64,000 nucleotides of DNA, from the NCBI RefSeq assembly GCF_025136295.1, contig NZ_CP062788.1, positions 2,212,501 through 2,276,500 on the forward strand, given 5' to 3'. Made by a program: the position numbers and the translations under genes. How positions within the stretch are numbered: position 1 is the first letter of the stretch; every line of letters starts with the position of its first letter. Below are positions 1-64,000 of this stretch, in pieces. This stretch comes from Aestuariispira ectoiniformans (lineage in GTDB: Bacteria > Pseudomonadota > Alphaproteobacteria > UBA8366 > Aestuariispiraceae). The notes beneath the pieces were generated by a model. It was not told the origin of the DNA. It saw only the letters and a program-made list of their open reading frames with translations, and did not search any database.

Positions 1-1588
<1,588 letters not shown>

Positions 1589-1696
1589 CTCCTCGCCGCA
1601 TACAGCGGCAAGGATCTCAATCAATCGCTGATGAACTCGACCAACCCATAACATAACGCAACTATAAAAGACTTCTTGTGCTTCACTGTGTATCGA

Positions 1697-1814
1697 CGAC
1701 CTGGTGGCTATGGCGAGGGAGGATCCACCCGATCCCATCCCGAACTCGGAAGTGAAAGCCCTCTGCGCCGATGGTACTTTGGCTTAAGCCACGGGAGAGT
1801 AGGTCGCTGCCAGG
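1697..1814 (+). rRNA. rrf: 5S ribosomal RNA
   Basis: The segment has the alphaproteobacterial 5S pattern: a CCTGGTGGCTATGGCG start, the central GATCCCATCCCGAACTCGG loop, GCCGATGGTACT, and a closing GGTCGCTGCCAGG that pairs with the beginning. It lies about 110 nt after the 23S end in the same orientation. End points are inferred from the terminal stem and may be off by one or two bases. Confidence 0.95.
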
Positions 1815-1897
1815 TCTTCCATACACAGTCTTACCTATTCACTCTTCCAATCCATCCCCTATAAAAAATAAATCCCATAGGGGATTAAAAACTCTGA

Positions 1898-1974
<77 letters not shown>

Positions 1975-1978
1975 GCAC

Positions 1979-2012
1979 AAAGCCCTACACCATAGGTGTG
2001 GGGCTTTTGCTT
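1979..2012 (+). terminator. Rho-independent terminator of the rRNA operon
   Basis: A 12-bp stem (AAGCCCTACACC against GGTGTGGGGCTT, one G-T pair) with a 3-nt loop is followed by a T-rich tail immediately after the tRNA CCA end. This is the expected end of the rrn transcript. It also separates the rRNA operon from the convergent SDR gene. Confidence 0.85.
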
Positions 2013-2040
2013 TATAACCTGACCTCTCCACAGCGGATGA

Positions 2041-2823
2041 TCAGGTGACAGGTGTTGTGCCCCCGTCAACCACGATCTCGGCTCCTGACAATGATCCGGC
2101 GCGTCGAGAGGCCACGAAAGCGATGAGATCGGCGATCTCTTTTGGTTTGGCCGGACGACCGAGTGGAATGCCACCCAATGCATTCATGACGATCTGCTTG
2201 CCACCTTCGTAGTCCACACCGGCCTGGTTCGCCAGACGTTCAACCAATGCGACGGCTGCTTCCGTTTCCACCCAGCCCGGTGAAACGCGCATAACACGAA
2301 CACCTTGCGGCGTCAGCTCTTTCGAAAGGCTCTTGCTGTAGGTTGATAGGGCGGCCTTGGCTGCCGCGTATGCCGTTGTGGAATCGGGAAGTGGCAATCG
2401 GTTCTGGATGGAGGTCACATGAATGATGACGCCTTTTTTCTGCGCGATCATGTAAGGTGCAAGAGCCCTGTCGAGACGTACCGCTGGCATGAGATTGTGG
2501 TTCAGCTCCCTGAACCACGCTTCATCATCCAAAGCAATGAAACCTCCCGGAGGAGAGGACGAACCGCCGACAACATGAACAATCACATCTATGCCGCCGA
2601 AAAGCCTGTGCACGTCATCGGCGACCTTGGTGCATCCCTCTGAAGTGCTTATGTCGGCCGAAACGTATTCTACGTTGCTTGCAGGGAGCGGCGGCAGGCT
2701 GCGCGCCGTCGTTATGACCCGTGCACCGGCCTCAACCAGTGTGTCGACCACGGCTGCGCCGATCCCCCTCGTTCCACCCGTTACCACTACACGAGCTCCG
2801 CTCAAACCGAGATCGAAGGTCAT
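2041..2823 (-). CDS. short-chain dehydrogenase/reductase (SDR)
   Basis: A 260-residue Rossmann-fold NAD(P)-dependent oxidoreductase. Visible family motifs are the glycine-rich nucleotide loop TGGTRGIG near residues 15-22, an active-site Ser in HVTSIQ, and YAAAK carrying the catalytic Tyr and Lys. The C-terminal GAEIVVDGG matches the classical SDR end. The segment usually reading NNAG is VHVVGG, as in several divergent classical SDRs. Its start codon overlaps the stop of the upstream SnoaL-like gene by 4 nt, so the two are translationally coupled. Substrate is not predictable. The divergent HxlR-type regulator is the likely controller, since HxlR proteins often govern quinone or electrophile detoxification genes. 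Confidence 0.9.
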
Positions 2824-3161
2824 AGTGTGATCTCCAGCCGTTCAATCAAATCACCTTGTAGAGTGAAAGCGTAGCGCAAGTCGATCGGACTGCCGGGAAA
2901 GTTTCCGGTAAGGCGCGCAATCACTACAGTCAGGGCACCTTCTTCAGTCACTTTGTAAGGGGCTGCGACATAGCTGTATTTCTTGGAAGTGGTGGTTTTC
3001 CATTGGTGTATACCATGGTGGCCGGTATGGGTCTGGCCGTTATCGACGACGATCGCATCTTTGGTGAAGCAATCTGTGATGGTCTCGTTATCGGTGCGGT
3101 CCGCCGTGAAATAGCCGGAGACCGGGGTGGGGAGGATGATCGACATGTTGATCCCTGTCAT
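2820..3161 (-). CDS. SnoaL/NTF2-like small protein
   Basis: A 113-residue protein with the SnoaL-like NTF2 cone-fold pattern: an N-terminal helix rich in Asp/Thr ([20 protein letters not shown]), a G-H-x-G-I-x-x-W segment and C-terminal beta strands. It is first in a two-gene operon with the SDR, overlapping it by 4 nt. Members of this fold act as small isomerases, hydrolases or ligand-binding proteins, so a joint role with the SDR on one small substrate is likely. No signal peptide. An in-frame ATG at 3146 is an alternative start. The upstream gap to the divergent HxlR gene is only 36 nt, so regulatory sites must be compact. Confidence 0.8.
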
Positions 3162-3197
3162 GTTGTTTCCCTGCCAAGATGAGGATAAGCTGGAAAA

Positions 3198-3581
3198 ATG
3201 ACAAGAACCGACGAAAAAGTAAGGTACTCACCAAAAAGTAAGCACCTTAACCACACCCGCGAAACGGCTGCTGAGGGTGTCGAGAAGGCCTTGAAAATCC
3301 TGGAGGGGCGGTGGAAACTGACGATCCTGTTTCACTTGTTCGGCGGTAAGGTCTTACGCTTTTCCGAACTGGAGCGGGCAATCCCGTCGGTGTCGCAGAA
3401 AATGTTGATTCAACAGCTTCGACAGATGGAAAGCGACGGGATTGTCCGACGTATTGTCCATCATCAGGTCCCGCCCAAGGTTGAATATTGTCTTACCGAC
3501 TGGGGACAGGCGCTTTGCCCCGCTTTGGATGCATTGCTGACGTGGGCTGCTCTTCGCGATAGCGAGGACGATCCGGTTTAA
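3198..3581 (+). CDS. HxlR-family transcriptional regulator
   Basis: A 127-residue winged helix-turn-helix protein matching the HxlR family. The diagnostic core is ALKILEGRWKLTILFHL, then FSELERAIPSVSQKMLIQQLRQ (recognition helix) and the wing VEYCLTDWGQAL. It is transcribed away from the SnoaL-SDR pair, a layout typical of HxlR regulators controlling a divergent oxidoreductase. The first 20 or so codons lie over a repeated operator-like sequence (3218-3249). No in-frame ATG occurs before the conserved core other than 3198, so that start is kept although the N-terminal tail is not conserved. No cysteine redox switch of the YodB type is evident near the N-terminus. Confidence 0.88.
   Translation: MTRTDEKVRYSPKSKHLNHTRETAAEGVEKALKILEGRWKLTILFHLFGGKVLRFSELERAIPSVSQKMLIQQLRQMESDGIVRRIVHHQVPPKVEYCLTDWGQALCPALDALLTWAALRDSEDDPV
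3218..3249. promoter_or_regulatory. operator-like repeats over the start of the HxlR gene
   Basis: The segment holds AGTA-AGG-TACT followed by TACT-N8-AGTA, and AAAAAGTAAG occurs twice with a 19-bp period (3214-3223 and 3233-3242). TAAGGT and ACCTTA flank it as inverted arms. HxlR-family proteins such as YodB are known to bind TACT-N7-AGTA-like sites, so autoregulation is plausible. The position inside the first codons is unusual. Confidence 0.35.
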
Positions 3582-4448
3582 GGTATCAGCCCTCTTATTG
3601 TGAACCTGTGATAATTGCGCCGTGCGTCATTTGGCCGGCTATTTCCCCAGGGACGGCTGCATCGGTTATGAGCGTGTCGAAGGCCGACAGATATCAGACT
3701 TTGAGTGGCTCGGCTTTGCGGGATTTTCTAGTGTCGCAGACCAAGGTCTGATCTTCAACACCCATAAAGGGGGGGCGGGCACTATTACTGAAAGATGTGT
3801 CGGCTAGTGCCGCTCATGGTCTCGTCCTGCTCATTGCAATCGGCCAGCGTGTTCGTCTGAAAGACAGACTGTTTTTCGAGGCTCTCTGGTTGGGGGCAAG
3901 CGCTGACAACAGCATCCGTCTGATGCCGACATTTCCTGTCACCGTCTTCACTATACCGATTATGTGCCCGGATTGATGACTGCATGGCATCCGGCTGTGT
4001 CAGCCAGCACCGCTTTTGCTTCAGTTCACCTGACAAGTCATGTCACCGCGACAAGCTCTGCCTTAGGGGGGAGTTCATTGTGAAATATTGTATTTCAAAG
4101 GGGCATTTATTCCATAACTCCCTTATTGGTAGGTTCAGGATTGAGGGGATGTCACAAAAAAATCACAAGGGTTTTCTAAGGAGATTTTGATTATCTCTCT
4201 GTTTTTTTTGAACTTTGCGTGTTTCCTAATGTTCAACTAAAAATAGACGGTACTGTTGTGCTCTCGGCGTGAATGTAATATTGGAAGGGTGGTAAAGGGG
4301 TAGGCCTCTCAGGCTTATTTGGGGCACTTTTTTGGGGGGGATAAGTCACAATCATCGACGTGACGGTTTCCGGAAAATCTTTGCGGATAAGACGCATTGT
4401 CTTTTGACGATGCGCTTGTGGCGCGTTTGAAAATTAGATGGTGATGAA
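3582..4448. other. non-coding stretch upstream of the T6SS locus
   Basis: No gene can be supported in these 867 nt. Open frames at 3622-3807 and 3984-4190 lack ribosome-binding sites and recognisable protein character. A run without stops near 3800-3976 hints at a decayed gene but resembles nothing I can name. The second half becomes AT-rich and contains the palindrome at 4081-4097 and a weak hairpin with a T8 run at 4181-4209. The promoter of the tss operon must lie here. Confidence 0.5.
4081..4097. promoter_or_regulatory. perfect 7-bp-arm palindrome, possible operator
   Basis: TGAAATA-TTG-TATTTCA is a perfect inverted repeat with a 3-nt centre in the AT-rich part of the region before tssB, about 350 nt upstream of its start codon. 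The size and symmetry fit a dimeric repressor site. No regulator is assigned and the distance to the unknown transcription start cannot be judged. Confidence 0.3.
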
Positions 4449-4940
4449 ATGAGAGATGCATCCGTTGCGCCCAAAGAGCGCATCAATATCAAATTTGTTC
4501 CAGCGACCGGCGATCAGCAGGAAGAAGTCGAGCTGCCGCTTAAAATGGTGGTTGTCGGCGATTTTACCGGCAGGCCTGATGATACCATGCTGGAAGAGCG
4601 CAATGCGGTGGAGATTGATAAAAATACCTTCGCCAGTGTCCTGAAAGAGATGAATCTGGAAAGGACTTTGGAGGTACGCGATGTTCTGCGAGACGATGCG
4701 GATGCAATGCTGAACCTGAAGCTGGCATTCGAGTCCCTTCAGGACTTTTCACCTGATGCGCTTATCGAACAAGTTCCAGAACTGAAAAAGCTGTCCAATT
4801 TGCGTGAGGCGCTCACGGCTCTGAAAGGGCCGCTGGGGAACCTGCCTGCATTCCGTAAGGCGTTGTCCGAGATTATCGACGACCCGGAAAAGCGCGAAGC
4901 CCTGATGTCTGAACTCGGAAGCCGAGAAACCAACGACTAA
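4449..4940 (+). CDS. tssB: T6SS contractile sheath small subunit TssB
   Basis: A 163-residue protein with the VipA/TssB signature: an N-terminal RINIKFVPA strand, LPLKMVVVGDFTG, the DKNTFASVLKEMN helix and an NLKLAFESLQDFSPD segment, at the usual length for the family. TssB and TssC interlock to build the cytoplasmic sheath whose contraction drives the Hcp tube. It is the first gene of the T6SS operon, with an unusually long (867 nt) non-coding leader region. The Shine-Dalgarno sequence is weak (GGTGATG just before the start). tssC follows after 64 nt. Confidence 0.96.
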   Translation: MRDASVAPKERINIKFVPATGDQQEEVELPLKMVVVGDFTGRPDDTMLEERNAVEIDKNTFASVLKEMNLERTLEVRDVLRDDADAMLNLKLAFESLQDFSPDALIEQVPELKKLSNLREALTALKGPLGNLPAFRKALSEIIDDPEKREALMSELGSRETND

Positions 4941-5004
4941 CGGGTTCATCGGCGCTCAACTTCGACTGACACAGCCAAGCAGTATTGCTGGAAAGATTAA
5001 GGAC

Positions 5005-6480
5005 ATGACAACAGATACTCTGGAAGCCGCCCCGGAAGCCGTGGCTGGTGACTCCCTGCTCGATCAGATTATGGCAAAAAGCAACCTCGTGCCGGATGAC
5101 GACGGCTACGATGTCGCGCGTAAGGGCGTAGAGGCCTTCATCGCGGAATTGCTGGAAGGGGATGCGGATAGTGAGCCGGTCAACAAGGCCCGCGTTGACC
5201 GGATGATCGCTGAATTGGATCGTAAGATCTCGCTGCAGATGGATGAGATTTTGCACCATCCGGAGTTTCAGGAGCTTGAGTCGACCTGGCGCAGCCTGAA
5301 GCTTTTGATCGATCGGACTAATTTCCGTGAAAACATCAAGATTGAGCTGCTTTCGATCCGGAAAGACGAACTGCTCGAAGATTTTGAGTTGTCGCCGGAA
5401 GTACCGCAGTCCGGTCTTTACAAGCATGTCTATGCATCAGGCTACGGGCAGTTTGGTGGCGATCCTGTAGGCGCCATGGTTGGACTTTACGCCTTCAACG
5501 CATCATCGCCGGATATGAAGCTGTTGCAGTATTGTGCGTCTGTGGGGGCGATGGCCCATGCACCATTCATTTCGTCGGTCAGTCCCAAGTTCTTCGGCGT
5601 CGATTCCTTTACCCAACTGGGTGAGATCAAGGAGTTGTCCTCCGTCTTCGAAGGCCCGCAATATGCGAAATGGCGTGGTCTACGGGAATCCGAAGATGCG
5701 CGCTATGTTGGCCTGACAGCACCACGCTTCCTGCTGCGCAATCCTTATGACCCGTTGGAAAACCCGGTGAAATCCTTCCAATACCGTGAAACGGTGGAGG
5801 ATAGTCACGAACATTACCTCTGGGGGAATACGGCCGTATTGATGGCGGAACGTATCAACGACAGCTTTGCCAACTTCCGCTGGTGTCCCAACATTATCGG
5901 GCCGCAATCCGGTGGTGCGGTGAATGACCTGCCGGTTCATGTTTATGAGGCTTTCGGTCAGTTGGAGCAGAAGATTCCCACAGAGGCGTTGATTACGGAT
6001 CGCCGGGAATTTGAGCTGGCGGAAGAAGGCTTTATTGCTTTGACGATGCGCAAGGGCTCCGATAATGCCGCTTTCTTTTCCGCCAACTCCATTCAGAAGC
6101 CGAAACGATTTGCCAATACAAAAGAAGGTAAAGAGGCGGAGACAAACTACAAGCTTGGTACGCAACTGCCCTATATGTTCATCATCAACCGGTTGGCGCA
6201 TTACATCAAAGTTCTGCAGCGTGAACAGATCGGTGCATGGAAAGAGCGGTCGGACCTTGAGCGTGAGTTGAATGCCTGGATTGTCCAGTATGTAGCGGAT
6301 CAGGAAAACCCACCGGCCGATGTCCGGTCGCGTCGTCCGCTCCGCGCTGCGAAAGTGGAAGTCTCAGACGTGGCTGGTGATCCGGGTTGGTACCGGGTCA
6401 GCATGTCTGTTCGTCCGCATTTCAAATATATGGGGGCAAATTTCGAATTATCGCTGGTTGGCCGCCTGGATAAAGACTGA
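5005..6480 (+). CDS. tssC: T6SS contractile sheath large subunit TssC
   Basis: A 491-residue VipB/TssC protein. Family landmarks are LDQIMAKSNLVPDD near the N-terminus, the HHPEFQELESTWRSLKLLID core, APFISSVSP and the C-terminal PHFKYMGANFELSLVGRLDK. It assembles with TssB into the sheath recycled by TssH (890-residue ClpV encoded downstream). Length and motif order are normal. Its stop codon overlaps the tssE start by one base, so the two are translationally coupled. Confidence 0.97.
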   Translation: MTTDTLEAAPEAVAGDSLLDQIMAKSNLVPDDDGYDVARKGVEAFIAELLEGDADSEPVNKARVDRMIAELDRKISLQMDEILHHPEFQELESTWRSLKLLIDRTNFRENIKIELLSIRKDELLEDFELSPEVPQSGLYKHVYASGYGQFGGDPVGAMVGLYAFNASSPDMKLLQYCASVGAMAHAPFISSVSPKFFGVDSFTQLGEIKELSSVFEGPQYAKWRGLRESEDARYVGLTAPRFLLRNPYDPLENPVKSFQYRETVEDSHEHYLWGNTAVLMAERINDSFANFRWCPNIIGPQSGGAVNDLPVHVYEAFGQLEQKIPTEALITDRREFELAEEGFIALTMRKGSDNAAFFSANSIQKPKRFANTKEGKEAETNYKLGTQLPYMFIINRLAHYIKVLQREQIGAWKERSDLERELNAWIVQYVADQENPPADVRSRRPLRAAKVEVSDVAGDPGWYRVSMSVRPHFKYMGANFELSLVGRLDKD

Positions 6481-6935
6481 TGATCCGGACTGACACGCGT
6501 CAAACCGTGAAGTCCGTCCGGGCGCGTTCTCTGTTGGAACGCGTCCGGGCCGACGATTTGCAGGAGGGGCCGCGGACGGGGGATGCCTTGTCTGCGCGAG
6601 TAGCATCCATCAAAAACAATCTTTTGAAGGTGCTGAACGGGCGCCAAGGCGGTGCGCTCAGTGCCCCGGGTTTCGGTTTGCGGGACTTCAACGACGCATC
6701 TGTTGGTTCGTCCGACATGCTTCGGATCGTCGCCGGCGACATCCGTAAAGTCATAGAAACCTACGAGCCTCGTGTCAGTAATGTGGTCGTCAATTTCGAT
6801 CGTAAGCAGGACCAGGGCCTGGATCTGTTTTTCCAGGTTTCTGCGCGGACAACCATCGGGCATGCCCGCGAACAGGTCATGATCGATCTTGTCCTGAGTG
6901 AAGGCAGAACCTTTTCATTGAGAATGGGCGGATAG
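6480..6935 (+). CDS. tssE: T6SS baseplate protein TssE (gp25-like)
   Basis: A 151-residue lysozyme-fold gp25/TssE protein. The conserved segments are SIKNNLLKVLNGRQGGAL, GFGLRDF and the diagnostic YEPRV. TssE connects sheath to baseplate and helps trigger contraction. The start ATG shares its first A with the tssC stop, and tssF begins two bases after the tssE stop, so tssC-E-F are tightly coupled. Nothing is missing relative to the family. Confidence 0.95.
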   Translation: MIRTDTRQTVKSVRARSLLERVRADDLQEGPRTGDALSARVASIKNNLLKVLNGRQGGALSAPGFGLRDFNDASVGSSDMLRIVAGDIRKVIETYEPRVSNVVVNFDRKQDQGLDLFFQVSARTTIGHAREQVMIDLVLSEGRTFSLRMGG

Positions 6936-6937
6936 CG

Positions 6938-8704
6938 GTGTCAACAGCGCGCTACTTTCTGGATGAATTGGATTACCTTCGGAGTTCAGGGCAGGAGTTT
7001 GCCCGGCATTTTCCGAAGTTGACCAATTACCTGTCCGAGCGAAGCACTGATCCGGATGTTGAGCGTCTTTTGGAGGGCTTTGCGTTCCTGACAGGGCGAC
7101 TTCGGGAAAAGATCGACGATCAGTTGCCGGAAGTCACGCAGTCTCTGTTTATGCTGCTGTGGCCGAACTTTCTGCGTCCCATTCCGTCTATGACGGTTCT
7201 ACAATTTTCACCGGTTCCCGGTGCGGTAGACGAGCAGCAGCATATTCCTGCGGGCTGTGAAGTTGAAAGCGTCCCTGTCGAAGACACAGTCTGTCGATTC
7301 CGCACAGCCTATGACACAGACATTTTGCCGATCCGGGTATCCGATATCCACCACGACCTATCCAGGGACAAATCGGTCATCACAGTGGATGTGGAAACCC
7401 TGAACGAAGAATGTATTCATGAGGTGGCACTGGATCGGCTTCGGTTTTATTTAGGGGGGAGTGACTATTCCGCCCTGACCTTGGGGCTGTGGCTGCATCG
7501 CTATCTTAGAACGGTGAAAATCGTCAATCCGGAAACCGGCGATGCGATTACCGTGGCGCGCGATGCGGTTCAACAGGTGGGACTGGGGAATGACGAAGGG
7601 GTTCTGCCTTATCCGGAAAACAGTTTTGCGGGTTACCGTCTGCTGCAGGAATTCTACGCATTCCCACAGAAATACTACTTTGTCGACGTAACCCATATAC
7701 CGCTTTCTCATCTATCCAGTGACGCGACAAAGCTGAAGCTGGTGCTGGAATTCGAACGCCCCTTGCCACCGGATGTTCGTATTATCCCTAATAGCCTGAT
7801 GTTGCATTGCGTGCCTGCAATCAACCTCTTTGAGCATGACGCCGAGCCTTTTCTGCTCGACGGCAAGCGTAATGAATATCTTGTTCGTCCGGCGCGGCGG
7901 CATGACGGCGAGATCGAGATATTTTCCATTGATAGTGTCACGGGGTGGAAGCCGTCGGCAGGAACCGGCACCAATGCACGGGAATTCAGCCGTTTTGAAT
8001 CCTTCCTTCACGAAATAGAACGGGTGGACGGGCGAAATGCCGTCTATTTCCGGGAAAAGGTTCGTCAGTCGATCTCTGGGGAAAAGCTCGACCGGTTGGT
8101 GTCTTTCATACGCGAAGACGAGCAGTTGGGGCGCGCCAATAATGAAACAATTTCTGTCCGGTTAAGTTGTTTCAATGGAAGCGCACCGCAGGACCTTGCC
8201 ATAGGCGACGTCAGCATTCCTACACATATGGTTCCGTCCTTTGTTCGGCCGGCGAATGTCACGCGGCCCACGCCGCCGCGATATCCTGTGGTGGATGGCA
8301 CATTGCAGTGGCAACTGATTTCAGCTTTGTCATTGAATTATTTGTCGCTCCAGAGTGTTGAGGCGCTCAGGACCGTTCTGAACGTTTTCGATTTCAATGC
8401 GAAGGTGGACAGGCAGCGCGAACGCGTTGCCGTGATGCGCCTGGAAGGAATTGAAAAACTACACTCGGAACCTGTCGACAGGCTTTTCAAAGGCGTACCG
8501 GTGCGCGGCATGCGATCCACCATTCACATGCGGGAAAGCAAATTCGCCAATGAAGGCGAGATGTATCTCTTTGCGACCGTGATGGCGGAGTTTTTCGCGC
8601 TATATGCCACGATCAATTCGTTCCACGAGCTTGTCGTTCGTGGACAGGAAGCAGGGGAGGAGTACCGATGGGCCGCGCGTGTCGGCAATCAGCCTCTGAT
8701 CTGA
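6938..8704 (+). CDS. tssF: T6SS baseplate protein TssF
   Basis: A 588-residue VasA/ImpG-family protein. The N-terminus has the hallmark YFLDELDYLRSSGQEFARHFPKL and LLEGFAFLTGRLREKIDDQLPEVTQ, and the C-terminus ends in the typical wedge region FATVMAEFFALYATINSFHEL. It forms the baseplate wedge with TssG, TssE and TssK. The gene uses a GTG start two bases downstream of tssE. The last 37 nt overlap tssG in another frame, a common arrangement in these operons. Confidence 0.95.
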   Translation: MSTARYFLDELDYLRSSGQEFARHFPKLTNYLSERSTDPDVERLLEGFAFLTGRLREKIDDQLPEVTQSLFMLLWPNFLRPIPSMTVLQFSPVPGAVDEQQHIPAGCEVESVPVEDTVCRFRTAYDTDILPIRVSDIHHDLSRDKSVITVDVETLNEECIHEVALDRLRFYLGGSDYSALTLGLWLHRYLRTVKIVNPETGDAITVARDAVQQVGLGNDEGVLPYPENSFAGYRLLQEFYAFPQKYYFVDVTHIPLSHLSSDATKLKLVLEFERPLPPDVRIIPNSLMLHCVPAINLFEHDAEPFLLDGKRNEYLVRPARRHDGEIEIFSIDSVTGWKPSAGTGTNAREFSRFESFLHEIERVDGRNAVYFREKVRQSISGEKLDRLVSFIREDEQLGRANNETISVRLSCFNGSAPQDLAIGDVSIPTHMVPSFVRPANVTRPTPPRYPVVDGTLQWQLISALSLNYLSLQSVEALRTVLNVFDFNAKVDRQRERVAVMRLEGIEKLHSEPVDRLFKGVPVRGMRSTIHMRESKFANEGEMYLFATVMAEFFALYATINSFHELVVRGQEAGEEYRWAARVGNQPLI

Positions 8705-9693
8705 TCTCTGATCTCCATCAGCAACCGCAACGATATGCTTTCAATCGAGCCGTAGAGGTTTTGCTGAAAGCGTCGGGAGAGCAGGTTGAAGAGCAGGCGC
8801 TGCAACGCCAGGGGGGCCGGAATATCATCTTCCGTGTTGACCCGGGACTGGGGTTTCCTGCGTCCGACGTGATCGCATTGCGGCCTGCGTGGGGCGACGG
8901 CGAACAGGCTGACGTTCCGGCGGAATTGACCGTCTCCTTTCTGGGCTTGCATGGTTCGTCCTCCCCGCTGCCGTCCCATATGGTGGAGACAGCGGCCTGG
9001 AGCGCCGGAGAAGAAGGTATTCAGCAAACCCTGAACGACTTTTTTTCCAACAGGTTGATCTGGCTGTTTTATCTGATCGGCAGGAAATATCGGTATTATC
9101 TTCGGTATCGCGCCGGCGCCCAGGACCAGTTTTCGGACTGGATGTTTTCCCTGATCGGAATCGGTGCGCGCGAAAGCCGCGGCCGGGCGGACATCCCCTG
9201 GGCCAAGCTGCTGACTTATCTGGGCGTTGTTGCCGGCCGGGTTCGTTCCGCGGATATGATTAGTGGCGTCATTGCGCATGCGTTCAGTCTGACAAATGTG
9301 AGCATCCGGCAACTGGAACTACGCAAGGTTGAAATTTCTCCAACGCAGCGGGCCCGCATGGGGCAGGGAAATATGACCCTTGGCCAGGATTTTGTGATCG
9401 GGCGCTTTGCGAAGGATCGTGCGGGCAAATTTACCGTGGTGTTGAAGGATCTCAGTTTCGAACGATTCAGGGACTTTCTGCCCAGTGGCCGGGATTTTCC
9501 GCGGTTGAAGGAACTGGTGTCGTTCCTTCTGAAAGACCAACTGGCATACGACATTGAACTTCACTTAAAGCGTGACGAGGCACCGGTCCTGGAACTCGGG
9601 CGGGAACACCGGGCGAATCTCGGTTGGACGACGTTTATTGGCAATACCCGGAATGAAGGTCTCAAGCCGGTTGTCTTGCAGGCACGAGGGTGA
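8668..9693 (+). CDS. tssG: T6SS baseplate protein TssG
   Basis: A 341-residue VasB/ImpH-family wedge protein with the expected HQQPQRYAFNRAVEVLL opening, FLGLHGSSSPLPSHMVE, and the FSNRLIWLFYLIGRKYRYYL-type helix (here FFSNRLIWLFYLI). The start at 8668 follows a GAGGAG ribosome-binding site and lies inside tssF. TssG bridges TssF and TssK in the baseplate. Length is normal. Confidence 0.95.
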   Translation: MGRACRQSASDLISDLHQQPQRYAFNRAVEVLLKASGEQVEEQALQRQGGRNIIFRVDPGLGFPASDVIALRPAWGDGEQADVPAELTVSFLGLHGSSSPLPSHMVETAAWSAGEEGIQQTLNDFFSNRLIWLFYLIGRKYRYYLRYRAGAQDQFSDWMFSLIGIGARESRGRADIPWAKLLTYLGVVAGRVRSADMISGVIAHAFSLTNVSIRQLELRKVEISPTQRARMGQGNMTLGQDFVIGRFAKDRAGKFTVVLKDLSFERFRDFLPSGRDFPRLKELVSFLLKDQLAYDIELHLKRDEAPVLELGREHRANLGWTTFIGNTRNEGLKPVVLQARG

Positions 9694-9705
9694 GCTGAGG
9701 AAAGT

Positions 9706-11109
9706 ATGAAAGCAAAATTTCAGATCGAAAATGTCCAGGAATTACTGCCGTCGCTGCGGAGCAGCTGTGTGTTTTCCCAAAGGGGCGGGCTGATCGGTTC
9801 TTCAGAGGATTCCACTTGGCGTATCCAGGATTCTGCGGGGGCTGTTCCGGAAGTTGCCGCACGGATATTGGTGGCAGATGGCCGTTTCACGATAGAGCGT
9901 GTTTCCAATGCCAAAATTCGCATCAACAAGGCGCAGTCGACGATCCCGCGCGGGCGTCCTGTGATCCTTTCCGACAAAGACCTCGTTCAGATAGAAGGCC
10001 TGCATTGTTCGGTCTCTGTCGGCCGGAACGATTATGCGGAGACGCCTTCTCCAGGCGTCCTGACCATGGTCGGAGCGGAGAGCGGCGTTCAGGACGGCCT
10101 TGTATTGGATGGCGTCTATACCGAGAGCAGGCCGGTTGAAGCCAAACGTCTGAGCGGGGACGGAAGTGATCCGCTCGATGCATTCGATGAAAAAATTGCG
10201 AAGCGCGCCGCGGTCGACCCTATACAGGTCTTCGCGGATTATGAACGCCGCCGGGAAAGCGAAAGTGAAAACTTGTTGCGTCAAGGCATGTCTTCTCAAG
10301 ACAGGAGACCTACGGAGCAAAGCGTTGCCGACGAAGCTGATATGCATTTTGCCGCAATGCCCAACGTGAAAGTCCGTCGCGACCGCTACGGCTTTGAAGA
10401 ACAGGTGAACGGAAGTACCCCGGAACCAGCCGAACCGGAAATCGATCCCGTTTCCGTCGACCTGAGCCATCCGGTCGATCATGTGGCGCTGCGGCCTCTT
10501 GCCCGAAGTCTGGGGATTCACCTCGGTGAAATGAGCGTGGAGGAAGCAAATCGCGTTCTCGCGGATATTGGAGCCTCCCTACGTGCGGCGCTTGAAGGGC
10601 TGAACCGTATTTATCATGCACGGCGCGCTGATTCCGGAAACTTCCCGCTGGCGACAATGCATCTGCATGCACTTGAGGATAATCCCATTCGGTTCAGTGA
10701 GGATACCGACGAAGCCCTGCATGCGTTTTTCTCCAAGCGCGGGCCGGTTCATCTGTCTGCGCCTGCCGCAATGCAGGAAACGTTGGATCATCTGATTGCA
10801 CATCAATCGTCGACGGAAAAGGGCATTGACCGTGCCCTTGATTCTGTCCTTGCCGCATTGGGACCGAAGGCGCTGGAGCGCCGGTTCAAAGCTTATGATG
10901 CCGCAGGTGTGCCAGATAGTGAGGAAGCCTACGACGCCTGGTGCTGGCGTATGTATCGCGCCTATTTCTCGGAACTCAGATCTCAGCGGCAGCAAGGGTT
11001 GCAGATGCTGTTCTGGGAGGTTTTTGGCAACGAATATCACTCCACCATGCGCCAGGAACAAATGAGGCGCGACCTTGGTGATGATGAGGAAGGGAATATC
11101 AAGCAATGA
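9706..11109 (+). CDS. tagH: T6SS-associated FHA-domain protein (TagH/Fha-like), degenerate FHA
   Basis: A 467-residue protein with an N-terminal FHA-like beta sandwich (about residues 25-105) and a C-terminal TagH-type helical region (about 275-455, with RALDSVLAALGPKALE and AYFSELRSQRQQGLQMLFWEVFGNEY). The middle is charged and probably disordered. The usual phosphothreonine contacts are not recognisable: the GR motif reads GS (GLIGSSED) and the SxxH position reads PEVAAR. No PpkA-type kinase or PppA phosphatase gene is in the locus. It therefore probably acts as a structural or scaffold factor rather than a phospho-switch. It overlaps tssJ by 4 nt. Confidence 0.85.
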   Translation: MKAKFQIENVQELLPSLRSSCVFSQRGGLIGSSEDSTWRIQDSAGAVPEVAARILVADGRFTIERVSNAKIRINKAQSTIPRGRPVILSDKDLVQIEGLHCSVSVGRNDYAETPSPGVLTMVGAESGVQDGLVLDGVYTESRPVEAKRLSGDGSDPLDAFDEKIAKRAAVDPIQVFADYERRRESESENLLRQGMSSQDRRPTEQSVADEADMHFAAMPNVKVRRDRYGFEEQVNGSTPEPAEPEIDPVSVDLSHPVDHVALRPLARSLGIHLGEMSVEEANRVLADIGASLRAALEGLNRIYHARRADSGNFPLATMHLHALEDNPIRFSEDTDEALHAFFSKRGPVHLSAPAAMQETLDHLIAHQSSTEKGIDRALDSVLAALGPKALERRFKAYDAAGVPDSEEAYDAWCWRMYRAYFSELRSQRQQGLQMLFWEVFGNEYHSTMRQEQMRRDLGDDEEGNIKQ

Positions 11110-11633
11110 ACCGAGTGACTGGTTTTATCTCTGCCGCCATCTTGTCGGTACTGCTGGTGGGCTGTGACACGGCGACAAAGGTGGCCGAAGTTGTATGGGA
11201 TCCCGATATCCAGGTTGGTGCAGAGGAAGCGCAACCAAGCAAGATTTCTCTTCATGCCTACGCCGCGGGAGATGTGAACAAAAACTTCAATGGCGAACCA
11301 TCGCCGGTGGTGGTCAAGGTCATGGCCCTGAGCAGCGATCACCGACTGTTCAGCTATGATTTCTTTTCCCTGGCGGACGCCATGGATGAAACCATGGGCA
11401 AGACACTGCTGGCAAACCTCGATGAGGTTCTGCTGGAACCTGACAGCTACAAAATCCTCGGCCCATACGAATTGCCTGAAGGGACGAAGAAGATTGCTGT
11501 CATCGCCGAATATCTCGACATCAAAACGGCTGTCTGGCGCGGGTCCATCAGCGTCAAGGATCTTGGCTCCGATGACCGGTTCCTGATGCTGTTGCTCGAC
11601 GAAGAAGTCCGGTTGATGAAGGACGAGGGATAG
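11106..11633 (+). CDS. tssJ: T6SS outer-membrane lipoprotein TssJ
   Basis: A 175-residue lipoprotein with a short type II signal peptide and lipobox LLVGC (Cys near residue 20), followed by a transthyretin-like domain typical of TssJ (SPVVVKVMALSSDHRLFSYDFFSL). TssJ anchors the TssM-TssL membrane complex to the outer membrane. It is coupled to the FHA gene upstream by an ATGA overlap, and tssK follows after 8 nt. Confidence 0.92.
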   Translation: MNRVTGFISAAILSVLLVGCDTATKVAEVVWDPDIQVGAEEAQPSKISLHAYAAGDVNKNFNGEPSPVVVKVMALSSDHRLFSYDFFSLADAMDETMGKTLLANLDEVLLEPDSYKILGPYELPEGTKKIAVIAEYLDIKTAVWRGSISVKDLGSDDRFLMLLLDEEVRLMKDEG

Positions 11634-11641
11634 GAGCTTTC

Positions 11642-12985
11642 ATGTCCTCTTTCAGTAAGGTTGCCTGGTCGGACGGTCTGTTCGTCAAACCTCATCACTT
11701 CCAGCAGCAGACACGCTATTTCGAGCGCTTGTCCCAACGTTATGCGTCGGGCAGTGAGCCGCATAATTTCGGCTTCCATCAGGTTGTCCTCAATGAAGAG
11801 TTGCTCGGTCTTGGCAAAATTTCCCTCGTCACCGCGTCCGGGATCATGCCGGATGGCACGGTCTTCGACCTGCCTGCGCATGACCTGACGCCGGCGGTCC
11901 TGGATATTTCAGACAGTTTCACCGCCAATGAAATTGTCTATCTGTGCATTCCGCTGGTGACCGATGGTGGCCTTGAGGTGGAGATGCCCCATGTCCGGGC
12001 AGAGGCGTCCGGCGCGCGCTATGTCTCGGATAGTGTCGCCGTGCGTGACAATACCGAGCAAGCGGGCGAACTGGCGGAAATCATAATTTCAAGGGCCCGG
12101 CCAGTTCTCATGCTGGGTTCTCAGGACCTTTCAGCCTATTCCAAACTCGCCGTTGCAAGGATTGTGGACAAAACGGGTGAGGGGGCCATTGTCCTGGACA
12201 AGGGGTTCTATCCGACAATGTTGTCGATTTCGGCAGCGCCCCCCTTGCGCCGGTTCCTGGGGGAACTGGCCGATGGTATCGTTCAACGTGCAAGCATGAT
12301 AGCCACGCGAATTGGCAAACCTGACCATAATGGCGTGGCGGAAGTCGCCGACTTCCTGCTCCTGCATGCGTTGAATTCCTTTGCACCCACGTTGCGCCAC
12401 TATGTCCGGATGCCAATGCAGCATCCGCGCCCTGTCTATGAATTGCTTCTGCAGGTGATTGGCGAGCTATCGACTTTCCTGAATGAAAGCAAACTTTGTC
12501 CGGACCTGCCCGCATACGATCATATGCTGCCGGATCAGTGCTGGCCCACCGTAACACAGCATCTTCGCCAACTGGTGACGGCGACACTTGTGGCGAATGC
12601 GGTGCCGATACCGCATGAACGCAAGTTGCATGGCTATGTGGTTGCCCCCGTGCACGAGCGTGAGTTGATCGGCACGGCTGAGTTTGTGCTCGCGATCAAG
12701 GCGAATGTTCCGCAAGAGCGCCTGCACCGTGATTTCATCGCGCAGGCAAAAGTAAGTTCTATCGAGAAAATACGGGACCTTGTGCAAAAGCAGTTGCCGG
12801 GAATCCAGCTCCGGTTGATGCCTGTTGCGCCACGCCAATTACCGTATCACGCGGGCTATTCGTATTTTGCTTTGGAACGCAGTTCTCCGCAATGGCGGCA
12901 TCTGGAGAATTCCGATGGCTTTGCCTTCCATATCGCGGGTGAATTTCCGGAACTTGAAATGCAATTCTGGGCCATCATGGGGTGA
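11642..12985 (+). CDS. tssK: T6SS baseplate adaptor TssK
   Basis: A 447-residue ImpJ/VasE-family protein. The opening VAWSDGLFVKPHHFQQQTRYFERL is diagnostic, and the C-terminal domain ends in the usual SYFALERSSPQWRHLENSDG and FPELEMQFWAI. TssK trimers link the baseplate wedges to the cytoplasmic domains of TssL and TssM. The length is normal, a ribosome-binding AGGAG lies 8 nt upstream, and the stop overlaps tssL by 4 nt. Confidence 0.96.
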   Translation: MSSFSKVAWSDGLFVKPHHFQQQTRYFERLSQRYASGSEPHNFGFHQVVLNEELLGLGKISLVTASGIMPDGTVFDLPAHDLTPAVLDISDSFTANEIVYLCIPLVTDGGLEVEMPHVRAEASGARYVSDSVAVRDNTEQAGELAEIIISRARPVLMLGSQDLSAYSKLAVARIVDKTGEGAIVLDKGFYPTMLSISAAPPLRRFLGELADGIVQRASMIATRIGKPDHNGVAEVADFLLLHALNSFAPTLRHYVRMPMQHPRPVYELLLQVIGELSTFLNESKLCPDLPAYDHMLPDQCWPTVTQHLRQLVTATLVANAVPIPHERKLHGYVVAPVHERELIGTAEFVLAIKANVPQERLHRDFIAQAKVSSIEKIRDLVQKQLPGIQLRLMPVAPRQLPYHAGYSYFALERSSPQWRHLENSDGFAFHIAGEFPELEMQFWAIMG

Positions 12986-13836
12986 GACAGATGAACGATC
13001 TTGCTGTCAGAGGACAATCGGCTGCGGAACTGGTTCCCGGTGCAAATCCTGCGCCCGGTCTGACCCAGATGCGGCCACCGTCCGCGGCATCATTGATGAA
13101 AAAACGGGACCCGATCGATTTTCACCTTTGTTCATCCAAAGGCAAAAACCGATTGCTGGAAGCGGCTGTGCCGCTTCTGGGGTTGAGCGTGCGTATTCGG
13201 AATCTCTATGAATTCTATGACGTTGAAGATTTGCATAGCCGGCTGGTGAATGAGATTCCGGTCTTTCGGCAGGAATTGGAAGAATATGGTTACGATGACG
13301 CCACGGTTCTGGCGGCGCGTTACATCCTGTGCTCCATAATTGACGAGTCTGTGTTGTCCCAGGCTTGGGGGGCGGAAAGTCTCTGGCCGGAACGGCCCAT
13401 GCTGTCGATTTTTCATAATGAAACCTGGGGTGGGGAAAAAGTATTCGCCATCCTGGACCGTGTCATGGACGAGGCGCATCGCTTCACGGATTTGCTGGAA
13501 CTGCTCTACTACAGTTTGGCGTTGGGGTTCGAGGGAAAATACCACGTCATGCACAATGGTCAGGCAAAGCTGGACCATCTGATGCACTCTGTTCATCTCA
13601 TCCTTGAAAAGCAGAGAGGGGAAGACCCCGACAAGCTGCTGAACCCCGAGCCGAATATTCACGACAGCAAACAGACGATGCCCTGGCGAATGCCCATATG
13701 GGCCGTTGTGGCCCTGGGAGTGGTCATCCTTGTCTCCACACATATCGTCTACGACCGGTCACTCTCAAACAAGATCGACGTTATCGTCGGCGAAATTGAA
13801 GCGTCGCTCGACATGACATTGGCAAAGGGCGAGTAA
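12982..13836 (+). CDS. tssL: T6SS inner-membrane protein TssL (DotU family)
   Basis: A 284-residue DotU/IcmH-type protein. A Pro-rich disordered N-terminus of about 60 residues precedes the helical cytoplasmic hook domain (LLEAAVPLLGLSVRIRNL, LCSIIDESVLSQAWG). A single C-terminal transmembrane helix (MPIWAVVALGVVILVSTHIV, about 232-251) follows, then a short periplasmic tail. There is no OmpA-like peptidoglycan-binding extension and no separate TagL or TagN-type gene. Peptidoglycan anchoring must therefore come from another component, perhaps the WD40-like lipoprotein at 22466. It overlaps tssH by one base. Confidence 0.93.
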   Translation: MRQMNDLAVRGQSAAELVPGANPAPGLTQMRPPSAASLMKKRDPIDFHLCSSKGKNRLLEAAVPLLGLSVRIRNLYEFYDVEDLHSRLVNEIPVFRQELEEYGYDDATVLAARYILCSIIDESVLSQAWGAESLWPERPMLSIFHNETWGGEKVFAILDRVMDEAHRFTDLLELLYYSLALGFEGKYHVMHNGQAKLDHLMHSVHLILEKQRGEDPDKLLNPEPNIHDSKQTMPWRMPIWAVVALGVVILVSTHIVYDRSLSNKIDVIVGEIEASLDMTLAKGE

Positions 13837-16508
13837 TGCTGAAAGTATCCAAGGAACGTATCCTCGAAAAGCTCAACTCCTATACGCGGGAGGCCTTGAA
13901 AAGTGCCAGCGAGGCAGCGATTGAACAAAGCCATTTTGAGGTGACCGTCAGTCACTATCTGCTTGCTTTGATCGCACAGCCGGGCGGGGACTGGGGAAAG
14001 ATTTTGTCTGCCCTCGGTGTATCCGCAGATCGCCTGGAAGCAAAGGTGAAGAAATCCCTGCAGCAGGCCCGGCGCGGCGCACAGGATTTGCCTGAATTCG
14101 CAACCCTTCTGATCGAGCTTCTGCAGGATGCTCTGATGCTTACCAATGCGGAACTGGGAGAGGAATATATCCGCAGTGGTGCCGTGTTTGCCGCGATTGC
14201 GCAAAACCCGGACCGCTACTGCCATTTCTATGTCTTCGCTGAATTCGAAGGACTTGATGCCAAAGCGTTTCTGGCCGGATTTACGGAATTGACGCGTGGA
14301 AGCATGGAAGGGACCGTAGATGCTGGCGTTGCAACGAAAGGGGCTCAGCCAGCATCCGAAACGGCACTGGAGAAATTCGGGCGCAACATCACGGCAGAAG
14401 CCAGGGACGGTCGGATTGATCCGGTGTTCTGCCGGGATATGGAAATTGCCCAGATGACGGACGTATTGTGTCGCCGCCGCAAGAATAATCCGATTTTGGT
14501 TGGCGATCCCGGGGTCGGGAAAACGGCCCTGGCGGAGGGGCTGGCAATCAAGATCGTCGAGGGTGATGTGCCGAAGGCCCTGCAGGGGGCGGCCTTGTGG
14601 GAATTGGATATGGGGGCACTGCAGGCGGGTGCTTCCGTCAAAGGCGAATTCGAACGGCGGTTGAAGGCAGTTTTGGATGAGGTCTTGAGCGCCCCGGAGA
14701 AAATTGTCCTGTTCATTGACGAAGCCCATACGTTGATTGGCGGTGGCGGGCAGGCCGGTGGATCGGATGCTGCAAATCTGTTGAAACCGGCTTTGGCGCG
14801 CGGACAGTTGCGGGCAATTGCTGCAACAACCTGGTCTGAATACAAAAAATACTTTGAAAAGGATGCTGCTCTGACGCGGCGCTTCCAGTTGATCAAGCTG
14901 GACGAACCAACCGTCGAACAATGCGTAACGATCCTGCGTGGCCTGCGGCCAAGTTATGAACAGACCCACAATGTTTATGTAACTGATGCCGCATTGAAAG
15001 CCGCAGCCGGTTTGTCGGCGCGATACCTCACCGGGCGACAGTTGCCGGATAAGGCTTTCGATGTGTTGGACACTGCTTGTGTACGGGTGGCGGCGGGGCA
15101 GTCCGCCCAACCGCGGCAACTGGACTGGCTGAATAAACGCGTTGCCATTTTGGAGAGAGAGCTGGCGGACCAGCAGAGGGACAGCCGCATGGCGGCAGAT
15201 GGGGCTGACACGGAACCGGGTAAAATAGCGGACGAAATTGCCTGCCTCCGCTCTGAGGCGGCGCAGTTGAAAGAGCGGTGGGAAAGCGAAAAGAAGATGG
15301 TTGGTGAGGTGATCGACCTGCGCGCCCGGATTGCCGAAAGTGACGATGATCAGGAGGAGGCACGTGGAGAAATTATGGATATTCTCTCCACACTTCGAAA
15401 CAGCCGGCAAGACGAGACAGCCTTGATCGATTATGAAGTCGGCTCGGAAACCGTGGCCGATGTCATTGCTGATTGGACCGGCATTCCGGCATCGGACATG
15501 AATGGCGATGAAGCCGAAAAGCTTATGTCGTTGGGCGATGGTCTGCGCGCCGTCATCAAGGGGCAGGACCAGGCACTTGGCGTTATCCACGACCGCCTGA
15601 AAGCCGCCCGGCTTGACCTGGTAAAAGGGGCGACACCCCGTGGTGTTTTTCTGCTGGTCGGGCCGTCAGGCGTGGGCAAGACAGAAACTGCAGAGCAGGT
15701 GGCGACGCATCTGTTCGGCGGCCGTCAGTTCCTGACGGTTATCAACATGTCGGAATATCAGGAAAAGCATACGGTATCCCGTCTCATCGGCTCGCCGCCG
15801 GGCTATGTGGGTTACGGTGAAGGCGGTATCCTGACGGAAGCCATTCGCAAGATGCCTTATTCCGTGGTTTTGCTGGATGAGGTGGAAAAAGCGCATCCTG
15901 ATGTTATGAACCTCTTTTATCAGGGGTTCGACAAGGGGCTTCTCAGCGATGGCGAGGGGCGGGAGATCGACTGTCGGAATGTCGTATTCTTTATGACATC
16001 GAACCTTGGCTCCGACGCCATCATGCAAAATCGCGAAACAGTCGACAGTGCGTCTTTGGATGCATTGGAAAAGGCACTGCGTCCGCATCTGCAGGAGCAT
16101 TTCAAACCGGCCCTGTTGGCGCGGATGCGGATCCTGTGCTTCAAGCCGCTGACCAGCGAAACCATCCGGGAAATTATCGGGCTGAAGCTACAGCTTCTGG
16201 CGGAACGCCTTCACGATGTACGCGGTCTCGACCTTACCTGGGATCAGCAGGCCATCGACTTGATAGAGCAACTGTGCACCCATTCGGAGAATGGTGCGCG
16301 CATGGTTGAACAGGTCATTGATCGCTGGATATTACCGCAAATTGCGGAAGAGGCATTGGAGCGGATATCGACAAGAACGCTGCTTGAATCGCTGGAACTC
16401 AGCGCGGTGGAGGGGGGCTTTGTCATGACATTCCTTCCCGCCCAGCAAGATAGCACGGAGGCGGAGGAAGACGGTAACGCTGCTGCCCTGGAGGTGAAAA
16501 GCGCATGA
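13836..16508 (+). CDS. clpV: T6SS sheath-recycling AAA+ ATPase TssH (ClpV)
   Basis: An 890-residue class I Clp ATPase. The N-domain (1-150) is followed by AAA1 with Walker A GDPGVGKT near residue 223 and Walker B VLFIDEAHTLIG. A coiled middle domain (about 420-540) comes next, then AAA2 with Walker A GPSGVGKT near residue 608 and the Clp signature GSPPGYVGYGEGG. It extracts TssC from contracted sheaths to allow reuse. Both nucleotide sites look intact. The gene overlaps tssL and the regulator gene at its ends, so it is co-translated within the operon. Confidence 0.96.
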   Translation: MLKVSKERILEKLNSYTREALKSASEAAIEQSHFEVTVSHYLLALIAQPGGDWGKILSALGVSADRLEAKVKKSLQQARRGAQDLPEFATLLIELLQDALMLTNAELGEEYIRSGAVFAAIAQNPDRYCHFYVFAEFEGLDAKAFLAGFTELTRGSMEGTVDAGVATKGAQPASETALEKFGRNITAEARDGRIDPVFCRDMEIAQMTDVLCRRRKNNPILVGDPGVGKTALAEGLAIKIVEGDVPKALQGAALWELDMGALQAGASVKGEFERRLKAVLDEVLSAPEKIVLFIDEAHTLIGGGGQAGGSDAANLLKPALARGQLRAIAATTWSEYKKYFEKDAALTRRFQLIKLDEPTVEQCVTILRGLRPSYEQTHNVYVTDAALKAAAGLSARYLTGRQLPDKAFDVLDTACVRVAAGQSAQPRQLDWLNKRVAILERELADQQRDSRMAADGADTEPGKIADEIACLRSEAAQLKERWESEKKMVGEVIDLRARIAESDDDQEEARGEIMDILSTLRNSRQDETALIDYEVGSETVADVIADWTGIPASDMNGDEAEKLMSLGDGLRAVIKGQDQALGVIHDRLKAARLDLVKGATPRGVFLLVGPSGVGKTETAEQVATHLFGGRQFLTVINMSEYQEKHTVSRLIGSPPGYVGYGEGGILTEAIRKMPYSVVLLDEVEKAHPDVMNLFYQGFDKGLLSDGEGREIDCRNVVFFMTSNLGSDAIMQNRETVDSASLDALEKALRPHLQEHFKPALLARMRILCFKPLTSETIREIIGLKLQLLAERLHDVRGLDLTWDQQAIDLIEQLCTHSENGARMVEQVIDRWILPQIAEEALERISTRTLLESLELSAVEGGFVMTFLPAQQDSTEAEEDGNAAALEVKSA

Positions 16509-18061
16509 GAATGCTTGAGGGCATGAACATACGCGATCACTTCGTTCTGCTCTGTAGTCTTGTGAATCAGACAAGGCTTGACGGCGTAATGGTGCAAAGC
16601 TGTGAACTCGTGGCGGATGTTGCCTGTTCGAACGTTGCTTTGCTCTATTTGCTGGACGCCACGGCACAGAATTTTGTGTTGTCGGCGGGATTTGCCCAAG
16701 GATTTTCGACCTGGGCACCGCCCAAGCTGGTTCATCCCATAGACCCGGTGGCAGGTGGAGCCTGCCCCCTGGCACAGGCTGTGATGACAGGTGATCCTGT
16801 GTGCCTGGATAGCGGGTTCAATGGCTATGATATCTCGCAGGTTGCCAAGGCGCTGGATGTGATCTCTGTGCCATCCTGCTTGGCGGTTATTCCTTTGAGG
16901 CGTACAAATAACAGCGTTTTGGGGGCTATGGCGGTCTTAAGTGAGAGGGCTATCGGCCCTTGGCTGAACCGTGGTGAAGCGCGTCTTGTCGTTAAATCGG
17001 TGGCCGCCGCCATAGAAACCCGGCAGGTCGTTGCCCGGCAGGAAACGGACCGCGTTTCCCTGGAAAAATCGCTTTTGCGTGTGGAACAGGACCGGTCCGC
17101 CTTGCGCCGCAATGTTTCGGCCAGCCTGACGCGGCGGTTGATTGGCCGGTCAAAACCGATGCAGGCCTTGCGCGAACGGGTTGCTCAAATGGCAGGCCAG
17201 AACGGTGCTGTCATGATTGAAGGCGGCGACGGAAGTGGCAAAGAGAAAGTCGCACGAGCGATCCACGAGCAATCCCGTTTTTCAAATGGCCCCTTTGTCT
17301 TTGCCGATTGCGCCTCGTTAACCGAGGACGTGTTTGCACCGGAACTCTTCGGATACAAACGTGGTGCGATCAAGGGCGTTGCCAGCGCCAGACAGGGACT
17401 GCTGCGGAAGGCGGCAGGCGGGACACTTTATCTCGATGGCCTGGAGCGGCTGGGTGATACCGCGCAGGCAATGCTGTTTCGGCTGGCCGATACGGGATTT
17501 TACCGGCCGTTGGGGAGTGAGCGGGATCGGCAGATATCGGCCCGTATCATCGCGTCGGCCTCGCCGGACCTGGCGCGCGCAGTGCAGGACAATGAGTTCC
17601 TGCCTGCGCTCTATTATCTCCTACGTCAGAATGTGGCGAAGGTGCCGCCTTTGGCCGAATGCCGGGAGGATATCGCCGATATCGTCCAGTCGGTACTGGC
17701 ACTTCTTCATCAGGAAGAGAAGAAAACGATCACGGTGGAACCGGCTTTATATGCCTATCTGACCGGTAGGGCTTTTCCCGGTGACCGGCGTGAATTGGAA
17801 GGTCTCACGCGGTTGGCGGCGTCGACCGTCGAAAACGGCGGGGTCCTGACCGCATCCCACTTCCGGTCCGTGGAAACCGGCACAACCCGTGATGCAGAAC
17901 ATTGCGAAACCATGCCGTTGCCGGAGGCGTTGGCATGGTTCGAACAAGACATGATTTCCCGGTCTCTTGCACAAGCGCATGGCAACCGGGCTATGGCAGC
18001 CGAACTTCTCGGGGTGCCGAAACGAACGTTGGCGGACAAATGCAAAAAATACGGACTTTAA
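16505..18061 (+). CDS. sigma-54-activator-like regulator with degenerate AAA+ motifs (VasH-like position)
   Basis: A 518-residue protein with an N-terminal GAF-like sensor region (about 15-165), a central AAA+ domain of the NtrC/VasH type and a C-terminal Fis-like helix-turn-helix (NRAMAAELLGVPKRTLADKC). Walker A keeps GGDGSGKE near residue 240. However, the sigma-54-contacting loop that should read GAFTGA is GAIKGV (about 286-291), and the Walker B Asp-Glu pair reads DG in GGTLYLDGLERL (about 305-315). It probably cannot remodel sigma-54 RNA polymerase and may act as a plain DNA-binding regulator. In other T6SS loci VasH activates hcp and vgrG units. It overlaps tssH by 4 nt and tagO by 22 nt. 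Confidence 0.85.
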   Translation: MRMLEGMNIRDHFVLLCSLVNQTRLDGVMVQSCELVADVACSNVALLYLLDATAQNFVLSAGFAQGFSTWAPPKLVHPIDPVAGGACPLAQAVMTGDPVCLDSGFNGYDISQVAKALDVISVPSCLAVIPLRRTNNSVLGAMAVLSERAIGPWLNRGEARLVVKSVAAAIETRQVVARQETDRVSLEKSLLRVEQDRSALRRNVSASLTRRLIGRSKPMQALRERVAQMAGQNGAVMIEGGDGSGKEKVARAIHEQSRFSNGPFVFADCASLTEDVFAPELFGYKRGAIKGVASARQGLLRKAAGGTLYLDGLERLGDTAQAMLFRLADTGFYRPLGSERDRQISARIIASASPDLARAVQDNEFLPALYYLLRQNVAKVPPLAECREDIADIVQSVLALLHQEEKKTITVEPALYAYLTGRAFPGDRRELEGLTRLAASTVENGGVLTASHFRSVETGTTRDAEHCETMPLPEALAWFEQDMISRSLAQAHGNRAMAAELLGVPKRTLADKCKKYGL

Positions 18062-18840
18062 TATTCGCCGCCGCCGGATGTCTGGTTGGCACGAGTGCGT
18101 GGACGGCGGAAACCATTTCACTTGACCCGGCGGATGTGGGGAAATGCTTTTCTGAGACGGACCGCCTCGACCGTCTAGGCTGTTATGACCGTCTTCTGGG
18201 GCGACCGGGAATTGATGATATCGGCCGGCCAGTGGCCACCGGCGGAACCGGTCTAACCGGTGAAACACCGCCTGCGGTCACGTTTGTGGAAGGCTTTCTG
18301 GCAACTTCAGCGACCACCGCCCAAGGGGTGCATGTCACCTTGTTGGACCGCAGTACCGGGGAGCCCGTCAAGGTTGGCGACGGGGTTGCCTCCTTGATAG
18401 ACGAGCCTGGTGGAGAACAGGGGGATGAGCGTCTTGGTCGCAACGCCGATGTCTATCTTGCCTTGAGGAATATAGATGACGCCCGGACTGACGGGGCGCT
18501 TCTGGTGAGTTGCGAAAACAATATCACACGGATGCGGATCAAGTGGGGAACTCCATTTGAGACGGCAACAGTTCCGGCAAGATTTCTGTTCGGCGACACA
18601 CTGACTGACGAGGGCAGCATCAAGCGCGTCCTGCGTGTCGGCGGGCAGGGGTATCTGCTTGAGAGCGCTCGTGGGTTGGAGAGCATCCGCCTATTACGAA
18701 AAATGATTGCAGGGTCGCGGGTGCAAATCTCGGCTGGTCGGGGGCAGGCTGTGCGGTCGCTGTTCTTTAATGCCAATGCATTGCGCGATGCGCTGCCAAT
18801 GGTGGGACGTCACTGTTCCTGGAAAGTAGGGAGCGCGTGA
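18040..18840 (+). CDS. T6SS-associated periplasmic protein TagO/VasI-like
   Basis: A 266-residue exported protein. A Sec signal peptide (MQKIRTLIFAAAGCLVGTSA) is followed by the VasI/TagO-type cysteine segment GKCFSETDRLDRLGCYDRLLG and a C-terminal region with RMRIKWGTPFETA. Reading the frame upstream to 17902 would give a signal-less extension inside the regulator gene, so the ATG at 18040 is chosen. VasI/TagO proteins are accessory factors of the membrane complex whose exact role is unclear. It sits directly before tssM, as in other loci that carry it. Confidence 0.8.
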   Translation: MQKIRTLIFAAAGCLVGTSAWTAETISLDPADVGKCFSETDRLDRLGCYDRLLGRPGIDDIGRPVATGGTGLTGETPPAVTFVEGFLATSATTAQGVHVTLLDRSTGEPVKVGDGVASLIDEPGGEQGDERLGRNADVYLALRNIDDARTDGALLVSCENNITRMRIKWGTPFETATVPARFLFGDTLTDEGSIKRVLRVGGQGYLLESARGLESIRLLRKMIAGSRVQISAGRGQAVRSLFFNANALRDALPMVGRHCSWKVGSA

Positions 18841-18854
18841 GCGGGTAGATCAAG

Positions 18855-21800
18855 ATGTTGATACGAATACTGAAATTTCTGAAAAAAATTCTGCGGCCGC
18901 TTCCGTTAATCGCCGTTGTTAGTGCGATTTTAGCGCTGATGGTCTATTTCTTCGGCGAAAAAATTGGCGCACGCGGTGTTTATCCCTTTGCTAATTCGGA
19001 CATACGGTTTTGGAGCGCCCTATGCTTTGCGGCGGTCGCTGTTCTCCTGGGTGGTTTTCTGCTGGTTCAGGCGATTTTTACTTGGCTCGCAAACCGGCGA
19101 AAGGCTGCGGACCGTGAGCCGACCGTAGAGGAGCTTGAAGCCTCGGCGATGAAGATGGTTTTCGACCGTGGGTTGAAGGTTATCCGCAACCGATGGTCGG
19201 GTGATGGGAAGGGGCTATACGGCCTGCCCTGGTATCTGGTCGTCGGGCGCGCCGAAAGTGGCAAATCAAGCCTAATTGAAAACAGTGACCTGCGGTTTCC
19301 CATCGATCATGAAATTGATCTGGAGTTGCGTGATCTGGCGGATCGTAAAGCAGCAGGGTTCTTTCGTTGGCGCGTTGCCGGGAATGAGGCCGTGTTGCTC
19401 GACCTCAACGGAGAATATTTCCGGGTCGATAAAGAGAGGACGTCGGTGCAGAATGTCCTCTGGGACAAGTTTCTGTCCAATCTCCAGCGTATCCGGCCGC
19501 GCCGACCCGTGAATGGTGTCGTTCTGGCGATTGATTTCGCTGAATTCCTTGGCATGACCGAGGCGGAACGTGATGAATATTCCCGCCAGGTGCGGGGCAT
19601 TGTCAATGAATTGGTCGAACGCCTTGGAACCCGGATGACCATTCACCTGACCTTTACAAAATTGGATCAGGTCGCTGGTTTCAAGGACTTTTTTGCGACT
19701 TTGAGCGCCGCGGACCGTGACATGCTTTACGGCTTCCACTTCCTTTGCGAAGGGCATCATACACCGGAATGGCTGACGCAATTCGAGACGCAGTATGAAG
19801 AGTATCTCGAACGCTTGCATCTGCGTCTCAAGAAGAAAATGCTGGAGCTGAAGTCAGCAAGCAGCCGACAGGAAGCATTTTCCTTCTATCGCGTTTTTCT
19901 TGGCTTGGAAGAGCCTTTACGGTCGTTTCTCGAAGCGGCGCTGTCTCCCGACAAATTCACGACGCCCCCCTTGGTTCGCGGAGTTTATTTCCTGAGCAAT
20001 CGGCAGGAAAACGCCCCACGCAATGCATTTCTCGAAGCGGTGGGGGAGCGGTATGCCATTCCAGACCCGCTTTATGGAACAAGCCAGGGGTCTTCCTATC
20101 CATATTTCGTGAATAACTTCCTCAAGAAAGTTGTTTTCCCCGAAGCCGGGCTCGCCGGCGACAATCAGAAGGCGGTTGAACGATATTGCAAACAAATGGC
20201 TGCCGCGGCGGTATTGGTTCTGGTTGTGTGTCTGGGCGGCGGGTTATACTGGAACAACCGATATGAGGCCAATTTGGCCTATGCCAATGATGTCCTGAAT
20301 AAGACCCGTGATTTCACCGGACGGGGCCTGAGGGTCACATACGACATTACCGGACAGCGACTTCTAACGCCGCTTAACCATATCCGGGAGGCAATGTCGG
20401 CATTTAAAGATTATCGCGACACCGGACCCGTCGCGGCACAGCTAAGCCTGTATCAGGGGCGACGGATTGGCCCGCTGGTCGATAAAGCCTATCGCAATAT
20501 TCTCAATACCCATTTTGCACCCACGATCATCAAAGGGCTGGAACGGGACCTGCGCACCGTTTGTCCGAAAGGCGGCGATACAGAGCTGGGTTACCTACGT
20601 GTCTATCGCATGATGGCAGACCTGAAGGGGCGTGATAATCGGGCGGTCGAGCGGTATTTCAACGCGTTCTGGACAGACAAGGTTATCGGCAGCCGGGACA
20701 AGGTTGCACAATTGAATTCCCATCTGGCCTACATGCTCGAAGAATCTCCTCAGGCATACGACGTGAACCCGTCGGTAGTACTCCAGGCGCAGCGCGACCT
20801 GGGCAAGTTGACGCCGTTCCGCCGGGTTTACCACTCGATGCGCGAACTGACGGAACGCCAGTTGCCCAATCCGCTGGAATTCTCCCGTTCCGTCGGGGCG
20901 GCATTTGATCTTGTATATCAGCCATCACCAACAACGGAAGGGACGGCCGATACCTCAGGCGCCAATGGTCGTGGCAGCGGTCTGGACGGTTGTGGCGTTA
21001 TCACGGAACGCAGCTTTGAGGGCAGTCCTTTCCGCATTCCGCGCTTCTTCACAAAAGCACAGTTCCACGACTTTTTTGTCCCGGAGATTGCCCGGGTTGC
21101 CAGCATTGCAGCAGATGACCTCTGGGTGCTCGGGCAACTGGAAGACAATCAGTATTCACAGGCGGATTACGAGGAAATCCGGTCCAAGGTAAGGGACAAT
21201 TACGTAGAGGAATATATCGGAACCTGGCGGCAATCCTTGAATATGATGAAAGTTCAGGATTTTGAGGATATCCGGCATGCGACGGAAGTTCTGCATACCT
21301 TGTCGGGCACGAATAGTCCCATGCGCCGTGTGGCAGAACTCGTCTCTGAAAATACAGTCATTTACATGCCGGAGGCGAAGGGTGCTCAGGGTGAAGGTGT
21401 CAACCTGACGGATGTGAAGCTGGAACCCAACCGCGAGGCCGGATTGCGTATTGCGGCGGCTTTCGCCCTGATACAGGGGATGCTGAACGAACGGCCGGAT
21501 GGCAATCCATCGAATATGGATCAGATCCAGGAGGCTCTAAAGGCTGTTTACGATTATATGAAATCGGTGCGGGATGCGCCTGACCCGAATGCAAAAGCAC
21601 TTGAGTTGGCTATTCAACGGGCCCAATTGGCCGGTGAAGACCCGATTTTCGTGCTGCAGCGCATTGCCGACCGGGCGCCAGCACCATTTGACCGGCAATT
21701 GAGGCATGTGGCGAGCGAGGCCTGGCGTACGATCATGGCCGCCGCGACGGTCGAGCTTAACCGGAAGTGGCAAAACGAGGTTTACGGAACCTATCAGCGC

Positions 21801-22451
21801 CTCATTGCCGGGAAGTATCCATTTGATCGTCGCAGCAGTCAGGACCTGCCTTTGCAGGACTTCAAAGAGTTTTTCCGGCCGGGCGGTATCCTTGATAGCT
21901 TTTATAGCCAGGAGTTGTTGACCTTTGTCGATGTGAAGACGGGTGAACCAAAGGTGATTGACGGTCAGTCACTCCCCGTGAACCGCAGTTTTTCCAGACG
22001 CTTGCGTCATGCGAACAACATTACCAAAAGCTTTTTCGACCAGACCGGCGAGCTGGCGGTGGAATTCAAGGTCTCGCCGGTCGGCATGAGTGCCAATCTC
22101 AGCCGGGCTGTTCTCAACTTTGAAGGCCAACTGATTGTCAGCAGTCACGGTCCGAGCCGGCCGATCACGGTTTTTTGGCCGAATATTATTGACGGTCCGG
22201 CCTCGTCGCGTGTGGACCTGGCGCCGCTGGCCGGCAAAGGACATGCGTTGTCAAAGCAGTTTGACGGCTCCTGGTCCTGGTTACGCCTATACGACAGTGC
22301 AAGCAAGGCGAACCAGAGTGAAAGCACCGTCGATATCAGCTTTGCCAGTAGTAATGGCCAGTCGGCGATATTCCGCATTCGGCCCGAGGCTCGCGTGAAT
22401 GTCTTTTTCAACAGTCCTATCAGTAATTTCTCACTTCCCAGTCATCTATAA
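18855..22451 (+). CDS. tssM: T6SS inner-membrane core protein TssM (IcmF family)
   Basis: A 1198-residue IcmF/VasK protein. Two N-terminal transmembrane helices (about 17-34 and 52-76) flank a short loop, then a cytoplasmic NTPase-like domain with Walker A GRAESGKS near residue 131-138. A third transmembrane helix (about 446-466) leads to a long periplasmic domain with the IcmF-related and DUF1215-like C-terminal beta domain that contacts TssJ. Length and order are typical. The Walker A motif is intact by pattern, which is variable among TssM proteins. Confidence 0.96.
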   Translation: MLIRILKFLKKILRPLPLIAVVSAILALMVYFFGEKIGARGVYPFANSDIRFWSALCFAAVAVLLGGFLLVQAIFTWLANRRKAADREPTVEELEASAMKMVFDRGLKVIRNRWSGDGKGLYGLPWYLVVGRAESGKSSLIENSDLRFPIDHEIDLELRDLADRKAAGFFRWRVAGNEAVLLDLNGEYFRVDKERTSVQNVLWDKFLSNLQRIRPRRPVNGVVLAIDFAEFLGMTEAERDEYSRQVRGIVNELVERLGTRMTIHLTFTKLDQVAGFKDFFATLSAADRDMLYGFHFLCEGHHTPEWLTQFETQYEEYLERLHLRLKKKMLELKSASSRQEAFSFYRVFLGLEEPLRSFLEAALSPDKFTTPPLVRGVYFLSNRQENAPRNAFLEAVGERYAIPDPLYGTSQGSSYPYFVNNFLKKVVFPEAGLAGDNQKAVERYCKQMAAAAVLVLVVCLGGGLYWNNRYEANLAYANDVLNKTRDFTGRGLRVTYDITGQRLLTPLNHIREAMSAFKDYRDTGPVAAQLSLYQGRRIGPLVDKAYRNILNTHFAPTIIKGLERDLRTVCPKGGDTELGYLRVYRMMADLKGRDNRAVERYFNAFWTDKVIGSRDKVAQLNSHLAYMLEESPQAYDVNPSVVLQAQRDLGKLTPFRRVYHSMRELTERQLPNPLEFSRSVGAAFDLVYQPSPTTEGTADTSGANGRGSGLDGCGVITERSFEGSPFRIPRFFTKAQFHDFFVPEIARVASIAADDLWVLGQLEDNQYSQADYEEIRSKVRDNYVEEYIGTWRQSLNMMKVQDFEDIRHATEVLHTLSGTNSPMRRVAELVSENTVIYMPEAKGAQGEGVNLTDVKLEPNREAGLRIAAAFALIQGMLNERPDGNPSNMDQIQEALKAVYDYMKSVRDAPDPNAKALELAIQRAQLAGEDPIFVLQRIADRAPAPFDRQLRHVASEAWRTIMAAATVELNRKWQNEVYGTYQRLIAGKYPFDRRSSQDLPLQDFKEFFRPGGILDSFYSQELLTFVDVKTGEPKVIDGQSLPVNRSFSRRLRHANNITKSFFDQTGELAVEFKVSPVGMSANLSRAVLNFEGQLIVSSHGPSRPITVFWPNIIDGPASSRVDLAPLAGKGHALSKQFDGSWSWLRLYDSASKANQSESTVDISFASSNGQSAIFRIRPEARVNVFFNSPISNFSLPSHL

Positions 22452-22465
22452 GAGGGGCTTTCGTT

Positions 22466-23860
22466 ATGACGAATGTCGTTTTGCGTAACATTGCCATTTT
22501 GGCCACCGGAGCGTTCATCGTCGGCTGCTCTGGGAATATCCCGCAGGCAGAGAAGACATACACGGCCGCCTTGAGTGCAAAAGAGGAAGCCCAGCTGCGC
22601 AGCAAGGGGGTATTCCTAAGCGATGCGGAATCACGAAAGCTGGATGAAATAGAGCGCAGGAAGCTTGCGAAAGCGATAGACCTTCGGGTTTTAGGGAGTG
22701 CTTCGCAGCCACAGACACCGCTGGCAGGCTTCGGATTTACCGCCGGTACCCAAAACAGCTTTGTCATCTACCGTGACGGCAGTCTCCATGTATTCACCCC
22801 GGTGGGAGAAGAAACGCAATTCGAAGCAGTTGCGGGGCGGCTTGACAGGGCGTTTGCGGATTCCGGACGGATTGTCGCGGCCAGTCCACGCGGCACGATG
22901 TTGGTTCTGGAGAAGTCCGACCTGTCCCAGCAAACGGTCCTCCGACCGCAAACCAGCACGTTCCATCAGGTTCGCCTCTTTGATGTTGCAACGGTACCCG
23001 GCACGCCTTACCTGGCGGCGGCGGCAGAGGGGCGACGTCTTGAGATATGGGATATGACATCGGGGGAACTCGTCGAGGCCGCGGAATTTGAGACCGTGCA
23101 ACCGCGAAGCCTGCTTCAAGGCTGTCCGATGGATGAAATGGTCTTTGGGACGAATGAGGGGCAGGTTCGCCAATGGAGTAAAGGCGGCGGCAGCAAGGTT
23201 CTCTACAGCCATGACGGCCCGGTTCTGGACGTTGCCGAAGATACAAAGCATCACCTGCTTATTTCGGCGGCGAAGGATGGAACGGTTATCTTCTATGATC
23301 GGGAAAAGGGCTCGATTGTAAAACGGATTGAATTCGACGCCGCCGTGTACAAGGTGCATGTCTCTCCGGATCAGCGATATGCCGTCGTCGTACCGTCTTT
23401 GGGGAAACCTTATCGCATTGACCTGGACAGTCTGGATGAAACATCCCTGGCCCTGAAGTCAGGGAACAGCATCACCAAAGGCCGTTTCCTCCATGATGGA
23501 GCGTGGTTCATTGCCCAACAGGGAGGCAATGGGCTCTATATCTGGGATATGCGATCGGGTGCAGCCATTGCCGATATCAAACGTGAACATAGCGGTGGCA
23601 TTCTCGACTTTGCCGTTTCGGACAGGCTGGGGCTGTTGGTTCTCGCCACGCCTGACAACAAAATCTCATACTGGGACATGAACAAGCGGGGGTATGTTTC
23701 CAGCCCGATCCAGGTTGATGAAGATATTCTCGGCGTGGCGTTGAATGATCGGGGTGACCGGGCCATAGCGGCTTTGGCCAACGGCCAGATGCTGAGCTGG
23801 AAAGTGCATGACGGCGTAACAAAATCTTTGGTGCTGAGTAAAGATGACTTTTCCGGTTGA
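22466..23860 (+). CDS. WD40-like beta-propeller lipoprotein in the T6SS locus
   Basis: A 464-residue predicted lipoprotein with lipobox FIVGC (Cys about residue 21). After a helical, charged stretch (about 30-75) the rest consists of WD40-type blades: repeats ending in LEIWDMTSG, VIFYDREKG, LYIWDMRSG, ISYWDMNKR and MLSWKVHDG. It lies between tssM and tssA, overlapping tssA by 17 nt, so it belongs to the operon. It is not one of the 13 core components and I do not recognise it as a named Tag protein. An outer-membrane or periplasmic scaffold for the TssJLM complex is a reasonable guess, since no peptidoglycan-binding Tag protein is present. Confidence 0.8.
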   Translation: MTNVVLRNIAILATGAFIVGCSGNIPQAEKTYTAALSAKEEAQLRSKGVFLSDAESRKLDEIERRKLAKAIDLRVLGSASQPQTPLAGFGFTAGTQNSFVIYRDGSLHVFTPVGEETQFEAVAGRLDRAFADSGRIVAASPRGTMLVLEKSDLSQQTVLRPQTSTFHQVRLFDVATVPGTPYLAAAAEGRRLEIWDMTSGELVEAAEFETVQPRSLLQGCPMDEMVFGTNEGQVRQWSKGGGSKVLYSHDGPVLDVAEDTKHHLLISAAKDGTVIFYDREKGSIVKRIEFDAAVYKVHVSPDQRYAVVVPSLGKPYRIDLDSLDETSLALKSGNSITKGRFLHDGAWFIAQQGGNGLYIWDMRSGAAIADIKREHSGGILDFAVSDRLGLLVLATPDNKISYWDMNKRGYVSSPIQVDEDILGVALNDRGDRAIAALANGQMLSWKVHDGVTKSLVLSKDDFSG

Positions 23861-25214
23861 TCAAATTCTGGATCTGTGTCCCGGCCCGGACCAGGGGTTC
23901 GGTGTTGTGGATGAGGCACTTCAGGACGACCTGGATCGCATTGACGGGGAGTTGATGAAGCGCGGCACTCTGGGTGGTGACGGCATTGACTGGAAATTGC
24001 TTCGCGAGGATGCGGGTAAGGTCCTGAGGCGTTGTTGCCACCTCAAGGCGTTTCAGGCGGCCGGGATTGCCCTGTCACAGGAGCCGTCGCCGGGTGATCT
24101 TACGTCCGCATTGCGTCTGTGCGAATCTTTGTTTGGCGGTATGTGGCCTGACCTGCATCCCCAGGGCCGAAAGGCGGCGCGGCTTCGTGATGCCTGGGCG
24201 GCGGAAATCGTGCAGTCCCTTGCGCGGACCGTGTCATATGTCTGGGCGGCTGAACGGAAACTGCCGGAAGGGGCGGCCTCGCGGATTGACCAATTGATCG
24301 CGAAGCTGCAGGAGGCCCAACTCGACGCGGACATGCTACTGGAGGCGGTGAAAAAGACCAAATCCTCACCGCCTGCAGAGGCTGAATACGAACCGGCGGC
24401 AAAATCACATCCTGGCGGACCGGCGACTGGTACCCCGGGAGAGCGAGGCCAGACGTCACGAGGATTGGACGCGCGCGGACGTGCGGCGTTACGGCAGGAT
24501 ATTCGTGCCGTCGCGGATCGCATAAGCCAGTTCGACCCGCAGGCGGATGTTGCATATCTGATGCGTGGATATGCTGCTTGGCTGGAACATAGGTCTCTGC
24601 CGGAAAGTGACAACGGCACAGTGCCTCAAATGTCTATGCCGGCTTTTGTCGTTGAAGAACACCAGACGGCGGCAAAGGATCCGAGTGACGGATCACTACT
24701 GCGGATCGAAGATAGGCTTTATATGAGCCCCGACTGGTTCGAAGGCCAGAAAATTGCAGCGGAAATGGCAGAATGCCTCGGCTATCAGGATATTGCAAAA
24801 GCCATTCGGCAACGCACGGCCCGTCGGCTTGATGCTCTTCCCGGTCTGAAGAACCTGTCCTACGCTAATGAGCGTCCATATGTTTCGCGTTCAATCGCTG
24901 ATTGGGTGGAAAAGGAACAGGCGGATACGCTGCCGGATGAGGGTGGTAAGCCGGATGAAGGCAATAACGAGGAGACCCTCGAGGATATAATCCGCGAGGT
25001 GAATGAAGCCCTGGCCGCCAGTCGTTGTGGCCGGGAAACGGCTCTTGCCAAGCTCGACCTCGCGCGTGCGCTGCGTGCCAATGATCTTGATGCCCATGCA
25101 AATCTCTTGATCGAAGAAATACTTCGGGAATTCGAGACGGCCAGTCTTCCCGATTGGGACAAGGCGCTACTCGCCGATGTGAACATGGAGAAGAAGGGTA
25201 AAGCTCGAAGGTGA
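23844..25214 (+). CDS. tssA: T6SS cap protein TssA (ImpA/VasJ-type)
   Basis: A 456-residue protein with the N-terminal ImpA domain (LRLCESLFGGMWPDLHPQ, about 90-107, is characteristic). A variable linker rich in Pro/Gly (about 170-215) and a C-terminal VasJ-like helical domain (DWFEGQKIAAEMAECLGY) follow. TssA coordinates baseplate docking and sheath polymerisation. It ends the structural half of the locus. A pair of GC palindromes follows before hcp, suggesting a transcript boundary. Confidence 0.9.
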   Translation: MTFPVDQILDLCPGPDQGFGVVDEALQDDLDRIDGELMKRGTLGGDGIDWKLLREDAGKVLRRCCHLKAFQAAGIALSQEPSPGDLTSALRLCESLFGGMWPDLHPQGRKAARLRDAWAAEIVQSLARTVSYVWAAERKLPEGAASRIDQLIAKLQEAQLDADMLLEAVKKTKSSPPAEAEYEPAAKSHPGGPATGTPGERGQTSRGLDARGRAALRQDIRAVADRISQFDPQADVAYLMRGYAAWLEHRSLPESDNGTVPQMSMPAFVVEEHQTAAKDPSDGSLLRIEDRLYMSPDWFEGQKIAAEMAECLGYQDIAKAIRQRTARRLDALPGLKNLSYANERPYVSRSIADWVEKEQADTLPDEGGKPDEGNNEETLEDIIREVNEALAASRCGRETALAKLDLARALRANDLDAHANLLIEEILREFETASLPDWDKALLADVNMEKKGKARR

Positions 25215-25226
25215 TTTGACGTTTGT

Positions 25227-25278
25227 CAGGCGGAAATCCGCCTGCGCGGGCGGAAATCCGCCTGAAATCAAATTTTTA
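25227..25278 (+). terminator. two tandem GC palindromes followed by a T-rich run
   Basis: CAGGCGGA-AA-TCCGCCTG (25227-25244) is followed within 3 nt by a second copy of the GGCGGAAATCCGCC palindrome (25248-25264), then by AAATCAAATTTTT. Either hairpin could end the tssA transcript and shield the separately expressed hcp unit. A duplicated palindrome is unusual for a simple terminator and could also act as an attenuator or protein site. Confidence 0.5.
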
Positions 25279-25449
25279 AAATATAGTGATGACTGTGAAA
25301 TTTTTAAAGAAAACAATAGCTTAAGGTGAAATAGGAAAAAGATGCTCGATACGCATTTTCTTTGAGATTCTGCACAGGGGCTTCTGCGAAGGTTTTCCCA
25401 TCGCCAATGAAACGGCAATGGTTTTGACTAATTTTGAGGAACAATCTCT

Positions 25450-25965
25450 ATGCCAGTCCAAGCATATATTTCGATCGAGGGTGAAACGCAGGGTCTTATC
25501 TCTCAGGGTGCGACCACCTTTGACAGTGTTACCAACGAGTGGCAGGCCGGACACGAGGACGAAATCCTTGTCCATGCCTTCGATCATGCTGTGGTCACGC
25601 CGCGTGATCCGCAATCCGGCAACCCGACCGGCACGCGTATTCATCAGCCGTTTAAATTCACCACGTCCCTGAATAAGGCCGTGCCGCTGATGTATAACTC
25701 GCTGGTCACCGGTGAACTGCTGCCGAAGGTCATCCTTAACTGGTATCGTGTTCAGGCTTCCGAACAGGTGAACTTCTTCAGAACCGAACTGGAAGAGGCC
25801 CTGATTGTCGACATCAATTGTGCCATGCCGCATGTGAAGAATGTCGACAGCAAGGATTACACCCAGCTTGTAGACGTGAAAATGACCTACCGGAAAATCA
25901 TCTGGGAGCATGTTGTTGCTGGGACCTCCGGGTCCGACGACTGGCGTGCGCCGGTTCAGTCCTGA
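25450..25965 (+). CDS. hcp: T6SS inner tube protein Hcp (TssD)
   Basis: A 171-residue Hcp1-family protein. Landmarks are MPVQAYISIEGETQG, the HAFDHAVVTPRDPQSG loop, HQPFKFTTSLNKAVPLMYNSL and the C-terminal YRKIIWEHVVAGTSGSDDW. Hexamers stack into the tube propelled by the TssBC sheath and can carry small effectors in the lumen. An AGGAA ribosome-binding site precedes it. It opens the payload half of the locus, set apart by 235 nt from tssA and followed by a strong folded element. Both fit a highly expressed, separately regulated unit. Confidence 0.97.
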   Translation: MPVQAYISIEGETQGLISQGATTFDSVTNEWQAGHEDEILVHAFDHAVVTPRDPQSGNPTGTRIHQPFKFTTSLNKAVPLMYNSLVTGELLPKVILNWYRVQASEQVNFFRTELEEALIVDINCAMPHVKNVDSKDYTQLVDVKMTYRKIIWEHVVAGTSGSDDWRAPVQS

Positions 25966-25977
25966 TCCGGACTGGAA

Positions 25978-26050
25978 TAGACAAGACATTAGGGATGCTT
26001 CCGCATTCCTGTGCCGGGCCCTCAATCGGGCCCGGCCAATGTCTTGTTTG
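25978..26050 (+). ncRNA. predicted three-way-junction RNA element between hcp and the PAAR gene
   Basis: An outer perfect 10-bp stem (ACAAGACATT 25981-25990 with AATGTCTTGT 26038-26047, extendable with wobble pairs) encloses two hairpins. Hairpin 1 has 8 bp (25991-25998 with 26003-26010, loop TTCC). Hairpin 2 has 9 perfect bp (GCCGGGCCC 26013-26021 with GGGCCCGGC 26028-26036). Only three bases are unpaired at the junction. Hairpin 2 could be an hcp terminator lacking a strong U tract. The nested outer stem suggests a 3'-end stabiliser or processing element that makes hcp mRNA accumulate over the downstream genes. Confidence 0.55.
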
Positions 26051-26091
26051 ATACCGTGAGTGGTAATTGAGGGGAGGATTGGAGAAAGATT

Positions 26092-26364
26092 ATGTCTCAA
26101 AAGCCCATTGCCCGCCTGAACGACCAGCATAGCTGCCCTGTCAAAGGACATGGAACGACACCAATCGTTCAGGTTGCCGGCAGATCGACATGTGACGGTC
26201 GTCCGGTTGCCACAATCGGCGACAAAACAGGATGTGGGGCGACGATTATACAAGGGTCGTCAGTTGCGAAAGTGGACGGCAGGCCGGTGGCTTATCTTGG
26301 CTGTTCCACCGATCACGGTGGGCGGATCATCAGTGCTTCGGCAACGCAGAAGGTGGAGCCTTAG
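26092..26364 (+). CDS. PAAR-domain spike tip protein
   Basis: A 90-residue stand-alone PAAR protein. It has the metal-binding His/Cys pattern of the fold (LNDQHSCPVKGHG, DKTGCG, YLGCSTDHGG) and the repeated beta-turn segments VAGRSTCDGRPVATIG and SSVAKVDGRPVAYLG. It sharpens the VgrG trimer and can hold effectors. It has no toxin extension, so effectors here must load by contact or through the DUF4123 adaptor. The effector 1 gene starts 60 nt after its stop. Confidence 0.95.
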   Translation: MSQKPIARLNDQHSCPVKGHGTTPIVQVAGRSTCDGRPVATIGDKTGCGATIIQGSSVAKVDGRPVAYLGCSTDHGGRIISASATQKVEP

Positions 26365-26423
26365 GGAGGCACGATCGCAGGGGCGGGTATGCCTCTTGGG
26401 GAAGCGACGGAAGCAGAGCGCAG

Positions 26424-28160
26424 ATGAGAAACTACACACCAACTGTTGAGGACCTTGCCTGGCTGGCGGAAAACCGGCCGGAGAAGTTCTCCAGTGCAAC
26501 TCAAACGCTGCGCTCGCTCGGGCATGCGGTGGCGCATGGTGACGATACGCCGGCTAGGGAAGTCCAGAAACTGACCGTGGATGCGCAATATGGCGATTAT
26601 TTGGGCAATGGCGGTGAGGCCCTGACGGAAAGCCCGATCCCCGCAGAGCCGACAGAGGATGCAGTGCGCCATGACCCCGTTTTCGGTGCGGCCTGTGTTG
26701 AATGCGGCAGCGGGACGCCCTGTTGCCTTAAAACACTGACATTGTCCTGCAAGCATGATCACAATGCGCCCCGGAAACTGACTATTCCGGCGGATGACCC
26801 GAAGAAGCCCGCGGTCCTGGCCGTTGTTGCCGATCACAAGGATACCGGCGGATATCTATACGAGCAGATTAACGCCAGCCTGGGACATGAGAGTAAGGCC
26901 GAATGCAGGAGCACGGGCCTGAAGCTTCGGCTGACCGGCCCGGGGGTTGAGGAAATAGGCCCTGCGGAGGCGTTTGAATGCAAGCTGCCCTTCCATATTG
27001 CAGATGATGAAGAAGATAGGTCCAATCTGGAAAAGCTCGGCCTTGTGATGGATACCTTCGTCTGGGATGACCCGCAGAAGTCGGCGACTATATATGACCT
27101 GTCTCCCGCTGATGTCTGTGTGCCTTTCAACGGCTTCAACAGCAAAATTCATCTTTATCCGCCGATGTCCGTACAGGCGGAAAATCTGGGGCTGACGCTT
27201 TCCGGGCGCTACAACACCAACAATGATTTCAAGTTTACCGCAGCTTTTTCCGGCTCCCTGGCTGCGGAATACGGGTCGCGGAAATATGAGATCGGGGCCA
27301 AGGTAGAAACCGACAGTCATGACAAGAACCGGTCGAAATCCGCAGTACCCTTCCTGGACGGTATCCTGAAGGCGTTGAGTTCGATCAGTTCCGGCGAGAC
27401 AAAAGGCAGGTCGGGCGGGAAGGCCAATAGCGGGGAGGTCATCGAGACCTATTCCTATATTGAGGTGAGCCATGTTCAGCATCTGAAAAACTGGACATAT
27501 ACGCTGGCCGAAAGTCCCGGTGACTACAGCCGTGTCGGTATTGAAGGGAATATCACTCTCGGCTTCGACCCTTTCCTGAAAGTTAAGCTCTACCTCGACG
27601 TCTTGGATGCGCTTTTGATTGCGGCCAATGGCGTCGCACCGGCCCTGGCACAAGCCATTCGCCAAGCCCGTGAACTGGGCGCGAAAGGCTTCAGGAACAA
27701 AGACAAGACCCTTGAGTTTACTGCGGGGGCCGCAGTCTTCATCAAGGGAGAAGGCGATCTCGGAACGGGAACCATCACACTGTCCCGCAAACCCGACCAG
27801 GACGACTGGGAGGCCACCGGCCACTGTGGCGGCAGCGTCGCCCTGACCCTTGGCGTAGAGATCAAGGGGAAGGCGAAGGTTTATGTTGTCGAGGGCACGT
27901 TGGATATGAATGGGCATGCAACGAGCAAATTGTTGCTGGATATGGCTGCAATTTCAAAATCTGAGCGACAGGCGCTTGAAAAGTTGAAACTGAAGTTGTC
28001 TTGGGGAGGTATTAAACTTCAGTACAAAGCAAATATGAAGGGTCAGGTGAAATTAGGAAGGGTTAAAGGGAGTGTAGGTGAAGACTATGCAGGAACGCTA
28101 TCGGTTTTGGACAAAGATATCCTCGGTAAAGACGGGGTTCTGTATGAGCGCAAGATATGA
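26424..28160 (+). CDS. candidate T6SS effector 1 (shared N-terminal marker domain, unknown C-terminal domain)
   Basis: A 578-residue protein I do not recognise. Residues 1 to about 110 match effector 2 without gaps for 100 residues (32 of the first 39 identical, including YTPTVEDLAWLAEN and FSSATQTLRSLG). They end in HDPxFGxACxECxSxTPC (His83, Cys91, Cys94, Cys100). The rest is beta-rich, with a helical segment near 395-430 (LYLDVLDALLIAANGVAPAL) and amphipathic strands after it. No nuclease, lipase, peptidoglycan-hydrolase or ADP-ribosylation motif is visible, and no signal peptide. The start at 26424 is chosen because the marker domain begins there. A longer frame from 26232 would overlap the PAAR gene. 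Position after PAAR and before exported cognate-like genes supports an effector role. Confidence 0.7.
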   Translation: MRNYTPTVEDLAWLAENRPEKFSSATQTLRSLGHAVAHGDDTPAREVQKLTVDAQYGDYLGNGGEALTESPIPAEPTEDAVRHDPVFGAACVECGSGTPCCLKTLTLSCKHDHNAPRKLTIPADDPKKPAVLAVVADHKDTGGYLYEQINASLGHESKAECRSTGLKLRLTGPGVEEIGPAEAFECKLPFHIADDEEDRSNLEKLGLVMDTFVWDDPQKSATIYDLSPADVCVPFNGFNSKIHLYPPMSVQAENLGLTLSGRYNTNNDFKFTAAFSGSLAAEYGSRKYEIGAKVETDSHDKNRSKSAVPFLDGILKALSSISSGETKGRSGGKANSGEVIETYSYIEVSHVQHLKNWTYTLAESPGDYSRVGIEGNITLGFDPFLKVKLYLDVLDALLIAANGVAPALAQAIRQARELGAKGFRNKDKTLEFTAGAAVFIKGEGDLGTGTITLSRKPDQDDWEATGHCGGSVALTLGVEIKGKAKVYVVEGTLDMNGHATSKLLLDMAAISKSERQALEKLKLKLSWGGIKLQYKANMKGQVKLGRVKGSVGEDYAGTLSVLDKDILGKDGVLYERKI

Positions 28161-29091
28161 AATCGGCATTCTTTTTGGAATTTTTGTGATTCTAGCGTCA
28201 GGAGTGAGCGCTGTGGGCAGCGAGGTTGATATCAAGGGTTATTGGATCGGCATGGATTTCGAGACCAAGCAGGCCGAGCTAATTCCTTACTTTCATGATG
28301 AGCCTCCATATGGGGTAGATAACCCGTTGGGCGGAAAAGGAGGGCAGGCCTCCAATCTCAACGCCAACAACAGTTTTCTGCAGGGAAGCACGCCGGTCGG
28401 GATACAGTTCCGGTTTCTGCCTGATCCTAATGCAGACTTGGAGCCACAGGTCCGTGTTCGTTTCCACTATTGGCCGGAGGATGAATGGGTCACGGCCTTC
28501 GAGGAGACGTCAACCGGCTATGCCACGGATATAACCTTCACCCGTGAGACTGACGAGGAGGGTCATGAAATTGTCCGGGTCGCGGAAGATATTCAGGGGC
28601 AGCCCTGGTTGACTGCGACGCCTCTTCGGAAGGTCGACGGACCCGAGGGGTGGCATAGCTATGCCCTGGAATTGAATTCCGACTTTAGTTTTCCGGAGCG
28701 GCAATGGACCACCGGCCAAAAGCTAGAAAATAACAAGAAAACTCAACAAGCCATCGAGGCGGAATTCCAAAAAGCATACGACATATTCGCGCAGAAAGAC
28801 CCCGACAAGCTGTTCGCTTACTACAAGGCAAATATGGAAAATGACGGGGCCGTATACGGAGATAGCGCGAAAGAGTGGTTTAATGACTCATTGTCGGAGT
28901 TTGTGAGCCCAGACTACGACTATGAGCCCTTTGATGCCTCGAAATCCGAATTGCGTATTTTCGGTGATGGGCGGTTAGCGACACTGCATCCCTCGCCAAT
29001 TCGTATCGTCAGCGACAAGTATAAGCAGTGGTATTCACCAATGCTCTATTTCTGGAAGGACGCCGACGGCAATTGGCATCCGCGGGATTAG
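28144..29091 (+). CDS. immunity-like exported protein 1A
   Basis: A 315-residue protein with a Sec signal peptide (hydrophobic stretch IGILFGIFVILASGVSA), then a soluble domain rich in Trp/Tyr/Asp with WIGMDF, RFLPDP, WPEDEWVTAF and the C-terminal LYFWKDADGNWHPRD. The start at 28144 overlaps the effector 1 stop by 17 nt, so the two are translationally coupled, as expected of effector and immunity. It is most similar to its neighbour 1B and shares a 137-bp identical block with it (28477-28613). It is distantly related to the 2A-2D group. Family function is not known to me; periplasmic immunity is inferred. Confidence 0.7.
   Translation: MSARYEIGILFGIFVILASGVSAVGSEVDIKGYWIGMDFETKQAELIPYFHDEPPYGVDNPLGGKGGQASNLNANNSFLQGSTPVGIQFRFLPDPNADLEPQVRVRFHYWPEDEWVTAFEETSTGYATDITFTRETDEEGHEIVRVAEDIQGQPWLTATPLRKVDGPEGWHSYALELNSDFSFPERQWTTGQKLENNKKTQQAIEAEFQKAYDIFAQKDPDKLFAYYKANMENDGAVYGDSAKEWFNDSLSEFVSPDYDYEPFDASKSELRIFGDGRLATLHPSPIRIVSDKYKQWYSPMLYFWKDADGNWHPRD
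28477..28613 (+). repeat. 137-bp block identical to 29456-29592 (gene-conversion tract)
   Basis: The block is base-for-base identical to the matching part of immunity gene 1B, while the flanking sequence of the two genes differs at many silent and coding positions. It encodes the segment from WPEDEWVTAF to QGQPWLT. The mismatches bounding it are at 28476 and 28614. Confidence 0.85.
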
Positions 29092-29125
29092 GGAAATGTC
29101 GGTTTCTGGGCATATGGGGGATATG

Positions 29126-30067
29126 ATGGTGTGCAGTCGTAAAGCAGGGGTTTTCTTGGCTGTCCTGGTCGGACTTGCCGGGAATGCCTGTGCCGGAGAC
29201 AAGGTGAGCCTTGATGGCTACTGGATTGGCATGGATTTTGGCGTCAAACAGGCCGAACTGATCCCATACTATCAAGATAAGCCGCCTTATGGGATTGGCC
29301 GACCTCTCGGAGGGCAAGGAGGATTAAGCAGCAATATAAATGCGAACAACAGCTTTGTTCCAGGCACTACGTCCGTCAAATTGCAGTTCCGGTTCTTGCC
29401 TGACCCTGACGTGGATCTGGTGCCGCAGGTCCGGGTTCGTTTCCACTATTGGCCAGAGGATGAATGGGTCACGGCCTTCGAGGAGACGTCAACCGGCTAT
29501 GCCACGGATATAACCTTCACCCGTGAGACTGACGAGGAGGGTCATGAAATTGTCCGGGTCGCGGAAGATATTCAGGGGCAGCCCTGGTTGACGGCGACGC
29601 CGGTGCGGAAGGTTGACGGACCGGACGGCTGGTACAGCTATGCGCTGGACCTGAAGTCTGATTTTGACTTTCCTGAGCGGGAATGGACCACAGGGCAGCA
29701 ATTGGACGACAACGCCAAAACCCGTAAGGCTGTCGAGGCGGAATTTCGGAGAGCCTATGATATCTTCGCGCAGAAAGACCCGGACAAGACCTTCCAGTTT
29801 TATAAGCCTCAAATGATTAAAGACGGCGCTTCCTATGGAGATGACGCGCGGGAATGGTTCGATGACATATATATCCAATTGGTGCATGAAAGTGTGGAGT
29901 ATCAGCCCTATGATGCGTCCGAGTCGGAGCTTATGATCCTTGGTGATGGCCGTCTTGCGACCCTGCATCCTTCTCCCATTCAGATCAAAATAAAAACGGG
30001 GCAGATTTTCACACCATTCCTCTATTTCTGGAAGGACGCGGATGGTAAATGGCATCCCCGTGATTGA
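29126..30067 (+). CDS. immunity-like exported protein 1B
   Basis: A 313-residue paralogue of 1A with its own signal peptide (GVFLAVLVGLAGNACA). It keeps WIGMDFGVKQAELIPYY, WPEDEWVTAF and the C-terminal LYFWKDADGKWHPRD. The ATG at 29126 is preferred because a GGGGGG ribosome-binding site ends 5 nt upstream; in-frame ATGs at 29096, 29114 and 29123 are alternatives. It follows 1A directly and precedes effector 2. It may neutralise the same effector, a related effector of another strain, or be an orphan immunity gene. The N- and C-terminal thirds have diverged from 1A, but the middle was homogenised. Confidence 0.7.
   Translation: MVCSRKAGVFLAVLVGLAGNACAGDKVSLDGYWIGMDFGVKQAELIPYYQDKPPYGIGRPLGGQGGLSSNINANNSFVPGTTSVKLQFRFLPDPDVDLVPQVRVRFHYWPEDEWVTAFEETSTGYATDITFTRETDEEGHEIVRVAEDIQGQPWLTATPVRKVDGPDGWYSYALDLKSDFDFPEREWTTGQQLDDNAKTRKAVEAEFRRAYDIFAQKDPDKTFQFYKPQMIKDGASYGDDAREWFDDIYIQLVHESVEYQPYDASESELMILGDGRLATLHPSPIQIKIKTGQIFTPFLYFWKDADGKWHPRD
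29456..29592 (+). repeat. 137-bp block identical to 28477-28613
   Basis: Second copy of the conversion tract, in immunity gene 1B. The mismatches bounding the identity are at 29455 and 29593. The tract is in the same reading frame in both genes. Confidence 0.85.
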
Positions 30068-30160
30068 CAGTTGGATGTTTTCTTTGGGTGATTTCTTGTG
30101 TAAGTAGCGTGAGCGGTATCTTGGTACAGCAATTCAATCCTTACCGGACAGAGTGTTTCA

Positions 30161-32035
30161 ATGAGTGGCTATACTCCAACAGTTGAAGATTTGGCGTGGC
30201 TGGCGGAAAACCAGCCTGACCACTTTTCCAGTGCAACCCAGACCCTGCGGTCGCTTGGCAATGCCGTTGCACAGGGAAATGGGGCCGCAGGTCAGGTCAT
30301 TCAGGAGCAGACCGTTGCGGCGCATTACCGCGACTTCTTGCAAAATGGCGGGCAGGCGCTGGATGAGAGCCCGGTTCCGGTTGGGACGGAGGAAGTCTCT
30401 CCCGGTCACGACCCCGGTTTTGGCAATGCCTGTCCCGAATGTGAAAGTGCAACCCCTTGCATTACAAAAGTCGTCGTTAAATGCCATGACGGTTCCAATA
30501 CAAGGGTTACGTTGCAGGGCGGAAACGAACTGGAGGAAACGGGCGGTAAAATCTATTTTGTTGCCGACCATTTCGAAACCGGTGAAGCCAGCTTTGAAAA
30601 CTATCTTCGCGGAACGCGCATGCTGGATTCTGCGTCGGTCGATGTGACTGTGGCCGGTAGTTGCTATCACGATGCCCACCTCGTTTCCTGGACCATGGGC
30701 TCTGAGGATCAGCGAATTCCACCGGCCACGACCACGGGGAACATAGCCTTTGTTCCGGCGACTAACCCACGGCCCACCTTGTTGAATACGGATGTTTTTG
30801 GCGATGAACAGGCGGCCTTTGAGGCGGTGGCTGTCGCGCTTGATATCCTGATCAACCGCGCGGTGATGGTGAAGGAAGAACAGTTCACCATCATGCCCTG
30901 CTGCGACAACAGCTTCACCTTCACCTCGGTGACGGTCCCATCACTCCGCTTCAACGGGCATGTGACTTTATGCCCGCCGACTGAGGATAACCGGCCTGTC
31001 GGGCGGCGAGAGGGGCGGCAACTCGCCCGGGAACAGGGGATGAGTAACAATGTCCAGCAGGTGACGGAGGAGACTTCGTGGAAAATTGATGCCGGGCTGA
31101 CCATCGTCAATGGCAACAATACCAAGGAAGTCAGTCTTGGTTCCTACAGCCGGTCGACTACGCGTTATGACAGCAAGGCGTCCCTGCGCCGTCGGGAGAA
31201 CAGTCAATCGACGGTCGATCGAATCGTCAATGCCTTGAAAGGTGGCAGTAAACGGTTGGCGGGAAACCTGTCCGGCGAGGCGGAACAAGGAAGGGTCTTT
31301 GATTCTTATTTCATCGGACCTGCCCTGACTCTTGAGCTCGGTACTGAGCAGGTGGAGGAACAGGGTGGGCCTGGTCTGATCTGGCGTCTGATGGCGGGAT
31401 TGTCGATCGACTACACGATGGGGCTTCATGTCGATATATACGAAGCTCTGAAACGGGCTGCCCGTCGGCATCCGGCTGGAATGGCGCTGGTTGAATTTCT
31501 TGAGGATGCGGAGAGTGGCCGGAATTTCGTCGTCGGCGACTACAAAGTCAATCCAATGCTCTATCTGAATTTCAGCCTGCATATAGGTTCTCAGCCAACG
31601 GAAGATGGCGTCGGTAACGCCAATCTGGCGGCCACCTATGATTTCATGGCGGATCAACTGGACGCAACCGGACATATCACGGGCACGCTGGCGGCAGAGG
31701 CTGCCGGCGGGGTGATGGGGCATTTCGATACCATATTTACGGATAAAACCGTATTCAAATACCTTGCACGTGTCAGAACCTCCGGCGGCGTAAAGGTTCT
31801 CACGAAGGATAATAAATGGGGCTATGAACTGTTCCATACAGGAGCTGTGCTTGAAGTCGTGAGTGTGAAGAAGGTGAGTTCGGCCGACAATTCACGTCAG
31901 GCGAAGCAAGGCGGTGAAACACGTAATTCCTATGCCGTGCGATCCGAGGTGAGCGGCGGCTGGGAAGTAGACCGAAGCCAGAGCAACAGCTACCGCCTTG
32001 CGGAAGCTTGGACCGGAGAATTTACGGAGTTCTGA
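30161..32035 (+). CDS. candidate T6SS effector 2 (same marker domain, diverged C-terminal domain)
   Basis: A 624-residue protein. Its N-terminal ~110 residues are nearly the same as effector 1, including the His83/Cys91/Cys94/Cys100 motif. Beyond this, similarity to effector 1 drops sharply, but the order of elements is kept: FVADH, an FNGHVTLCPP segment, a variable beta region, a helical stretch (LHVDIYEALKRAARRHPAGM) and a DATGHITGTLAAEA beta segment. The two look like diverged members of one family rather than fusions to unrelated toxins. No catalytic motif or signal peptide is recognised. The start has a GGACAGAG site 7 nt upstream. Its stop shares a base with the first of four immunity-like genes. 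Confidence 0.7.
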   Translation: MSGYTPTVEDLAWLAENQPDHFSSATQTLRSLGNAVAQGNGAAGQVIQEQTVAAHYRDFLQNGGQALDESPVPVGTEEVSPGHDPGFGNACPECESATPCITKVVVKCHDGSNTRVTLQGGNELEETGGKIYFVADHFETGEASFENYLRGTRMLDSASVDVTVAGSCYHDAHLVSWTMGSEDQRIPPATTTGNIAFVPATNPRPTLLNTDVFGDEQAAFEAVAVALDILINRAVMVKEEQFTIMPCCDNSFTFTSVTVPSLRFNGHVTLCPPTEDNRPVGRREGRQLAREQGMSNNVQQVTEETSWKIDAGLTIVNGNNTKEVSLGSYSRSTTRYDSKASLRRRENSQSTVDRIVNALKGGSKRLAGNLSGEAEQGRVFDSYFIGPALTLELGTEQVEEQGGPGLIWRLMAGLSIDYTMGLHVDIYEALKRAARRHPAGMALVEFLEDAESGRNFVVGDYKVNPMLYLNFSLHIGSQPTEDGVGNANLAATYDFMADQLDATGHITGTLAAEAAGGVMGHFDTIFTDKTVFKYLARVRTSGGVKVLTKDNKWGYELFHTGAVLEVVSVKKVSSADNSRQAKQGGETRNSYAVRSEVSGGWEVDRSQSNSYRLAEAWTGEFTEF

Positions 32036-32973
32036 TGCGTTATAAAATTTCTATTATTTCAATTGCCGTTGTCGCCATCGGAGCGTGGGCCCTTATAGCT
32101 ACGGCTGGAGCAGAGCAGGAAATGGATACGAATTACATTTTTGGCATACGTTGGGAAGTGAATGATATGCCGTCTCGGATTAGGGTGAATGGCATGCCGC
32201 TATCGTTTAGCGGGCGTCCAAGGACTATGGATGCACGCTTGCCAGTCTCTCAATATACAAAATCCGGGCGAAATGAGATGTCCCTGACAAGCTGGTTGCC
32301 GGAATATGATGAGACTCACGAACTTGCGTTGTCGATGCTGTATTGGAAACCGGGTTGGAATCCAAATACTGAGGCGAAAACCGCGTTCCGCGTCGTGGTG
32401 CACCCTGGTCAGGATGATCGAGAGCCTGCCGTTGAGTATGAGGAGGGTAATCCGGAACTCCCCCTGCAGCCTGTGGTCGATAGTGCACGCTGGATCGTGC
32501 ATAAGGATTATGACGAATTGGTCGTTTCTTTTGAAAACCGCCAGGCAACACCGGAATGGTGCTGGCAGAAGGGCGAGGTCCTTAAAGACGACAAGGCCAC
32601 CCGCGATAGCCTGACCAAAGCCTATCGCAAAATTCATAACCTTTTGAAAATGGGCGACAACGATCAGTTGATGGACGATTGGTGGGCGACCATGATCCGG
32701 GAAAATGCCGAAGCCTATGGTGAGCCGGAAGGCTATGTGCGCCATCGCGCCGGCTTTCAGGTTTTCATGGACAAACCGGATGTTTTTCAACTGGATCCGC
32801 TTCCAAACGAACCGATGAAGCTCAACCTGGCTGCTGACAATCGTGTCGCTTGGCTGATAACCGAAGGTGCGGCCGAGCCATTGGCATTTAGTCACGTCCA
32901 GGAGGCCGACCGGGCGAGTTTTATCCAGTCATTTTTCATCCGTCAGGACGGCGAATGGATCGTCTGTCGTTAG
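32035..32973 (+). CDS. immunity-like exported protein 2A
   Basis: A 312-residue protein with a signal peptide (IISIAVVAIGAWALIATAGA) and mature start near EQEMDTNYIFG. Conserved features of the group are WEVND, LSMLYWKPGWNPNTEAK, VVHPGQDD, ATPEWCWQKGEVL, DDWW, YVRHRAGFQVFM and the end FFIRQDGEWIVCR. The ATG at 32035 overlaps the effector 2 TGA by one base, so 2A is the copy most tightly coupled to the effector and the best candidate for its cognate immunity protein. A longer in-frame start at 32008 would lie inside effector 2 and spoil the signal peptide. Confidence 0.7.
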   Translation: MRYKISIISIAVVAIGAWALIATAGAEQEMDTNYIFGIRWEVNDMPSRIRVNGMPLSFSGRPRTMDARLPVSQYTKSGRNEMSLTSWLPEYDETHELALSMLYWKPGWNPNTEAKTAFRVVVHPGQDDREPAVEYEEGNPELPLQPVVDSARWIVHKDYDELVVSFENRQATPEWCWQKGEVLKDDKATRDSLTKAYRKIHNLLKMGDNDQLMDDWWATMIRENAEAYGEPEGYVRHRAGFQVFMDKPDVFQLDPLPNEPMKLNLAADNRVAWLITEGAAEPLAFSHVQEADRASFIQSFFIRQDGEWIVCR

Positions 32974-32997
32974 ACGATGTTCGGGGGGATTGCAAAA

Positions 32998-33939
32998 ATG
33001 TCGCTACGTCTTTTGTCTTTCGCGGCTGCTGTGATGGTTGGTTTTTTCGTGTTGTCTGCCAATGCTACGGCTGGAGCAGAGCAGGAAATGGATACAAATT
33101 ACATCTTTGGCGTGCGTTGGGAAGTCAATGGTATGCCTTATTTAGTCTCAATGAATGGTATGCCTCTTACTGTTAACGGCGGCTATCCAAACGTTGATAC
33201 TCGACTTCCTGCATCTCAATTTGTGGCCGCAGGAACTAACAGGCTTGCTCTGTCCAGCTGGATGCAAAGTTACAAGGAAGAGCACGAATTGGCTGTGTCG
33301 ATGCTGTATTGGGAGCCGGGTTGGAATCCAAATACTGAGGCGAAAACCGCGTTCCGCGTCGTGGTGCACCCTGGTCAGGATGATCGAGAGCCTGCCATTG
33401 AGTATGAGGAGGGTAATCCGGAAAGTCCTCTGCAGCCTGTGGTCGATAGTGCGCGCTGGGTTGTGCATAAGGACTATGACGAATTGGTTGTTTCTTTTGA
33501 GAACCGGCAGGCGACACCAGAATGGTGCTGGCAGAAGGGGGAGGTCCTTAAAGACGACAAGGCCACCCGCGATAGCTTGACCAAAGCCTACCGCAATATC
33601 CATGACCTTTTGGAGGCGGGTGACAATGATCGCCTGATGGATGACTGGTGGGCAACCATGGTTCGGGAGAATGCCGAAGCCTATGGCGAGCCGGAGGGGT
33701 ATGTTCGCCATCGCGCCGGCTTCCAGGTTTTCATGGGTAAACCGGATGTCTTTCAGTTGGCGCCGTTTCCGGTGGAACCGATGAAACTTAACCTCGCGGC
33801 AGATAACAGGGTGGCTTGGTTGACCACAAAAGGCGTAACGAAACCCCTGAAATTCAATCACGTGCAAGAAGAGGACGTCTCGAGCCAAATACAGTCCTTC
33901 TTCATTCGCCGTGATGGCGAATGGGTCGTCTGCCGTTAG
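32998..33939 (+). CDS. immunity-like exported protein 2B
   Basis: A 313-residue paralogue of 2A with signal peptide (LLSFAAAVMVGFFVLSANATAGA). The ATG at 32998 follows a GGGGGG site; 32977 is an alternative. The region from residue ~50 to ~100 differs from 2A (MPYLVSMNGMPLTVNG against MPSRIRVNGMPLSFSG), while the middle WNPNTEAKTAFRVVVHPGQDD is almost identical in DNA. The C-terminal third differs from 2A and is shared with 2C. It is separated from 2A by 24 nt, consistent with tandem duplication in one transcript. Confidence 0.7.
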   Translation: MSLRLLSFAAAVMVGFFVLSANATAGAEQEMDTNYIFGVRWEVNGMPYLVSMNGMPLTVNGGYPNVDTRLPASQFVAAGTNRLALSSWMQSYKEEHELAVSMLYWEPGWNPNTEAKTAFRVVVHPGQDDREPAIEYEEGNPESPLQPVVDSARWVVHKDYDELVVSFENRQATPEWCWQKGEVLKDDKATRDSLTKAYRNIHDLLEAGDNDRLMDDWWATMVRENAEAYGEPEGYVRHRAGFQVFMGKPDVFQLAPFPVEPMKLNLAADNRVAWLTTKGVTKPLKFNHVQEEDVSSQIQSFFIRRDGEWVVCR

Positions 33940-33945
33940 GTTGAT

Positions 33946-34896
33946 ATGAGAACAGCCGTAATGATGCATCGTTTTCAAACTTTCGCCGCTGCTGCGACAA
34001 TTGGTTTGTTCATGCCCTTTGTCATGGCCGAAGCGGAGCAGGAAATGGATACGAATTACATTTTTGGCATACGTTGGGAAGTGAACGATATGCCGTCTCG
34101 GATTAGGGTGAATGGTATGCCGCTATCGTTTAGCGGGCGTCCAAGGACTATGGATGCACGCTTGCCAGTCTCTCAATATACAAAATCCGGGCGAAATGAG
34201 GTGTCCCTGACAAGCTGGTTGCCGGAATATGATGAGACTCACGAACTTGCTTTGTCGATGCTGTATTGGAAACCGGGTTGGAATCCAAATACTGAGGCGA
34301 AAACCGCGTTCCGCGTCGTGGTGCACCCTGGTCAGGATGATGGAGAGCCTGCCGTTGAGTATGAGGAGGGTAATCCGGAACTCCCCCTGCAGCCTGTGGT
34401 CGATAGTGCACGCTGGATCGTGCATAAGGATTATGACGAATTGGTCGTTTCTTTTGAAAACCGCCAGGCAACACCGGAATGGTGCTGGCAGAAGGGCGAG
34501 GTCCTTAAAGACGACAAGGCCACCCGCGATAGCTTGACCAAAGCCTACCGCAATATCCATGACCTTTTGGAGGCGGGTGACAATGATCGCCTGATGGATG
34601 ACTGGTGGGCAACCATGGTTCGGGAGAATGCCGAAGCCTATGGCGAGCCGGAGGGGTATGTTCGCCATCGCGCCGGCTTCCAGGTTTTCATGGGTAAACC
34701 GGATGTCTTCCAGTTGGCGCCGTTTCCGGTGGAACCGATGAAGCTCAACCTGGCTGCTGACAATCGCGTGGCTTGGCTGACCACGAAAGGCGTCACTAAG
34801 CCTTTAAAATTCAACCATGTTCAGGAAGAAAACGTTTCGAGCCAAATACAGTCCTTCTTCATCCGCCGTGATGGCGAATGGATCGTCTGCCGTTAG
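33946..34896 (+). CDS. immunity-like exported protein 2C, mosaic of 2A and 2B
   Basis: A 316-residue paralogue with signal peptide (FAAAATIGLFMPFVMA). From about 34045 to 34497 it follows 2A with only a handful of base differences. From 34534 to about 34740 it follows 2B almost exactly. 34741-34766 is again identical to 2A, and after that it is mostly 2B-like. The main switch lies in 34498-34533. This shows recombination between tandem copies rather than simple divergence. The reading frame is intact, so the chimera is probably expressed. AGG lies 5 nt before the chosen ATG; 33961 is an alternative start. Confidence 0.7.
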   Translation: MRTAVMMHRFQTFAAAATIGLFMPFVMAEAEQEMDTNYIFGIRWEVNDMPSRIRVNGMPLSFSGRPRTMDARLPVSQYTKSGRNEVSLTSWLPEYDETHELALSMLYWKPGWNPNTEAKTAFRVVVHPGQDDGEPAVEYEEGNPELPLQPVVDSARWIVHKDYDELVVSFENRQATPEWCWQKGEVLKDDKATRDSLTKAYRNIHDLLEAGDNDRLMDDWWATMVRENAEAYGEPEGYVRHRAGFQVFMGKPDVFQLAPFPVEPMKLNLAADNRVAWLTTKGVTKPLKFNHVQEENVSSQIQSFFIRRDGEWIVCR

Positions 34897-34913
34897 GTGT
34901 ATTGGGGGGAACA

Positions 34914-35924
34914 ATGCTTTTCCGGATTCTGTCATTTGTGGCTGTTACGATGGGGGCCGCTATGCTGGTTACCTCGTCGCCCGCCATGGCGGAGGCAGAG
35001 GTGAGGACGGACTATGTCTTCGGGCTGAAATGGGATCTGGAGGGGGTGAGGCATAAGTTGGCCCTCCAGGACATGGCGCTTCATTGGACCAGTGCGAACG
35101 AGTTGCTTTATCCCGGCTTTTGGGACCTGGGGTATAACCGCAATAAAGGACAGCGGCTCGTTTCTCATTTTCTCAAGGCGGGGGAAAATGAGTTAAGTAT
35201 CTTTGTGGTTCCGGCGGATGCCCATGAAAAGAGCAAACTCGTCGTCTCATTGATGTATTGGAAAAAGCAGGAAGGGCTTGACCTAGCCAAGGGCGGGCTT
35301 CCCGCTTTTCGGATATCCCTGGCTCCGGGCCAACGCGGCCAGCCTTACAAGCTGATTTACGATCCGCAGGACATAGCCAATCCGATCGACCTCGACCATA
35401 AGAAAATCCATTGGGTATCCCACAAAGACAGTGGCTATGAAGAGTTGGTCATTCCCTTCATCAATAAACAGGAAATGCCGGAATGGTGTTGGCAAAAAGG
35501 GGAGCCCCTGACCGGGGACGACGGAACTGCCGAGAGCCTGAAAGCCGCCTATAGGGAGATGCACAAACTGCTGGAGGCTCGTAACAACAGACGTCTGATG
35601 GATGAATGGTATCCGACCCTGTTGGATGAACTGGCCAGCCTGAATATTCTTCCCAGATGGCGTTTTGAAAAATTGGCTGGCTTTGACCCCATATTCCGCC
35701 AACCGGAGAGATTTGATCTTGAGCCATTTCTGAGGGACGAAAACCTTCAACTGCGTATCGGAGGAAATGGGCGATACGCCTCGCTCCTCGGTGGGGCGGA
35801 CATATACCAGTCCCCGCTGGCATATGCCGAATTTGCGCAAAAGGACATCCTCGTGGGCTACACCCTGATCAATCCCTATTTCATTCGGCAGAACGGCGAG
35901 TGGAAATTATGCCGTGTATCTTGA
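34914..35924 (+). CDS. immunity-like exported protein 2D, divergent copy
   Basis: A 336-residue, more diverged member of the 2A-2D array. It has a signal peptide (VTMGAAMLVTSSPAMA) and mature start AEAEVRTDYVFGLKWDLEG. It retains VSLMYWKK, HKDSGYEELVIPF, MPEWCWQKGEPL, LMDEWYPTLLDE and the end YFIRQNGEWKLCRVS. The start at 34914 has a GGGGGGAA site. It is probably the oldest duplicate, or protects against a different effector variant, since none of its DNA has been homogenised with the other copies. Confidence 0.68.
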   Translation: MLFRILSFVAVTMGAAMLVTSSPAMAEAEVRTDYVFGLKWDLEGVRHKLALQDMALHWTSANELLYPGFWDLGYNRNKGQRLVSHFLKAGENELSIFVVPADAHEKSKLVVSLMYWKKQEGLDLAKGGLPAFRISLAPGQRGQPYKLIYDPQDIANPIDLDHKKIHWVSHKDSGYEELVIPFINKQEMPEWCWQKGEPLTGDDGTAESLKAAYREMHKLLEARNNRRLMDEWYPTLLDELASLNILPRWRFEKLAGFDPIFRQPERFDLEPFLRDENLQLRIGGNGRYASLLGGADIYQSPLAYAEFAQKDILVGYTLINPYFIRQNGEWKLCRVS

Positions 35925-35944
35925 GCGGGGTGAGGGGGATACCG

Positions 35945-36040
35945 ATGGTTATGACAATCCGCCCTTTGGGGCCAGGCCCAACTATGGGGGCCGGAACGTA
36001 CAAGACTTATAGGCGAATTCGCAGGAGGCCTTCAGTATGA
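35945..36040 (+). CDS. possible 31-codon leader ORF coupled to vgrG
   Basis: A short open frame (MVMTIRPLGPGPTMGAGTYK and 11 more residues, Arg-rich end) has a strong GAGGGGG site 6 nt upstream. Its stop overlaps the vgrG start as ATGA (36037-36040). The vgrG ribosome-binding site AGGAGG lies inside it, so translation of the short frame could set vgrG translation. There is no protein family to support it, and it may be chance. Confidence 0.35.
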   Translation: MVMTIRPLGPGPTMGAGTYKTYRRIRRRPSV

Positions 36041-38043
36041 AAGATGTGGAAACGGACGAGATGTTCTCCGGTCAGGCACAGCGCGTGTTGGGGCAGGATC
36101 AGGACCTTGCCTTCGCCTTTTCGGGGGCTGTCGGCGACTTGCGGGTTGTGGGGTTCACTGCGTCTGAAAGTATCAATGAGCCTTTCGAAGTGCAGGTCGA
36201 TCTGGCCTCCGATGACGCGGATATCGAATTGCAGGGCTTGATGGATGAACCGGCCTGTGTCGGGATTTACAACAAATATGATGAGCCGCGATTCCTTCAT
36301 GGAATCGTGACCGAGGCAGAACGCGGCGATAGTGGTACGCGCAGGACTTTCTATAAGGTAACCCTGCGCCCAACCCTGTCCCGGCTTGACCATGGGTCGG
36401 ACAGCCGCATCTGGCAGGCGAAAACCGTTCCTGAGATCGTGGCGGAGGTTTTTGACCAATATACTATCACGAATGTGGAATGGCGGCTGGAAGAAGACCA
36501 CGGCGTGCGGGAATACTGTACACAGTATCGTGAAACGCATCGTGCCTTTGTGGAGCGTCTACTGGCGGAAGAGGGCATTTTTTACTTCTTTGAGCACAGC
36601 CGTAGCGGTCACAAGATGATTCTGACCGACACACCTCTTACAACGCCGGTTCTGCAACATGCGGCAGAGATCCAGTATAACTCCCGTTCAGGAGGGCAAA
36701 GCCGGAGCAGTTGGGTAAGTGCCTTCTCCCAGCGGGAGCGTTTGCGGTCGACGGCATATGAACTAAACGACTACACCTTTAAAAACCCGCCGGCTAATCA
36801 ACGTCGAAATCATGTCGGGCAGGAAAAGGGCGGCCAGGACGGCAATTATGCGCTTTACGATTATCCGGGACGCTATAAGGACCCCAGCGTTGGCGATCCC
36901 TTCACCAAGTTCAGGATCGAAAGTGTGCGTGCAGATGCTACTACCGGGCAGGGGGTGACCAACAATATCCATTTAAGCCCCGGCTATCATTTTGAACTCA
37001 AAGGGCATGATGTTGAGCGGGTCAACGGTCGTCACCGGGTGCTGAGTGTTTCCCATAGTGGCGCGCAATCGGCTGCTTTGGAGGAAGATTCCGGCGGTGG
37101 TGAAACGCGGTATTCCGCATCCTTCACGACAATGCCGGGCCACTTGCCATACAGACCCCCGCTGGCCCGCAAGCCATTGGTGGATGGACCACAGATCGCT
37201 ATTGTCACGGGGCCGGCCAGTGAGGAAATCTATTGCGATGAATATGGCCGGGTAAAGGTCTGGTTCCCTTGGGACCGCTACGGTCAGAAAAACGAACTTT
37301 CGTCCTGCTGGATCAGGGTGAGTCAGAATTGGGCTGGCGGCACCTGGGGGCATATGGCTGTGCCGCGTATCGGGCATGAAGTGATTGTTGATTATCTTGA
37401 GGGCGATCCGGATCAGCCGATTGTCACGGGCCGTACCTATAATGCGGTCAACCGCCCGCCGATGTCACTGCCCGAACATAAGACCCGCACCACCATCAAA
37501 TCCCAGACCCATAAAGGAGAGGGGTTCAACGAACTGACCTTCGAAGATGAGGCGGATCAGGAATTCATTTATATGCACGCCCAGAAGAATATGGAGCTGC
37601 ATGTCGTGAACTCGAGGAAAAAGCGGGTCGATTATGATGACACGGCGACGATCGGCAACAATTCCTATCTCGCCGTTGCAAAGGACCGGGTCGAAAAGAT
37701 CGACAACAATATGGACCTGACTGTCACCAAGAACCTGACTGAAAAGGTTGATGGTGAGCGGGGACTGACCGTCGGTGGGGCATATATGACCAAGTCCGGC
37801 GGTGATTTGACGTTCAAGTCGGATGGCGAAATTGTCCTGGATGCCAGCAAGATCACGCTTGTCTCCGGCGGAACCGCGGTTGTGGTGTCCGGAGGAAGCG
37901 TCGATGTCGCGCCCGTGCTTAACGTGGGGGCTGCGTCTCCCGGCGCGGCTGCCGTCCCGGCCATTCCGGCGGTGCTTGAGGCGGCGGCTGGCAGCGGCAG
38001 TCCCTTTGTTTCTCACTGTCCAAAAGATGTGCAGGCTAAGTGA
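36037..38043 (+). CDS. vgrG: T6SS spike protein VgrG (TssI)
   Basis: A 668-residue VgrG. The gp27-like part (about 25-420) has the typical QYRETHRAFVERLLAEEGIFYFFEH. The gp5-like OB fold has EEIYCDEYGRVKVWFPWDRYG and CWIRVSQNWAGGTWGHMAVPRIGHEVIVDYLEGDPDQPIVTGR in successive pieces. A C-terminal beta-helix needle (DVTL-type repeats, about 530-620) is followed by an Ala/Pro-rich tail. There is no catalytic extension, so it is a structural spike carrying separate effectors. It is preceded by AGGAGG and coupled by a TGATG overlap to the DUF4123 adaptor gene, the usual vgrG-adaptor arrangement. Confidence 0.96.
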   Translation: MKDVETDEMFSGQAQRVLGQDQDLAFAFSGAVGDLRVVGFTASESINEPFEVQVDLASDDADIELQGLMDEPACVGIYNKYDEPRFLHGIVTEAERGDSGTRRTFYKVTLRPTLSRLDHGSDSRIWQAKTVPEIVAEVFDQYTITNVEWRLEEDHGVREYCTQYRETHRAFVERLLAEEGIFYFFEHSRSGHKMILTDTPLTTPVLQHAAEIQYNSRSGGQSRSSWVSAFSQRERLRSTAYELNDYTFKNPPANQRRNHVGQEKGGQDGNYALYDYPGRYKDPSVGDPFTKFRIESVRADATTGQGVTNNIHLSPGYHFELKGHDVERVNGRHRVLSVSHSGAQSAALEEDSGGGETRYSASFTTMPGHLPYRPPLARKPLVDGPQIAIVTGPASEEIYCDEYGRVKVWFPWDRYGQKNELSSCWIRVSQNWAGGTWGHMAVPRIGHEVIVDYLEGDPDQPIVTGRTYNAVNRPPMSLPEHKTRTTIKSQTHKGEGFNELTFEDEADQEFIYMHAQKNMELHVVNSRKKRVDYDDTATIGNNSYLAVAKDRVEKIDNNMDLTVTKNLTEKVDGERGLTVGGAYMTKSGGDLTFKSDGEIVLDASKITLVSGGTAVVVSGGSVDVAPVLNVGAASPGAAAVPAIPAVLEAAAGSGSPFVSHCPKDVQAK

Positions 38044-39449
38044 TGTCCGAGGCACCCTGGATTGGAACATGCCATGTCCGGGCCTTGTCACCGGACGCAC
38101 GTGTCTGGAAGGTTGAGGCGGATGAAGCGACAGCAAGTGTCGTTGTTCTTGCCACGGGCCGTGAGGCTTTCGAGGTCACGTTGACCAAAGCATTGCAGGA
38201 TTTGGGACTTGCGCTGGTCTGGCTGGAAGAGGTCGAGCCTCTGCTACAGCATTTTGCGCGTGCGGGCATGTCTCAAAGCCTCGCCGCACTGGCGCGGCAG
38301 GCCAATCCTATGCGCCCGGTCGTCTTTGGTGAGATGCGACCGCATGTTGATATGGAGGAACTGGACGCCGCGCTGACAGAGGCGACGTCTGATGCCGGTC
38401 ATACCGCCATGACGGAAATCGACTGGGACATTCTGTTCACGCCGGACGCCCCACCGCTTTGGGCAGTCGTCGATGGCGTGAATTGCAGGGAGATTCAAGA
38501 CCGCCTGCGGCAGGATAATCCGCCTCATGCCTGCCTGTACTCAACAGTTGATCCGGCAAGTCAGGCATTGGCTCCCTGGCTCGTCCGCCTCGATCGTGAC
38601 AGCCCCTTTCTCGATTGGCTGCGGGCAATTCCACAGGACAGACACTGGGGGATTCTCTTGCAATCCGGCGCATCAATGAAAGAGCTCCGCGCCCATTTTC
38701 GGAAATTCACCATGTTGTGGACACCGGCAAGCCAGGGCGCGCCGGTCTATTTCCGCTTTTATGATCCTCGTGTGCTGGCAGATATGGCGGCGACGCTGGA
38801 GCCATGGAAAATGCACCGCTTTTTCCGGCCGGTCAAAAGCATGATCGCGCCCTTGAGCCCGTTTTTCCTTCAGTCGGCCGATGTGGACCTGACGGAGCCG
38901 GTTGATCCTTTTGCACCCGAGGGAAGCCTCGACGGCAGGTTGATCCGTATTGAGATGCTGGAGGACTGGGGGGCGCCGGTTTCAAGTGCGGTAGGGTTTC
39001 GCATTGATCCTCCTGAATTTGAAAAATTCTCCTGCCTATACAATGAAAAAGCCGTACTGGGGCTGGCACGGGATCTGGCCTCGGATTTTCCGGATATCGG
39101 TCACGACGCACTGCTGAACGCTGTCAGGGTGGGTGAGGCAAAGGCGAGCGCATTTGGAATGTCGTCTCGGAACCAGGTTTCGACCATGGTCAGTATGATT
39201 CTCGAATTCGGTGAAGCCTTTCCATCGGGGTATCCGGAAGCAGAGACGATTTTGTTTGATGAACAAACGCCTGGCTGGCGCAAACGCGACCAGCTCGTTG
39301 CGTGGAGACCGCGCGGCAGAATTCGAGCAAAATTAATGCGAGACGGAGAGGATGACGGCCAGACCATCGGTCGCTGGATTGAGCGGAAAAAGCTGAATGA
39401 AGCGCTGTGCCCTAAGGATGGCAGTAGCGCTGTTGGCGGGGAGGCGTGA
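38043..39449 (+). CDS. DUF4123-domain T6SS effector adaptor with extra N-terminal domain
   Basis: A 468-residue protein. The central DUF4123 fold (about 135-275) has LWAVVDGVNC, APWLVRLDRDSPFLDWL, WGILLQSGASMKELRAHFRK and the diagnostic VYFRFYDPRVL. A helical C-terminal domain typical of these adaptors follows (ASAFGMSSRNQVSTMVSMILEFGEAFP). About 110 residues precede DUF4123, which many family members lack; they may read the effector marker domain. DUF4123 proteins load a specific effector onto VgrG. The ATG at 38043 overlaps the vgrG stop; a GTG one codon earlier is possible. It is the last intact gene of the T6SS locus. Confidence 0.9.
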   Translation: MSEAPWIGTCHVRALSPDARVWKVEADEATASVVVLATGREAFEVTLTKALQDLGLALVWLEEVEPLLQHFARAGMSQSLAALARQANPMRPVVFGEMRPHVDMEELDAALTEATSDAGHTAMTEIDWDILFTPDAPPLWAVVDGVNCREIQDRLRQDNPPHACLYSTVDPASQALAPWLVRLDRDSPFLDWLRAIPQDRHWGILLQSGASMKELRAHFRKFTMLWTPASQGAPVYFRFYDPRVLADMAATLEPWKMHRFFRPVKSMIAPLSPFFLQSADVDLTEPVDPFAPEGSLDGRLIRIEMLEDWGAPVSSAVGFRIDPPEFEKFSCLYNEKAVLGLARDLASDFPDIGHDALLNAVRVGEAKASAFGMSSRNQVSTMVSMILEFGEAFPSGYPEAETILFDEQTPGWRKRDQLVAWRPRGRIRAKLMRDGEDDGQTIGRWIERKKLNEALCPKDGSSAVGGEA

Positions 39450-39457
39450 CACATTGA

Positions 39458-39966
39458 GGTGCACAGTCCCAGCATACAAACGGTTATGACGAGGATTTTT
39501 CCATTTCGACCGAAAATGCGATGCAGATGGCATTGCTGACGAAACCAACGTTACGCAGATCGTTAATCCACTGGGCGGTATGATCAAACTGATTGAGGAA
39601 GGCTGGTTCCAGAAACATATCGCCGACCTTGCCTATGAAACCGCGTTGCGTAAATAATCCGGCGAAAAACCCGTGATTGGTGTGAACCGCTATATGACTG
39701 ATGAGGGCGGTGTGAAAATCGAAATCCATCCATATGATGCCACGACCGCCGAACGTCAGATTGCCCGCACCCGTGGCGTGCGGGCTAATCGGAACGAAAC
39801 CCGCGTGCAAACGTTGCTGGACGAACTTGTCGATACGGTAAGGGATGAGAGTGCCAATCTGATGCCAGTGACAATAGAGCTGGTCAAACAAGGGGCAACC
39901 ATGGGCGACATCGTGGGAAAGCTAAAGGGGCTCTGGGGGGTGTACAGGGAGAAGCCGGTCTTCTGA
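39458..39966 (+). pseudogene. decayed C-terminal part of a B12-dependent acyl-CoA mutase large subunit
   Basis: Three consecutive pieces read as methylmalonyl-CoA-mutase-family sequence. The first is GAQSQHTNGYDEDFSISTE (39458 on). A frameshift near 39538 leads to ETNVTQIVNPLGGM. An in-frame TAA at 39655 precedes SGEKPVIGVNRY, and the sequence then runs to the normal family end GDIVGKLKGLWGVYREKPVF. The N-terminal two thirds, with the substrate-binding barrel, are absent. The remnant begins 8 nt after the adaptor stop, so it probably marks where the T6SS island joined older chromosome. A short intact frame (39673-39966) remains but is unlikely to be functional. Confidence 0.8.
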
Positions 39967-39992
39967 CCTGACTATGAAAAATCATCCTGGAA

Positions 39993-40022
39993 AAAGGCCC
40001 CGTTCGTGAGAATGGGGCCTTT
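39993..40022 (-). terminator. bidirectional Rho-independent terminator
   Basis: AAAGGCCCCGTTC pairs with GAATGGGGCCTTT through a GTGA loop. A run of A precedes it and Ts follow, so it can serve both the minus-strand Aap operon ending at 40031 and any plus-strand transcript leaving the T6SS locus. Confidence 0.8.
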
Positions 40023-40030
40023 GGCTTCGG

Positions 40031-40780
40031 CTAATGCAGGATCTGGCTGAGGAAGAGGCGGGTTCGTTGATGCTGTGGATGATTGAAGAAGGCATCAGGT
40101 GTATTTTCTTCGATCACCTCTCCTGCATCCATGAAGATAACCCGGTCGGCAACCTGACGGGCGAAACCCATCTCATGGGTTACGCAGATCATTGTCATGC
40201 CGTCCTGGGCAAGATCGACCATGGTTTCGAGGACCTCGCCGATCATCTCCGGGTCCAGGGCGGATGTTGGCTCGTCGAACAGAATGATCCTGGGACGCAT
40301 GCATAAAGATCGTGCGATCGCGACGCGCTGTTGCTGGCCGCCGGATAGTTGGCCCGGGTATTTGTTTGCCTGATCGGGGATGCGAACCCGCTGCAGGTAA
40401 TGCATGGCTACTTCTTCGGCCTGGCGGCGGCTTTGCTTGCGAACCAGCATTGGCGCGAGGGTGCAGTTCTCCAGGATCGTAAGATGTGGGAATAGGTTGA
40501 AATGCTGGAAAACCATGCCGACGTCCCGGCGGATTTCGTCGATATTTTTCAAGTCTCCCGTCAATTCGATATTGTCGACGATAATTTGCCCACGGTCGTG
40601 TTTTTCAAGGTGATTGATGCAACGTATCAACGTGGATTTTCCTGATCCGGACGGGCCGCAGATAACGATGCGTTGGCCGTCGGTCACATCCATATTGATG
40701 CCCTTCAATGCCTGAAAAGCCCCGAAATGCTTTTCAAGCCCGCGAATAGAGATCAGTGCATTGGATTCTTGCTGTTGCAT
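40031..40780 (-). CDS. aapP: polar amino acid ABC transporter ATP-binding protein (AapP-like)
   Basis: A 249-residue ATPase of the polar amino acid uptake family. Walker A is GPSGSGKST, the Q-loop is [15 protein letters not shown], the signature is QLSGGQQQR and Walker B is [14 protein letters not shown]. It energises the fused permease encoded upstream. The ATG at 40780 gives the normal family N-terminus; a longer frame to 40828 runs into the lyase gene. It is the last gene of a minus-strand operon (SBP, fused permease, lyase, ATPase), one base after the lyase stop. Confidence 0.92.
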
Positions 40781-40781
40781 G

Positions 40782-42017
40782 TCACTCACTCCCGGAGCTG
40801 TTACGCAGGACATGAAAGGCTTTTTCAAGGTCTCTGATCAGGTCTTCCGGGGCCTCCAAGCCGCCGTGAAAACGGATAACGGGGTTTTCAAGCCTGTCGG
40901 ACGGATAATGGCGTGCTGGTTTGGGGTATACCGGTACGACCAGGCTTTCATAGCCGCCCCAGCTTGATCCGATACGGAAGAGCTGGAGGCTGTCGATCAA
41001 TCGGGGAAGACGGGTGGCATAATGCTTGTGGAAGGCAACCCCGAATAATCCACTGGCACCGCTAAAATCCCGCATCCAGATCGCGTGACCGCTGTCGTCC
41101 TTCCAGGCAGGTGACAGAATACGGCAGACTTCCGGTTGTTGTGCCAGCCAGGTCATCAGGATTTGTGCGTTTTCCTGGTGGCGGGCCATGCGAATGTCGA
41201 GGCTGCGCATGCCGCGATGAACGAGATAACAGTCGTCGGGGCTGGCCATATGTCCATTGCTGCCTGCCGTCTTCTTGAGTTGTTCAAAAAGGGGCCGGTT
41301 ATTTGCCGAAATAGAACCCAGCATGACGTCCGAGTGGCCGGACAGATATTTGGTGCCCGACTGAATGGAAATATCCACGCCTTCACGAAGTGGTTTATAG
41401 AAAAGTGGAGTTGCCCAGGTATTGTCGATGGCAGTCAGAAGCCCGTGTTTGTGGGCCAGCGTCACAATCCGCGGAACATCAATCATCTCGAATGTCTGGG
41501 ATCCAGGACTCTCCAGGAAGATCAGTTTGCTTGTCGGTTTGATCATCGCTTCCAGGCGATCCAGTTGATCGGGGGCGAAATAGGAAATCTCGACACCGAA
41601 GCGTGTCAGTATTTCCTCACAATAGTTCCTTGTCTGGCCATAGACAGTATCGGCCACGATGATATGGTCGCCTGCCCCGACGAAGGCCCCAAGTGCGCAG
41701 GCAATGGCGGCTGTTCCTGATCCGGTAATGACCGTGCCCGTGCCTCCTTCCAGATGGCTGATGGCGTCGGCCAGGGCCTGGGTGGTCGGGGTGCCGTAAA
41801 GGCCATACATAACGCCATCGAAAAATCGGGATCGCCGGTCCACATAACTGTCCATATCGTCATAGATAATGGTCGATGCACGATAGATCGGTGGGTTCAG
41901 GACACCTTGCTGCCGGGATGGGGCCGGGCCGCTATGCAGCAAATAGGTGGCATCGCTGAAATCTCCGGGTTGGCTTGTGGCGTTATCAGTCGAAGCGGAT
42001 TGTCTCACGTCTTTCAT
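40782..42017 (-). CDS. metC: PLP-dependent C-S lyase, cystathionine beta-lyase-like
   Basis: A 411-residue Cys/Met-metabolism PLP enzyme (fold type I). The PLP-binding Lys lies in [15 protein letters not shown], with a preceding [28 protein letters not shown] and the [11 protein letters not shown] phosphate-binding loop; the end [10 protein letters not shown] is MetC-like. It cleaves cystathionine or related sulfur amino acids to a thiol, pyruvate and ammonia. Its place inside an amino acid importer operon suggests that the imported substrate is a sulfur amino acid. ATG 42017 has an AAGGATAAG site. It overlaps the permease gene end in sequence space only through its leader. Confidence 0.88.
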
Positions 42018-42028
42018 TTTTCTTATCC

Positions 42029-44119
42029 TTAGTGACATTCACGATTGTTGATTTTCCGTTCCAGCATCTGGCTGCCCCAAGACAGGGACAAACAGATCAG
42101 GAAGAACAACAGGCCGGTAAACAGGAAGGCCTCTTTGTAAAAAATTCGCCATTCGGGCTCCGCGAGGGCGGTTTTCGTCGCATGCAGCAAATCGAAAATG
42201 CCGACGATCAGAACCAGGGTGGTGTTCTTCACCTCACTGATGAAGGTGTTGACCATCGCGGGGATGGACACACGCAAGGCCTGTGGCAGGATCACCTTTC
42301 GCATGGACTGCCAATAGGTCAGGCCCAAGGCGGAGGCTCCTTCATATTGACCTTTGGGAACTGCCTGAAGACCGCCGCGCACGACTTCGGCCATATAGGC
42401 AGCGGCAAAAAGGATCAGGCCGGTCTGGACGCGAAGGAAATTGTCGATTGTCAGAGATTGCGGCATGAATAACGGGAACATGACGGCTGCCATGAACAGG
42501 ACGCTGATCAATGGGACGCCACGGATGATTTCGATATAGGTGGTGCACAGGAGACGGACGATCCTCAGGTCGGAAATGCGCCCCAGGGCCAATAGAATGC
42601 CAATAGGCAACCCGACCAATATGGCCAGCACCGCAAGGATCAGAGTTACCGGGAGACCGCCCCAAAGTGATGTGGGGACAGAGGAAAGACCCAAAACGCC
42701 GCCGCCCATCAGTAGAAGCATGGCACCGATAACCGCCAGCCAGCCGATGAATAGGGCAGGACGCCAAAATCGTTGATAAAAGCTGACGCAGGTCAGGACG
42801 AGGAACAAGGAAACCGCGAGGGACGGTCGCCATTGTTCCTCATAGGGGTAGGTGCCAAACAAAATGAAGGAATACTTTTCGGCGATGAATGCCCAGCAGG
42901 CACCGGTCGCTTCCCTGCAGGCCTGAGCGCCACCGTTGATGCTGCTGGACAGTACTGCCCAGTCGAGGATTACCCAAAGCCCCCAGATAACCATTACCGC
43001 CAGGAGGACCGACAGCAGGCTGTTGATCGGATTGGAAAAGAAGTTGTGCTTCAGCCAGGCCAGGATGCCGGACCGTGTTAGCAGGTCAAACCGTTTGCCT
43101 TGTGGCAGTTTGGCGATGTTGCCGCCAACCGGGCCGAACCGGGCAACGCGTGTATTATACCAATTCATAAACGCGGCGATTGACAGGCTGATGCTAAGGT
43201 AGACGACCATAATAACCGCCACGCCTTCGATGGCTTGGCCCGTCTGGTTGATTGATGTGTCAATCACCGAGACCAAATCGGGATAACCGACAACGATTGC
43301 AAGTGAACTGTTCTTGACCGTGTTGAGATACCAGCTTGTAACCGGAGGTACAGCAATGCGCAGTGCCTGGGGCAGGATGATCTTGCGCATCGCCTGGAAA
43401 CTGGAAAGGCCCAGGGACGCGGCGGCCTCCCGTTGACCCTTGGGGACCGAGAGTATCCCGGCGCGTACGATTTCCGCGATATAGGCCGATGTATAGACAG
43501 ACAAACCGACAACCAGAGCGAAGAACTCGGGCGTGATCGTGCCGCCGCCGACGAAGTTGAAGCCTTTCAGAACAGGGATATCGAGAACAGGACCAAAGGC
43601 CGTCCATTCGGACAAGGTTGGAAAGAAGATACCTCGATTGGACAGGAAGACCATATCGCCAAGGTTCACGGCCATCCTGTTGGCTGGTAGGGCTTCTGTG
43701 ATCAGGGCATACCAGACAAACAATTGGAGCAGGAGGGGAACGTTGCGGATAACCTCGACATAAACGGCGGTGAGACGCTTCAGTATCCAGTTGGTGGATA
43801 GGCGGGCGATGCCAACGCCTATGCCCAGCAAGGTCGAGAAAACAATGGCAAATGCCGATACTTTCAAAGTATTCAGCAGCCCGATCAGTATGGCCTTGCC
43901 ATAGCTGGAGCTTGGCGTGAAGGGAAGGGCGGTCTCGCCAATTCGGAAACCGGCAGCTTCGGTAAGGAAGTCAAAGCCGGTCTGGATATTGCGACTTTCG
44001 AGGTTGTGCAGGGTATTGGATATCAGGATGGCGGCAACAGCGACCACTAGGGCCAAAAGGCCAAGCTGCATTACTGTCGCGCGCAAGTGGGGATTGTAAA
44101 CAAGGGATCTGAGGCTCAT
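42029..44119 (-). CDS. fused amino acid ABC permease (AapQ-AapM in one chain)
   Basis: A 696-residue protein containing two complete polar amino acid permease modules. The AapQ-like half (about 1-335) has the EAA loop EAAASLGLSSFQAMRKIILPQALR. The AapM-like half (about 350-696) has EGASALGLTYWQSMRKVILPQALR. In the known Aap systems these are two genes, and here no stop or start separates them. Each half has multiple transmembrane helices. A TTG 5 codons upstream (44134) is a possible start, but the ATG at 44119 is preferred. Single-chain permeases keep the 1:1 stoichiometry needed for a heterodimeric channel. Confidence 0.88.
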   Translation of the reverse strand: MSLRSLVYNPHLRATVMQLGLLALVVAVAAILISNTLHNLESRNIQTGFDFLTEAAGFRIGETALPFTPSSSYGKAILIGLLNTLKVSAFAIVFSTLLGIGVGIARLSTNWILKRLTAVYVEVIRNVPLLLQLFVWYALITEALPANRMAVNLGDMVFLSNRGIFFPTLSEWTAFGPVLDIPVLKGFNFVGGGTITPEFFALVVGLSVYTSAYIAEIVRAGILSVPKGQREAAASLGLSSFQAMRKIILPQALRIAVPPVTSWYLNTVKNSSLAIVVGYPDLVSVIDTSINQTGQAIEGVAVIMVVYLSISLSIAAFMNWYNTRVARFGPVGGNIAKLPQGKRFDLLTRSGILAWLKHNFFSNPINSLLSVLLAVMVIWGLWVILDWAVLSSSINGGAQACREATGACWAFIAEKYSFILFGTYPYEEQWRPSLAVSLFLVLTCVSFYQRFWRPALFIGWLAVIGAMLLLMGGGVLGLSSVPTSLWGGLPVTLILAVLAILVGLPIGILLALGRISDLRIVRLLCTTYIEIIRGVPLISVLFMAAVMFPLFMPQSLTIDNFLRVQTGLILFAAAYMAEVVRGGLQAVPKGQYEGASALGLTYWQSMRKVILPQALRVSIPAMVNTFISEVKNTTLVLIVGIFDLLHATKTALAEPEWRIFYKEAFLFTGLLFFLICLSLSWGSQMLERKINNRECH

Positions 44120-44191
44120 GGCAAAATGTCTCAATCAAGGCAACGGGGGATGCCGCCTTATGGGGCGGCATCCGTGATGATTGGGAAGGGA

Positions 44192-45217
44192 TTAGCGGAT
44201 CGGCAGGGGATACATCAGGCCGCCGTCCCGGTAGAGGTTGTTCGCCCCTCGCTCAATACCGAGTGGCTTGATATGCTTTGCATAAAGTTCACCGTAATTC
44301 CCGACGGCCTTGATGGCGCGGTAGGACCATTCCTCATCCAGTCCCAGGGCCTTGCCCATGCCGGGTTTCACGCCGGTGATACGCTGTATCGTGGCATTGT
44401 CTGAGGACTTCATCTTGTCGATATTTGCTGCAGTTACGCCCAATTCCTCTGCGGCCAACAGGTTATTCAGCAACCATTTATTGATATCGAACCATTGATC
44501 GTCGTCACTACGGACGGTTGCCCCCAGTGGTTCCTTGGAAATGCGTTCAGGCAATACGACATAGTCGTCGGGATCAGGCGCATCTGACAGGCGGATGGAT
44601 GTCAGCGCAGAGGCATCGGTTGTGTAGGCGTCACATCGGTCGGAGAAGAAAGCGGTGGTGGCTTCCTTGGTACCTTCGAACACTACGGGCGTATAGGTCA
44701 TGCCGTTTCGTTCGAAATATTCCGATAATGTGAGTTCCGCAGTCGTGCCCTGTTTCACGCAGATCGTGGCGCCATCCAGTTCCTTTGCGCTGCTGATACC
44801 CAACTCTTTACGCACAAGGAAACTTTGCCCGTCATAAAACATGACGCCGGTAAAATTCAGCCCGAGGCTGGAATCCCGGCTCAGCGTCACGGTGGTGGTG
44901 CGGGAAAGCACGTCAACCTCTCCGGACTGCAATACGGTGAAGCGCTGCTTCGATGTGACAGGTACGAATTCGACTTTGTTTGCGTCGCCCAGGGTGGCCG
45001 CTGCCAGCGCCCGGCAGTAATCCACGAACAGGCCGGACCATTTCCCCTGGCTGTCTGGCAAGGACATTCCAGCCAGGCCGGTATGGACCGCACAGCGTAC
45101 CATCCCGCGGTCTTTGATGATGTCCAAGGTGGAGGCCAGCGCGGCCTTACCCCCCACAACGGAGAGCACGAGCATGGTCGTTGCGATGCAATAGGTCAGG
45201 GTGGATTTTTTCTTCAT
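44192..45217 (-). CDS. aapJ: amino acid ABC transporter substrate-binding protein (AapJ-like)
   Basis: A 341-residue periplasmic binding protein with a Sec signal peptide ending near GKAALA. It has the AapJ hallmarks DIIKDRGMVRCAVHTGLAGMS, GLFVDYCRALAAATLGD, TTVTLSRDSSLGLNFTGVMFYDGQSFLV and CVKQGTTAELTLSEYF. It captures L-amino acids for the fused permease and AapP encoded downstream. The start at 45217 (MKKKSTLTYC) is preceded by GGGGAG; a frame reaching 45301 adds a non-signal extension. The gene heads the operon and diverges from the LysR gene, its probable regulator. Confidence 0.92.
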   Translation of the reverse strand: MKKKSTLTYCIATTMLVLSVVGGKAALASTLDIIKDRGMVRCAVHTGLAGMSLPDSQGKWSGLFVDYCRALAAATLGDANKVEFVPVTSKQRFTVLQSGEVDVLSRTTTVTLSRDSSLGLNFTGVMFYDGQSFLVRKELGISSAKELDGATICVKQGTTAELTLSEYFERNGMTYTPVVFEGTKEATTAFFSDRCDAYTTDASALTSIRLSDAPDPDDYVVLPERISKEPLGATVRSDDDQWFDINKWLLNNLLAAEELGVTAANIDKMKSSDNATIQRITGVKPGMGKALGLDEEWSYRAIKAVGNYGELYAKHIKPLGIERGANNLYRDGGLMYPLPIR

Positions 45218-45355
45218 AACACTCCCCATATCTTTTCTATTCTGCCGCGCGGCGATTTGTGGCGCGGATGAGGGGAGGATTCTTGGCATGGGCCTTATCA
45301 TAAAGTAAAATACAATTATAAGCTAAACCAATTCATTTTTGTTATGAGATATTAA

Positions 45356-46258
45356 ATGAACCTCAAACAGATCGACGCCTTTCGGGCTGTGATGTTCAAC
45401 GGTTCCGTAACGCGGGCCGCGGAAAGCCTGAATGTTTCACAACCCGCTGTGACACGATTGATACGCGATCTTGAGTATTCAGTGGGCTTCCCCTTGTTTG
45501 AACGAAGCCGGGGGTCGGGAATTGTTCCGACACCGGACGCGGAAATGCTGCTGGTGGAGGTCGAAAAAACCTTTGCCGGGCTGGACTTGCTACGCAGGAA
45601 GGCGGCTGATATTCGCGACCTGCGGGGTGGCCAGTTGCGCATTGCCTGCCTGCCGGCGCTTGCCATGGGGTTCGTACCCAAGGTGATCCAGCGGTTTCGT
45701 ATGGATTATCCTGAAACGTCAATCCAACTTCAGGTGCGCAGTTCGTCCACCGTCCGCCAGTGGGTGGCCAACCGTCAGTTTGAGATGGGATTGGCGCGTC
45801 CGGCGCCCGAAGTGCCGGGCGTGAGGATCGAACCCTTTTGTACGGTCAATGGTGTCTGTGTCCTGCCGCCGGGCCATCGCCTGAGTGACCGCGATTCCAT
45901 AGCGCCCCGTGACCTGGAAGGCGAGAATTTCATTTCGTTAGCGATGGAAGATATGACCCGGCAACGCATAGACCGCTTTTTCGACGAGGCGGGGGTGAGC
46001 CGGAACGAAGTAGTAGAGACGCAATATGCAGCAACCATTTGCGGCCTCGTTCTGGAGGGGATTGGCGTTTCCATTGTCAGTCCCTTTGTAGCCCGTGACT
46101 TTGAGGCGCGCGGAGTGGTCGTCAAACCATTCGAGGCAGAATTGATTTTTGACTATTTCCTGTTCTTGCCGTCAGGTCGACCGCTGTCGCGCACGGCAGA
46201 AATCTTCCTGCGTAAAATGGAGGAACAATTGGCGGCAGACCGCTATTTAACCCAATGA
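45356..46258 (+). CDS. LysR-family transcriptional regulator
   Basis: A 300-residue LysR-type regulator. The N-terminal winged helix (MNLKQIDAFRAVMFNGSVTR, then AAESLNVSQPAVTRLIRDLE) is followed by the periplasmic-binding-protein-like effector domain (LRIACLPALAMGFVPKVIQRF through the C-terminus). It is transcribed divergently from the aapJ-metC-aapP operon with a 138-nt AT-rich gap, the classic arrangement for a LysR activator of a neighbouring uptake and catabolic operon. The co-inducer is probably the transported amino acid. It converges with the HAD gene, leaving only 25 nt between stops. Confidence 0.92.
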   Translation: MNLKQIDAFRAVMFNGSVTRAAESLNVSQPAVTRLIRDLEYSVGFPLFERSRGSGIVPTPDAEMLLVEVEKTFAGLDLLRRKAADIRDLRGGQLRIACLPALAMGFVPKVIQRFRMDYPETSIQLQVRSSSTVRQWVANRQFEMGLARPAPEVPGVRIEPFCTVNGVCVLPPGHRLSDRDSIAPRDLEGENFISLAMEDMTRQRIDRFFDEAGVSRNEVVETQYAATICGLVLEGIGVSIVSPFVARDFEARGVVVKPFEAELIFDYFLFLPSGRPLSRTAEIFLRKMEEQLAADRYLTQ

Positions 46259-46283
46259 CAGGGCCGAATTCTGTCGGTGAGGT

Positions 46284-47003
46284 TCAGGCTGTTTCCACCT
46301 CGTGGGCGGCGGCAAGCTCTGCCATGCTGTTGAAACGGAAATTGTAGTTTGGCATCTCGCCGGGGTCCATGGTTGCCCCAAAACCGTCCTGGTCAAAACG
46401 CCGGTAAATCCAACAGGATGCAAGACCGCAGCGATTGGCCGGGGCGTGATCGTGGAACATGCTTTCTGCCGTATGCAATATCTGCTCTTTTGTCACGCCA
46501 ATCGTCGCCAGTTTTTCCAGCATATAGTCGAAATTCCGCGTCGAGGGTTTATAGGATCCGACATCTTCGGCTGTATAGACCGCATCGAATGTCACACCGA
46601 GTTTTTCGTTGCTCGCGGCAAAGCTTTCATTGTCAACATTGGACAGAATGACCAGCTTGAAATGTTTTTTCAGATACCCCAGGGCTTTGGCGCTGTCCGG
46701 GAAGGCCGGCCAGTTCTTTACGGACTGACCATAGGCGACACATTCTTGCCAGGACACCGGAACCCTCCACTCCTCTGCCAAGCGGCGGTAAACGATGGCG
46801 AGAAGTTCTCGGTAGGGTTTGCCCGGTGTCTGGGATTGTTGGGATGATTCATGGCGGGCGTGGGCTTCAAGGATTGCATTTCGGGACAAGGGGGCCTCGA
46901 CCCTCGACGTGAGCGGCGTCAAGCCTTGCACCATGCCTGATTCCCAATCAATTAGCGTGCCGTAGCAATCGAAAGTAAGGGCCTTGAAATCGGATACCCT
47001 CAT
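46284..47003 (-). CDS. HAD-superfamily hydrolase, haloacid dehalogenase type II-like
   Basis: A 239-residue HAD protein. Motif I is FDCYGTLIDWESG with the nucleophile Asp, motif II is VILSNVDNE, motif III Lys is in GSYKPS, and the motif IV area is AESMFHDHAPAN. The C-terminal YRRFDQDGFGATMD resembles type II haloacid dehalogenases. Substrate could be a 2-haloacid or a phosphorylated small molecule. It is separated by 261 nt from iorB and has its own AT-rich upstream region, so it may not belong to that operon. Confidence 0.85.
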   Translation of the reverse strand: MRVSDFKALTFDCYGTLIDWESGMVQGLTPLTSRVEAPLSRNAILEAHARHESSQQSQTPGKPYRELLAIVYRRLAEEWRVPVSWQECVAYGQSVKNWPAFPDSAKALGYLKKHFKLVILSNVDNESFAASNEKLGVTFDAVYTAEDVGSYKPSTRNFDYMLEKLATIGVTKEQILHTAESMFHDHAPANRCGLASCWIYRRFDQDGFGATMDPGEMPNYNFRFNSMAELAAAHEVETA

Positions 47004-47264
47004 TACCGGAAATCCTCAATTGAATAGAAATTGAAGCTTATATTCTATATAGAGATTTTTCAAATTTATTTCTCTTTATAGTAGAATGTTTCTTTGCGTA
47101 GAGGCAGCCCAAATCCGTAGCCATTTTGTTGACGGAAATGGGCCCGAGGAGTTTTAAACTGCACCATGGCTACGCGCTGCATGGGCGATATAAGCCAAGC
47201 GTCAGTGAATTGGTACGGATTTGCGCGACAGGCCTGATCCCTTCGAAAGCCTGGGAGACTGGCG
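47004..47264. other. 261-nt gap between HAD gene and iorB
   Basis: The part next to the HAD start (47020-47095) is AT-rich and probably carries its promoter (ATTCTATATAGAG and TTTATAGTAGAA-like boxes on either strand). The remainder is GC-rich without a supported gene. A minus-strand open frame across it (to 47320) overlaps iorB and shows no recognisable family. Confidence 0.4.
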
Positions 47265-48824
47265 TCAGGCAAAGGATTTGATCGTCCGTATGGCACCGTC
47301 CAATGCTTTGCCTTCCTCATCCTGCAGGGCAGCCTCGCGGAGGCGGCGTATCCAGTCGGCGGCGTCTTCCCGTCCTTTCAGCAGGGGGAGGTTGGCGAGT
47401 ACCTTGTCGAATTTGGATAGACCTCGTGCATGGGTATCCGAATAGCCCTTGATCAACCGGCGGGTTCGCAGGATTTCGACGGCCAGGTGATAGTCGGCCG
47501 GTCTTGTCGCAACCACCAGCGCCAGCCAGTCTTCCAGATGAGCCTGTTCCAGCGCATGACGGTGGGTGCGCCTGCGCCAGCCGCGTAACCCGCCTACCAG
47601 ATAAAGCATCAGGAAACCGCGCAGGCTGTCCGTGCGAACACGGCGACCCTTGGAAAACCATCGGTCCAGCCGCGTCATCCATGCGGGGCTGGCCTCGACC
47701 TTTGAGCCCAGTCCTGCGGGCAGCAGGCCTGCGATTTCTTCGGCGCGTGGATGCAGGAACTCCGTCAGGTGGACGAGATTATCCTCCCCGGCCTTGATGT
47801 CTTTCTGGATGCGGTCAAAACGCAGGCCGCGGGTCTTGCGGTCGGCAATGCGGATCACATCGTCATAGGCCATGGCATTGGCGATATATTTCGCCGCCTC
47901 CCGTGACAGTAGGTGGCCCTCCGCAGGGTCGTCCAGTGCCAGAATCCGATCCAACCGGTCCAGATAGTCGGAACCATAGCGCAGGTCCTGAAAGTCCACG
48001 ACCTTGCGAAGACCCGGACGGGCAAGTTCGGCAACCGCGTCCGGATAGGCATCGACGCGCTGGGTGAGCGTTGCCCAGCCCTTTAGCAGCTTTGCCGGGC
48101 CACGCATGTCCTGGGCCGAAGTGTTTTGAGATGTATCGGTGGCTGACGTTGCGGGCAGAACGGGCCCGGACCGGGCCGCGTCGGCAGCCTTCCTGAAGGT
48201 GCGCAGAGAGGCTTCCACCCCCCGGCCTCCGGCCCGGATCGCCTCTTCAAAGGAGGCTTCCGGGAAGGGAAGCGCACCGGAACCAGCCAGTCCTCCGAAG
48301 AGAGAGGCGGAAATGACGGAGCCGTTGTCGACGGCGATTTTCTCCATGTCCAAGAGGACGAGTTTTTTTGCGGCATCTTTGGCCGCGGTCTCAACTTCCT
48401 CCGCCTTGGCGATGCCATCACCCGGCACTATCTTTTCGCTTACGGCCAGAACGCGGTGGGTGGAGGCGATGAGGGTTGTGCGATCCGGGGTGACAAAGCC
48501 ACGCATGATAGCGCGCCCGGCCTCCATCACTTCCGCAGCGATCATAATGTCGACATCGCCGGGGGCGGGGGCCAGTGAGAAGACGGGGGTTCCGTTGTCC
48601 AGGGCAGGGGCCATTTCGATATAGTAGATTGTGGCCCCCGTGCGCTGGGCGACGCCAGCGACGGAGGTTGCCTGGCAGACATATCCCCGGGATCGGGCCA
48701 GACCCTCGATCCAGCCGGTGAGGACGCCGCCACCCTGTCCGCCGACGGCCAGAACGGCCAGTTTGATAATCCCGCCGAGATCCGTGGCGGAACCGGCTTT
48801 CTGCAGAGGTAAAATACTGTTCAT
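47265..48824 (-). CDS. iorB: indolepyruvate oxidoreductase beta subunit, extended form (IorB)
   Basis: A 519-residue protein. The N-terminal ~200 residues are the gamma-type pyruvate:ferredoxin oxidoreductase domain (LAVLAVGGQGGGVLTGWIEG, TSVAGVAQRTGATIYYIE). A long helical C-terminal extension of about 280 residues (DUF6537-like, with RGFLMLYLVGGLRGWRRRTH) is usual in proteobacterial IorB fusions. With IorA it oxidatively decarboxylates arylpyruvates such as indolepyruvate to aryl-acetyl-CoA. It overlaps the iorA stop by 4 nt and ends the minus-strand operon. Confidence 0.9.
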   Translation of the reverse strand: MNSILPLQKAGSATDLGGIIKLAVLAVGGQGGGVLTGWIEGLARSRGYVCQATSVAGVAQRTGATIYYIEMAPALDNGTPVFSLAPAPGDVDIMIAAEVMEAGRAIMRGFVTPDRTTLIASTHRVLAVSEKIVPGDGIAKAEEVETAAKDAAKKLVLLDMEKIAVDNGSVISASLFGGLAGSGALPFPEASFEEAIRAGGRGVEASLRTFRKAADAARSGPVLPATSATDTSQNTSAQDMRGPAKLLKGWATLTQRVDAYPDAVAELARPGLRKVVDFQDLRYGSDYLDRLDRILALDDPAEGHLLSREAAKYIANAMAYDDVIRIADRKTRGLRFDRIQKDIKAGEDNLVHLTEFLHPRAEEIAGLLPAGLGSKVEASPAWMTRLDRWFSKGRRVRTDSLRGFLMLYLVGGLRGWRRRTHRHALEQAHLEDWLALVVATRPADYHLAVEILRTRRLIKGYSDTHARGLSKFDKVLANLPLLKGREDAADWIRRLREAALQDEEGKALDGAIRTIKSFA

Positions 48825-50971
48825 CGGATTGCTTCCGCGAGTTCAAGGCGACGGTTGCTGCGTCGGGATTGCAGCCAGGAGATGAGGCGCTGGCGAAGGC
48901 GGGCCGCCCAGCGTTCCACCCGTCCCGGATTATGGATAACGTCGGTGCGGTAGAAACTGGGGCAGAGGACGGCGGCTTCGGCCACCTCGCCGCAATTGCC
49001 GCAGCCCACGCAGGTCTGGTCGATCGAAGCCACAGGATCGTCGCGCAGGGGATCGTCCAGCCGTTTCAGGGATAGCGACGGACAACCGGAAAGCCGGATG
49101 CAGGCATGGTCGCCGGTGCAGATATCCTCGTCCACGCCGAAACGCGGGGCCTCGATACGGCGGCCCTCCCGAATTGCCTTGGCGCGCTGCGGTTTTTCGC
49201 GCCGCTGCCGGTTCAGCATGCATTCGGAGGAGGCCACGATCACCTTCGGGCCTTTCTCGTCCGTGGTCAGGGCATCGCGGATAACCTCGCGCATGCGGGC
49301 CACATCATAGGTCCGGTCCACCTGGCGCACCCAGTTGACCCCGATACCTTTCACGGCATTGGTGATCGGGTTTTTCGTAGCCTTGGTCGGATTGTCGGCG
49401 CGCGAACTGGGCAGGTCCTGGCCGCCTGTCGCCGCCGAATAATAATTGTCGACGACGATCGCGAGGCTGTCGGCCTTGTTGTAGACCATATTGCCGATAG
49501 AAGTGCTGAGGCCGTTATGCCAGAAGCCGCCGTCGCCGATGATGGATACGGCGCGCTTTTCCCCGCCGCCGTCGAAAGCGGCATTGGATGCGGGGCCGAG
49601 GCCATAGCCCATGGTCTGCCCGCCGATTTCGAAAGGCGGCAGCGAGGCAAACAGATGACAGCCGATATCGGCGCTGATCTGATGCTGGCCCAATTCCTTC
49701 TCAACCAGTTTCATGGCGGCGAAAATGGGCCGTTCAGGGCATCCGGTGCAAAATCCCGGCGGACGGATCGGGACAACCTTCGACAGGTCGGGTGCCTGTG
49801 GAACCGGGCTGTTGGGAGCCAGAACCTGATCGGGCAACAGGGCCGGATTGGTTTGTTTCAGGAAGGCCGTTACCGCATTCAGCATCTCGTCGCCGGTATA
49901 TTCCCCGGCCAGGGGAAAGATATCCTTGCCGTGCAGCATTACCGTTGATCCGGCACGGTAGAGCATGGTGGACATTGACTGTTCAATGAATTCCGGCTGG
50001 CCTTCTTCAACGACCAGTACCGCATCCTTACCGGCACAAAAATCGAGGAATTCGGATTCAACGATCGGATAGGTGACGTTCAGGACGTAGAGCGGGATGT
50101 CGGTGTTGCCGGCAATATCGGCGAGGCCCAGCCGCTGCAGGGCGCGGATGACACCATTATACATGCCACCCTGGCAGACGATGCCTGCGGGGGCTTTTTC
50201 CGGGCCGAAATGCTCATTCAGTTTGTTTTCGCGGATGAATTTTTCGGCCGCAGGCCAGCGGTTTTTAATTTTGTCCTGCTCATGGGCATAGGACATGGGC
50301 GGCAGCACGACGCGGTTAAAGTCTTTTTGCGGGTTGGACAGGGCGTCGCGCACGCTGAGCGGTGGGCGCCTGTTGTCGCTGGTGTCAAAGCTTCCGGTCA
50401 CATGACAGGACCGAATCCGCACCATTAACATGACCGGCGTGTTGGAGGCTTCCGACAATTCAAAGCCCTGGCCGACCGCCTTGACGATGGAGGGCAGGTT
50501 GGGCCGGGGGTCCAGAAGCCAGAATTGAGACTTCATGGCAAAGGCATGGCTGCGCTCCTGCATGATCGAGGAGCCTTCGCCATAGTCTTCGCCGACAATG
50601 ATAAGGGCGCCGCCGGTAACTCCCGACGACGCCAAGTTGGCCAGGGCGTCGGAGGCGACGTTGACGCCAACTGGACCTTTAAAAGTAACCGCGCCGCGGA
50701 TGGGATAATGGACGGAGGCGGCCAGCATGGCTGCTGCGGCGGCTTCCGAGGCATTGGCCTCGAAGCGCACGTCAAGCTCGCTCAGCAGGTCTTCCGCATC
50801 CGCCAGAACATCCATAAGATGACTGATGGGCGCACCCTGATAGCCACCGACATAGCCGACGCCGTTTTCAAGAAGGGCCTTGGTTATTGCCAGAATCCCC
50901 TCACCGGTAAATGTCTCGCCTGCACCGCGTCGCAGGTGTTTTACCTCTGCCTTGAAAGAGCGTTCGGCCAT
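48821..50971 (-). CDS. iorA: indolepyruvate ferredoxin oxidoreductase alpha subunit (IorA)
   Basis: A 716-residue TPP-dependent 2-oxoacid oxidoreductase. The N-terminal pyrimidine-binding domain has YVGGYQGAPISHLMDVL. The TPP-binding domain has PPGFCTGCPERPIF and IGDGGFWHNGLSTSIGN. The C-terminal ferredoxin-like part has CTGDHACIRLSGCP and CVGCGNCGEVAEAAVLCPSF for iron-sulfur clusters. It acts on aryl-2-oxoacids derived from Trp, Tyr or Phe. The ATG at 50971 starts the conserved MAERSFKAEVKHL; a longer frame runs into the MarR gene. The stop overlaps iorB by 4 nt, and the MarR gene ends 8 nt upstream. Confidence 0.93.
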   Translation of the reverse strand: MAERSFKAEVKHLRRGAGETFTGEGILAITKALLENGVGYVGGYQGAPISHLMDVLADAEDLLSELDVRFEANASEAAAAAMLAASVHYPIRGAVTFKGPVGVNVASDALANLASSGVTGGALIIVGEDYGEGSSIMQERSHAFAMKSQFWLLDPRPNLPSIVKAVGQGFELSEASNTPVMLMVRIRSCHVTGSFDTSDNRRPPLSVRDALSNPQKDFNRVVLPPMSYAHEQDKIKNRWPAAEKFIRENKLNEHFGPEKAPAGIVCQGGMYNGVIRALQRLGLADIAGNTDIPLYVLNVTYPIVESEFLDFCAGKDAVLVVEEGQPEFIEQSMSTMLYRAGSTVMLHGKDIFPLAGEYTGDEMLNAVTAFLKQTNPALLPDQVLAPNSPVPQAPDLSKVVPIRPPGFCTGCPERPIFAAMKLVEKELGQHQISADIGCHLFASLPPFEIGGQTMGYGLGPASNAAFDGGGEKRAVSIIGDGGFWHNGLSTSIGNMVYNKADSLAIVVDNYYSAATGGQDLPSSRADNPTKATKNPITNAVKGIGVNWVRQVDRTYDVARMREVIRDALTTDEKGPKVIVASSECMLNRQRREKPQRAKAIREGRRIEAPRFGVDEDICTGDHACIRLSGCPSLSLKRLDDPLRDDPVASIDQTCVGCGNCGEVAEAAVLCPSFYRTDVIHNPGRVERWAARLRQRLISWLQSRRSNRRLELAEAIR

Positions 50972-50979
50972 TGGGTACC

Positions 50980-51480
50980 TCAGATATCGTTTTTGCGAAT
51001 ATTCGACAGAATTTTTTGCAGCGTCGTCACGAAAACGCGCCGCTCGTCGTCGGGAATGCCCTGAAACATCTGTTTGTGGGCGGCGGCCATCTGCGGCCAC
51101 ATGGCGTCAAAGGCGGCCCTGCCTTCCACGGTCAGTGAAACGCGGGTAGCGCGGCTGTCTTCGGCATCGGCTTCCCGGTGGATCAGGTTTTCCGCGGCCA
51201 TTTGATCCAGCGCCCGGCTGAGTGTTGATTGTTCGACTACGGCATGAACGGCCAGTTCGCGGATCAAAATGCCATCCATGACCGAAAGCACCGCCAGCGC
51301 GCGCATTTTTGGCGTGGTCAGCCCTTGTTTGGCGATTTCCTCCCGCAGGGAGTGGTTATAGCGGGCCATGATACGGTTCATAAGGTAGGGGGCGAAATTC
51401 CGCAGACCGATCTCGCCCAACCGGGGAAGGTTCGTTACCGGTTTTTCGTCATCCGTCCCGAGAATGCTTTTGTCACTCAT
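50980..51480 (-). CDS. MarR-family transcriptional regulator
   Basis: A 166-residue winged-helix MarR protein. The core LTTPKMRALAVLSVMDGILIRELAVHAVVEQSTLSRALDQM is given by its helices in order, followed by the wing EDSRATRVSLTVEGR and a dimerising C-terminal helix. It is embedded between the FAD oxidoreductase (4-nt overlap) and iorA, so it very likely autoregulates the operon in response to its aromatic acid or thioester substrate, as many MarR regulators do. Confidence 0.92.
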   Translation of the reverse strand: MSDKSILGTDDEKPVTNLPRLGEIGLRNFAPYLMNRIMARYNHSLREEIAKQGLTTPKMRALAVLSVMDGILIRELAVHAVVEQSTLSRALDQMAAENLIHREADAEDSRATRVSLTVEGRAAFDAMWPQMAAAHKQMFQGIPDDERRVFVTTLQKILSNIRKNDI

Positions 51481-53042
51481 GCGCCCAGTCCTTTCGCTGC
51501 CAGATATCCGGACCCTCCACCTAACCCAGGGCCGGGATGGGTGGAAGCCCCAATATGCAGTAGTCCCTGGAAGGCAGTCCGCCCATTCACAGAATGGGGG
51601 AAGGGGCGCCAGGCAAAGAACTGGTCGATTGAACAGGCACCGCCATAAGGGTCGCCGCCAACCAGATTGACGTTAAGCGCCTGCAGATCACGCGGGGAAT
51701 AGGCCCGGCGCGCTAGTTTGATTGTATCGAAATTGACGATATGACGGCGCAGGATGTCTTCGATCCGGTCGGCAAAGGCCTCGCGGGTAGCCTCGTCCCA
51801 TTCCGTGCTTGCGATCTTGCCTGCGGCATCTCCCTTGATGATGCGTGGCGCGTCTGGAATCTGCAGCCAAAGTATGGCCTTGCCGTCCGGGCAGCGGGTC
51901 GGGTCAAGGCGGTGGGGCTGACCGACGCAGATCGTCGGCGTTTCGGGCAGCATACCGCGTTCGGCCTCGTTGGCGGATTTGGATACGGAATTGATCCCGT
52001 CGCTCAGATGGATGAGGGCAACATCCTCCAACCCTTCTGCCGCCCATTGCGGGGCCGCGTCCAGGGCGTAGTGAAGCTGGAAATTGCCTTTGCCGTGACG
52101 AAAGCGTTGCTGGGCCTGCCGATCCTCCGGCAGGGCCGCGTCCTGCAAAAGCTGTCCGTAAAGCTGGTCCGGCGCGACGGAGGCCAATACGTTGCGCGCG
52201 GTGATCGTTTCGCCGTCGGCGGTGACGACACCGGTCGCGCGACCGTTCTCAATCAGAATTCGGTCGACGGTCGTATTGCACCGGACTTCGCCGCCATGAG
52301 CTTCTATCAGGTTGACGAAGGCTGTCGCTGCCGCTCCCGCACCACCTTTGACCACCGGTGCGCCCGCAGCCTCCAGCGTGAAGGCAATGACCTTGCCGAT
52401 CAGACCGGAGGATGTGCTTTCCGGCGACAGGCCCATATGCAGCACCCAAGGTGCCCAGAGCGCCTGAATATCCGGGCTGTCATAACTGCTTTCCAGCCAG
52501 CTTCGCGCAGAGGTCATTGCCTTGCCAAACCAACTGACGAGGCCCCGTGGGCCACGGCGGTAGACCTGGCCCAGAAGCAGTTTAGCCGTCGGCCAGCTCC
52601 ACAGCGCACCGCCCAGAAGGGTGAAAAGAAGGTCCGCGTCAGCCTCGATCTCTCGGACATCCTGTCCGTGGCGATCCCCATCTCCCGGAGAACATTCGTT
52701 GAAAGCCTTCATATTGGCCGTGCGGTCCCGGTCGAGATAAAGGGCGCTGCCATCGGGGCGCAGAACCGCCGTCGGCTTAGTACTGTGGCAGAATTCCAGG
52801 CCATGTTTGGCAAGATCATCCCCCAGTTCTCGAAAGGCGGGAGAGGTGAGGAACAGGACGAAGGTTGCGGCCATAACGTCATGATGGAAACCGGGTAGGG
52901 TAGCTTCCTCCGTCCGCATGCAACCGCCCGGTCGCTCGGATCGTTCGAGGATCAGTACCTTGTCGCCCTTGCGCGCCAGTAATGCACCGGCGACAAGGCC
53001 GTTAATTCCGGACCCGATGATGATATGGTCAACCTTCGTCAC
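51477..53042 (-). CDS. FAD-dependent phytoene-desaturase-like oxidoreductase 1
   Basis: A 521-residue flavoprotein. The dinucleotide-binding motif IIIGSGINGLVAGALLARKG is followed by ERSERPGGCMRTEE. A C-terminal FAD closing motif, HIGASTHPGPGLGGGSGYLAAK, appears in pieces in the last 25 residues. It belongs to the amine-oxidase/phytoene-desaturase superfamily but not to carotenoid synthesis by context. A second flavoprotein with the same layout lies 930 nt away on the other strand. The two share LVGGD and the closing motif, and may form a pair acting on one substrate. It lies between the cyclase and MarR genes in the same operon. Confidence 0.87.
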   Translation of the reverse strand: MTKVDHIIIGSGINGLVAGALLARKGDKVLILERSERPGGCMRTEEATLPGFHHDVMAATFVLFLTSPAFRELGDDLAKHGLEFCHSTKPTAVLRPDGSALYLDRDRTANMKAFNECSPGDGDRHGQDVREIEADADLLFTLLGGALWSWPTAKLLLGQVYRRGPRGLVSWFGKAMTSARSWLESSYDSPDIQALWAPWVLHMGLSPESTSSGLIGKVIAFTLEAAGAPVVKGGAGAAATAFVNLIEAHGGEVRCNTTVDRILIENGRATGVVTADGETITARNVLASVAPDQLYGQLLQDAALPEDRQAQQRFRHGKGNFQLHYALDAAPQWAAEGLEDVALIHLSDGINSVSKSANEAERGMLPETPTICVGQPHRLDPTRCPDGKAILWLQIPDAPRIIKGDAAGKIASTEWDEATREAFADRIEDILRRHIVNFDTIKLARRAYSPRDLQALNVNLVGGDPYGGACSIDQFFAWRPFPHSVNGRTAFQGLLHIGASTHPGPGLGGGSGYLAAKGLGA

Positions 53043-53067
53043 TGATCGTATCCCTCCTTGCCCTGTC

Positions 53068-53859
53068 TTATCCTTGCGGAACCAGAGCCAGAGCGCGGAT
53101 CGGGCTGCCCGTGCCGCGTTCGATCTTCAGTGGAGCAGCGATCAGGATTGCCCCTTTGGCAGGCAACTGATCAAGGTTGGCGAGCGAGGCCAGACCGAAG
53201 CAGTTATCGCGATGCAGCAGGTTATGGGCCGGGAAGGGGGGCGTCATGCCACCAGCCTGACCCGCGTCGGTCCCGATGCACTGGGTGCCCCAGCCAACAA
53301 TGCCCTTCGCCAACAGGAATTCCATGCATTCCGGGGTCGGTCCGGGGCTGTGCGGTCCGTTTTCATCCGCATTGAGGAAACTGTCTTCATCGTCGGCGCG
53401 TCTGTCCCAGTCGCTGCGCATAACGACCCATTCGCCTTTGCCGATCTCGCCATGTTCCGCCTCCCAGGCCTTCACATGGTCCGGGGTCAGCAGGAAGTCC
53501 GGGTTTTCTGCGCTTTCTTTTGAGCAATCAATGACATTCACCGGCGCGACAAGGCGTTGTACATTCAATGTGTCGGTATAGCCGTCTTCATAATCCTTGC
53601 CGGTGATCCAGTGATGCGGCGCATCGAAATGGGTACCGGAATGCTCACCCAGGACCATCCAGTTCCAGGCGAAGAAGGGGCCGTCCTTGTCATATTCGCT
53701 GATCTTGTTGATTTCGACCTTGGGGGTGTTTTTGGCGAAATCTTCCGGCAGGCGCAGGATCGGTGTGTCAGGCCCCAAAGTGCCGGAGCAATCGACGACC
53801 CGCACTTTGCCCGCGAGCAGTTGCCTGCCAAGCTCTTCCAGATTTGAATGTATTTGCAT
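53068..53859 (-). CDS. cyclase-family (kynurenine formamidase-like) metal hydrolase
   Basis: A 263-residue protein of the cyclase/KynB superfamily. The metal-site motif HSGTHFDAPHH (H-x-G-T-H-x-D-x-P-x-H pattern) is present around residues 72-82. VDCSGTLGPDTPIL at the N-terminus and VVMRSDWD in the core are also typical. Related enzymes hydrolyse N-formylkynurenine or other cyclic amides and esters. It heads the minus-strand operon with FAD oxidoreductase 1, marR and iorAB. Together this suggests opening or hydrolysis of an aromatic, possibly tryptophan-derived, compound before oxidation. No signal peptide. Confidence 0.88.
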   Translation of the reverse strand: MQIHSNLEELGRQLLAGKVRVVDCSGTLGPDTPILRLPEDFAKNTPKVEINKISEYDKDGPFFAWNWMVLGEHSGTHFDAPHHWITGKDYEDGYTDTLNVQRLVAPVNVIDCSKESAENPDFLLTPDHVKAWEAEHGEIGKGEWVVMRSDWDRRADDEDSFLNADENGPHSPGPTPECMEFLLAKGIVGWGTQCIGTDAGQAGGMTPPFPAHNLLHRDNCFGLASLANLDQLPAKGAILIAAPLKIERGTGSPIRALALVPQG

Positions 53860-53946
53860 GTTTCTATCTTCCCTGTTTTTGGATTTTTTCCAACTATTAT
53901 CGTTGTTTTGAAATTATCATAGACAGAATTAAATGCATTTGCAAAT
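53848..53946. promoter_or_regulatory. divergent promoter region with repeated ATGYATTTGCA motif
   Basis: ATGTATTTGCA at 53848-53858 and ATGCATTTGCA at 53933-53943 lie at the two edges of the gap between the cyclase gene and FAD oxidoreductase 2. The second copy sits in two overlapping perfect palindromes, AAATGCATTT and ATTTGCAAAT (53931-53946). They are candidate operators for the MarR protein of the operon. Confidence 0.4.
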
Positions 53947-53969
53947 ATATGTTGCAGATGGAGAGGTGG

Positions 53970-55523
53970 ATGAAAGAAGATTTTGACGCAATTTTTGTTG
54001 GGGCGGGCCACAATGCGCTGGCCTGTGCCTTGCACCTTTCTGCGCAGGGATGGCGGGTTGGCGTGTTCGAACGGGCAGCCCAGCCGGGCGGCGCGGTTCG
54101 CACCGGGGAATTCACCCTTCCCGGCTTCCGGCATGACTTTGCCGCAATGAATCTTTCTCTTTTCGCCGGATCGGAATTTTTTCAGGATTATCAAGAGGAA
54201 CTGGGCCGTCACGGGTTGGATTTCGTCGCCGTCGACCGCCCCTTCGCCTCGGTCTTTGAAGATGGAAGCTGGCTGGGCATTACAACGGATAAAGATGCCA
54301 ACTGTGCACAGATTGCAGGGGTGTCGGAAGCCGATGGCCGGGCCTGGCAGGACCTGTCGAAAAATTTCCTGTCGGATGCCGACTATATCTTCGGCCTGCT
54401 TCGCTCTCCCGCAAAGATAAGTGCATTTGCAAGTTTTTTCTGGAAACTGTTCCGCAAGGCGGGGCTGCGTGGTGGTTACAGGAAATTGCGTTTCCTGACG
54501 CGTTCGACGCGCGGCTGGCTGGACCGCACCTTTGAAAGCCCCAAGGTGAAGGCGCTCTTCGGTGCCTGGGGCATGCATCTGGATTTTGCTCCTCATATCC
54601 CCGGCGGGGCGGTTTTTCCCTATCTTGAGGGGCAGGCAGGCCAGGCCTTCGGCATGGTGCTGGGCAGGGGTGGTGCCGATACGATCATCAAGGCCATGGT
54701 TGCGGCGGTCGAGGCGCGCGGCGGTGAGGTGTTCTGCAATGCGGCGGTCGAAAAGATACATCAGGAAAATGGGCGGGCCAGCGGCATAGAGCTGGCGGAC
54801 GGGCGTATCTTCAAGGCGGGCCGTGCGGTGATCGCCGGGTTGGCGCCACGTCATCTGGACCGCCTGACCTCCGGGGTTGAGCGGCGCATGACGCGTTATC
54901 GCCATGCGCCGGGAACGATGATGATCCATCTGGCGATGTCTGGCCTGCCGGACTGGAAGGCCGGGCGGGAGTTACAGCGCTTTGCCTATGTTCATATCGG
55001 GCCAAGCCTGGACGACATGAGCCGAACCTATGACGAAGCAAGTGCTGGCCTTTTGCCGTCGGAACCGATCCTGGTGGTCGGGCAGCCAACGGTCTTCGAT
55101 CCGGATCGCGCGCCCGATGGCAAACATGTCCTCTGGCTGCAGGTGCGGATGGTTCCGGGCATGATCCGTGGCGATGCGGCGGGGCAGATAGACGCCACTT
55201 CCTGGGCGGAGGCCGCGGAACCAATGGCAGAGCGTGTCTTTGATATTCTGGACAGGCACGCGCCGGGCATCCGCGACAAAATCATTGCACGCAGCATTTT
55301 CACACCGGAGATGCTGGAAGCCGAAAATCCCAATCTGGTCGGGGGCGACCAGATCTGCGGCAGTCATCACCTGTCGCAGAATTTCCTGTTCCGTCCGGCA
55401 TTCGGTGCAGCCGACGGAACCACAACCATAAGAAATCTCTACCTGACCGGGGCCGCGGTGTGGCCCGGGGCAGGCACGGGGGCCGGGTCGGGCTATCTCT
55501 TGGCCCGAAAACTGGCTGCCTGA
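53970..55523 (+). CDS. FAD-dependent phytoene-desaturase-like oxidoreductase 2
   Basis: A 517-residue paralogue of the flavoprotein at 51477. It has FVGAGHNALACALHLSAQG, FERAAQPGGAVRTGE and the C-terminal NLVGGDQICGSHHLSQNF plus GAGTGAGSGYLLARK. The ATG at 53970 follows GAGAGG; two ATGs upstream (53949, 53958) are possible, and the longer frame through the cyclase gene is spurious. It starts the plus-strand operon that continues into the oligopeptide-type importer genes, linking oxidation to uptake of the same compound. Confidence 0.87.
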   Translation: MKEDFDAIFVGAGHNALACALHLSAQGWRVGVFERAAQPGGAVRTGEFTLPGFRHDFAAMNLSLFAGSEFFQDYQEELGRHGLDFVAVDRPFASVFEDGSWLGITTDKDANCAQIAGVSEADGRAWQDLSKNFLSDADYIFGLLRSPAKISAFASFFWKLFRKAGLRGGYRKLRFLTRSTRGWLDRTFESPKVKALFGAWGMHLDFAPHIPGGAVFPYLEGQAGQAFGMVLGRGGADTIIKAMVAAVEARGGEVFCNAAVEKIHQENGRASGIELADGRIFKAGRAVIAGLAPRHLDRLTSGVERRMTRYRHAPGTMMIHLAMSGLPDWKAGRELQRFAYVHIGPSLDDMSRTYDEASAGLLPSEPILVVGQPTVFDPDRAPDGKHVLWLQVRMVPGMIRGDAAGQIDATSWAEAAEPMAERVFDILDRHAPGIRDKIIARSIFTPEMLEAENPNLVGGDQICGSHHLSQNFLFRPAFGAADGTTTIRNLYLTGAAVWPGAGTGAGSGYLLARKLAA

Positions 55524-55567
55524 TGAAAGAGATCCGTCACCGAAATCATTTGATGGGGAGTGAAGTC

Positions 55568-57091
55568 ATGCAATTCAGTCGTCGTAATCTGTTGAAAATG
55601 ACAGCGGCTGGTGCCGCCGTCATCGGACTTGGTCTGCCGTCGCGCAGCCGGGCCGCCGATGACCTGGTTATCGCCTATAACGTATCTCTGCCGTCCTGGG
55701 ATCCGACGGTCGGTCCGTCGGCCGTGAACCCGACGCTGCAGGGCCTGTATCAATCCGTTTTCGATCAGTTCATCCTGCAGCAGCCGGACCTTTCGCCCGC
55801 GCCGGGGCTGCTGACCAAATGGGGCTGGAGCCAGGACCGCAAGCAAATATTCATGACCGTGCGCGATGGGGTGACCTGGCATAACGGCGATCCGCTGACC
55901 GCAGAAGATATTGCCTGGTCCCTGGAACGGGCGGCGAAACCGGAAACCGGTAACCCGATCCAGTTCATCTGGAAGACCATTGGCAATCTTTCGGTCGACG
56001 GTAACACGATCACAGCCGATGTGTTGAGTTTCGATCCGACGATCTTCAAGTGGATGTATTTCCTGACGGGATATGTCCTGCCGAAAAAATATTACGAGGA
56101 AGTCGGGCCGGAAGGGTTTGAAAAGGCCCCCATCGGCACCGGCCCCTATATGGTGGAGAAATTCGAACGCAACGCCTTCGTGCGCCTGAAGGCGAACCCC
56201 GGCTATTGGGGCGGCAAGCCGGACTTTGAGAGTGTCACCATCAAATTTGTGACAGATGCGGCGAGCCGGGTGGCCGAGGTGGAATCGGGCAATGCCCATG
56301 TCACCCTGGAAATCCCGTATGAGGAATACGACCGCCTGACCCAGGGTGGCCTGAAAGGAGTGGCGACACCGGTCTCCGATATCGGGATGATCTTCCTGAA
56401 TGATATCGAGGTCATGCTCGACCCCAATGTGCGCAAGGCGGCGGCTTTCGCCATCAATAAACCACTGATCATCGAAAAGCTTCTTTCCGGTTATGGCGTG
56501 CCAATCGACACGCTGCAGACCCCGGATTACGACGCTCATGATCCGACGATCAAGGTGCCCTATGACCCGGAAAAGGCAAAGGAACTGCTGGCGGCTTCCG
56601 GTTATTCCGTCGACAATCCGGTGAAATTCACGATCCAGACGACCCGTGGTTTCAAGCCCAAAGACTATGAGATGATCCAGGCGATCGTCGGCCTGTGGCG
56701 GCGTGTAGGCATCGAGGCGAAAATCGAAGTCTACGAGATCGCCAAGCATTACGAACTGCGGGCCGCGGACCAATTGGCGCCCGCTGCCTTCTACAACTGG
56801 GGTAATTCGGTTGGCGATCCGACAACCTCCACCGGATTCGCCATGTTTGGCCCGTCCCCCCATTCCGTCTGGGATGGTGCTGACCTCACCAATATGATCG
56901 GCCCGCTTTGGGGCGAGGCGGATGAGGAGAAACGCATCCAGGGTTGGAAGGATGTGGATCGCTTCATTGCTGAAAACGCCCTGGTCATCCCGTTACTGCA
57001 ATATGTGCAGCCGGTCGTTCATGCGCCGGGTATCAAGGTCGTTCCGCATCATTCCGGTGCTTTGCTGCCGCATCTGATGAAACGCGCTTAA
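55568..57091 (+). CDS. Dpp/Opp-type ABC transporter substrate-binding protein
   Basis: A 507-residue family 5 extracellular solute-binding protein. It starts with a twin-arginine signal (MQFSRRNLLKMTAAGAAVIG, cleavage near SRA-ADD), which is common for cofactor-independent binding proteins in alphaproteobacteria. Landmarks are VRDGVTWHNGDPLTAEDIAWSLER and AFAINKPLIIEKLLSG. GGGGAG lies 7 nt upstream of the ATG. It delivers peptides or other medium-sized solutes to the permeases encoded next. A longer frame to 55460 overlaps the flavoprotein gene and is not used. Confidence 0.92.
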   Translation: MQFSRRNLLKMTAAGAAVIGLGLPSRSRAADDLVIAYNVSLPSWDPTVGPSAVNPTLQGLYQSVFDQFILQQPDLSPAPGLLTKWGWSQDRKQIFMTVRDGVTWHNGDPLTAEDIAWSLERAAKPETGNPIQFIWKTIGNLSVDGNTITADVLSFDPTIFKWMYFLTGYVLPKKYYEEVGPEGFEKAPIGTGPYMVEKFERNAFVRLKANPGYWGGKPDFESVTIKFVTDAASRVAEVESGNAHVTLEIPYEEYDRLTQGGLKGVATPVSDIGMIFLNDIEVMLDPNVRKAAAFAINKPLIIEKLLSGYGVPIDTLQTPDYDAHDPTIKVPYDPEKAKELLAASGYSVDNPVKFTIQTTRGFKPKDYEMIQAIVGLWRRVGIEAKIEVYEIAKHYELRAADQLAPAAFYNWGNSVGDPTTSTGFAMFGPSPHSVWDGADLTNMIGPLWGEADEEKRIQGWKDVDRFIAENALVIPLLQYVQPVVHAPGIKVVPHHSGALLPHLMKRA

Positions 57092-57147
57092 GTGAGTAAA
57101 GGCAGGGCCGCCCGTCCCGTGGAGGGGCGACCCTGATACGGGATGTT

Positions 57148-58158
57148 ATGGCATTCATACGGATAATTCTGGTCAGGCTATTGCTGCTGGCCGTCACCCT
57201 GTGTGGGGTGGCAGCCATTGTTTTCTTCGTCATTCGGGTGGTACCGGGTAACCCCATTGCAATGATGATTCCCCCCGGCGCAAGTGACGAGGATATCGCG
57301 CGGCTGACAGCCTATTACGGGTTGGACCGGTCGATTCCCGAACAGTTCGTGATCTGGGTACAGGGTGTAATGCATGGGGATTTCGGAACCTCGATCACAA
57401 CGCGGCAACCGGTGCTCCACCTTGTTCTCGGACGGTTGCCGGCGACGCTGGAACTGTCGATTGTCGGCCTGTTGATCGCAGTTCTTCTGGGCGGGACGGC
57501 GGCAATTGTCGCCACCCGGCTGCGCCATAGCAAGGCGGAGGGGGCCATCGACGTTGCCATCGGCATGGCGTTGTCGGTGCCCGATTTCCTGTGGGGGCTG
57601 GTGCTGATCCTGTTGTTTGGGGTGCTGGTGCCGCTGTTCCATATCTCCGGGCGCGTCTCGCCGGGGCTTGATCTGGATTTCGCAACCAACTTCTATTTGT
57701 TCGAAAGCCTGCTGCGCCTGCGTTTCGATGTCGCCCTCGACATTGTCAGCCATATGTTCATGCCCGCCCTGGCGCTTGCCATCCCATTGGCGGCGATCAT
57801 CAGCCAGATGCTGAAGCAAAGCCTCAAGGAATGCATGAACCTGGATTACGTGACCCTGGCCCGCACCAAGGGCTATGGCGAAAGCCGGATTATCCTGGGC
57901 GAGATGCTGCCCAATGCGATCCTGCCGACCCTGACGCTTGTGGGGGTGCAGTTCACCTTCCTGATCGGCGGCACGGTCATCATCGAACGGCTGTTTTCAT
58001 ATGAAGGGCTTGGGAATATGGCAATTGATGCCGTGATTAACCGGGACCTGCCCCTGATCCAGGGCGTGGTGATCCTATTCGCGGTGATCTTCACCGCGGT
58101 CAATCTTTTGGTCGACCTGACCTATGCGTCCCTGAATCCGAGGCTGCGCCATGCGTGA
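57148..58158 (+). CDS. Dpp/Opp-type ABC permease 1 (DppB-like)
   Basis: A 336-residue inner-membrane permease with about six transmembrane helices. The N-terminal FVIRVVPGNPIAMMIPPGASD is the usual DppB opening. The EAA loop contains MNLDYVTLARTKGYGESRIILGEMLPNA. It pairs with the next permease, whose gene it overlaps by 8 nt. The organisation SBP, B, C, D, F is that of dipeptide and oligopeptide importers, although many such systems carry other substrates. Confidence 0.93.
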   Translation: MAFIRIILVRLLLLAVTLCGVAAIVFFVIRVVPGNPIAMMIPPGASDEDIARLTAYYGLDRSIPEQFVIWVQGVMHGDFGTSITTRQPVLHLVLGRLPATLELSIVGLLIAVLLGGTAAIVATRLRHSKAEGAIDVAIGMALSVPDFLWGLVLILLFGVLVPLFHISGRVSPGLDLDFATNFYLFESLLRLRFDVALDIVSHMFMPALALAIPLAAIISQMLKQSLKECMNLDYVTLARTKGYGESRIILGEMLPNAILPTLTLVGVQFTFLIGGTVIIERLFSYEGLGNMAIDAVINRDLPLIQGVVILFAVIFTAVNLLVDLTYASLNPRLRHA

Positions 58159-59002
58159 TGGACGCGGACAAATCAAACGTCGCATGGGGCTGCGCCTGCT
58201 GCTGTCTTCCGGATGGCTGGCCCTGTTGGTTATGGTGGCGCTGATGGCCCCGCTGGTTTCCCCTCACGATCCCCTGGCGCAGGACCTTTTCCTCGGTCGT
58301 ATGCCGCCCGTCTTTCTCAACGGGGCGGAGCCCGGTTATTTCCTGGGAACGGACAGTCTGGGCCGGGACCTGTTGAGCCGTATTTTCTATGGCGCGCGGG
58401 TGGCGTTGACAGTGGCGCTTATCGCGGGGATCACAACTGCGGTGATCGGTAGTGCCCTTGGCCTTTTGGCGGGCTATATGCGCGGTTGGGTGGATGTGGT
58501 TATCTCCCGTCTGATTGATATCTGGATGGCCTTTCCGCCGGTCCTGTTTTCGATCCTGCTGGTGGCGGTATTGGGTGCCGGGCTGTCGTCGATCATCATC
58601 GCGATTGTTGTTATCGACTGGACCCGCTTTGCCCGTGTGGTGCGGGCGGAAGCCATGGCACAGGGTGCGATGGACTATACCGCATCCGCCAAGGTGGTTG
58701 GCCGGTCGCGACTGGGCACTATGGTGATTGAAATCCTGCCCAATGTGCTGCCGGTGGTCATCGCGCTGCTTACCCTGGAGATGGGCGTGGCCGTGATTGT
58801 CGAGGCGATCCTGTCCTTTGTGAATCTCTCCGTGGCGACCGATGATCCCACCTGGGGTGGAATGATCGCCGAAGGACGCACCAGCATCCATCAGGCCTGG
58901 TGGGTTCTGGTCTTCCCGTTGATCACCCTGTTTTTGACCGTCCTGTCCTTCAGCCAGTTAGGCGAGGGATTGAAGGACCGATTTGATCCGGTGTTGCGAT
59001 GA
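58151..59002 (+). CDS. Dpp/Opp-type ABC permease 2 (DppC-like)
   Basis: A 283-residue permease with the DppC-type periplasmic signature FLGTDSLGRDLLSRIFYGARVAL and the EAA loop around YTASAKVVGRSRLGTMVIEILPN. It forms the translocation channel with the preceding permease. The stop overlaps the first ATPase gene by 4 nt. Confidence 0.93.
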   Translation: MRDGRGQIKRRMGLRLLLSSGWLALLVMVALMAPLVSPHDPLAQDLFLGRMPPVFLNGAEPGYFLGTDSLGRDLLSRIFYGARVALTVALIAGITTAVIGSALGLLAGYMRGWVDVVISRLIDIWMAFPPVLFSILLVAVLGAGLSSIIIAIVVIDWTRFARVVRAEAMAQGAMDYTASAKVVGRSRLGTMVIEILPNVLPVVIALLTLEMGVAVIVEAILSFVNLSVATDDPTWGGMIAEGRTSIHQAWWVLVFPLITLFLTVLSFSQLGEGLKDRFDPVLR

Positions 59003-59871
59003 GTTTTCTGGAAATCCGAAACCTGTCCGCGCGGCTGCGGGGAACGACGCTTCCCATCCTGCGTGACGTCAGCCTCAGTGTCGATCCGGGCGAGGTGCGC
59101 GGCCTTGTCGGTGAAAGCGGGGCTGGCAAGTCGATGATCGGCAAGGCGGTGCTTGGCATCCTGCCCTATGCGATAGAAATCACCGGCGGTGAAATCCTGC
59201 TGGATGGGGCTGACCTTCTTGCTATGATACCCAAAGAGCGCAGCCGTTGGATCGGCCGTCAGGCGGCATTGATCCCGCAGGACCCGCTGACGGCACTCAA
59301 CCCGACGCGTCGCGTCGGGCCGCAGATTACGAACCGGCTGGTGGATATTCTGGGGTGGGACAAGAAAACCGCTAGGAGCCGTGCCCTGGAGCTGTTGGAG
59401 GAGGTTCATATTCCCGATCCCGAACGGGTGTTGCGGGCCTACCCCCATGAATTGTCGGGCGGGATGCGCCAGCGAATCCTGATCGCCTCTGCCTTCGCGG
59501 CAGAACCGAAGCTGATCGTCGCCGACGAACCGACGACAGCGCTGGACGTGATGGTGCAGAAACAGATTTTGCGGCTGATCGCTGAAATGCAGGCAAGGCA
59601 TGGGACGTCGATCCTGTTCGTGACCCACGACCTGGGCGTGGTGAGCAAGGTCTGCCAAAGCCTGAGCGTGCTTTTCGCCGGTTCCGTCCTGGAAGACAGT
59701 CGTATCGAGCAGTTCTTTGCCGAGCCCCGGCATCCCTACTCAAAGGCGCTTCTGGCGGCGACGCCAAAATATACCGACCCCGAGGCGTCCCTGATGCCGG
59801 TGCCGCCTGCCGTGATCGACGCGGTGGAGGCGGAAGTCGCAGGCCGGGACGGGAGGCAAAACCATGGCTGA
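58999..59871 (+). CDS. Dpp/Opp-type ABC ATP-binding protein 1 (DppD-like)
   Basis: A 290-residue ATPase. Walker A is GESGAGKSM, the Q-loop region is ALIPQDPLTALNP, the signature is ELSGGMRQR and Walker B is LIVADEPTTALDV. The C-terminus lacks a clear OppD-type cysteine cluster. It overlaps the second ATPase gene by 8 nt, so the two are made together as the heterodimeric motor. Confidence 0.93.
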   Translation: MSFLEIRNLSARLRGTTLPILRDVSLSVDPGEVRGLVGESGAGKSMIGKAVLGILPYAIEITGGEILLDGADLLAMIPKERSRWIGRQAALIPQDPLTALNPTRRVGPQITNRLVDILGWDKKTARSRALELLEEVHIPDPERVLRAYPHELSGGMRQRILIASAFAAEPKLIVADEPTTALDVMVQKQILRLIAEMQARHGTSILFVTHDLGVVSKVCQSLSVLFAGSVLEDSRIEQFFAEPRHPYSKALLAATPKYTDPEASLMPVPPAVIDAVEAEVAGRDGRQNHG

Positions 59872-60676
59872 GCTTTATCAAATTCGTGATCTGGACCTGA
59901 CCCTGCCGGATATGGGGCGCAAACCCTTCATCGGCCGTGCGCCATCGCTCAGGATATTGAAGGGCCTGACCTTCGACCTGCATCGTGGCGAGGTGCTGGG
60001 TATTGTCGGTGGATCAGGGTCGGGAAAATCGACCCTGGGCCGGGCGATGGTTCGCCTGCTGGAGCCGACCGGAGGAAGCGTGTATTTCGACGGGATCGAC
60101 CTGACGCATTTGGGCGAGGGGCAATTGCGCCCGGTCCGGCGGCGCTTTCAGATGATCTTTCAGGACCCTATGTCCTCACTTAATCCACGACAGACGGTTC
60201 GGCGGATCATTGCGGCACCTCTCGCACTCCATGGTTTTGATACGATTGGTGACCGTGTGGAGCAGGCGTTGCGGCAGGTTGGCCTGCCGACCGCATTCGG
60301 TGAACGCTATCCCCATGAACTGTCGGGCGGACAAAGGCAGCGGGTCGGTATCGCCCGTGCGATCGCACTGGAGCCGGATTTTATCCTGGCCGATGAAATC
60401 GTGTCCGGCCTGGATGTTTCAAGCCAGGCGCAGGTGCTCAATCTGCTGGAGCAACTGGTTGCGGATCTGGGCATCACGCTGGCCTTCATCAGCCATGACC
60501 TGTCGGTCATACGCCGCCTCTGTTCGCGGGTACTGGTCCTGCATCAGGGGGAGGTGGTGGAAGACGCCCCCACCGATAGGCTTTTTGACAACCCGGCATC
60601 GGATTATACGCGACAGCTTCTCGATGCGATCCCGCTTCCGGATCTCAATCAGGACTGGAGTATGGGGGCGGCCTGA
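59864..60676 (+). CDS. Dpp/Opp-type ABC ATP-binding protein 2 (DppF-like)
   Basis: A 270-residue ATPase with Walker A GGSGSGKST, Q-loop MIFQDPMSSLNPR, signature ELSGGQRQR and Walker B FILADEIVSGLDV. The usual DEP of the family is DEI here, but the Asp-Glu pair is intact. It ends the plus-strand operon, 20 nt before the convergent ROK remnant. Confidence 0.92.
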   Translation: MAELYQIRDLDLTLPDMGRKPFIGRAPSLRILKGLTFDLHRGEVLGIVGGSGSGKSTLGRAMVRLLEPTGGSVYFDGIDLTHLGEGQLRPVRRRFQMIFQDPMSSLNPRQTVRRIIAAPLALHGFDTIGDRVEQALRQVGLPTAFGERYPHELSGGQRQRVGIARAIALEPDFILADEIVSGLDVSSQAQVLNLLEQLVADLGITLAFISHDLSVIRRLCSRVLVLHQGEVVEDAPTDRLFDNPASDYTRQLLDAIPLPDLNQDWSMGAA

Positions 60677-60696
60677 ATGCCTGACCACCGTGAAGA

Positions 60697-61525
60697 CTAG
60701 GTTCGCCTGGGCATCCGTGGCTCCGGATAGAACTCGTTGAAGATCGGCACGCTGGCGGCACCATGTGCCGGGGCGGAGGGGGCGCTGACACCCGGTTGGA
60801 TATGCGGTTCGTGCATCCCGCCATGTGTGGTGATGGACGGGAAGAGGGGGAGTAGTTCGCGCAGCAGGGCCTTGGTGATTTTATTCGGCAGAATGCCGCC
60901 AACGAAAATGGCTTCGGGGTCCAGGGTGCTTTCCAGTGCCAGAACGCCAAGCCGCAATTTATCGGCGGCATCCTTCAGCCAGGCCATCATGTCCGGGTCT
61001 TTCTCGTCAAGCTTCCGCTCCAGCAGTTCCAACCCGTTGGAACAGTCTTCCTGTTCGCCGATGGCCTCATAGGCCGCGCGCAGGGAGACATATCTTTCAA
61101 GGCAGCCGTGGTTGCCGCATTCGCACAGGCGTCCTCCCGGATCAACGATGATATGGCCGATTTCTCCCGCCGCGCCCCGTATGCCTCTATAGATCTGTCC
61201 GTTCACAAAAAGCCCGGCACCCAGACCCATGCCGATGAAGACATAGACGAAGTTTTCCAGGTCTTTGCCCGCACCATGCAGGCGCTCGGCGATGGCCGCG
61301 GCGTTGGCGTCGTTTTCGACAATCACCGGCAGACCGGTTTTCTCCCCCAGCTTTTCTTCCAGCGGGAAGTCGACCCAGCCGGGGCCAATGCCCGTCGGGC
61401 CGCTGACGCAGAAGGGTCCCGGAATCGCAACGCCGATTCCAAACACCTGATCCCGCGAGACATGCGCCTTCTCCAGAAGGCGGTCGACCATGTCTGCGAG
61501 GATATCGACGCCGTCTGCCCGCCGC
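60697..61525 (-). pseudogene. 5'-truncated ROK-family regulator/kinase
   Basis: About 275 codons of a ROK protein. Present are GIGVAIPGPFCVSGPTGIGPGW, the ENDANAAAIAE segment, MGLGAGLFVNGQIYRGIRGAAGEIGH and the zinc motif CECGNHGCLE. The N-terminal helix-turn-helix and the first ATP-binding segment expected of a ROK repressor (about 110-130 residues) are missing. The frame runs without ribosome-binding site into the antisense of the neighbouring transporter gene, with only a TTG at 61542. In intact loci such repressors stand divergent to a sugar ABC operon. Here the two genes meet head to head without their 5' ends. Confidence 0.8.
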
Positions 61526-62372
61526 GGCACGTGAAATCGCAATGGTTTTCCAGTCTTACGCTCTCTACCCCCATATGACGCTTGGTGAGAATATCGCCTT
61601 TCCTCTAAAGCTTGCCAAGCGGCCTGGCCCGTTCATTGAACAGAAGGTGCAGGAGATTGCGGCCGTTTTGCGCCTGGAGAACCTTCTGGATAGAAAGCCG
61701 GGTCAGATTTCCGGTGGCCAGAGGCAGCGTGTCGCCATCGGACGCGCCCTTGCACGTGACCCGGAAGTGATCTTGCTGGATGAGCCGCTATCAAACCTGG
61801 GTGCGGCGCTGCGTCTGGAAATGCGGGTGGAACTGGCGCGGCTGCACAAGCATCTTGGGGCAACCATGATCTATGTAACCCATGATCAGGTGGAGGCGAT
61901 GACCCTGGCGGACCGGATCGTGATCATGCGAGACGGGCGCGTTGAACTGGTTGGATCGCCGCTGGATTTATATACAAAACCCGCCAATACATTTGTTGCG
62001 GAGTTTATTGGCTCGCCGAAGATGAACCTTTTCACGGTAGATGTAGACAATGCGTCGTCACCCGGCCCGATTGCCCGGCTGGCCGACGGATTGGCTGTCA
62101 GCGTGCCCGACGGTTGCGGTAACAAGGTTCTGGCGGGCATTCGCCCGGAACATCTGCGGCCGGTCAGTGAAGGTGGATTGCGCGGAGAGGTCGTCGCGGT
62201 GGAACATCTTGGGGCTGATACCTTCGTTTATTTCGACACGGGGATGCTGTCCAACGCCGTGGCGCGCCTCTCCGGGATTGCTCCCGTGCGGGTTGGCGAT
62301 ACCATCGGATTCGGCTTTGAGGCGGCTCAATGTAACCTCTTTCATGAGAACGGGATGAGTTTGGCGGGATAG
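61515..62372 (+). pseudogene. 5'-truncated sugar ABC transporter ATP-binding protein (UgpC/MalK type)
   Basis: The frame reads REIAMVFQSYALYPHMTLGEN from just before 61542. This is the family Q-loop, normally preceded by about 75-80 residues including Walker A. Walker A is absent. The rest is intact: signature QISGGQRQR, Walker B VILLDEPLSNL and the regulatory OB domain with GIRPEHL. Homology continues a few codons upstream of the ATG at 61542, so that ATG is internal rather than a true start. Without Walker A it cannot hydrolyse ATP. The sugar-binding protein and permease genes normally upstream are also missing. Confidence 0.82.
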
Positions 62373-62385
62373 GGCCCAGGGAAAG

Positions 62386-62413
62386 GCGCATCCCCTGTTT
62401 CAAGGGGGTGTGC
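62386..62413 (+). terminator. hairpin after the truncated ATPase gene
   Basis: GCGCATCCCCT pairs with AGGGGGTGTGC (11 bp, two wobble pairs) across a 6-nt loop, 14 nt after the stop codon. No T run follows, so it is at best a weak or factor-assisted terminator. Confidence 0.35.
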
Positions 62414-62543
62414 GGTCATCCGATGTAATCAGGGGCGCAGGACTGTTGACGGGCAATTTGTCGGCCAGGATCGCGGCTTTGGTTGCTGCCTTATATGAAA
62501 TTGTTCTAAACAGTGGAGCGTCATTACACACAAGGTCACTGTC

Positions 62544-64000
62544 TTGTCTGCTTTCCACTGGTCGCGCACTCAACGCCTGAGCCTCGTCGCACGTTATACC
62601 CTGCTGTCCGTTGCAGTGGTTGCCGTTGCGCTCGTCGCGTTGAGCTTTCTGTACCAGCGGTTTTCCAATGAATTGGTGGACCGTCTGACGGGCGAGCGTT
62701 TAAATGCCCAGGTGGCGGCAACATCGAACAAGCTTTCGGCCTTTCTTGACGCGCGGATTTATCAGCTCGTTACACTGTCCAATCACCCTGCGCTGACGGC
62801 CTTTGTCAACGCGCCGAACTCCGCACCCGCCGAAGAGGCGCTGACATTGCTGCGTGTCGAGGCGGATTCCCCGGACCTTTACGGCATTTTGTTTTTTGAT
62901 GGTCACGATCAACTGGATCGGCTGGTCGCCGGGCAGGCTGCGTCCGGCCCGCCCTATTGGTCGAAAACGGGATGGGATATTACGAATTTGCCCCGCGTTA
63001 TGCATGAAGGGGTGGAATTTATCGGCCCGAAACTTCCGGAAAACGGTAACTCCGGCTGGTTGTTGATGCGCCAGCAAATCCGGGATTCCGGCTCAGGGCA
63101 GAATATTTCTGTCGCCCTGCATGTGCGATTGGCGTCACTGACGGAACTGCTCGCCAGTGCAGGTGTTTCCGGTGTTATCGAGCCGCTGTTGCGAACACCC
63201 GGTGGCGTGGTCCTCGATCCCACCGGGCGACCGACGACTGTGACGGGTGAACTGATTGAGGGACCCAGTGTCCTGCCGGGGTGGAATATTGTCATGAGCG
63301 TGCATCCCGGCACCATCCTGCAGCCGATAGATCAGACGCGGTTTGTGCTTTATGTGGCGGCGGCTGTAATCATTCTGGTAATCCTGGCGATCTTTTTTGC
63401 GCTTTCGCGCAGTCTTCGGCGGCGTGTGGATACGCTGGTACAGGGCGCAAACAGCATTGCGTCGGGGGATCTCTACTATCGCCTGCCCGAAGGCTATCGT
63501 CGGGATGAGATCAGTACGGTTGCCAAGGCCTTCAATATCATGGCCCGCCAGCTCAAGGACCTGATTGACCGTACGGTCCGCGCCGAGAAGCTTGCGGTGC
63601 TGGGACAATTTGCGACCGGTGTGGCCCATGAGGTTCGCAACCCCCTGGCAACCATGAAGACAACCGTTCAGGCCCTGACGAAGCGGGAACAGGATGAGGA
63701 ACGCAAGGTCCTGCTTCATGATATGGGAAGCCAGATCGACCGGCTGTCCCGGGTCGTCAATGACCTGCTGTCCTATGGTCGCCCGGGGGAGGCCGCGCCG
63801 CGCCCGACCATGATCCGTGACCTGTTCCGCCAGACTTCCAACACCCTGGAACCGATTGCAGAGGAGGCGGGTGTCCGCCTTTTTACCAGCGGTGATTCCA
63901 GGCTGAGCATCTTTGTCGACCCGGACCAGATTCTGCAGGTTCTCCTCAATCTCGGGATTAACGCGGTCCAGGCCTGCGATGCCAATGGCACGGTCGGCCT
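62544..64000 (+). CDS. sensor histidine kinase (truncated by window end)
   Basis: A membrane histidine kinase open to the window edge, more than 485 residues. TM1 lies at about residues 17-37 (YTLLSVAVVAVALVALSFLY), then a periplasmic sensor domain of about 220 residues (Cache-like by length and position). TM2 is at about 265-288, followed by a HAMP domain (LRRRVDTLVQGANSIASGDL). The dimerisation H-box is GVAHEVRNPLATM with His near 362, and the start of the ATPase domain has the N-box LLNLGINAVQA. No ATG occurs before residue 175, so a TTG at 62544 with AAGG 8 nt upstream is the best start. A response regulator probably follows outside the window. Confidence 0.88.
   Translation, partial: MSAFHWSRTQRLSLVARYTLLSVAVVAVALVALSFLYQRFSNELVDRLTGERLNAQVAATSNKLSAFLDARIYQLVTLSNHPALTAFVNAPNSAPAEEALTLLRVEADSPDLYGILFFDGHDQLDRLVAGQAASGPPYWSKTGWDITNLPRVMHEGVEFIGPKLPENGNSGWLLMRQQIRDSGSGQNISVALHVRLASLTELLASAGVSGVIEPLLRTPGGVVLDPTGRPTTVTGELIEGPSVLPGWNIVMSVHPGTILQPIDQTRFVLYVAAAVIILVILAIFFALSRSLRRRVDTLVQGANSIASGDLYYRLPEGYRRDEISTVAKAFNIMARQLKDLIDRTVRAEKLAVLGQFATGVAHEVRNPLATMKTTVQALTKREQDEERKVLLHDMGSQIDRLSRVVNDLLSYGRPGEAAPRPTMIRDLFRQTSNTLEPIAEEAGVRLFTSGDSRLSIFVDPDQILQVLLNLGINAVQACDANGTVG

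What the first reader, a model, noticed from the sequence alone, without database searches (positions are those of the whole stretch)
16505..18061. VasH-position regulator has lost GAFTGA and the Walker B glutamate
The sigma-54 contact loop reads GAIKGV and the Walker B pair reads DG, while the GAF region, Walker A and Fis-type DNA-binding domain remain. A protein with these changes should neither hydrolyse ATP well nor open sigma-54 promoters. It may work as a sigma-70-type or purely architectural regulator, as known for NtrC of Rhodobacter, which lacks GAFTGA.
Basis: partly seen in the sequence, partly recalled or inferred. Interest (0 to 1): 0.6.

Follow-up and report, generated by a model that had tools for sequence, protein, structure and literature searches.

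The report
VasH-like secretion regulator without sigma-54 motifs
A master switch of a bacterial toxin-injection machine has lost the parts it needs to work with its usual polymerase partner (sigma-54), and the DNA switches it appears to control have lost the matching sigma-54 signals too, so the circuit seems to have been rewired to another form of RNA polymerase.

Summary
ORF 16505-18061 (518 aa), between tssH and vasI of a type VI secretion (T6SS) cluster, reads GAIKGV for GAFTGA and LDG for LDE in Walker B. An arginine finger (FL for FR) and sensor-I residues are lost too; Walker A and the Fis-type HTH remain; GAF is only weakly detectable. The changes are inherited: four Thalassospira orthologues (about 60% identical) share them, 15 of 15 other VasH-type proteins compared do not, and the gene is under purifying selection. 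New here is the DNA side. A tandem palindrome (GGYGR-N4-YCGCC twice, 20-bp period) lies upstream of hcp. Exact copies occur in 5 of 5 genomes with this protein (15 sites) and 0 of 38 relatives without; all 15 precede hcp, a DUF4123 gene or a putative effector family (one only a remnant). Four Vibrio/Photobacterium hcp promoters carry a similar operator plus a sigma-54 site. Here that site is missing; an IHF-like site and a conserved promoter element follow the operator at fixed distances. Best reading: a sigma-54-independent VasH that works like R. capsulatus NtrC and drives T6SS cargo operons. Sigma-70 use, operator binding and lack of ATPase activity are inferred, not shown.

The parts
16505..18061 (+). 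GAFTGA-less VasH-type regulator (pseudo-bEBP), 518 aa
   Evidence: ORF; PF00158 E 5.2e-42, HTH_8 E 1.1e-8; lowest-scoring of the 12 strong sigma-54-activator domains of the genome (146.9 bits against 175.4-249.3 for the other 11; two further matches of about 27 bits are partial)
17222..17245 (+). Walker A GGDGSGKE, kept
17363..17380 (+). loop 1, GAIKGV in place of GAFTGA
17432..17440 (+). Walker B LDG in place of LDE
17546..17572 (+). sensor I region IIASASPDL (ATHxxL or ATYxxL in the 15 other VasH-type proteins)
17597..17629 (+). arginine-finger region FLPALYYLLRQ (FRxDL in the 15 other VasH-type proteins)
17936..18058 (+). Fis-type helix-turn-helix, the most conserved domain of the family
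   Evidence: HTH_8 match 478-516; dN lower than in the two other domains in all ten pairs
13836..16508 (+). tssH (ClpV), upstream neighbour, overlaps the regulator start by 4 bp
   Evidence: TIGR03345 1074.5 bits
18040..18840 (+). vasI/tagO, downstream neighbour (start inferred)
   Evidence: in-frame ATG at 18040; same position as annotated TagO/VasI genes in Thalassospira marina and Vibrio/Photobacterium clusters
18855..22451 (+). tssM (IcmF)
   Evidence: PF14331, PF06761, PF06744
25229..25262 (+). tandem palindromic operator GGCGGAAATCCGCC-TGCGCG-GGCGGAAATCCGCC, 20-bp period; likely binding site of the regulator
   Evidence: exact pattern in 5 of 5 genomes with the regulator, 0 of 38 without
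25311..25323 (+). IHF-like site AAACAATAGCTTA (one mismatch), 48 nt after the operator
25364..25376 (+). conserved promoter-element core GAGATTCTGCACA
25388..25393 (+). -10-like hexamer GAAGGT with extended -10 G; start of transcription would be near 25400 (inferred)
25450..25965 (+). hcp, the gene behind the operator
   Evidence: PF05638 E 1.8e-26

Best explanation
The gene encodes a functional VasH-lineage regulator that no longer activates sigma-54. SHOWN (sequence): loop 1, the Walker B glutamate and an arginine finger are lost in a clade of five proteins under purifying selection, while Walker A and the HTH are kept; a tandem VasH-like operator lies upstream of hcp, DUF4123 genes and a putative effector family in the five genomes found to have the protein; the -24/-12 site is missing, and an IHF-like site and a conserved promoter element sit at fixed distances from the operator. 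INFERRED: the protein binds ATP without efficient turnover, assembles on the two operator half-sites, and, with IHF bending the DNA, contacts RNA polymerase with a sigma-70-type factor at a weak extended -10 promoter, switching on T6SS cargo operons (hcp, chaperones, effectors) but not the structural operon. This keeps the VasH job with the sigma factor exchanged. By analogy with V. cholerae, the N-terminal domain may sense Hcp (untested here).
For: Loop, Walker B glutamate and arginine finger lost in 5 of 5 clade members; all three intact in 15 of 15 other VasH-type proteins; in the same genome 10 of 11 other activators have the loop (counting GAYTGA and GAFTNA) and 11 of 11 have LDE and FR. 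The five form a clade (100/100) that groups with 12 of the 15 VasH-type proteins (99/97; root drawn at the midpoint). dN/dS 0.05-0.15, and 0.05-0.09 in the AAA+ domain where dS could be estimated. Exact tandem operator: 15 places in 5 of 5 genomes with the gene, 0 of 38 without; 14 of 15 precede hcp, a DUF4123 gene or the 435-454-aa family, one precedes a remnant of that family. Sigma-54 scan: median shuffle fraction 0.285 over 21 promoters, against <=0.01 in four canonical hcp promoters and one further promoter, which also carry tandem palindromes like GRGCAA-N4-TTGCYC. IHF-like site at 47-48 nt in 20 of 21 and element at 106-108 nt in 21 of 21. No tandem operator upstream of tssB in the window or in the four Thalassospira loci scanned. 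The genome's RpoN has a standard RpoN box, so a changed RpoN does not explain the missing sites. GAFTGA-less bEBPs acting at sigma-70 promoters are known (PMC10274813, passages; PMC3162934, passages).
Against: No biochemistry or expression data. Binding rests on co-occurrence and on likeness to canonical VasH operators. The -35 match is poor (only GA of TTGACA, with an 18-bp spacer), the -10 hexamers are weak, one of 12 non-redundant promoters (L104) does not fit the -10, and a conserved CTGC.CA stretch in the spacer is unexplained. The element has its TGC 12 nt after a conserved T, as a -12 box would, so a much-changed sigma-54 promoter cannot be wholly excluded; one of 21 promoters has a better-than-chance sigma-54-like score (L104, 9.2), not at the conserved place. 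The IHF-like site lies about 34 nt before that T here but 15-16 nt before the -24 box in the canonical promoters that have one, so the layout is similar, not identical. The data come from five genomes, four of one family (three named Thalassospira), so the promoters are not fully independent. At one in-cluster site (T. profundimaris) half of the operator has decayed.
Confidence: 0.68

Rival explanations
1. It is still a sigma-54 activator: GAIKGV tolerates the changes and the conserved element is a divergent -24/-12 box.
For: The element keeps TGC at the place a -12 box would have, 12 nt after a conserved T; that T lies 93-95 nt after the 16-mer operator, close to the 92-nt operator to -24 distance of one operator copy in three canonical promoters. 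Upstream operators plus IHF are typical sigma-54 architecture.
Against: No GG at the -24 place in any of the 21 sequences listed; sigma-54 scores do not beat shuffles in 20 of 21; Walker B glutamate and arginine finger are lost too, so hydrolysis, which sigma-54 opening needs, should fail; RpoN itself is standard.
Confidence: 0.12
2. It is a repressor or purely architectural DNA-binding protein at the operator.
For: The DNA-binding domain is the best conserved part; Caulobacter NtrC, another GAFTGA-less member, represses some promoters (PMC10274813 passages).
Against: The operator ends 106-108 nt before the TGC of the promoter element, at a fixed distance, with an IHF-like site between: an enhancer layout rather than one of steric repression.
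Confidence: 0.12
3. The operator belongs to another regulator present in the same genomes; the degenerate VasH is a passenger.
For: Binding was not tested; Fis-type regulators abound in this genome.
Against: Canonical VasH clusters carry a tandem palindrome of similar layout upstream of hcp; among 43 genomes exact sites occur only in the five with the gene; the gene is under purifying selection.
Confidence: 0.06
4. It is a decaying relic with no function.
For: Several catalytic residues are gone; the window copy has lost two more than its relatives.
Against: dN/dS 0.05-0.15 across up to 41% protein divergence; intact frame in five genomes; co-conserved operators.
Confidence: 0.02

Closest known systems
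VasH of Vibrio (T6SS sigma-54 activator; Sfa2 in Pseudomonas)
   Same: Same place between tssH and vasI, same AAA+/Fis layout, tandem palindromes upstream of hcp, cargo regulon beyond the main cluster; IHF-like site in 3 of 5 canonical promoters examined
   Different: GAFTGA, Walker B glutamate and arginine finger lost; no -24/-12 sites; operator half-site GGGCGR-like instead of GRGCAA-like; IHF-like site further from the promoter
NtrC of Rhodobacter capsulatus
   Same: bEBP without GAFTGA, reported to act through sigma-70 and to need ATP binding rather than hydrolysis (as cited in PMC10274813, passages; the original paper is not held); tandem distal sites are recalled, not read
   Different: Loop is deleted there, substituted here; response regulator of nitrogen control, not T6SS; IHF layout not known to me
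VpsR of Vibrio cholerae
   Same: bEBP without GAFTGA that regulates sigma-70 promoters (PMC10274813 passages)
   Different: Controls biofilm genes with c-di-GMP (recalled); no T6SS link known to me
NtrC of Caulobacter
   Same: bEBP lacking GAFTGA that regulates sigma-70-dependent promoters (PMC10274813 passages)
   Different: Its Walker A and B are required for growth on ammonium (same passages); here the Walker B glutamate is lost

Membership tests
VasH / T6SS bEBP lineage | encoded in the T6SS cluster between tssH and vasI | tested here: met
   compared
VasH / T6SS bEBP lineage | groups with VasH proteins in a tree | tested here: met
   99/97 with 12 of 15 VasH-type proteins, apart from 11 other activators of the genome; midpoint root; T6SS context of 10 of the 15 not checked
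VasH / T6SS bEBP lineage | operator upstream of hcp and cargo genes | tested here: met
   binding itself not tested
functional sigma-54 activator (bEBP sensu stricto) | GAFTGA loop | tested here: not met
   GAIKGV in 5 of 5
functional sigma-54 activator (bEBP sensu stricto) | Walker B DE and arginine finger | tested here: not met
   LDG and FL in 5 of 5
functional sigma-54 activator (bEBP sensu stricto) | target promoters with -24/-12 sites | tested here: not met
   1 of 21 promoters beats shuffles at <0.05, recalled matrix
functional sigma-54 activator (bEBP sensu stricto) | ATP hydrolysis | not testable with these tools
   needs protein
GAFTGA-less bEBP acting on sigma-70 (RcNtrC, VpsR, Caulobacter NtrC) | GAFTGA absent, Walker A and DNA-binding domain kept | tested here: met
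GAFTGA-less bEBP acting on sigma-70 (RcNtrC, VpsR, Caulobacter NtrC) | target promoters of sigma-70 type | tested here: inconclusive
   extended -10-like positions G 10/12, A 11/12, T 11/12 in non-redundant promoters, weak -35
GAF-domain bEBP | N-terminal GAF domain | tested here: inconclusive
   Pfam GAF_3 E 0.056 in the window protein (14.3 bits, cut-off 27), GAF E 0.021 in one of four members

The most novel reading that the evidence does not exclude
A T6SS cargo regulon has changed its sigma factor as a whole: activator and promoters moved together from sigma-54 to a sigma-70-type (or still other) holoenzyme while keeping an enhancer layout (tandem operators, IHF-like bend site, fixed 106-108-nt spacing). 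This would be a natural intermediate showing how an ATP-driven enhancer system turns into an ATPase-independent one, with a promoter element (TTT-N6-GA-N2-CTGC-N-CA ... G-N2-A-N3-T) of a kind I did not recognise.
Probability: 0.45. Interest if true: 0.75.

Novelty: new variant of a known kind. Interest (0 to 1): 0.6.

Why it matters
GAFTGA-less enhancer-binding proteins are known one by one, but the fate of their promoters is rarely visible. Here activator, operators and about 20 target promoters can be compared with the sigma-54 version of the same system, so the order and requirements of a sigma-factor switch become testable. It also predicts T6SS cargo genes anywhere in these genomes from a 34-bp tandem operator, and offers a candidate VasH operator for Vibrio; for V. 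cholerae, PMC5963220 (2018; passages) says the binding sequences were not yet determined.

Tried and rejected
Structure prediction from three sequences failed (mean pLDDT 39.8), so no fold search was run. That the motif loss is private to this genome was rejected by the Thalassospira orthologues. The relic idea was rejected by dN/dS. Sigma-54 sites were sought in nine upstream regions of the window and T. marina, among them tssB, hcp and vgrG; no best score beat shuffles (fractions 0.17-0.79). A one-mismatch operator match in G434 (C1:3366958) was examined and lacks the promoter core in both orientations, so it is taken as chance. The looser pattern (one half-site plus the element core) hits 5 of 5 genomes with the gene (3-7 matches each) but also 27 of 38 without (1-3 each), so it is not specific by itself; it did reveal a fourth own-genome site (2854827, one operator half only). 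Literature searches (lists capped at 20, 20, 10 and 12 of 33, 33, 53 and 16 papers) listed no title or abstract start that describes a GAFTGA-less VasH. Of seven papers I saw passages only; the rest I saw as listings. Only open-licence papers are held.
Full report
1. Observation. ORF 16505-18061 + encodes 518 aa. It lies between tssH (13836-16508) and vasI (start 18040 inferred), then tssM, in a cluster ordered tssB-C-E-F-G-tagH-J-K-L-H-regulator-vasI-M-(WD40 protein)-A-hcp (TssA under its NCBIfam cut-off; hcp). The readings GAIKGV and LDG are right. Against 15 VasH-type proteins the arginine-finger FR is FL and the sensor-I ATH (ATY in one) is SAS/SAR. The 15 are L017-L021 and L115-L124: L017, L018 and L021 are annotated in T6SS clusters; L019 and L020 lie next to ClpV-like ORFs; the context of L115-L124 was not checked. 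The window copy alone has lost a second arginine and the N of NC. Walker A and HTH stand. GAF is weak.

2. Family. A plasmid of Thalassospira marina carries a 59% identical orthologue at the same place. A pattern scan of one genome for each of 84,980 species with the two-row alignment gave two more, Thalassospira sp. MCCC 1A01428 and T. profundimaris S25-3-2 (the first scan, with the window protein alone, gave none). In the taxonomic family of the first of these, 4 of 29 genomes have it at E <= 1e-50 (G434 matches at the coordinates of the T. marina plasmid and is taken as the same replicon; G441 is not named by the tools and is called Thalassospira here only by its near-identity to T. profundimaris, 96% over the protein). 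It was not found in the 13 other genomes of the window's family (E <= 1e-60), in the 42 others searched of its order, which include those 13, or, as its first 220 residues, in the 384 others of a class sample. A profile search of a class sample of 385 at E <= 1e-47 found matches in 30 genomes; apart from the window gene, those listed start at query position 129 or later, generic activators by my reading. The five proteins form one clade (100/100) on a long stem, next to 12 of the VasH-type proteins. Whole-gene dN/dS is 0.05-0.085 among the six Thalassospira pairs and 0.11-0.15 for the four pairs with the window copy, where dS is saturated, so those are rough.

3. Same genome. It has one rpoN match with the box ARRTVAKYRE and 11 other strong activators; 10 have an intact or near-intact loop (GAF[TS]GA, GAYTGA, GAFTNA) and one (L011, NtrX-like by my reading) lacks it; all 11 keep LDE and FR. 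So sigma-54 regulation exists in this cell, but this protein seems to have left it.

4. Operator. Upstream of hcp (25229-25262) are two palindromes, GGCGGAAATCCGCC, 20 bp apart; T. marina has the same layout twice. The pattern GGYGRNNNNYCGCC-N6-GGYGRNNNNYCGCC was written from these three sites. In 43 genomes exact matches are at 15 places: G000 3, G423 3, G424 2, G434 3, G441 4, that is in all 5 genomes with the gene; none in the 38 without. One search's list was cut inside G450, whose first listed rows already have 2 mismatches; G451, G000 and G001-G013 were rerun. At 1 or 2 mismatches most genomes have chance matches (39 of 43 at up to 2). The 3 sites used to write the pattern are among the 15; 12 are independent. 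Behind the 15: hcp 3; DUF4123-type genes 7 (annotated in T. marina, by BLAST to such genes, or by N-terminal likeness); a 435-454-aa family 4; and the start of a member of that family without an ORF longer than 187 aa, 1.

5. Promoters. I compared 21: 14 exact sites, the T. profundimaris in-cluster site with one exact half, four 1-mismatch and two 2-mismatch sites. The last six were chosen because they looked like operators; other 2-mismatch matches in these genomes were not examined. An IHF-like site (WATCAANNNNTTR, 0-2 mismatches, sought 30-85 nt downstream) starts 47-48 nt after the operator in 20 of 21; mean mismatches over the 21 are 1.14 against 2.53 (sd 0.14) in 300 shuffles. A TGC-centred element is at 106-108 nt in 21 of 21. 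The anchor was found with patterns drawn from the data, and for L096 and L106 by hand after a first pattern had put it at 86 and 94 nt, so TGC and the C two bases on are conserved partly by construction; the other positions are not. In 12 non-redundant promoters: TTT at -14 to -12 (10, 11, 11 of 12), G -5 (11), A -4 (12), A +5 (11), T +11 (11), G +15 (10), A +18 (11), T +22 (11). The last three fit -14 G, -11 A and -7 T of an extended -10; G and A at -5 and -4 fit the third and fourth bases of a -35 with an 18-bp spacer (my inference). The one exact site left out of the 21 (L101) has the same IHF-like site (48) and element.

6. Sigma-54 comparison. With an approximate recalled matrix, the best site between operator and start codon reached a shuffle fraction <0.05 in 1 of 21 (median 0.285). 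For comparison I looked at nine upstream regions in three Vibrio/Photobacterium plasmid T6SS clusters. All four hcp regions, and one before a sel1-repeat gene upstream of tssB, had good sites (10.3-16.0; shuffle fractions 0-0.01); three tssB regions and one PAAR region did not (best 0.6-2.3). The five with sites also carry tandem palindromes within 2 mismatches of GRGCAA-N4-TTGCYC (a pattern written from V. scophthalmi), 19-22 bp apart, and three of five an IHF-like site 15-16 nt before the -24 box. In the new set the IHF-like site ends about 34 nt before the T at -12. So the operator layout, the IHF-like site and the cargo genes are shared in outline; the sigma-54 box is not.

7. Mechanism. 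Sigma-54 opening needs ATP hydrolysis and the GAFTGA loop (established knowledge; passages of PMC8855297, and PMC3804575). With loop, Walker B glutamate and arginine finger gone, the protein should bind ATP at most. GAFTGA-less bEBPs that act at sigma-70 promoters without hydrolysis are reported, for instance R. capsulatus NtrC (as cited in PMC10274813, passages). The simplest model is ATP-bound assembly on the tandem operator, IHF bending, and contact with a sigma-70-type holoenzyme at a weak promoter. In V. fluvialis IHF activates hcp (tssD2) promoters that also need VasH (PMC5963220 passages), and the GAF domain of V. cholerae VasH interacts with Hcp (PMC9972734 passages). Whether the N-terminal domain here does so is open.

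8. Verdict. The kind (GAFTGA-less bEBP) is known; a T6SS version with its rewired regulon was not found in the searches made.

Noticed in passing
L109:5201-6565, L110:5479-6834, G000:C1:2854827 (L175), L096, L097, L106: A 435-454-aa family (N-terminus VELRGSGSYLLIGRRLSFGQL) with conserved N-terminal part and variable C-terminus (one with a weak Ntox50 match, E 4.5e-4, 21.3 bits against a cut-off of 22.2) sits behind the operator; likely a polymorphic T6SS effector family; the three members scanned have no other Pfam match at E<=1e-3 and no NCBIfam match at E<=0.1.
   Followed up: partly
window 26232-35924: Eight ORFs of 316-642 aa between the PAAR gene and vgrG with no Pfam match at E<=1e-3; candidate effector/immunity genes of the hcp operon.
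   Followed up: no
window 22466-23860: WD40-type beta-propeller protein between tssM and tssA; T. marina has a hypothetical protein at the same place.
   Followed up: no
L102:1487-5636: Two similar operator-DUF4123 units in tandem in G441, with near-identical promoters.
   Followed up: no
L101:3001-3300 (G441): Operator, IHF-like site and promoter element stand before the start of an effector-family gene for which no ORF longer than 187 aa was listed, at a locus where G424 has a 435-aa one.
   Followed up: partly
L111, L112, L113: Tandem GRGCAA-N4-TTGCYC-like palindromes upstream of hcp in Vibrio/Photobacterium: a candidate operator of canonical VasH.
   Followed up: partly
L067:1799 (about 1.8 kb beyond the window end): A good sigma-54-like site (TGGCACAGCCTTTGCG, score 14.7) near another activator gene (L009).
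   Followed up: no
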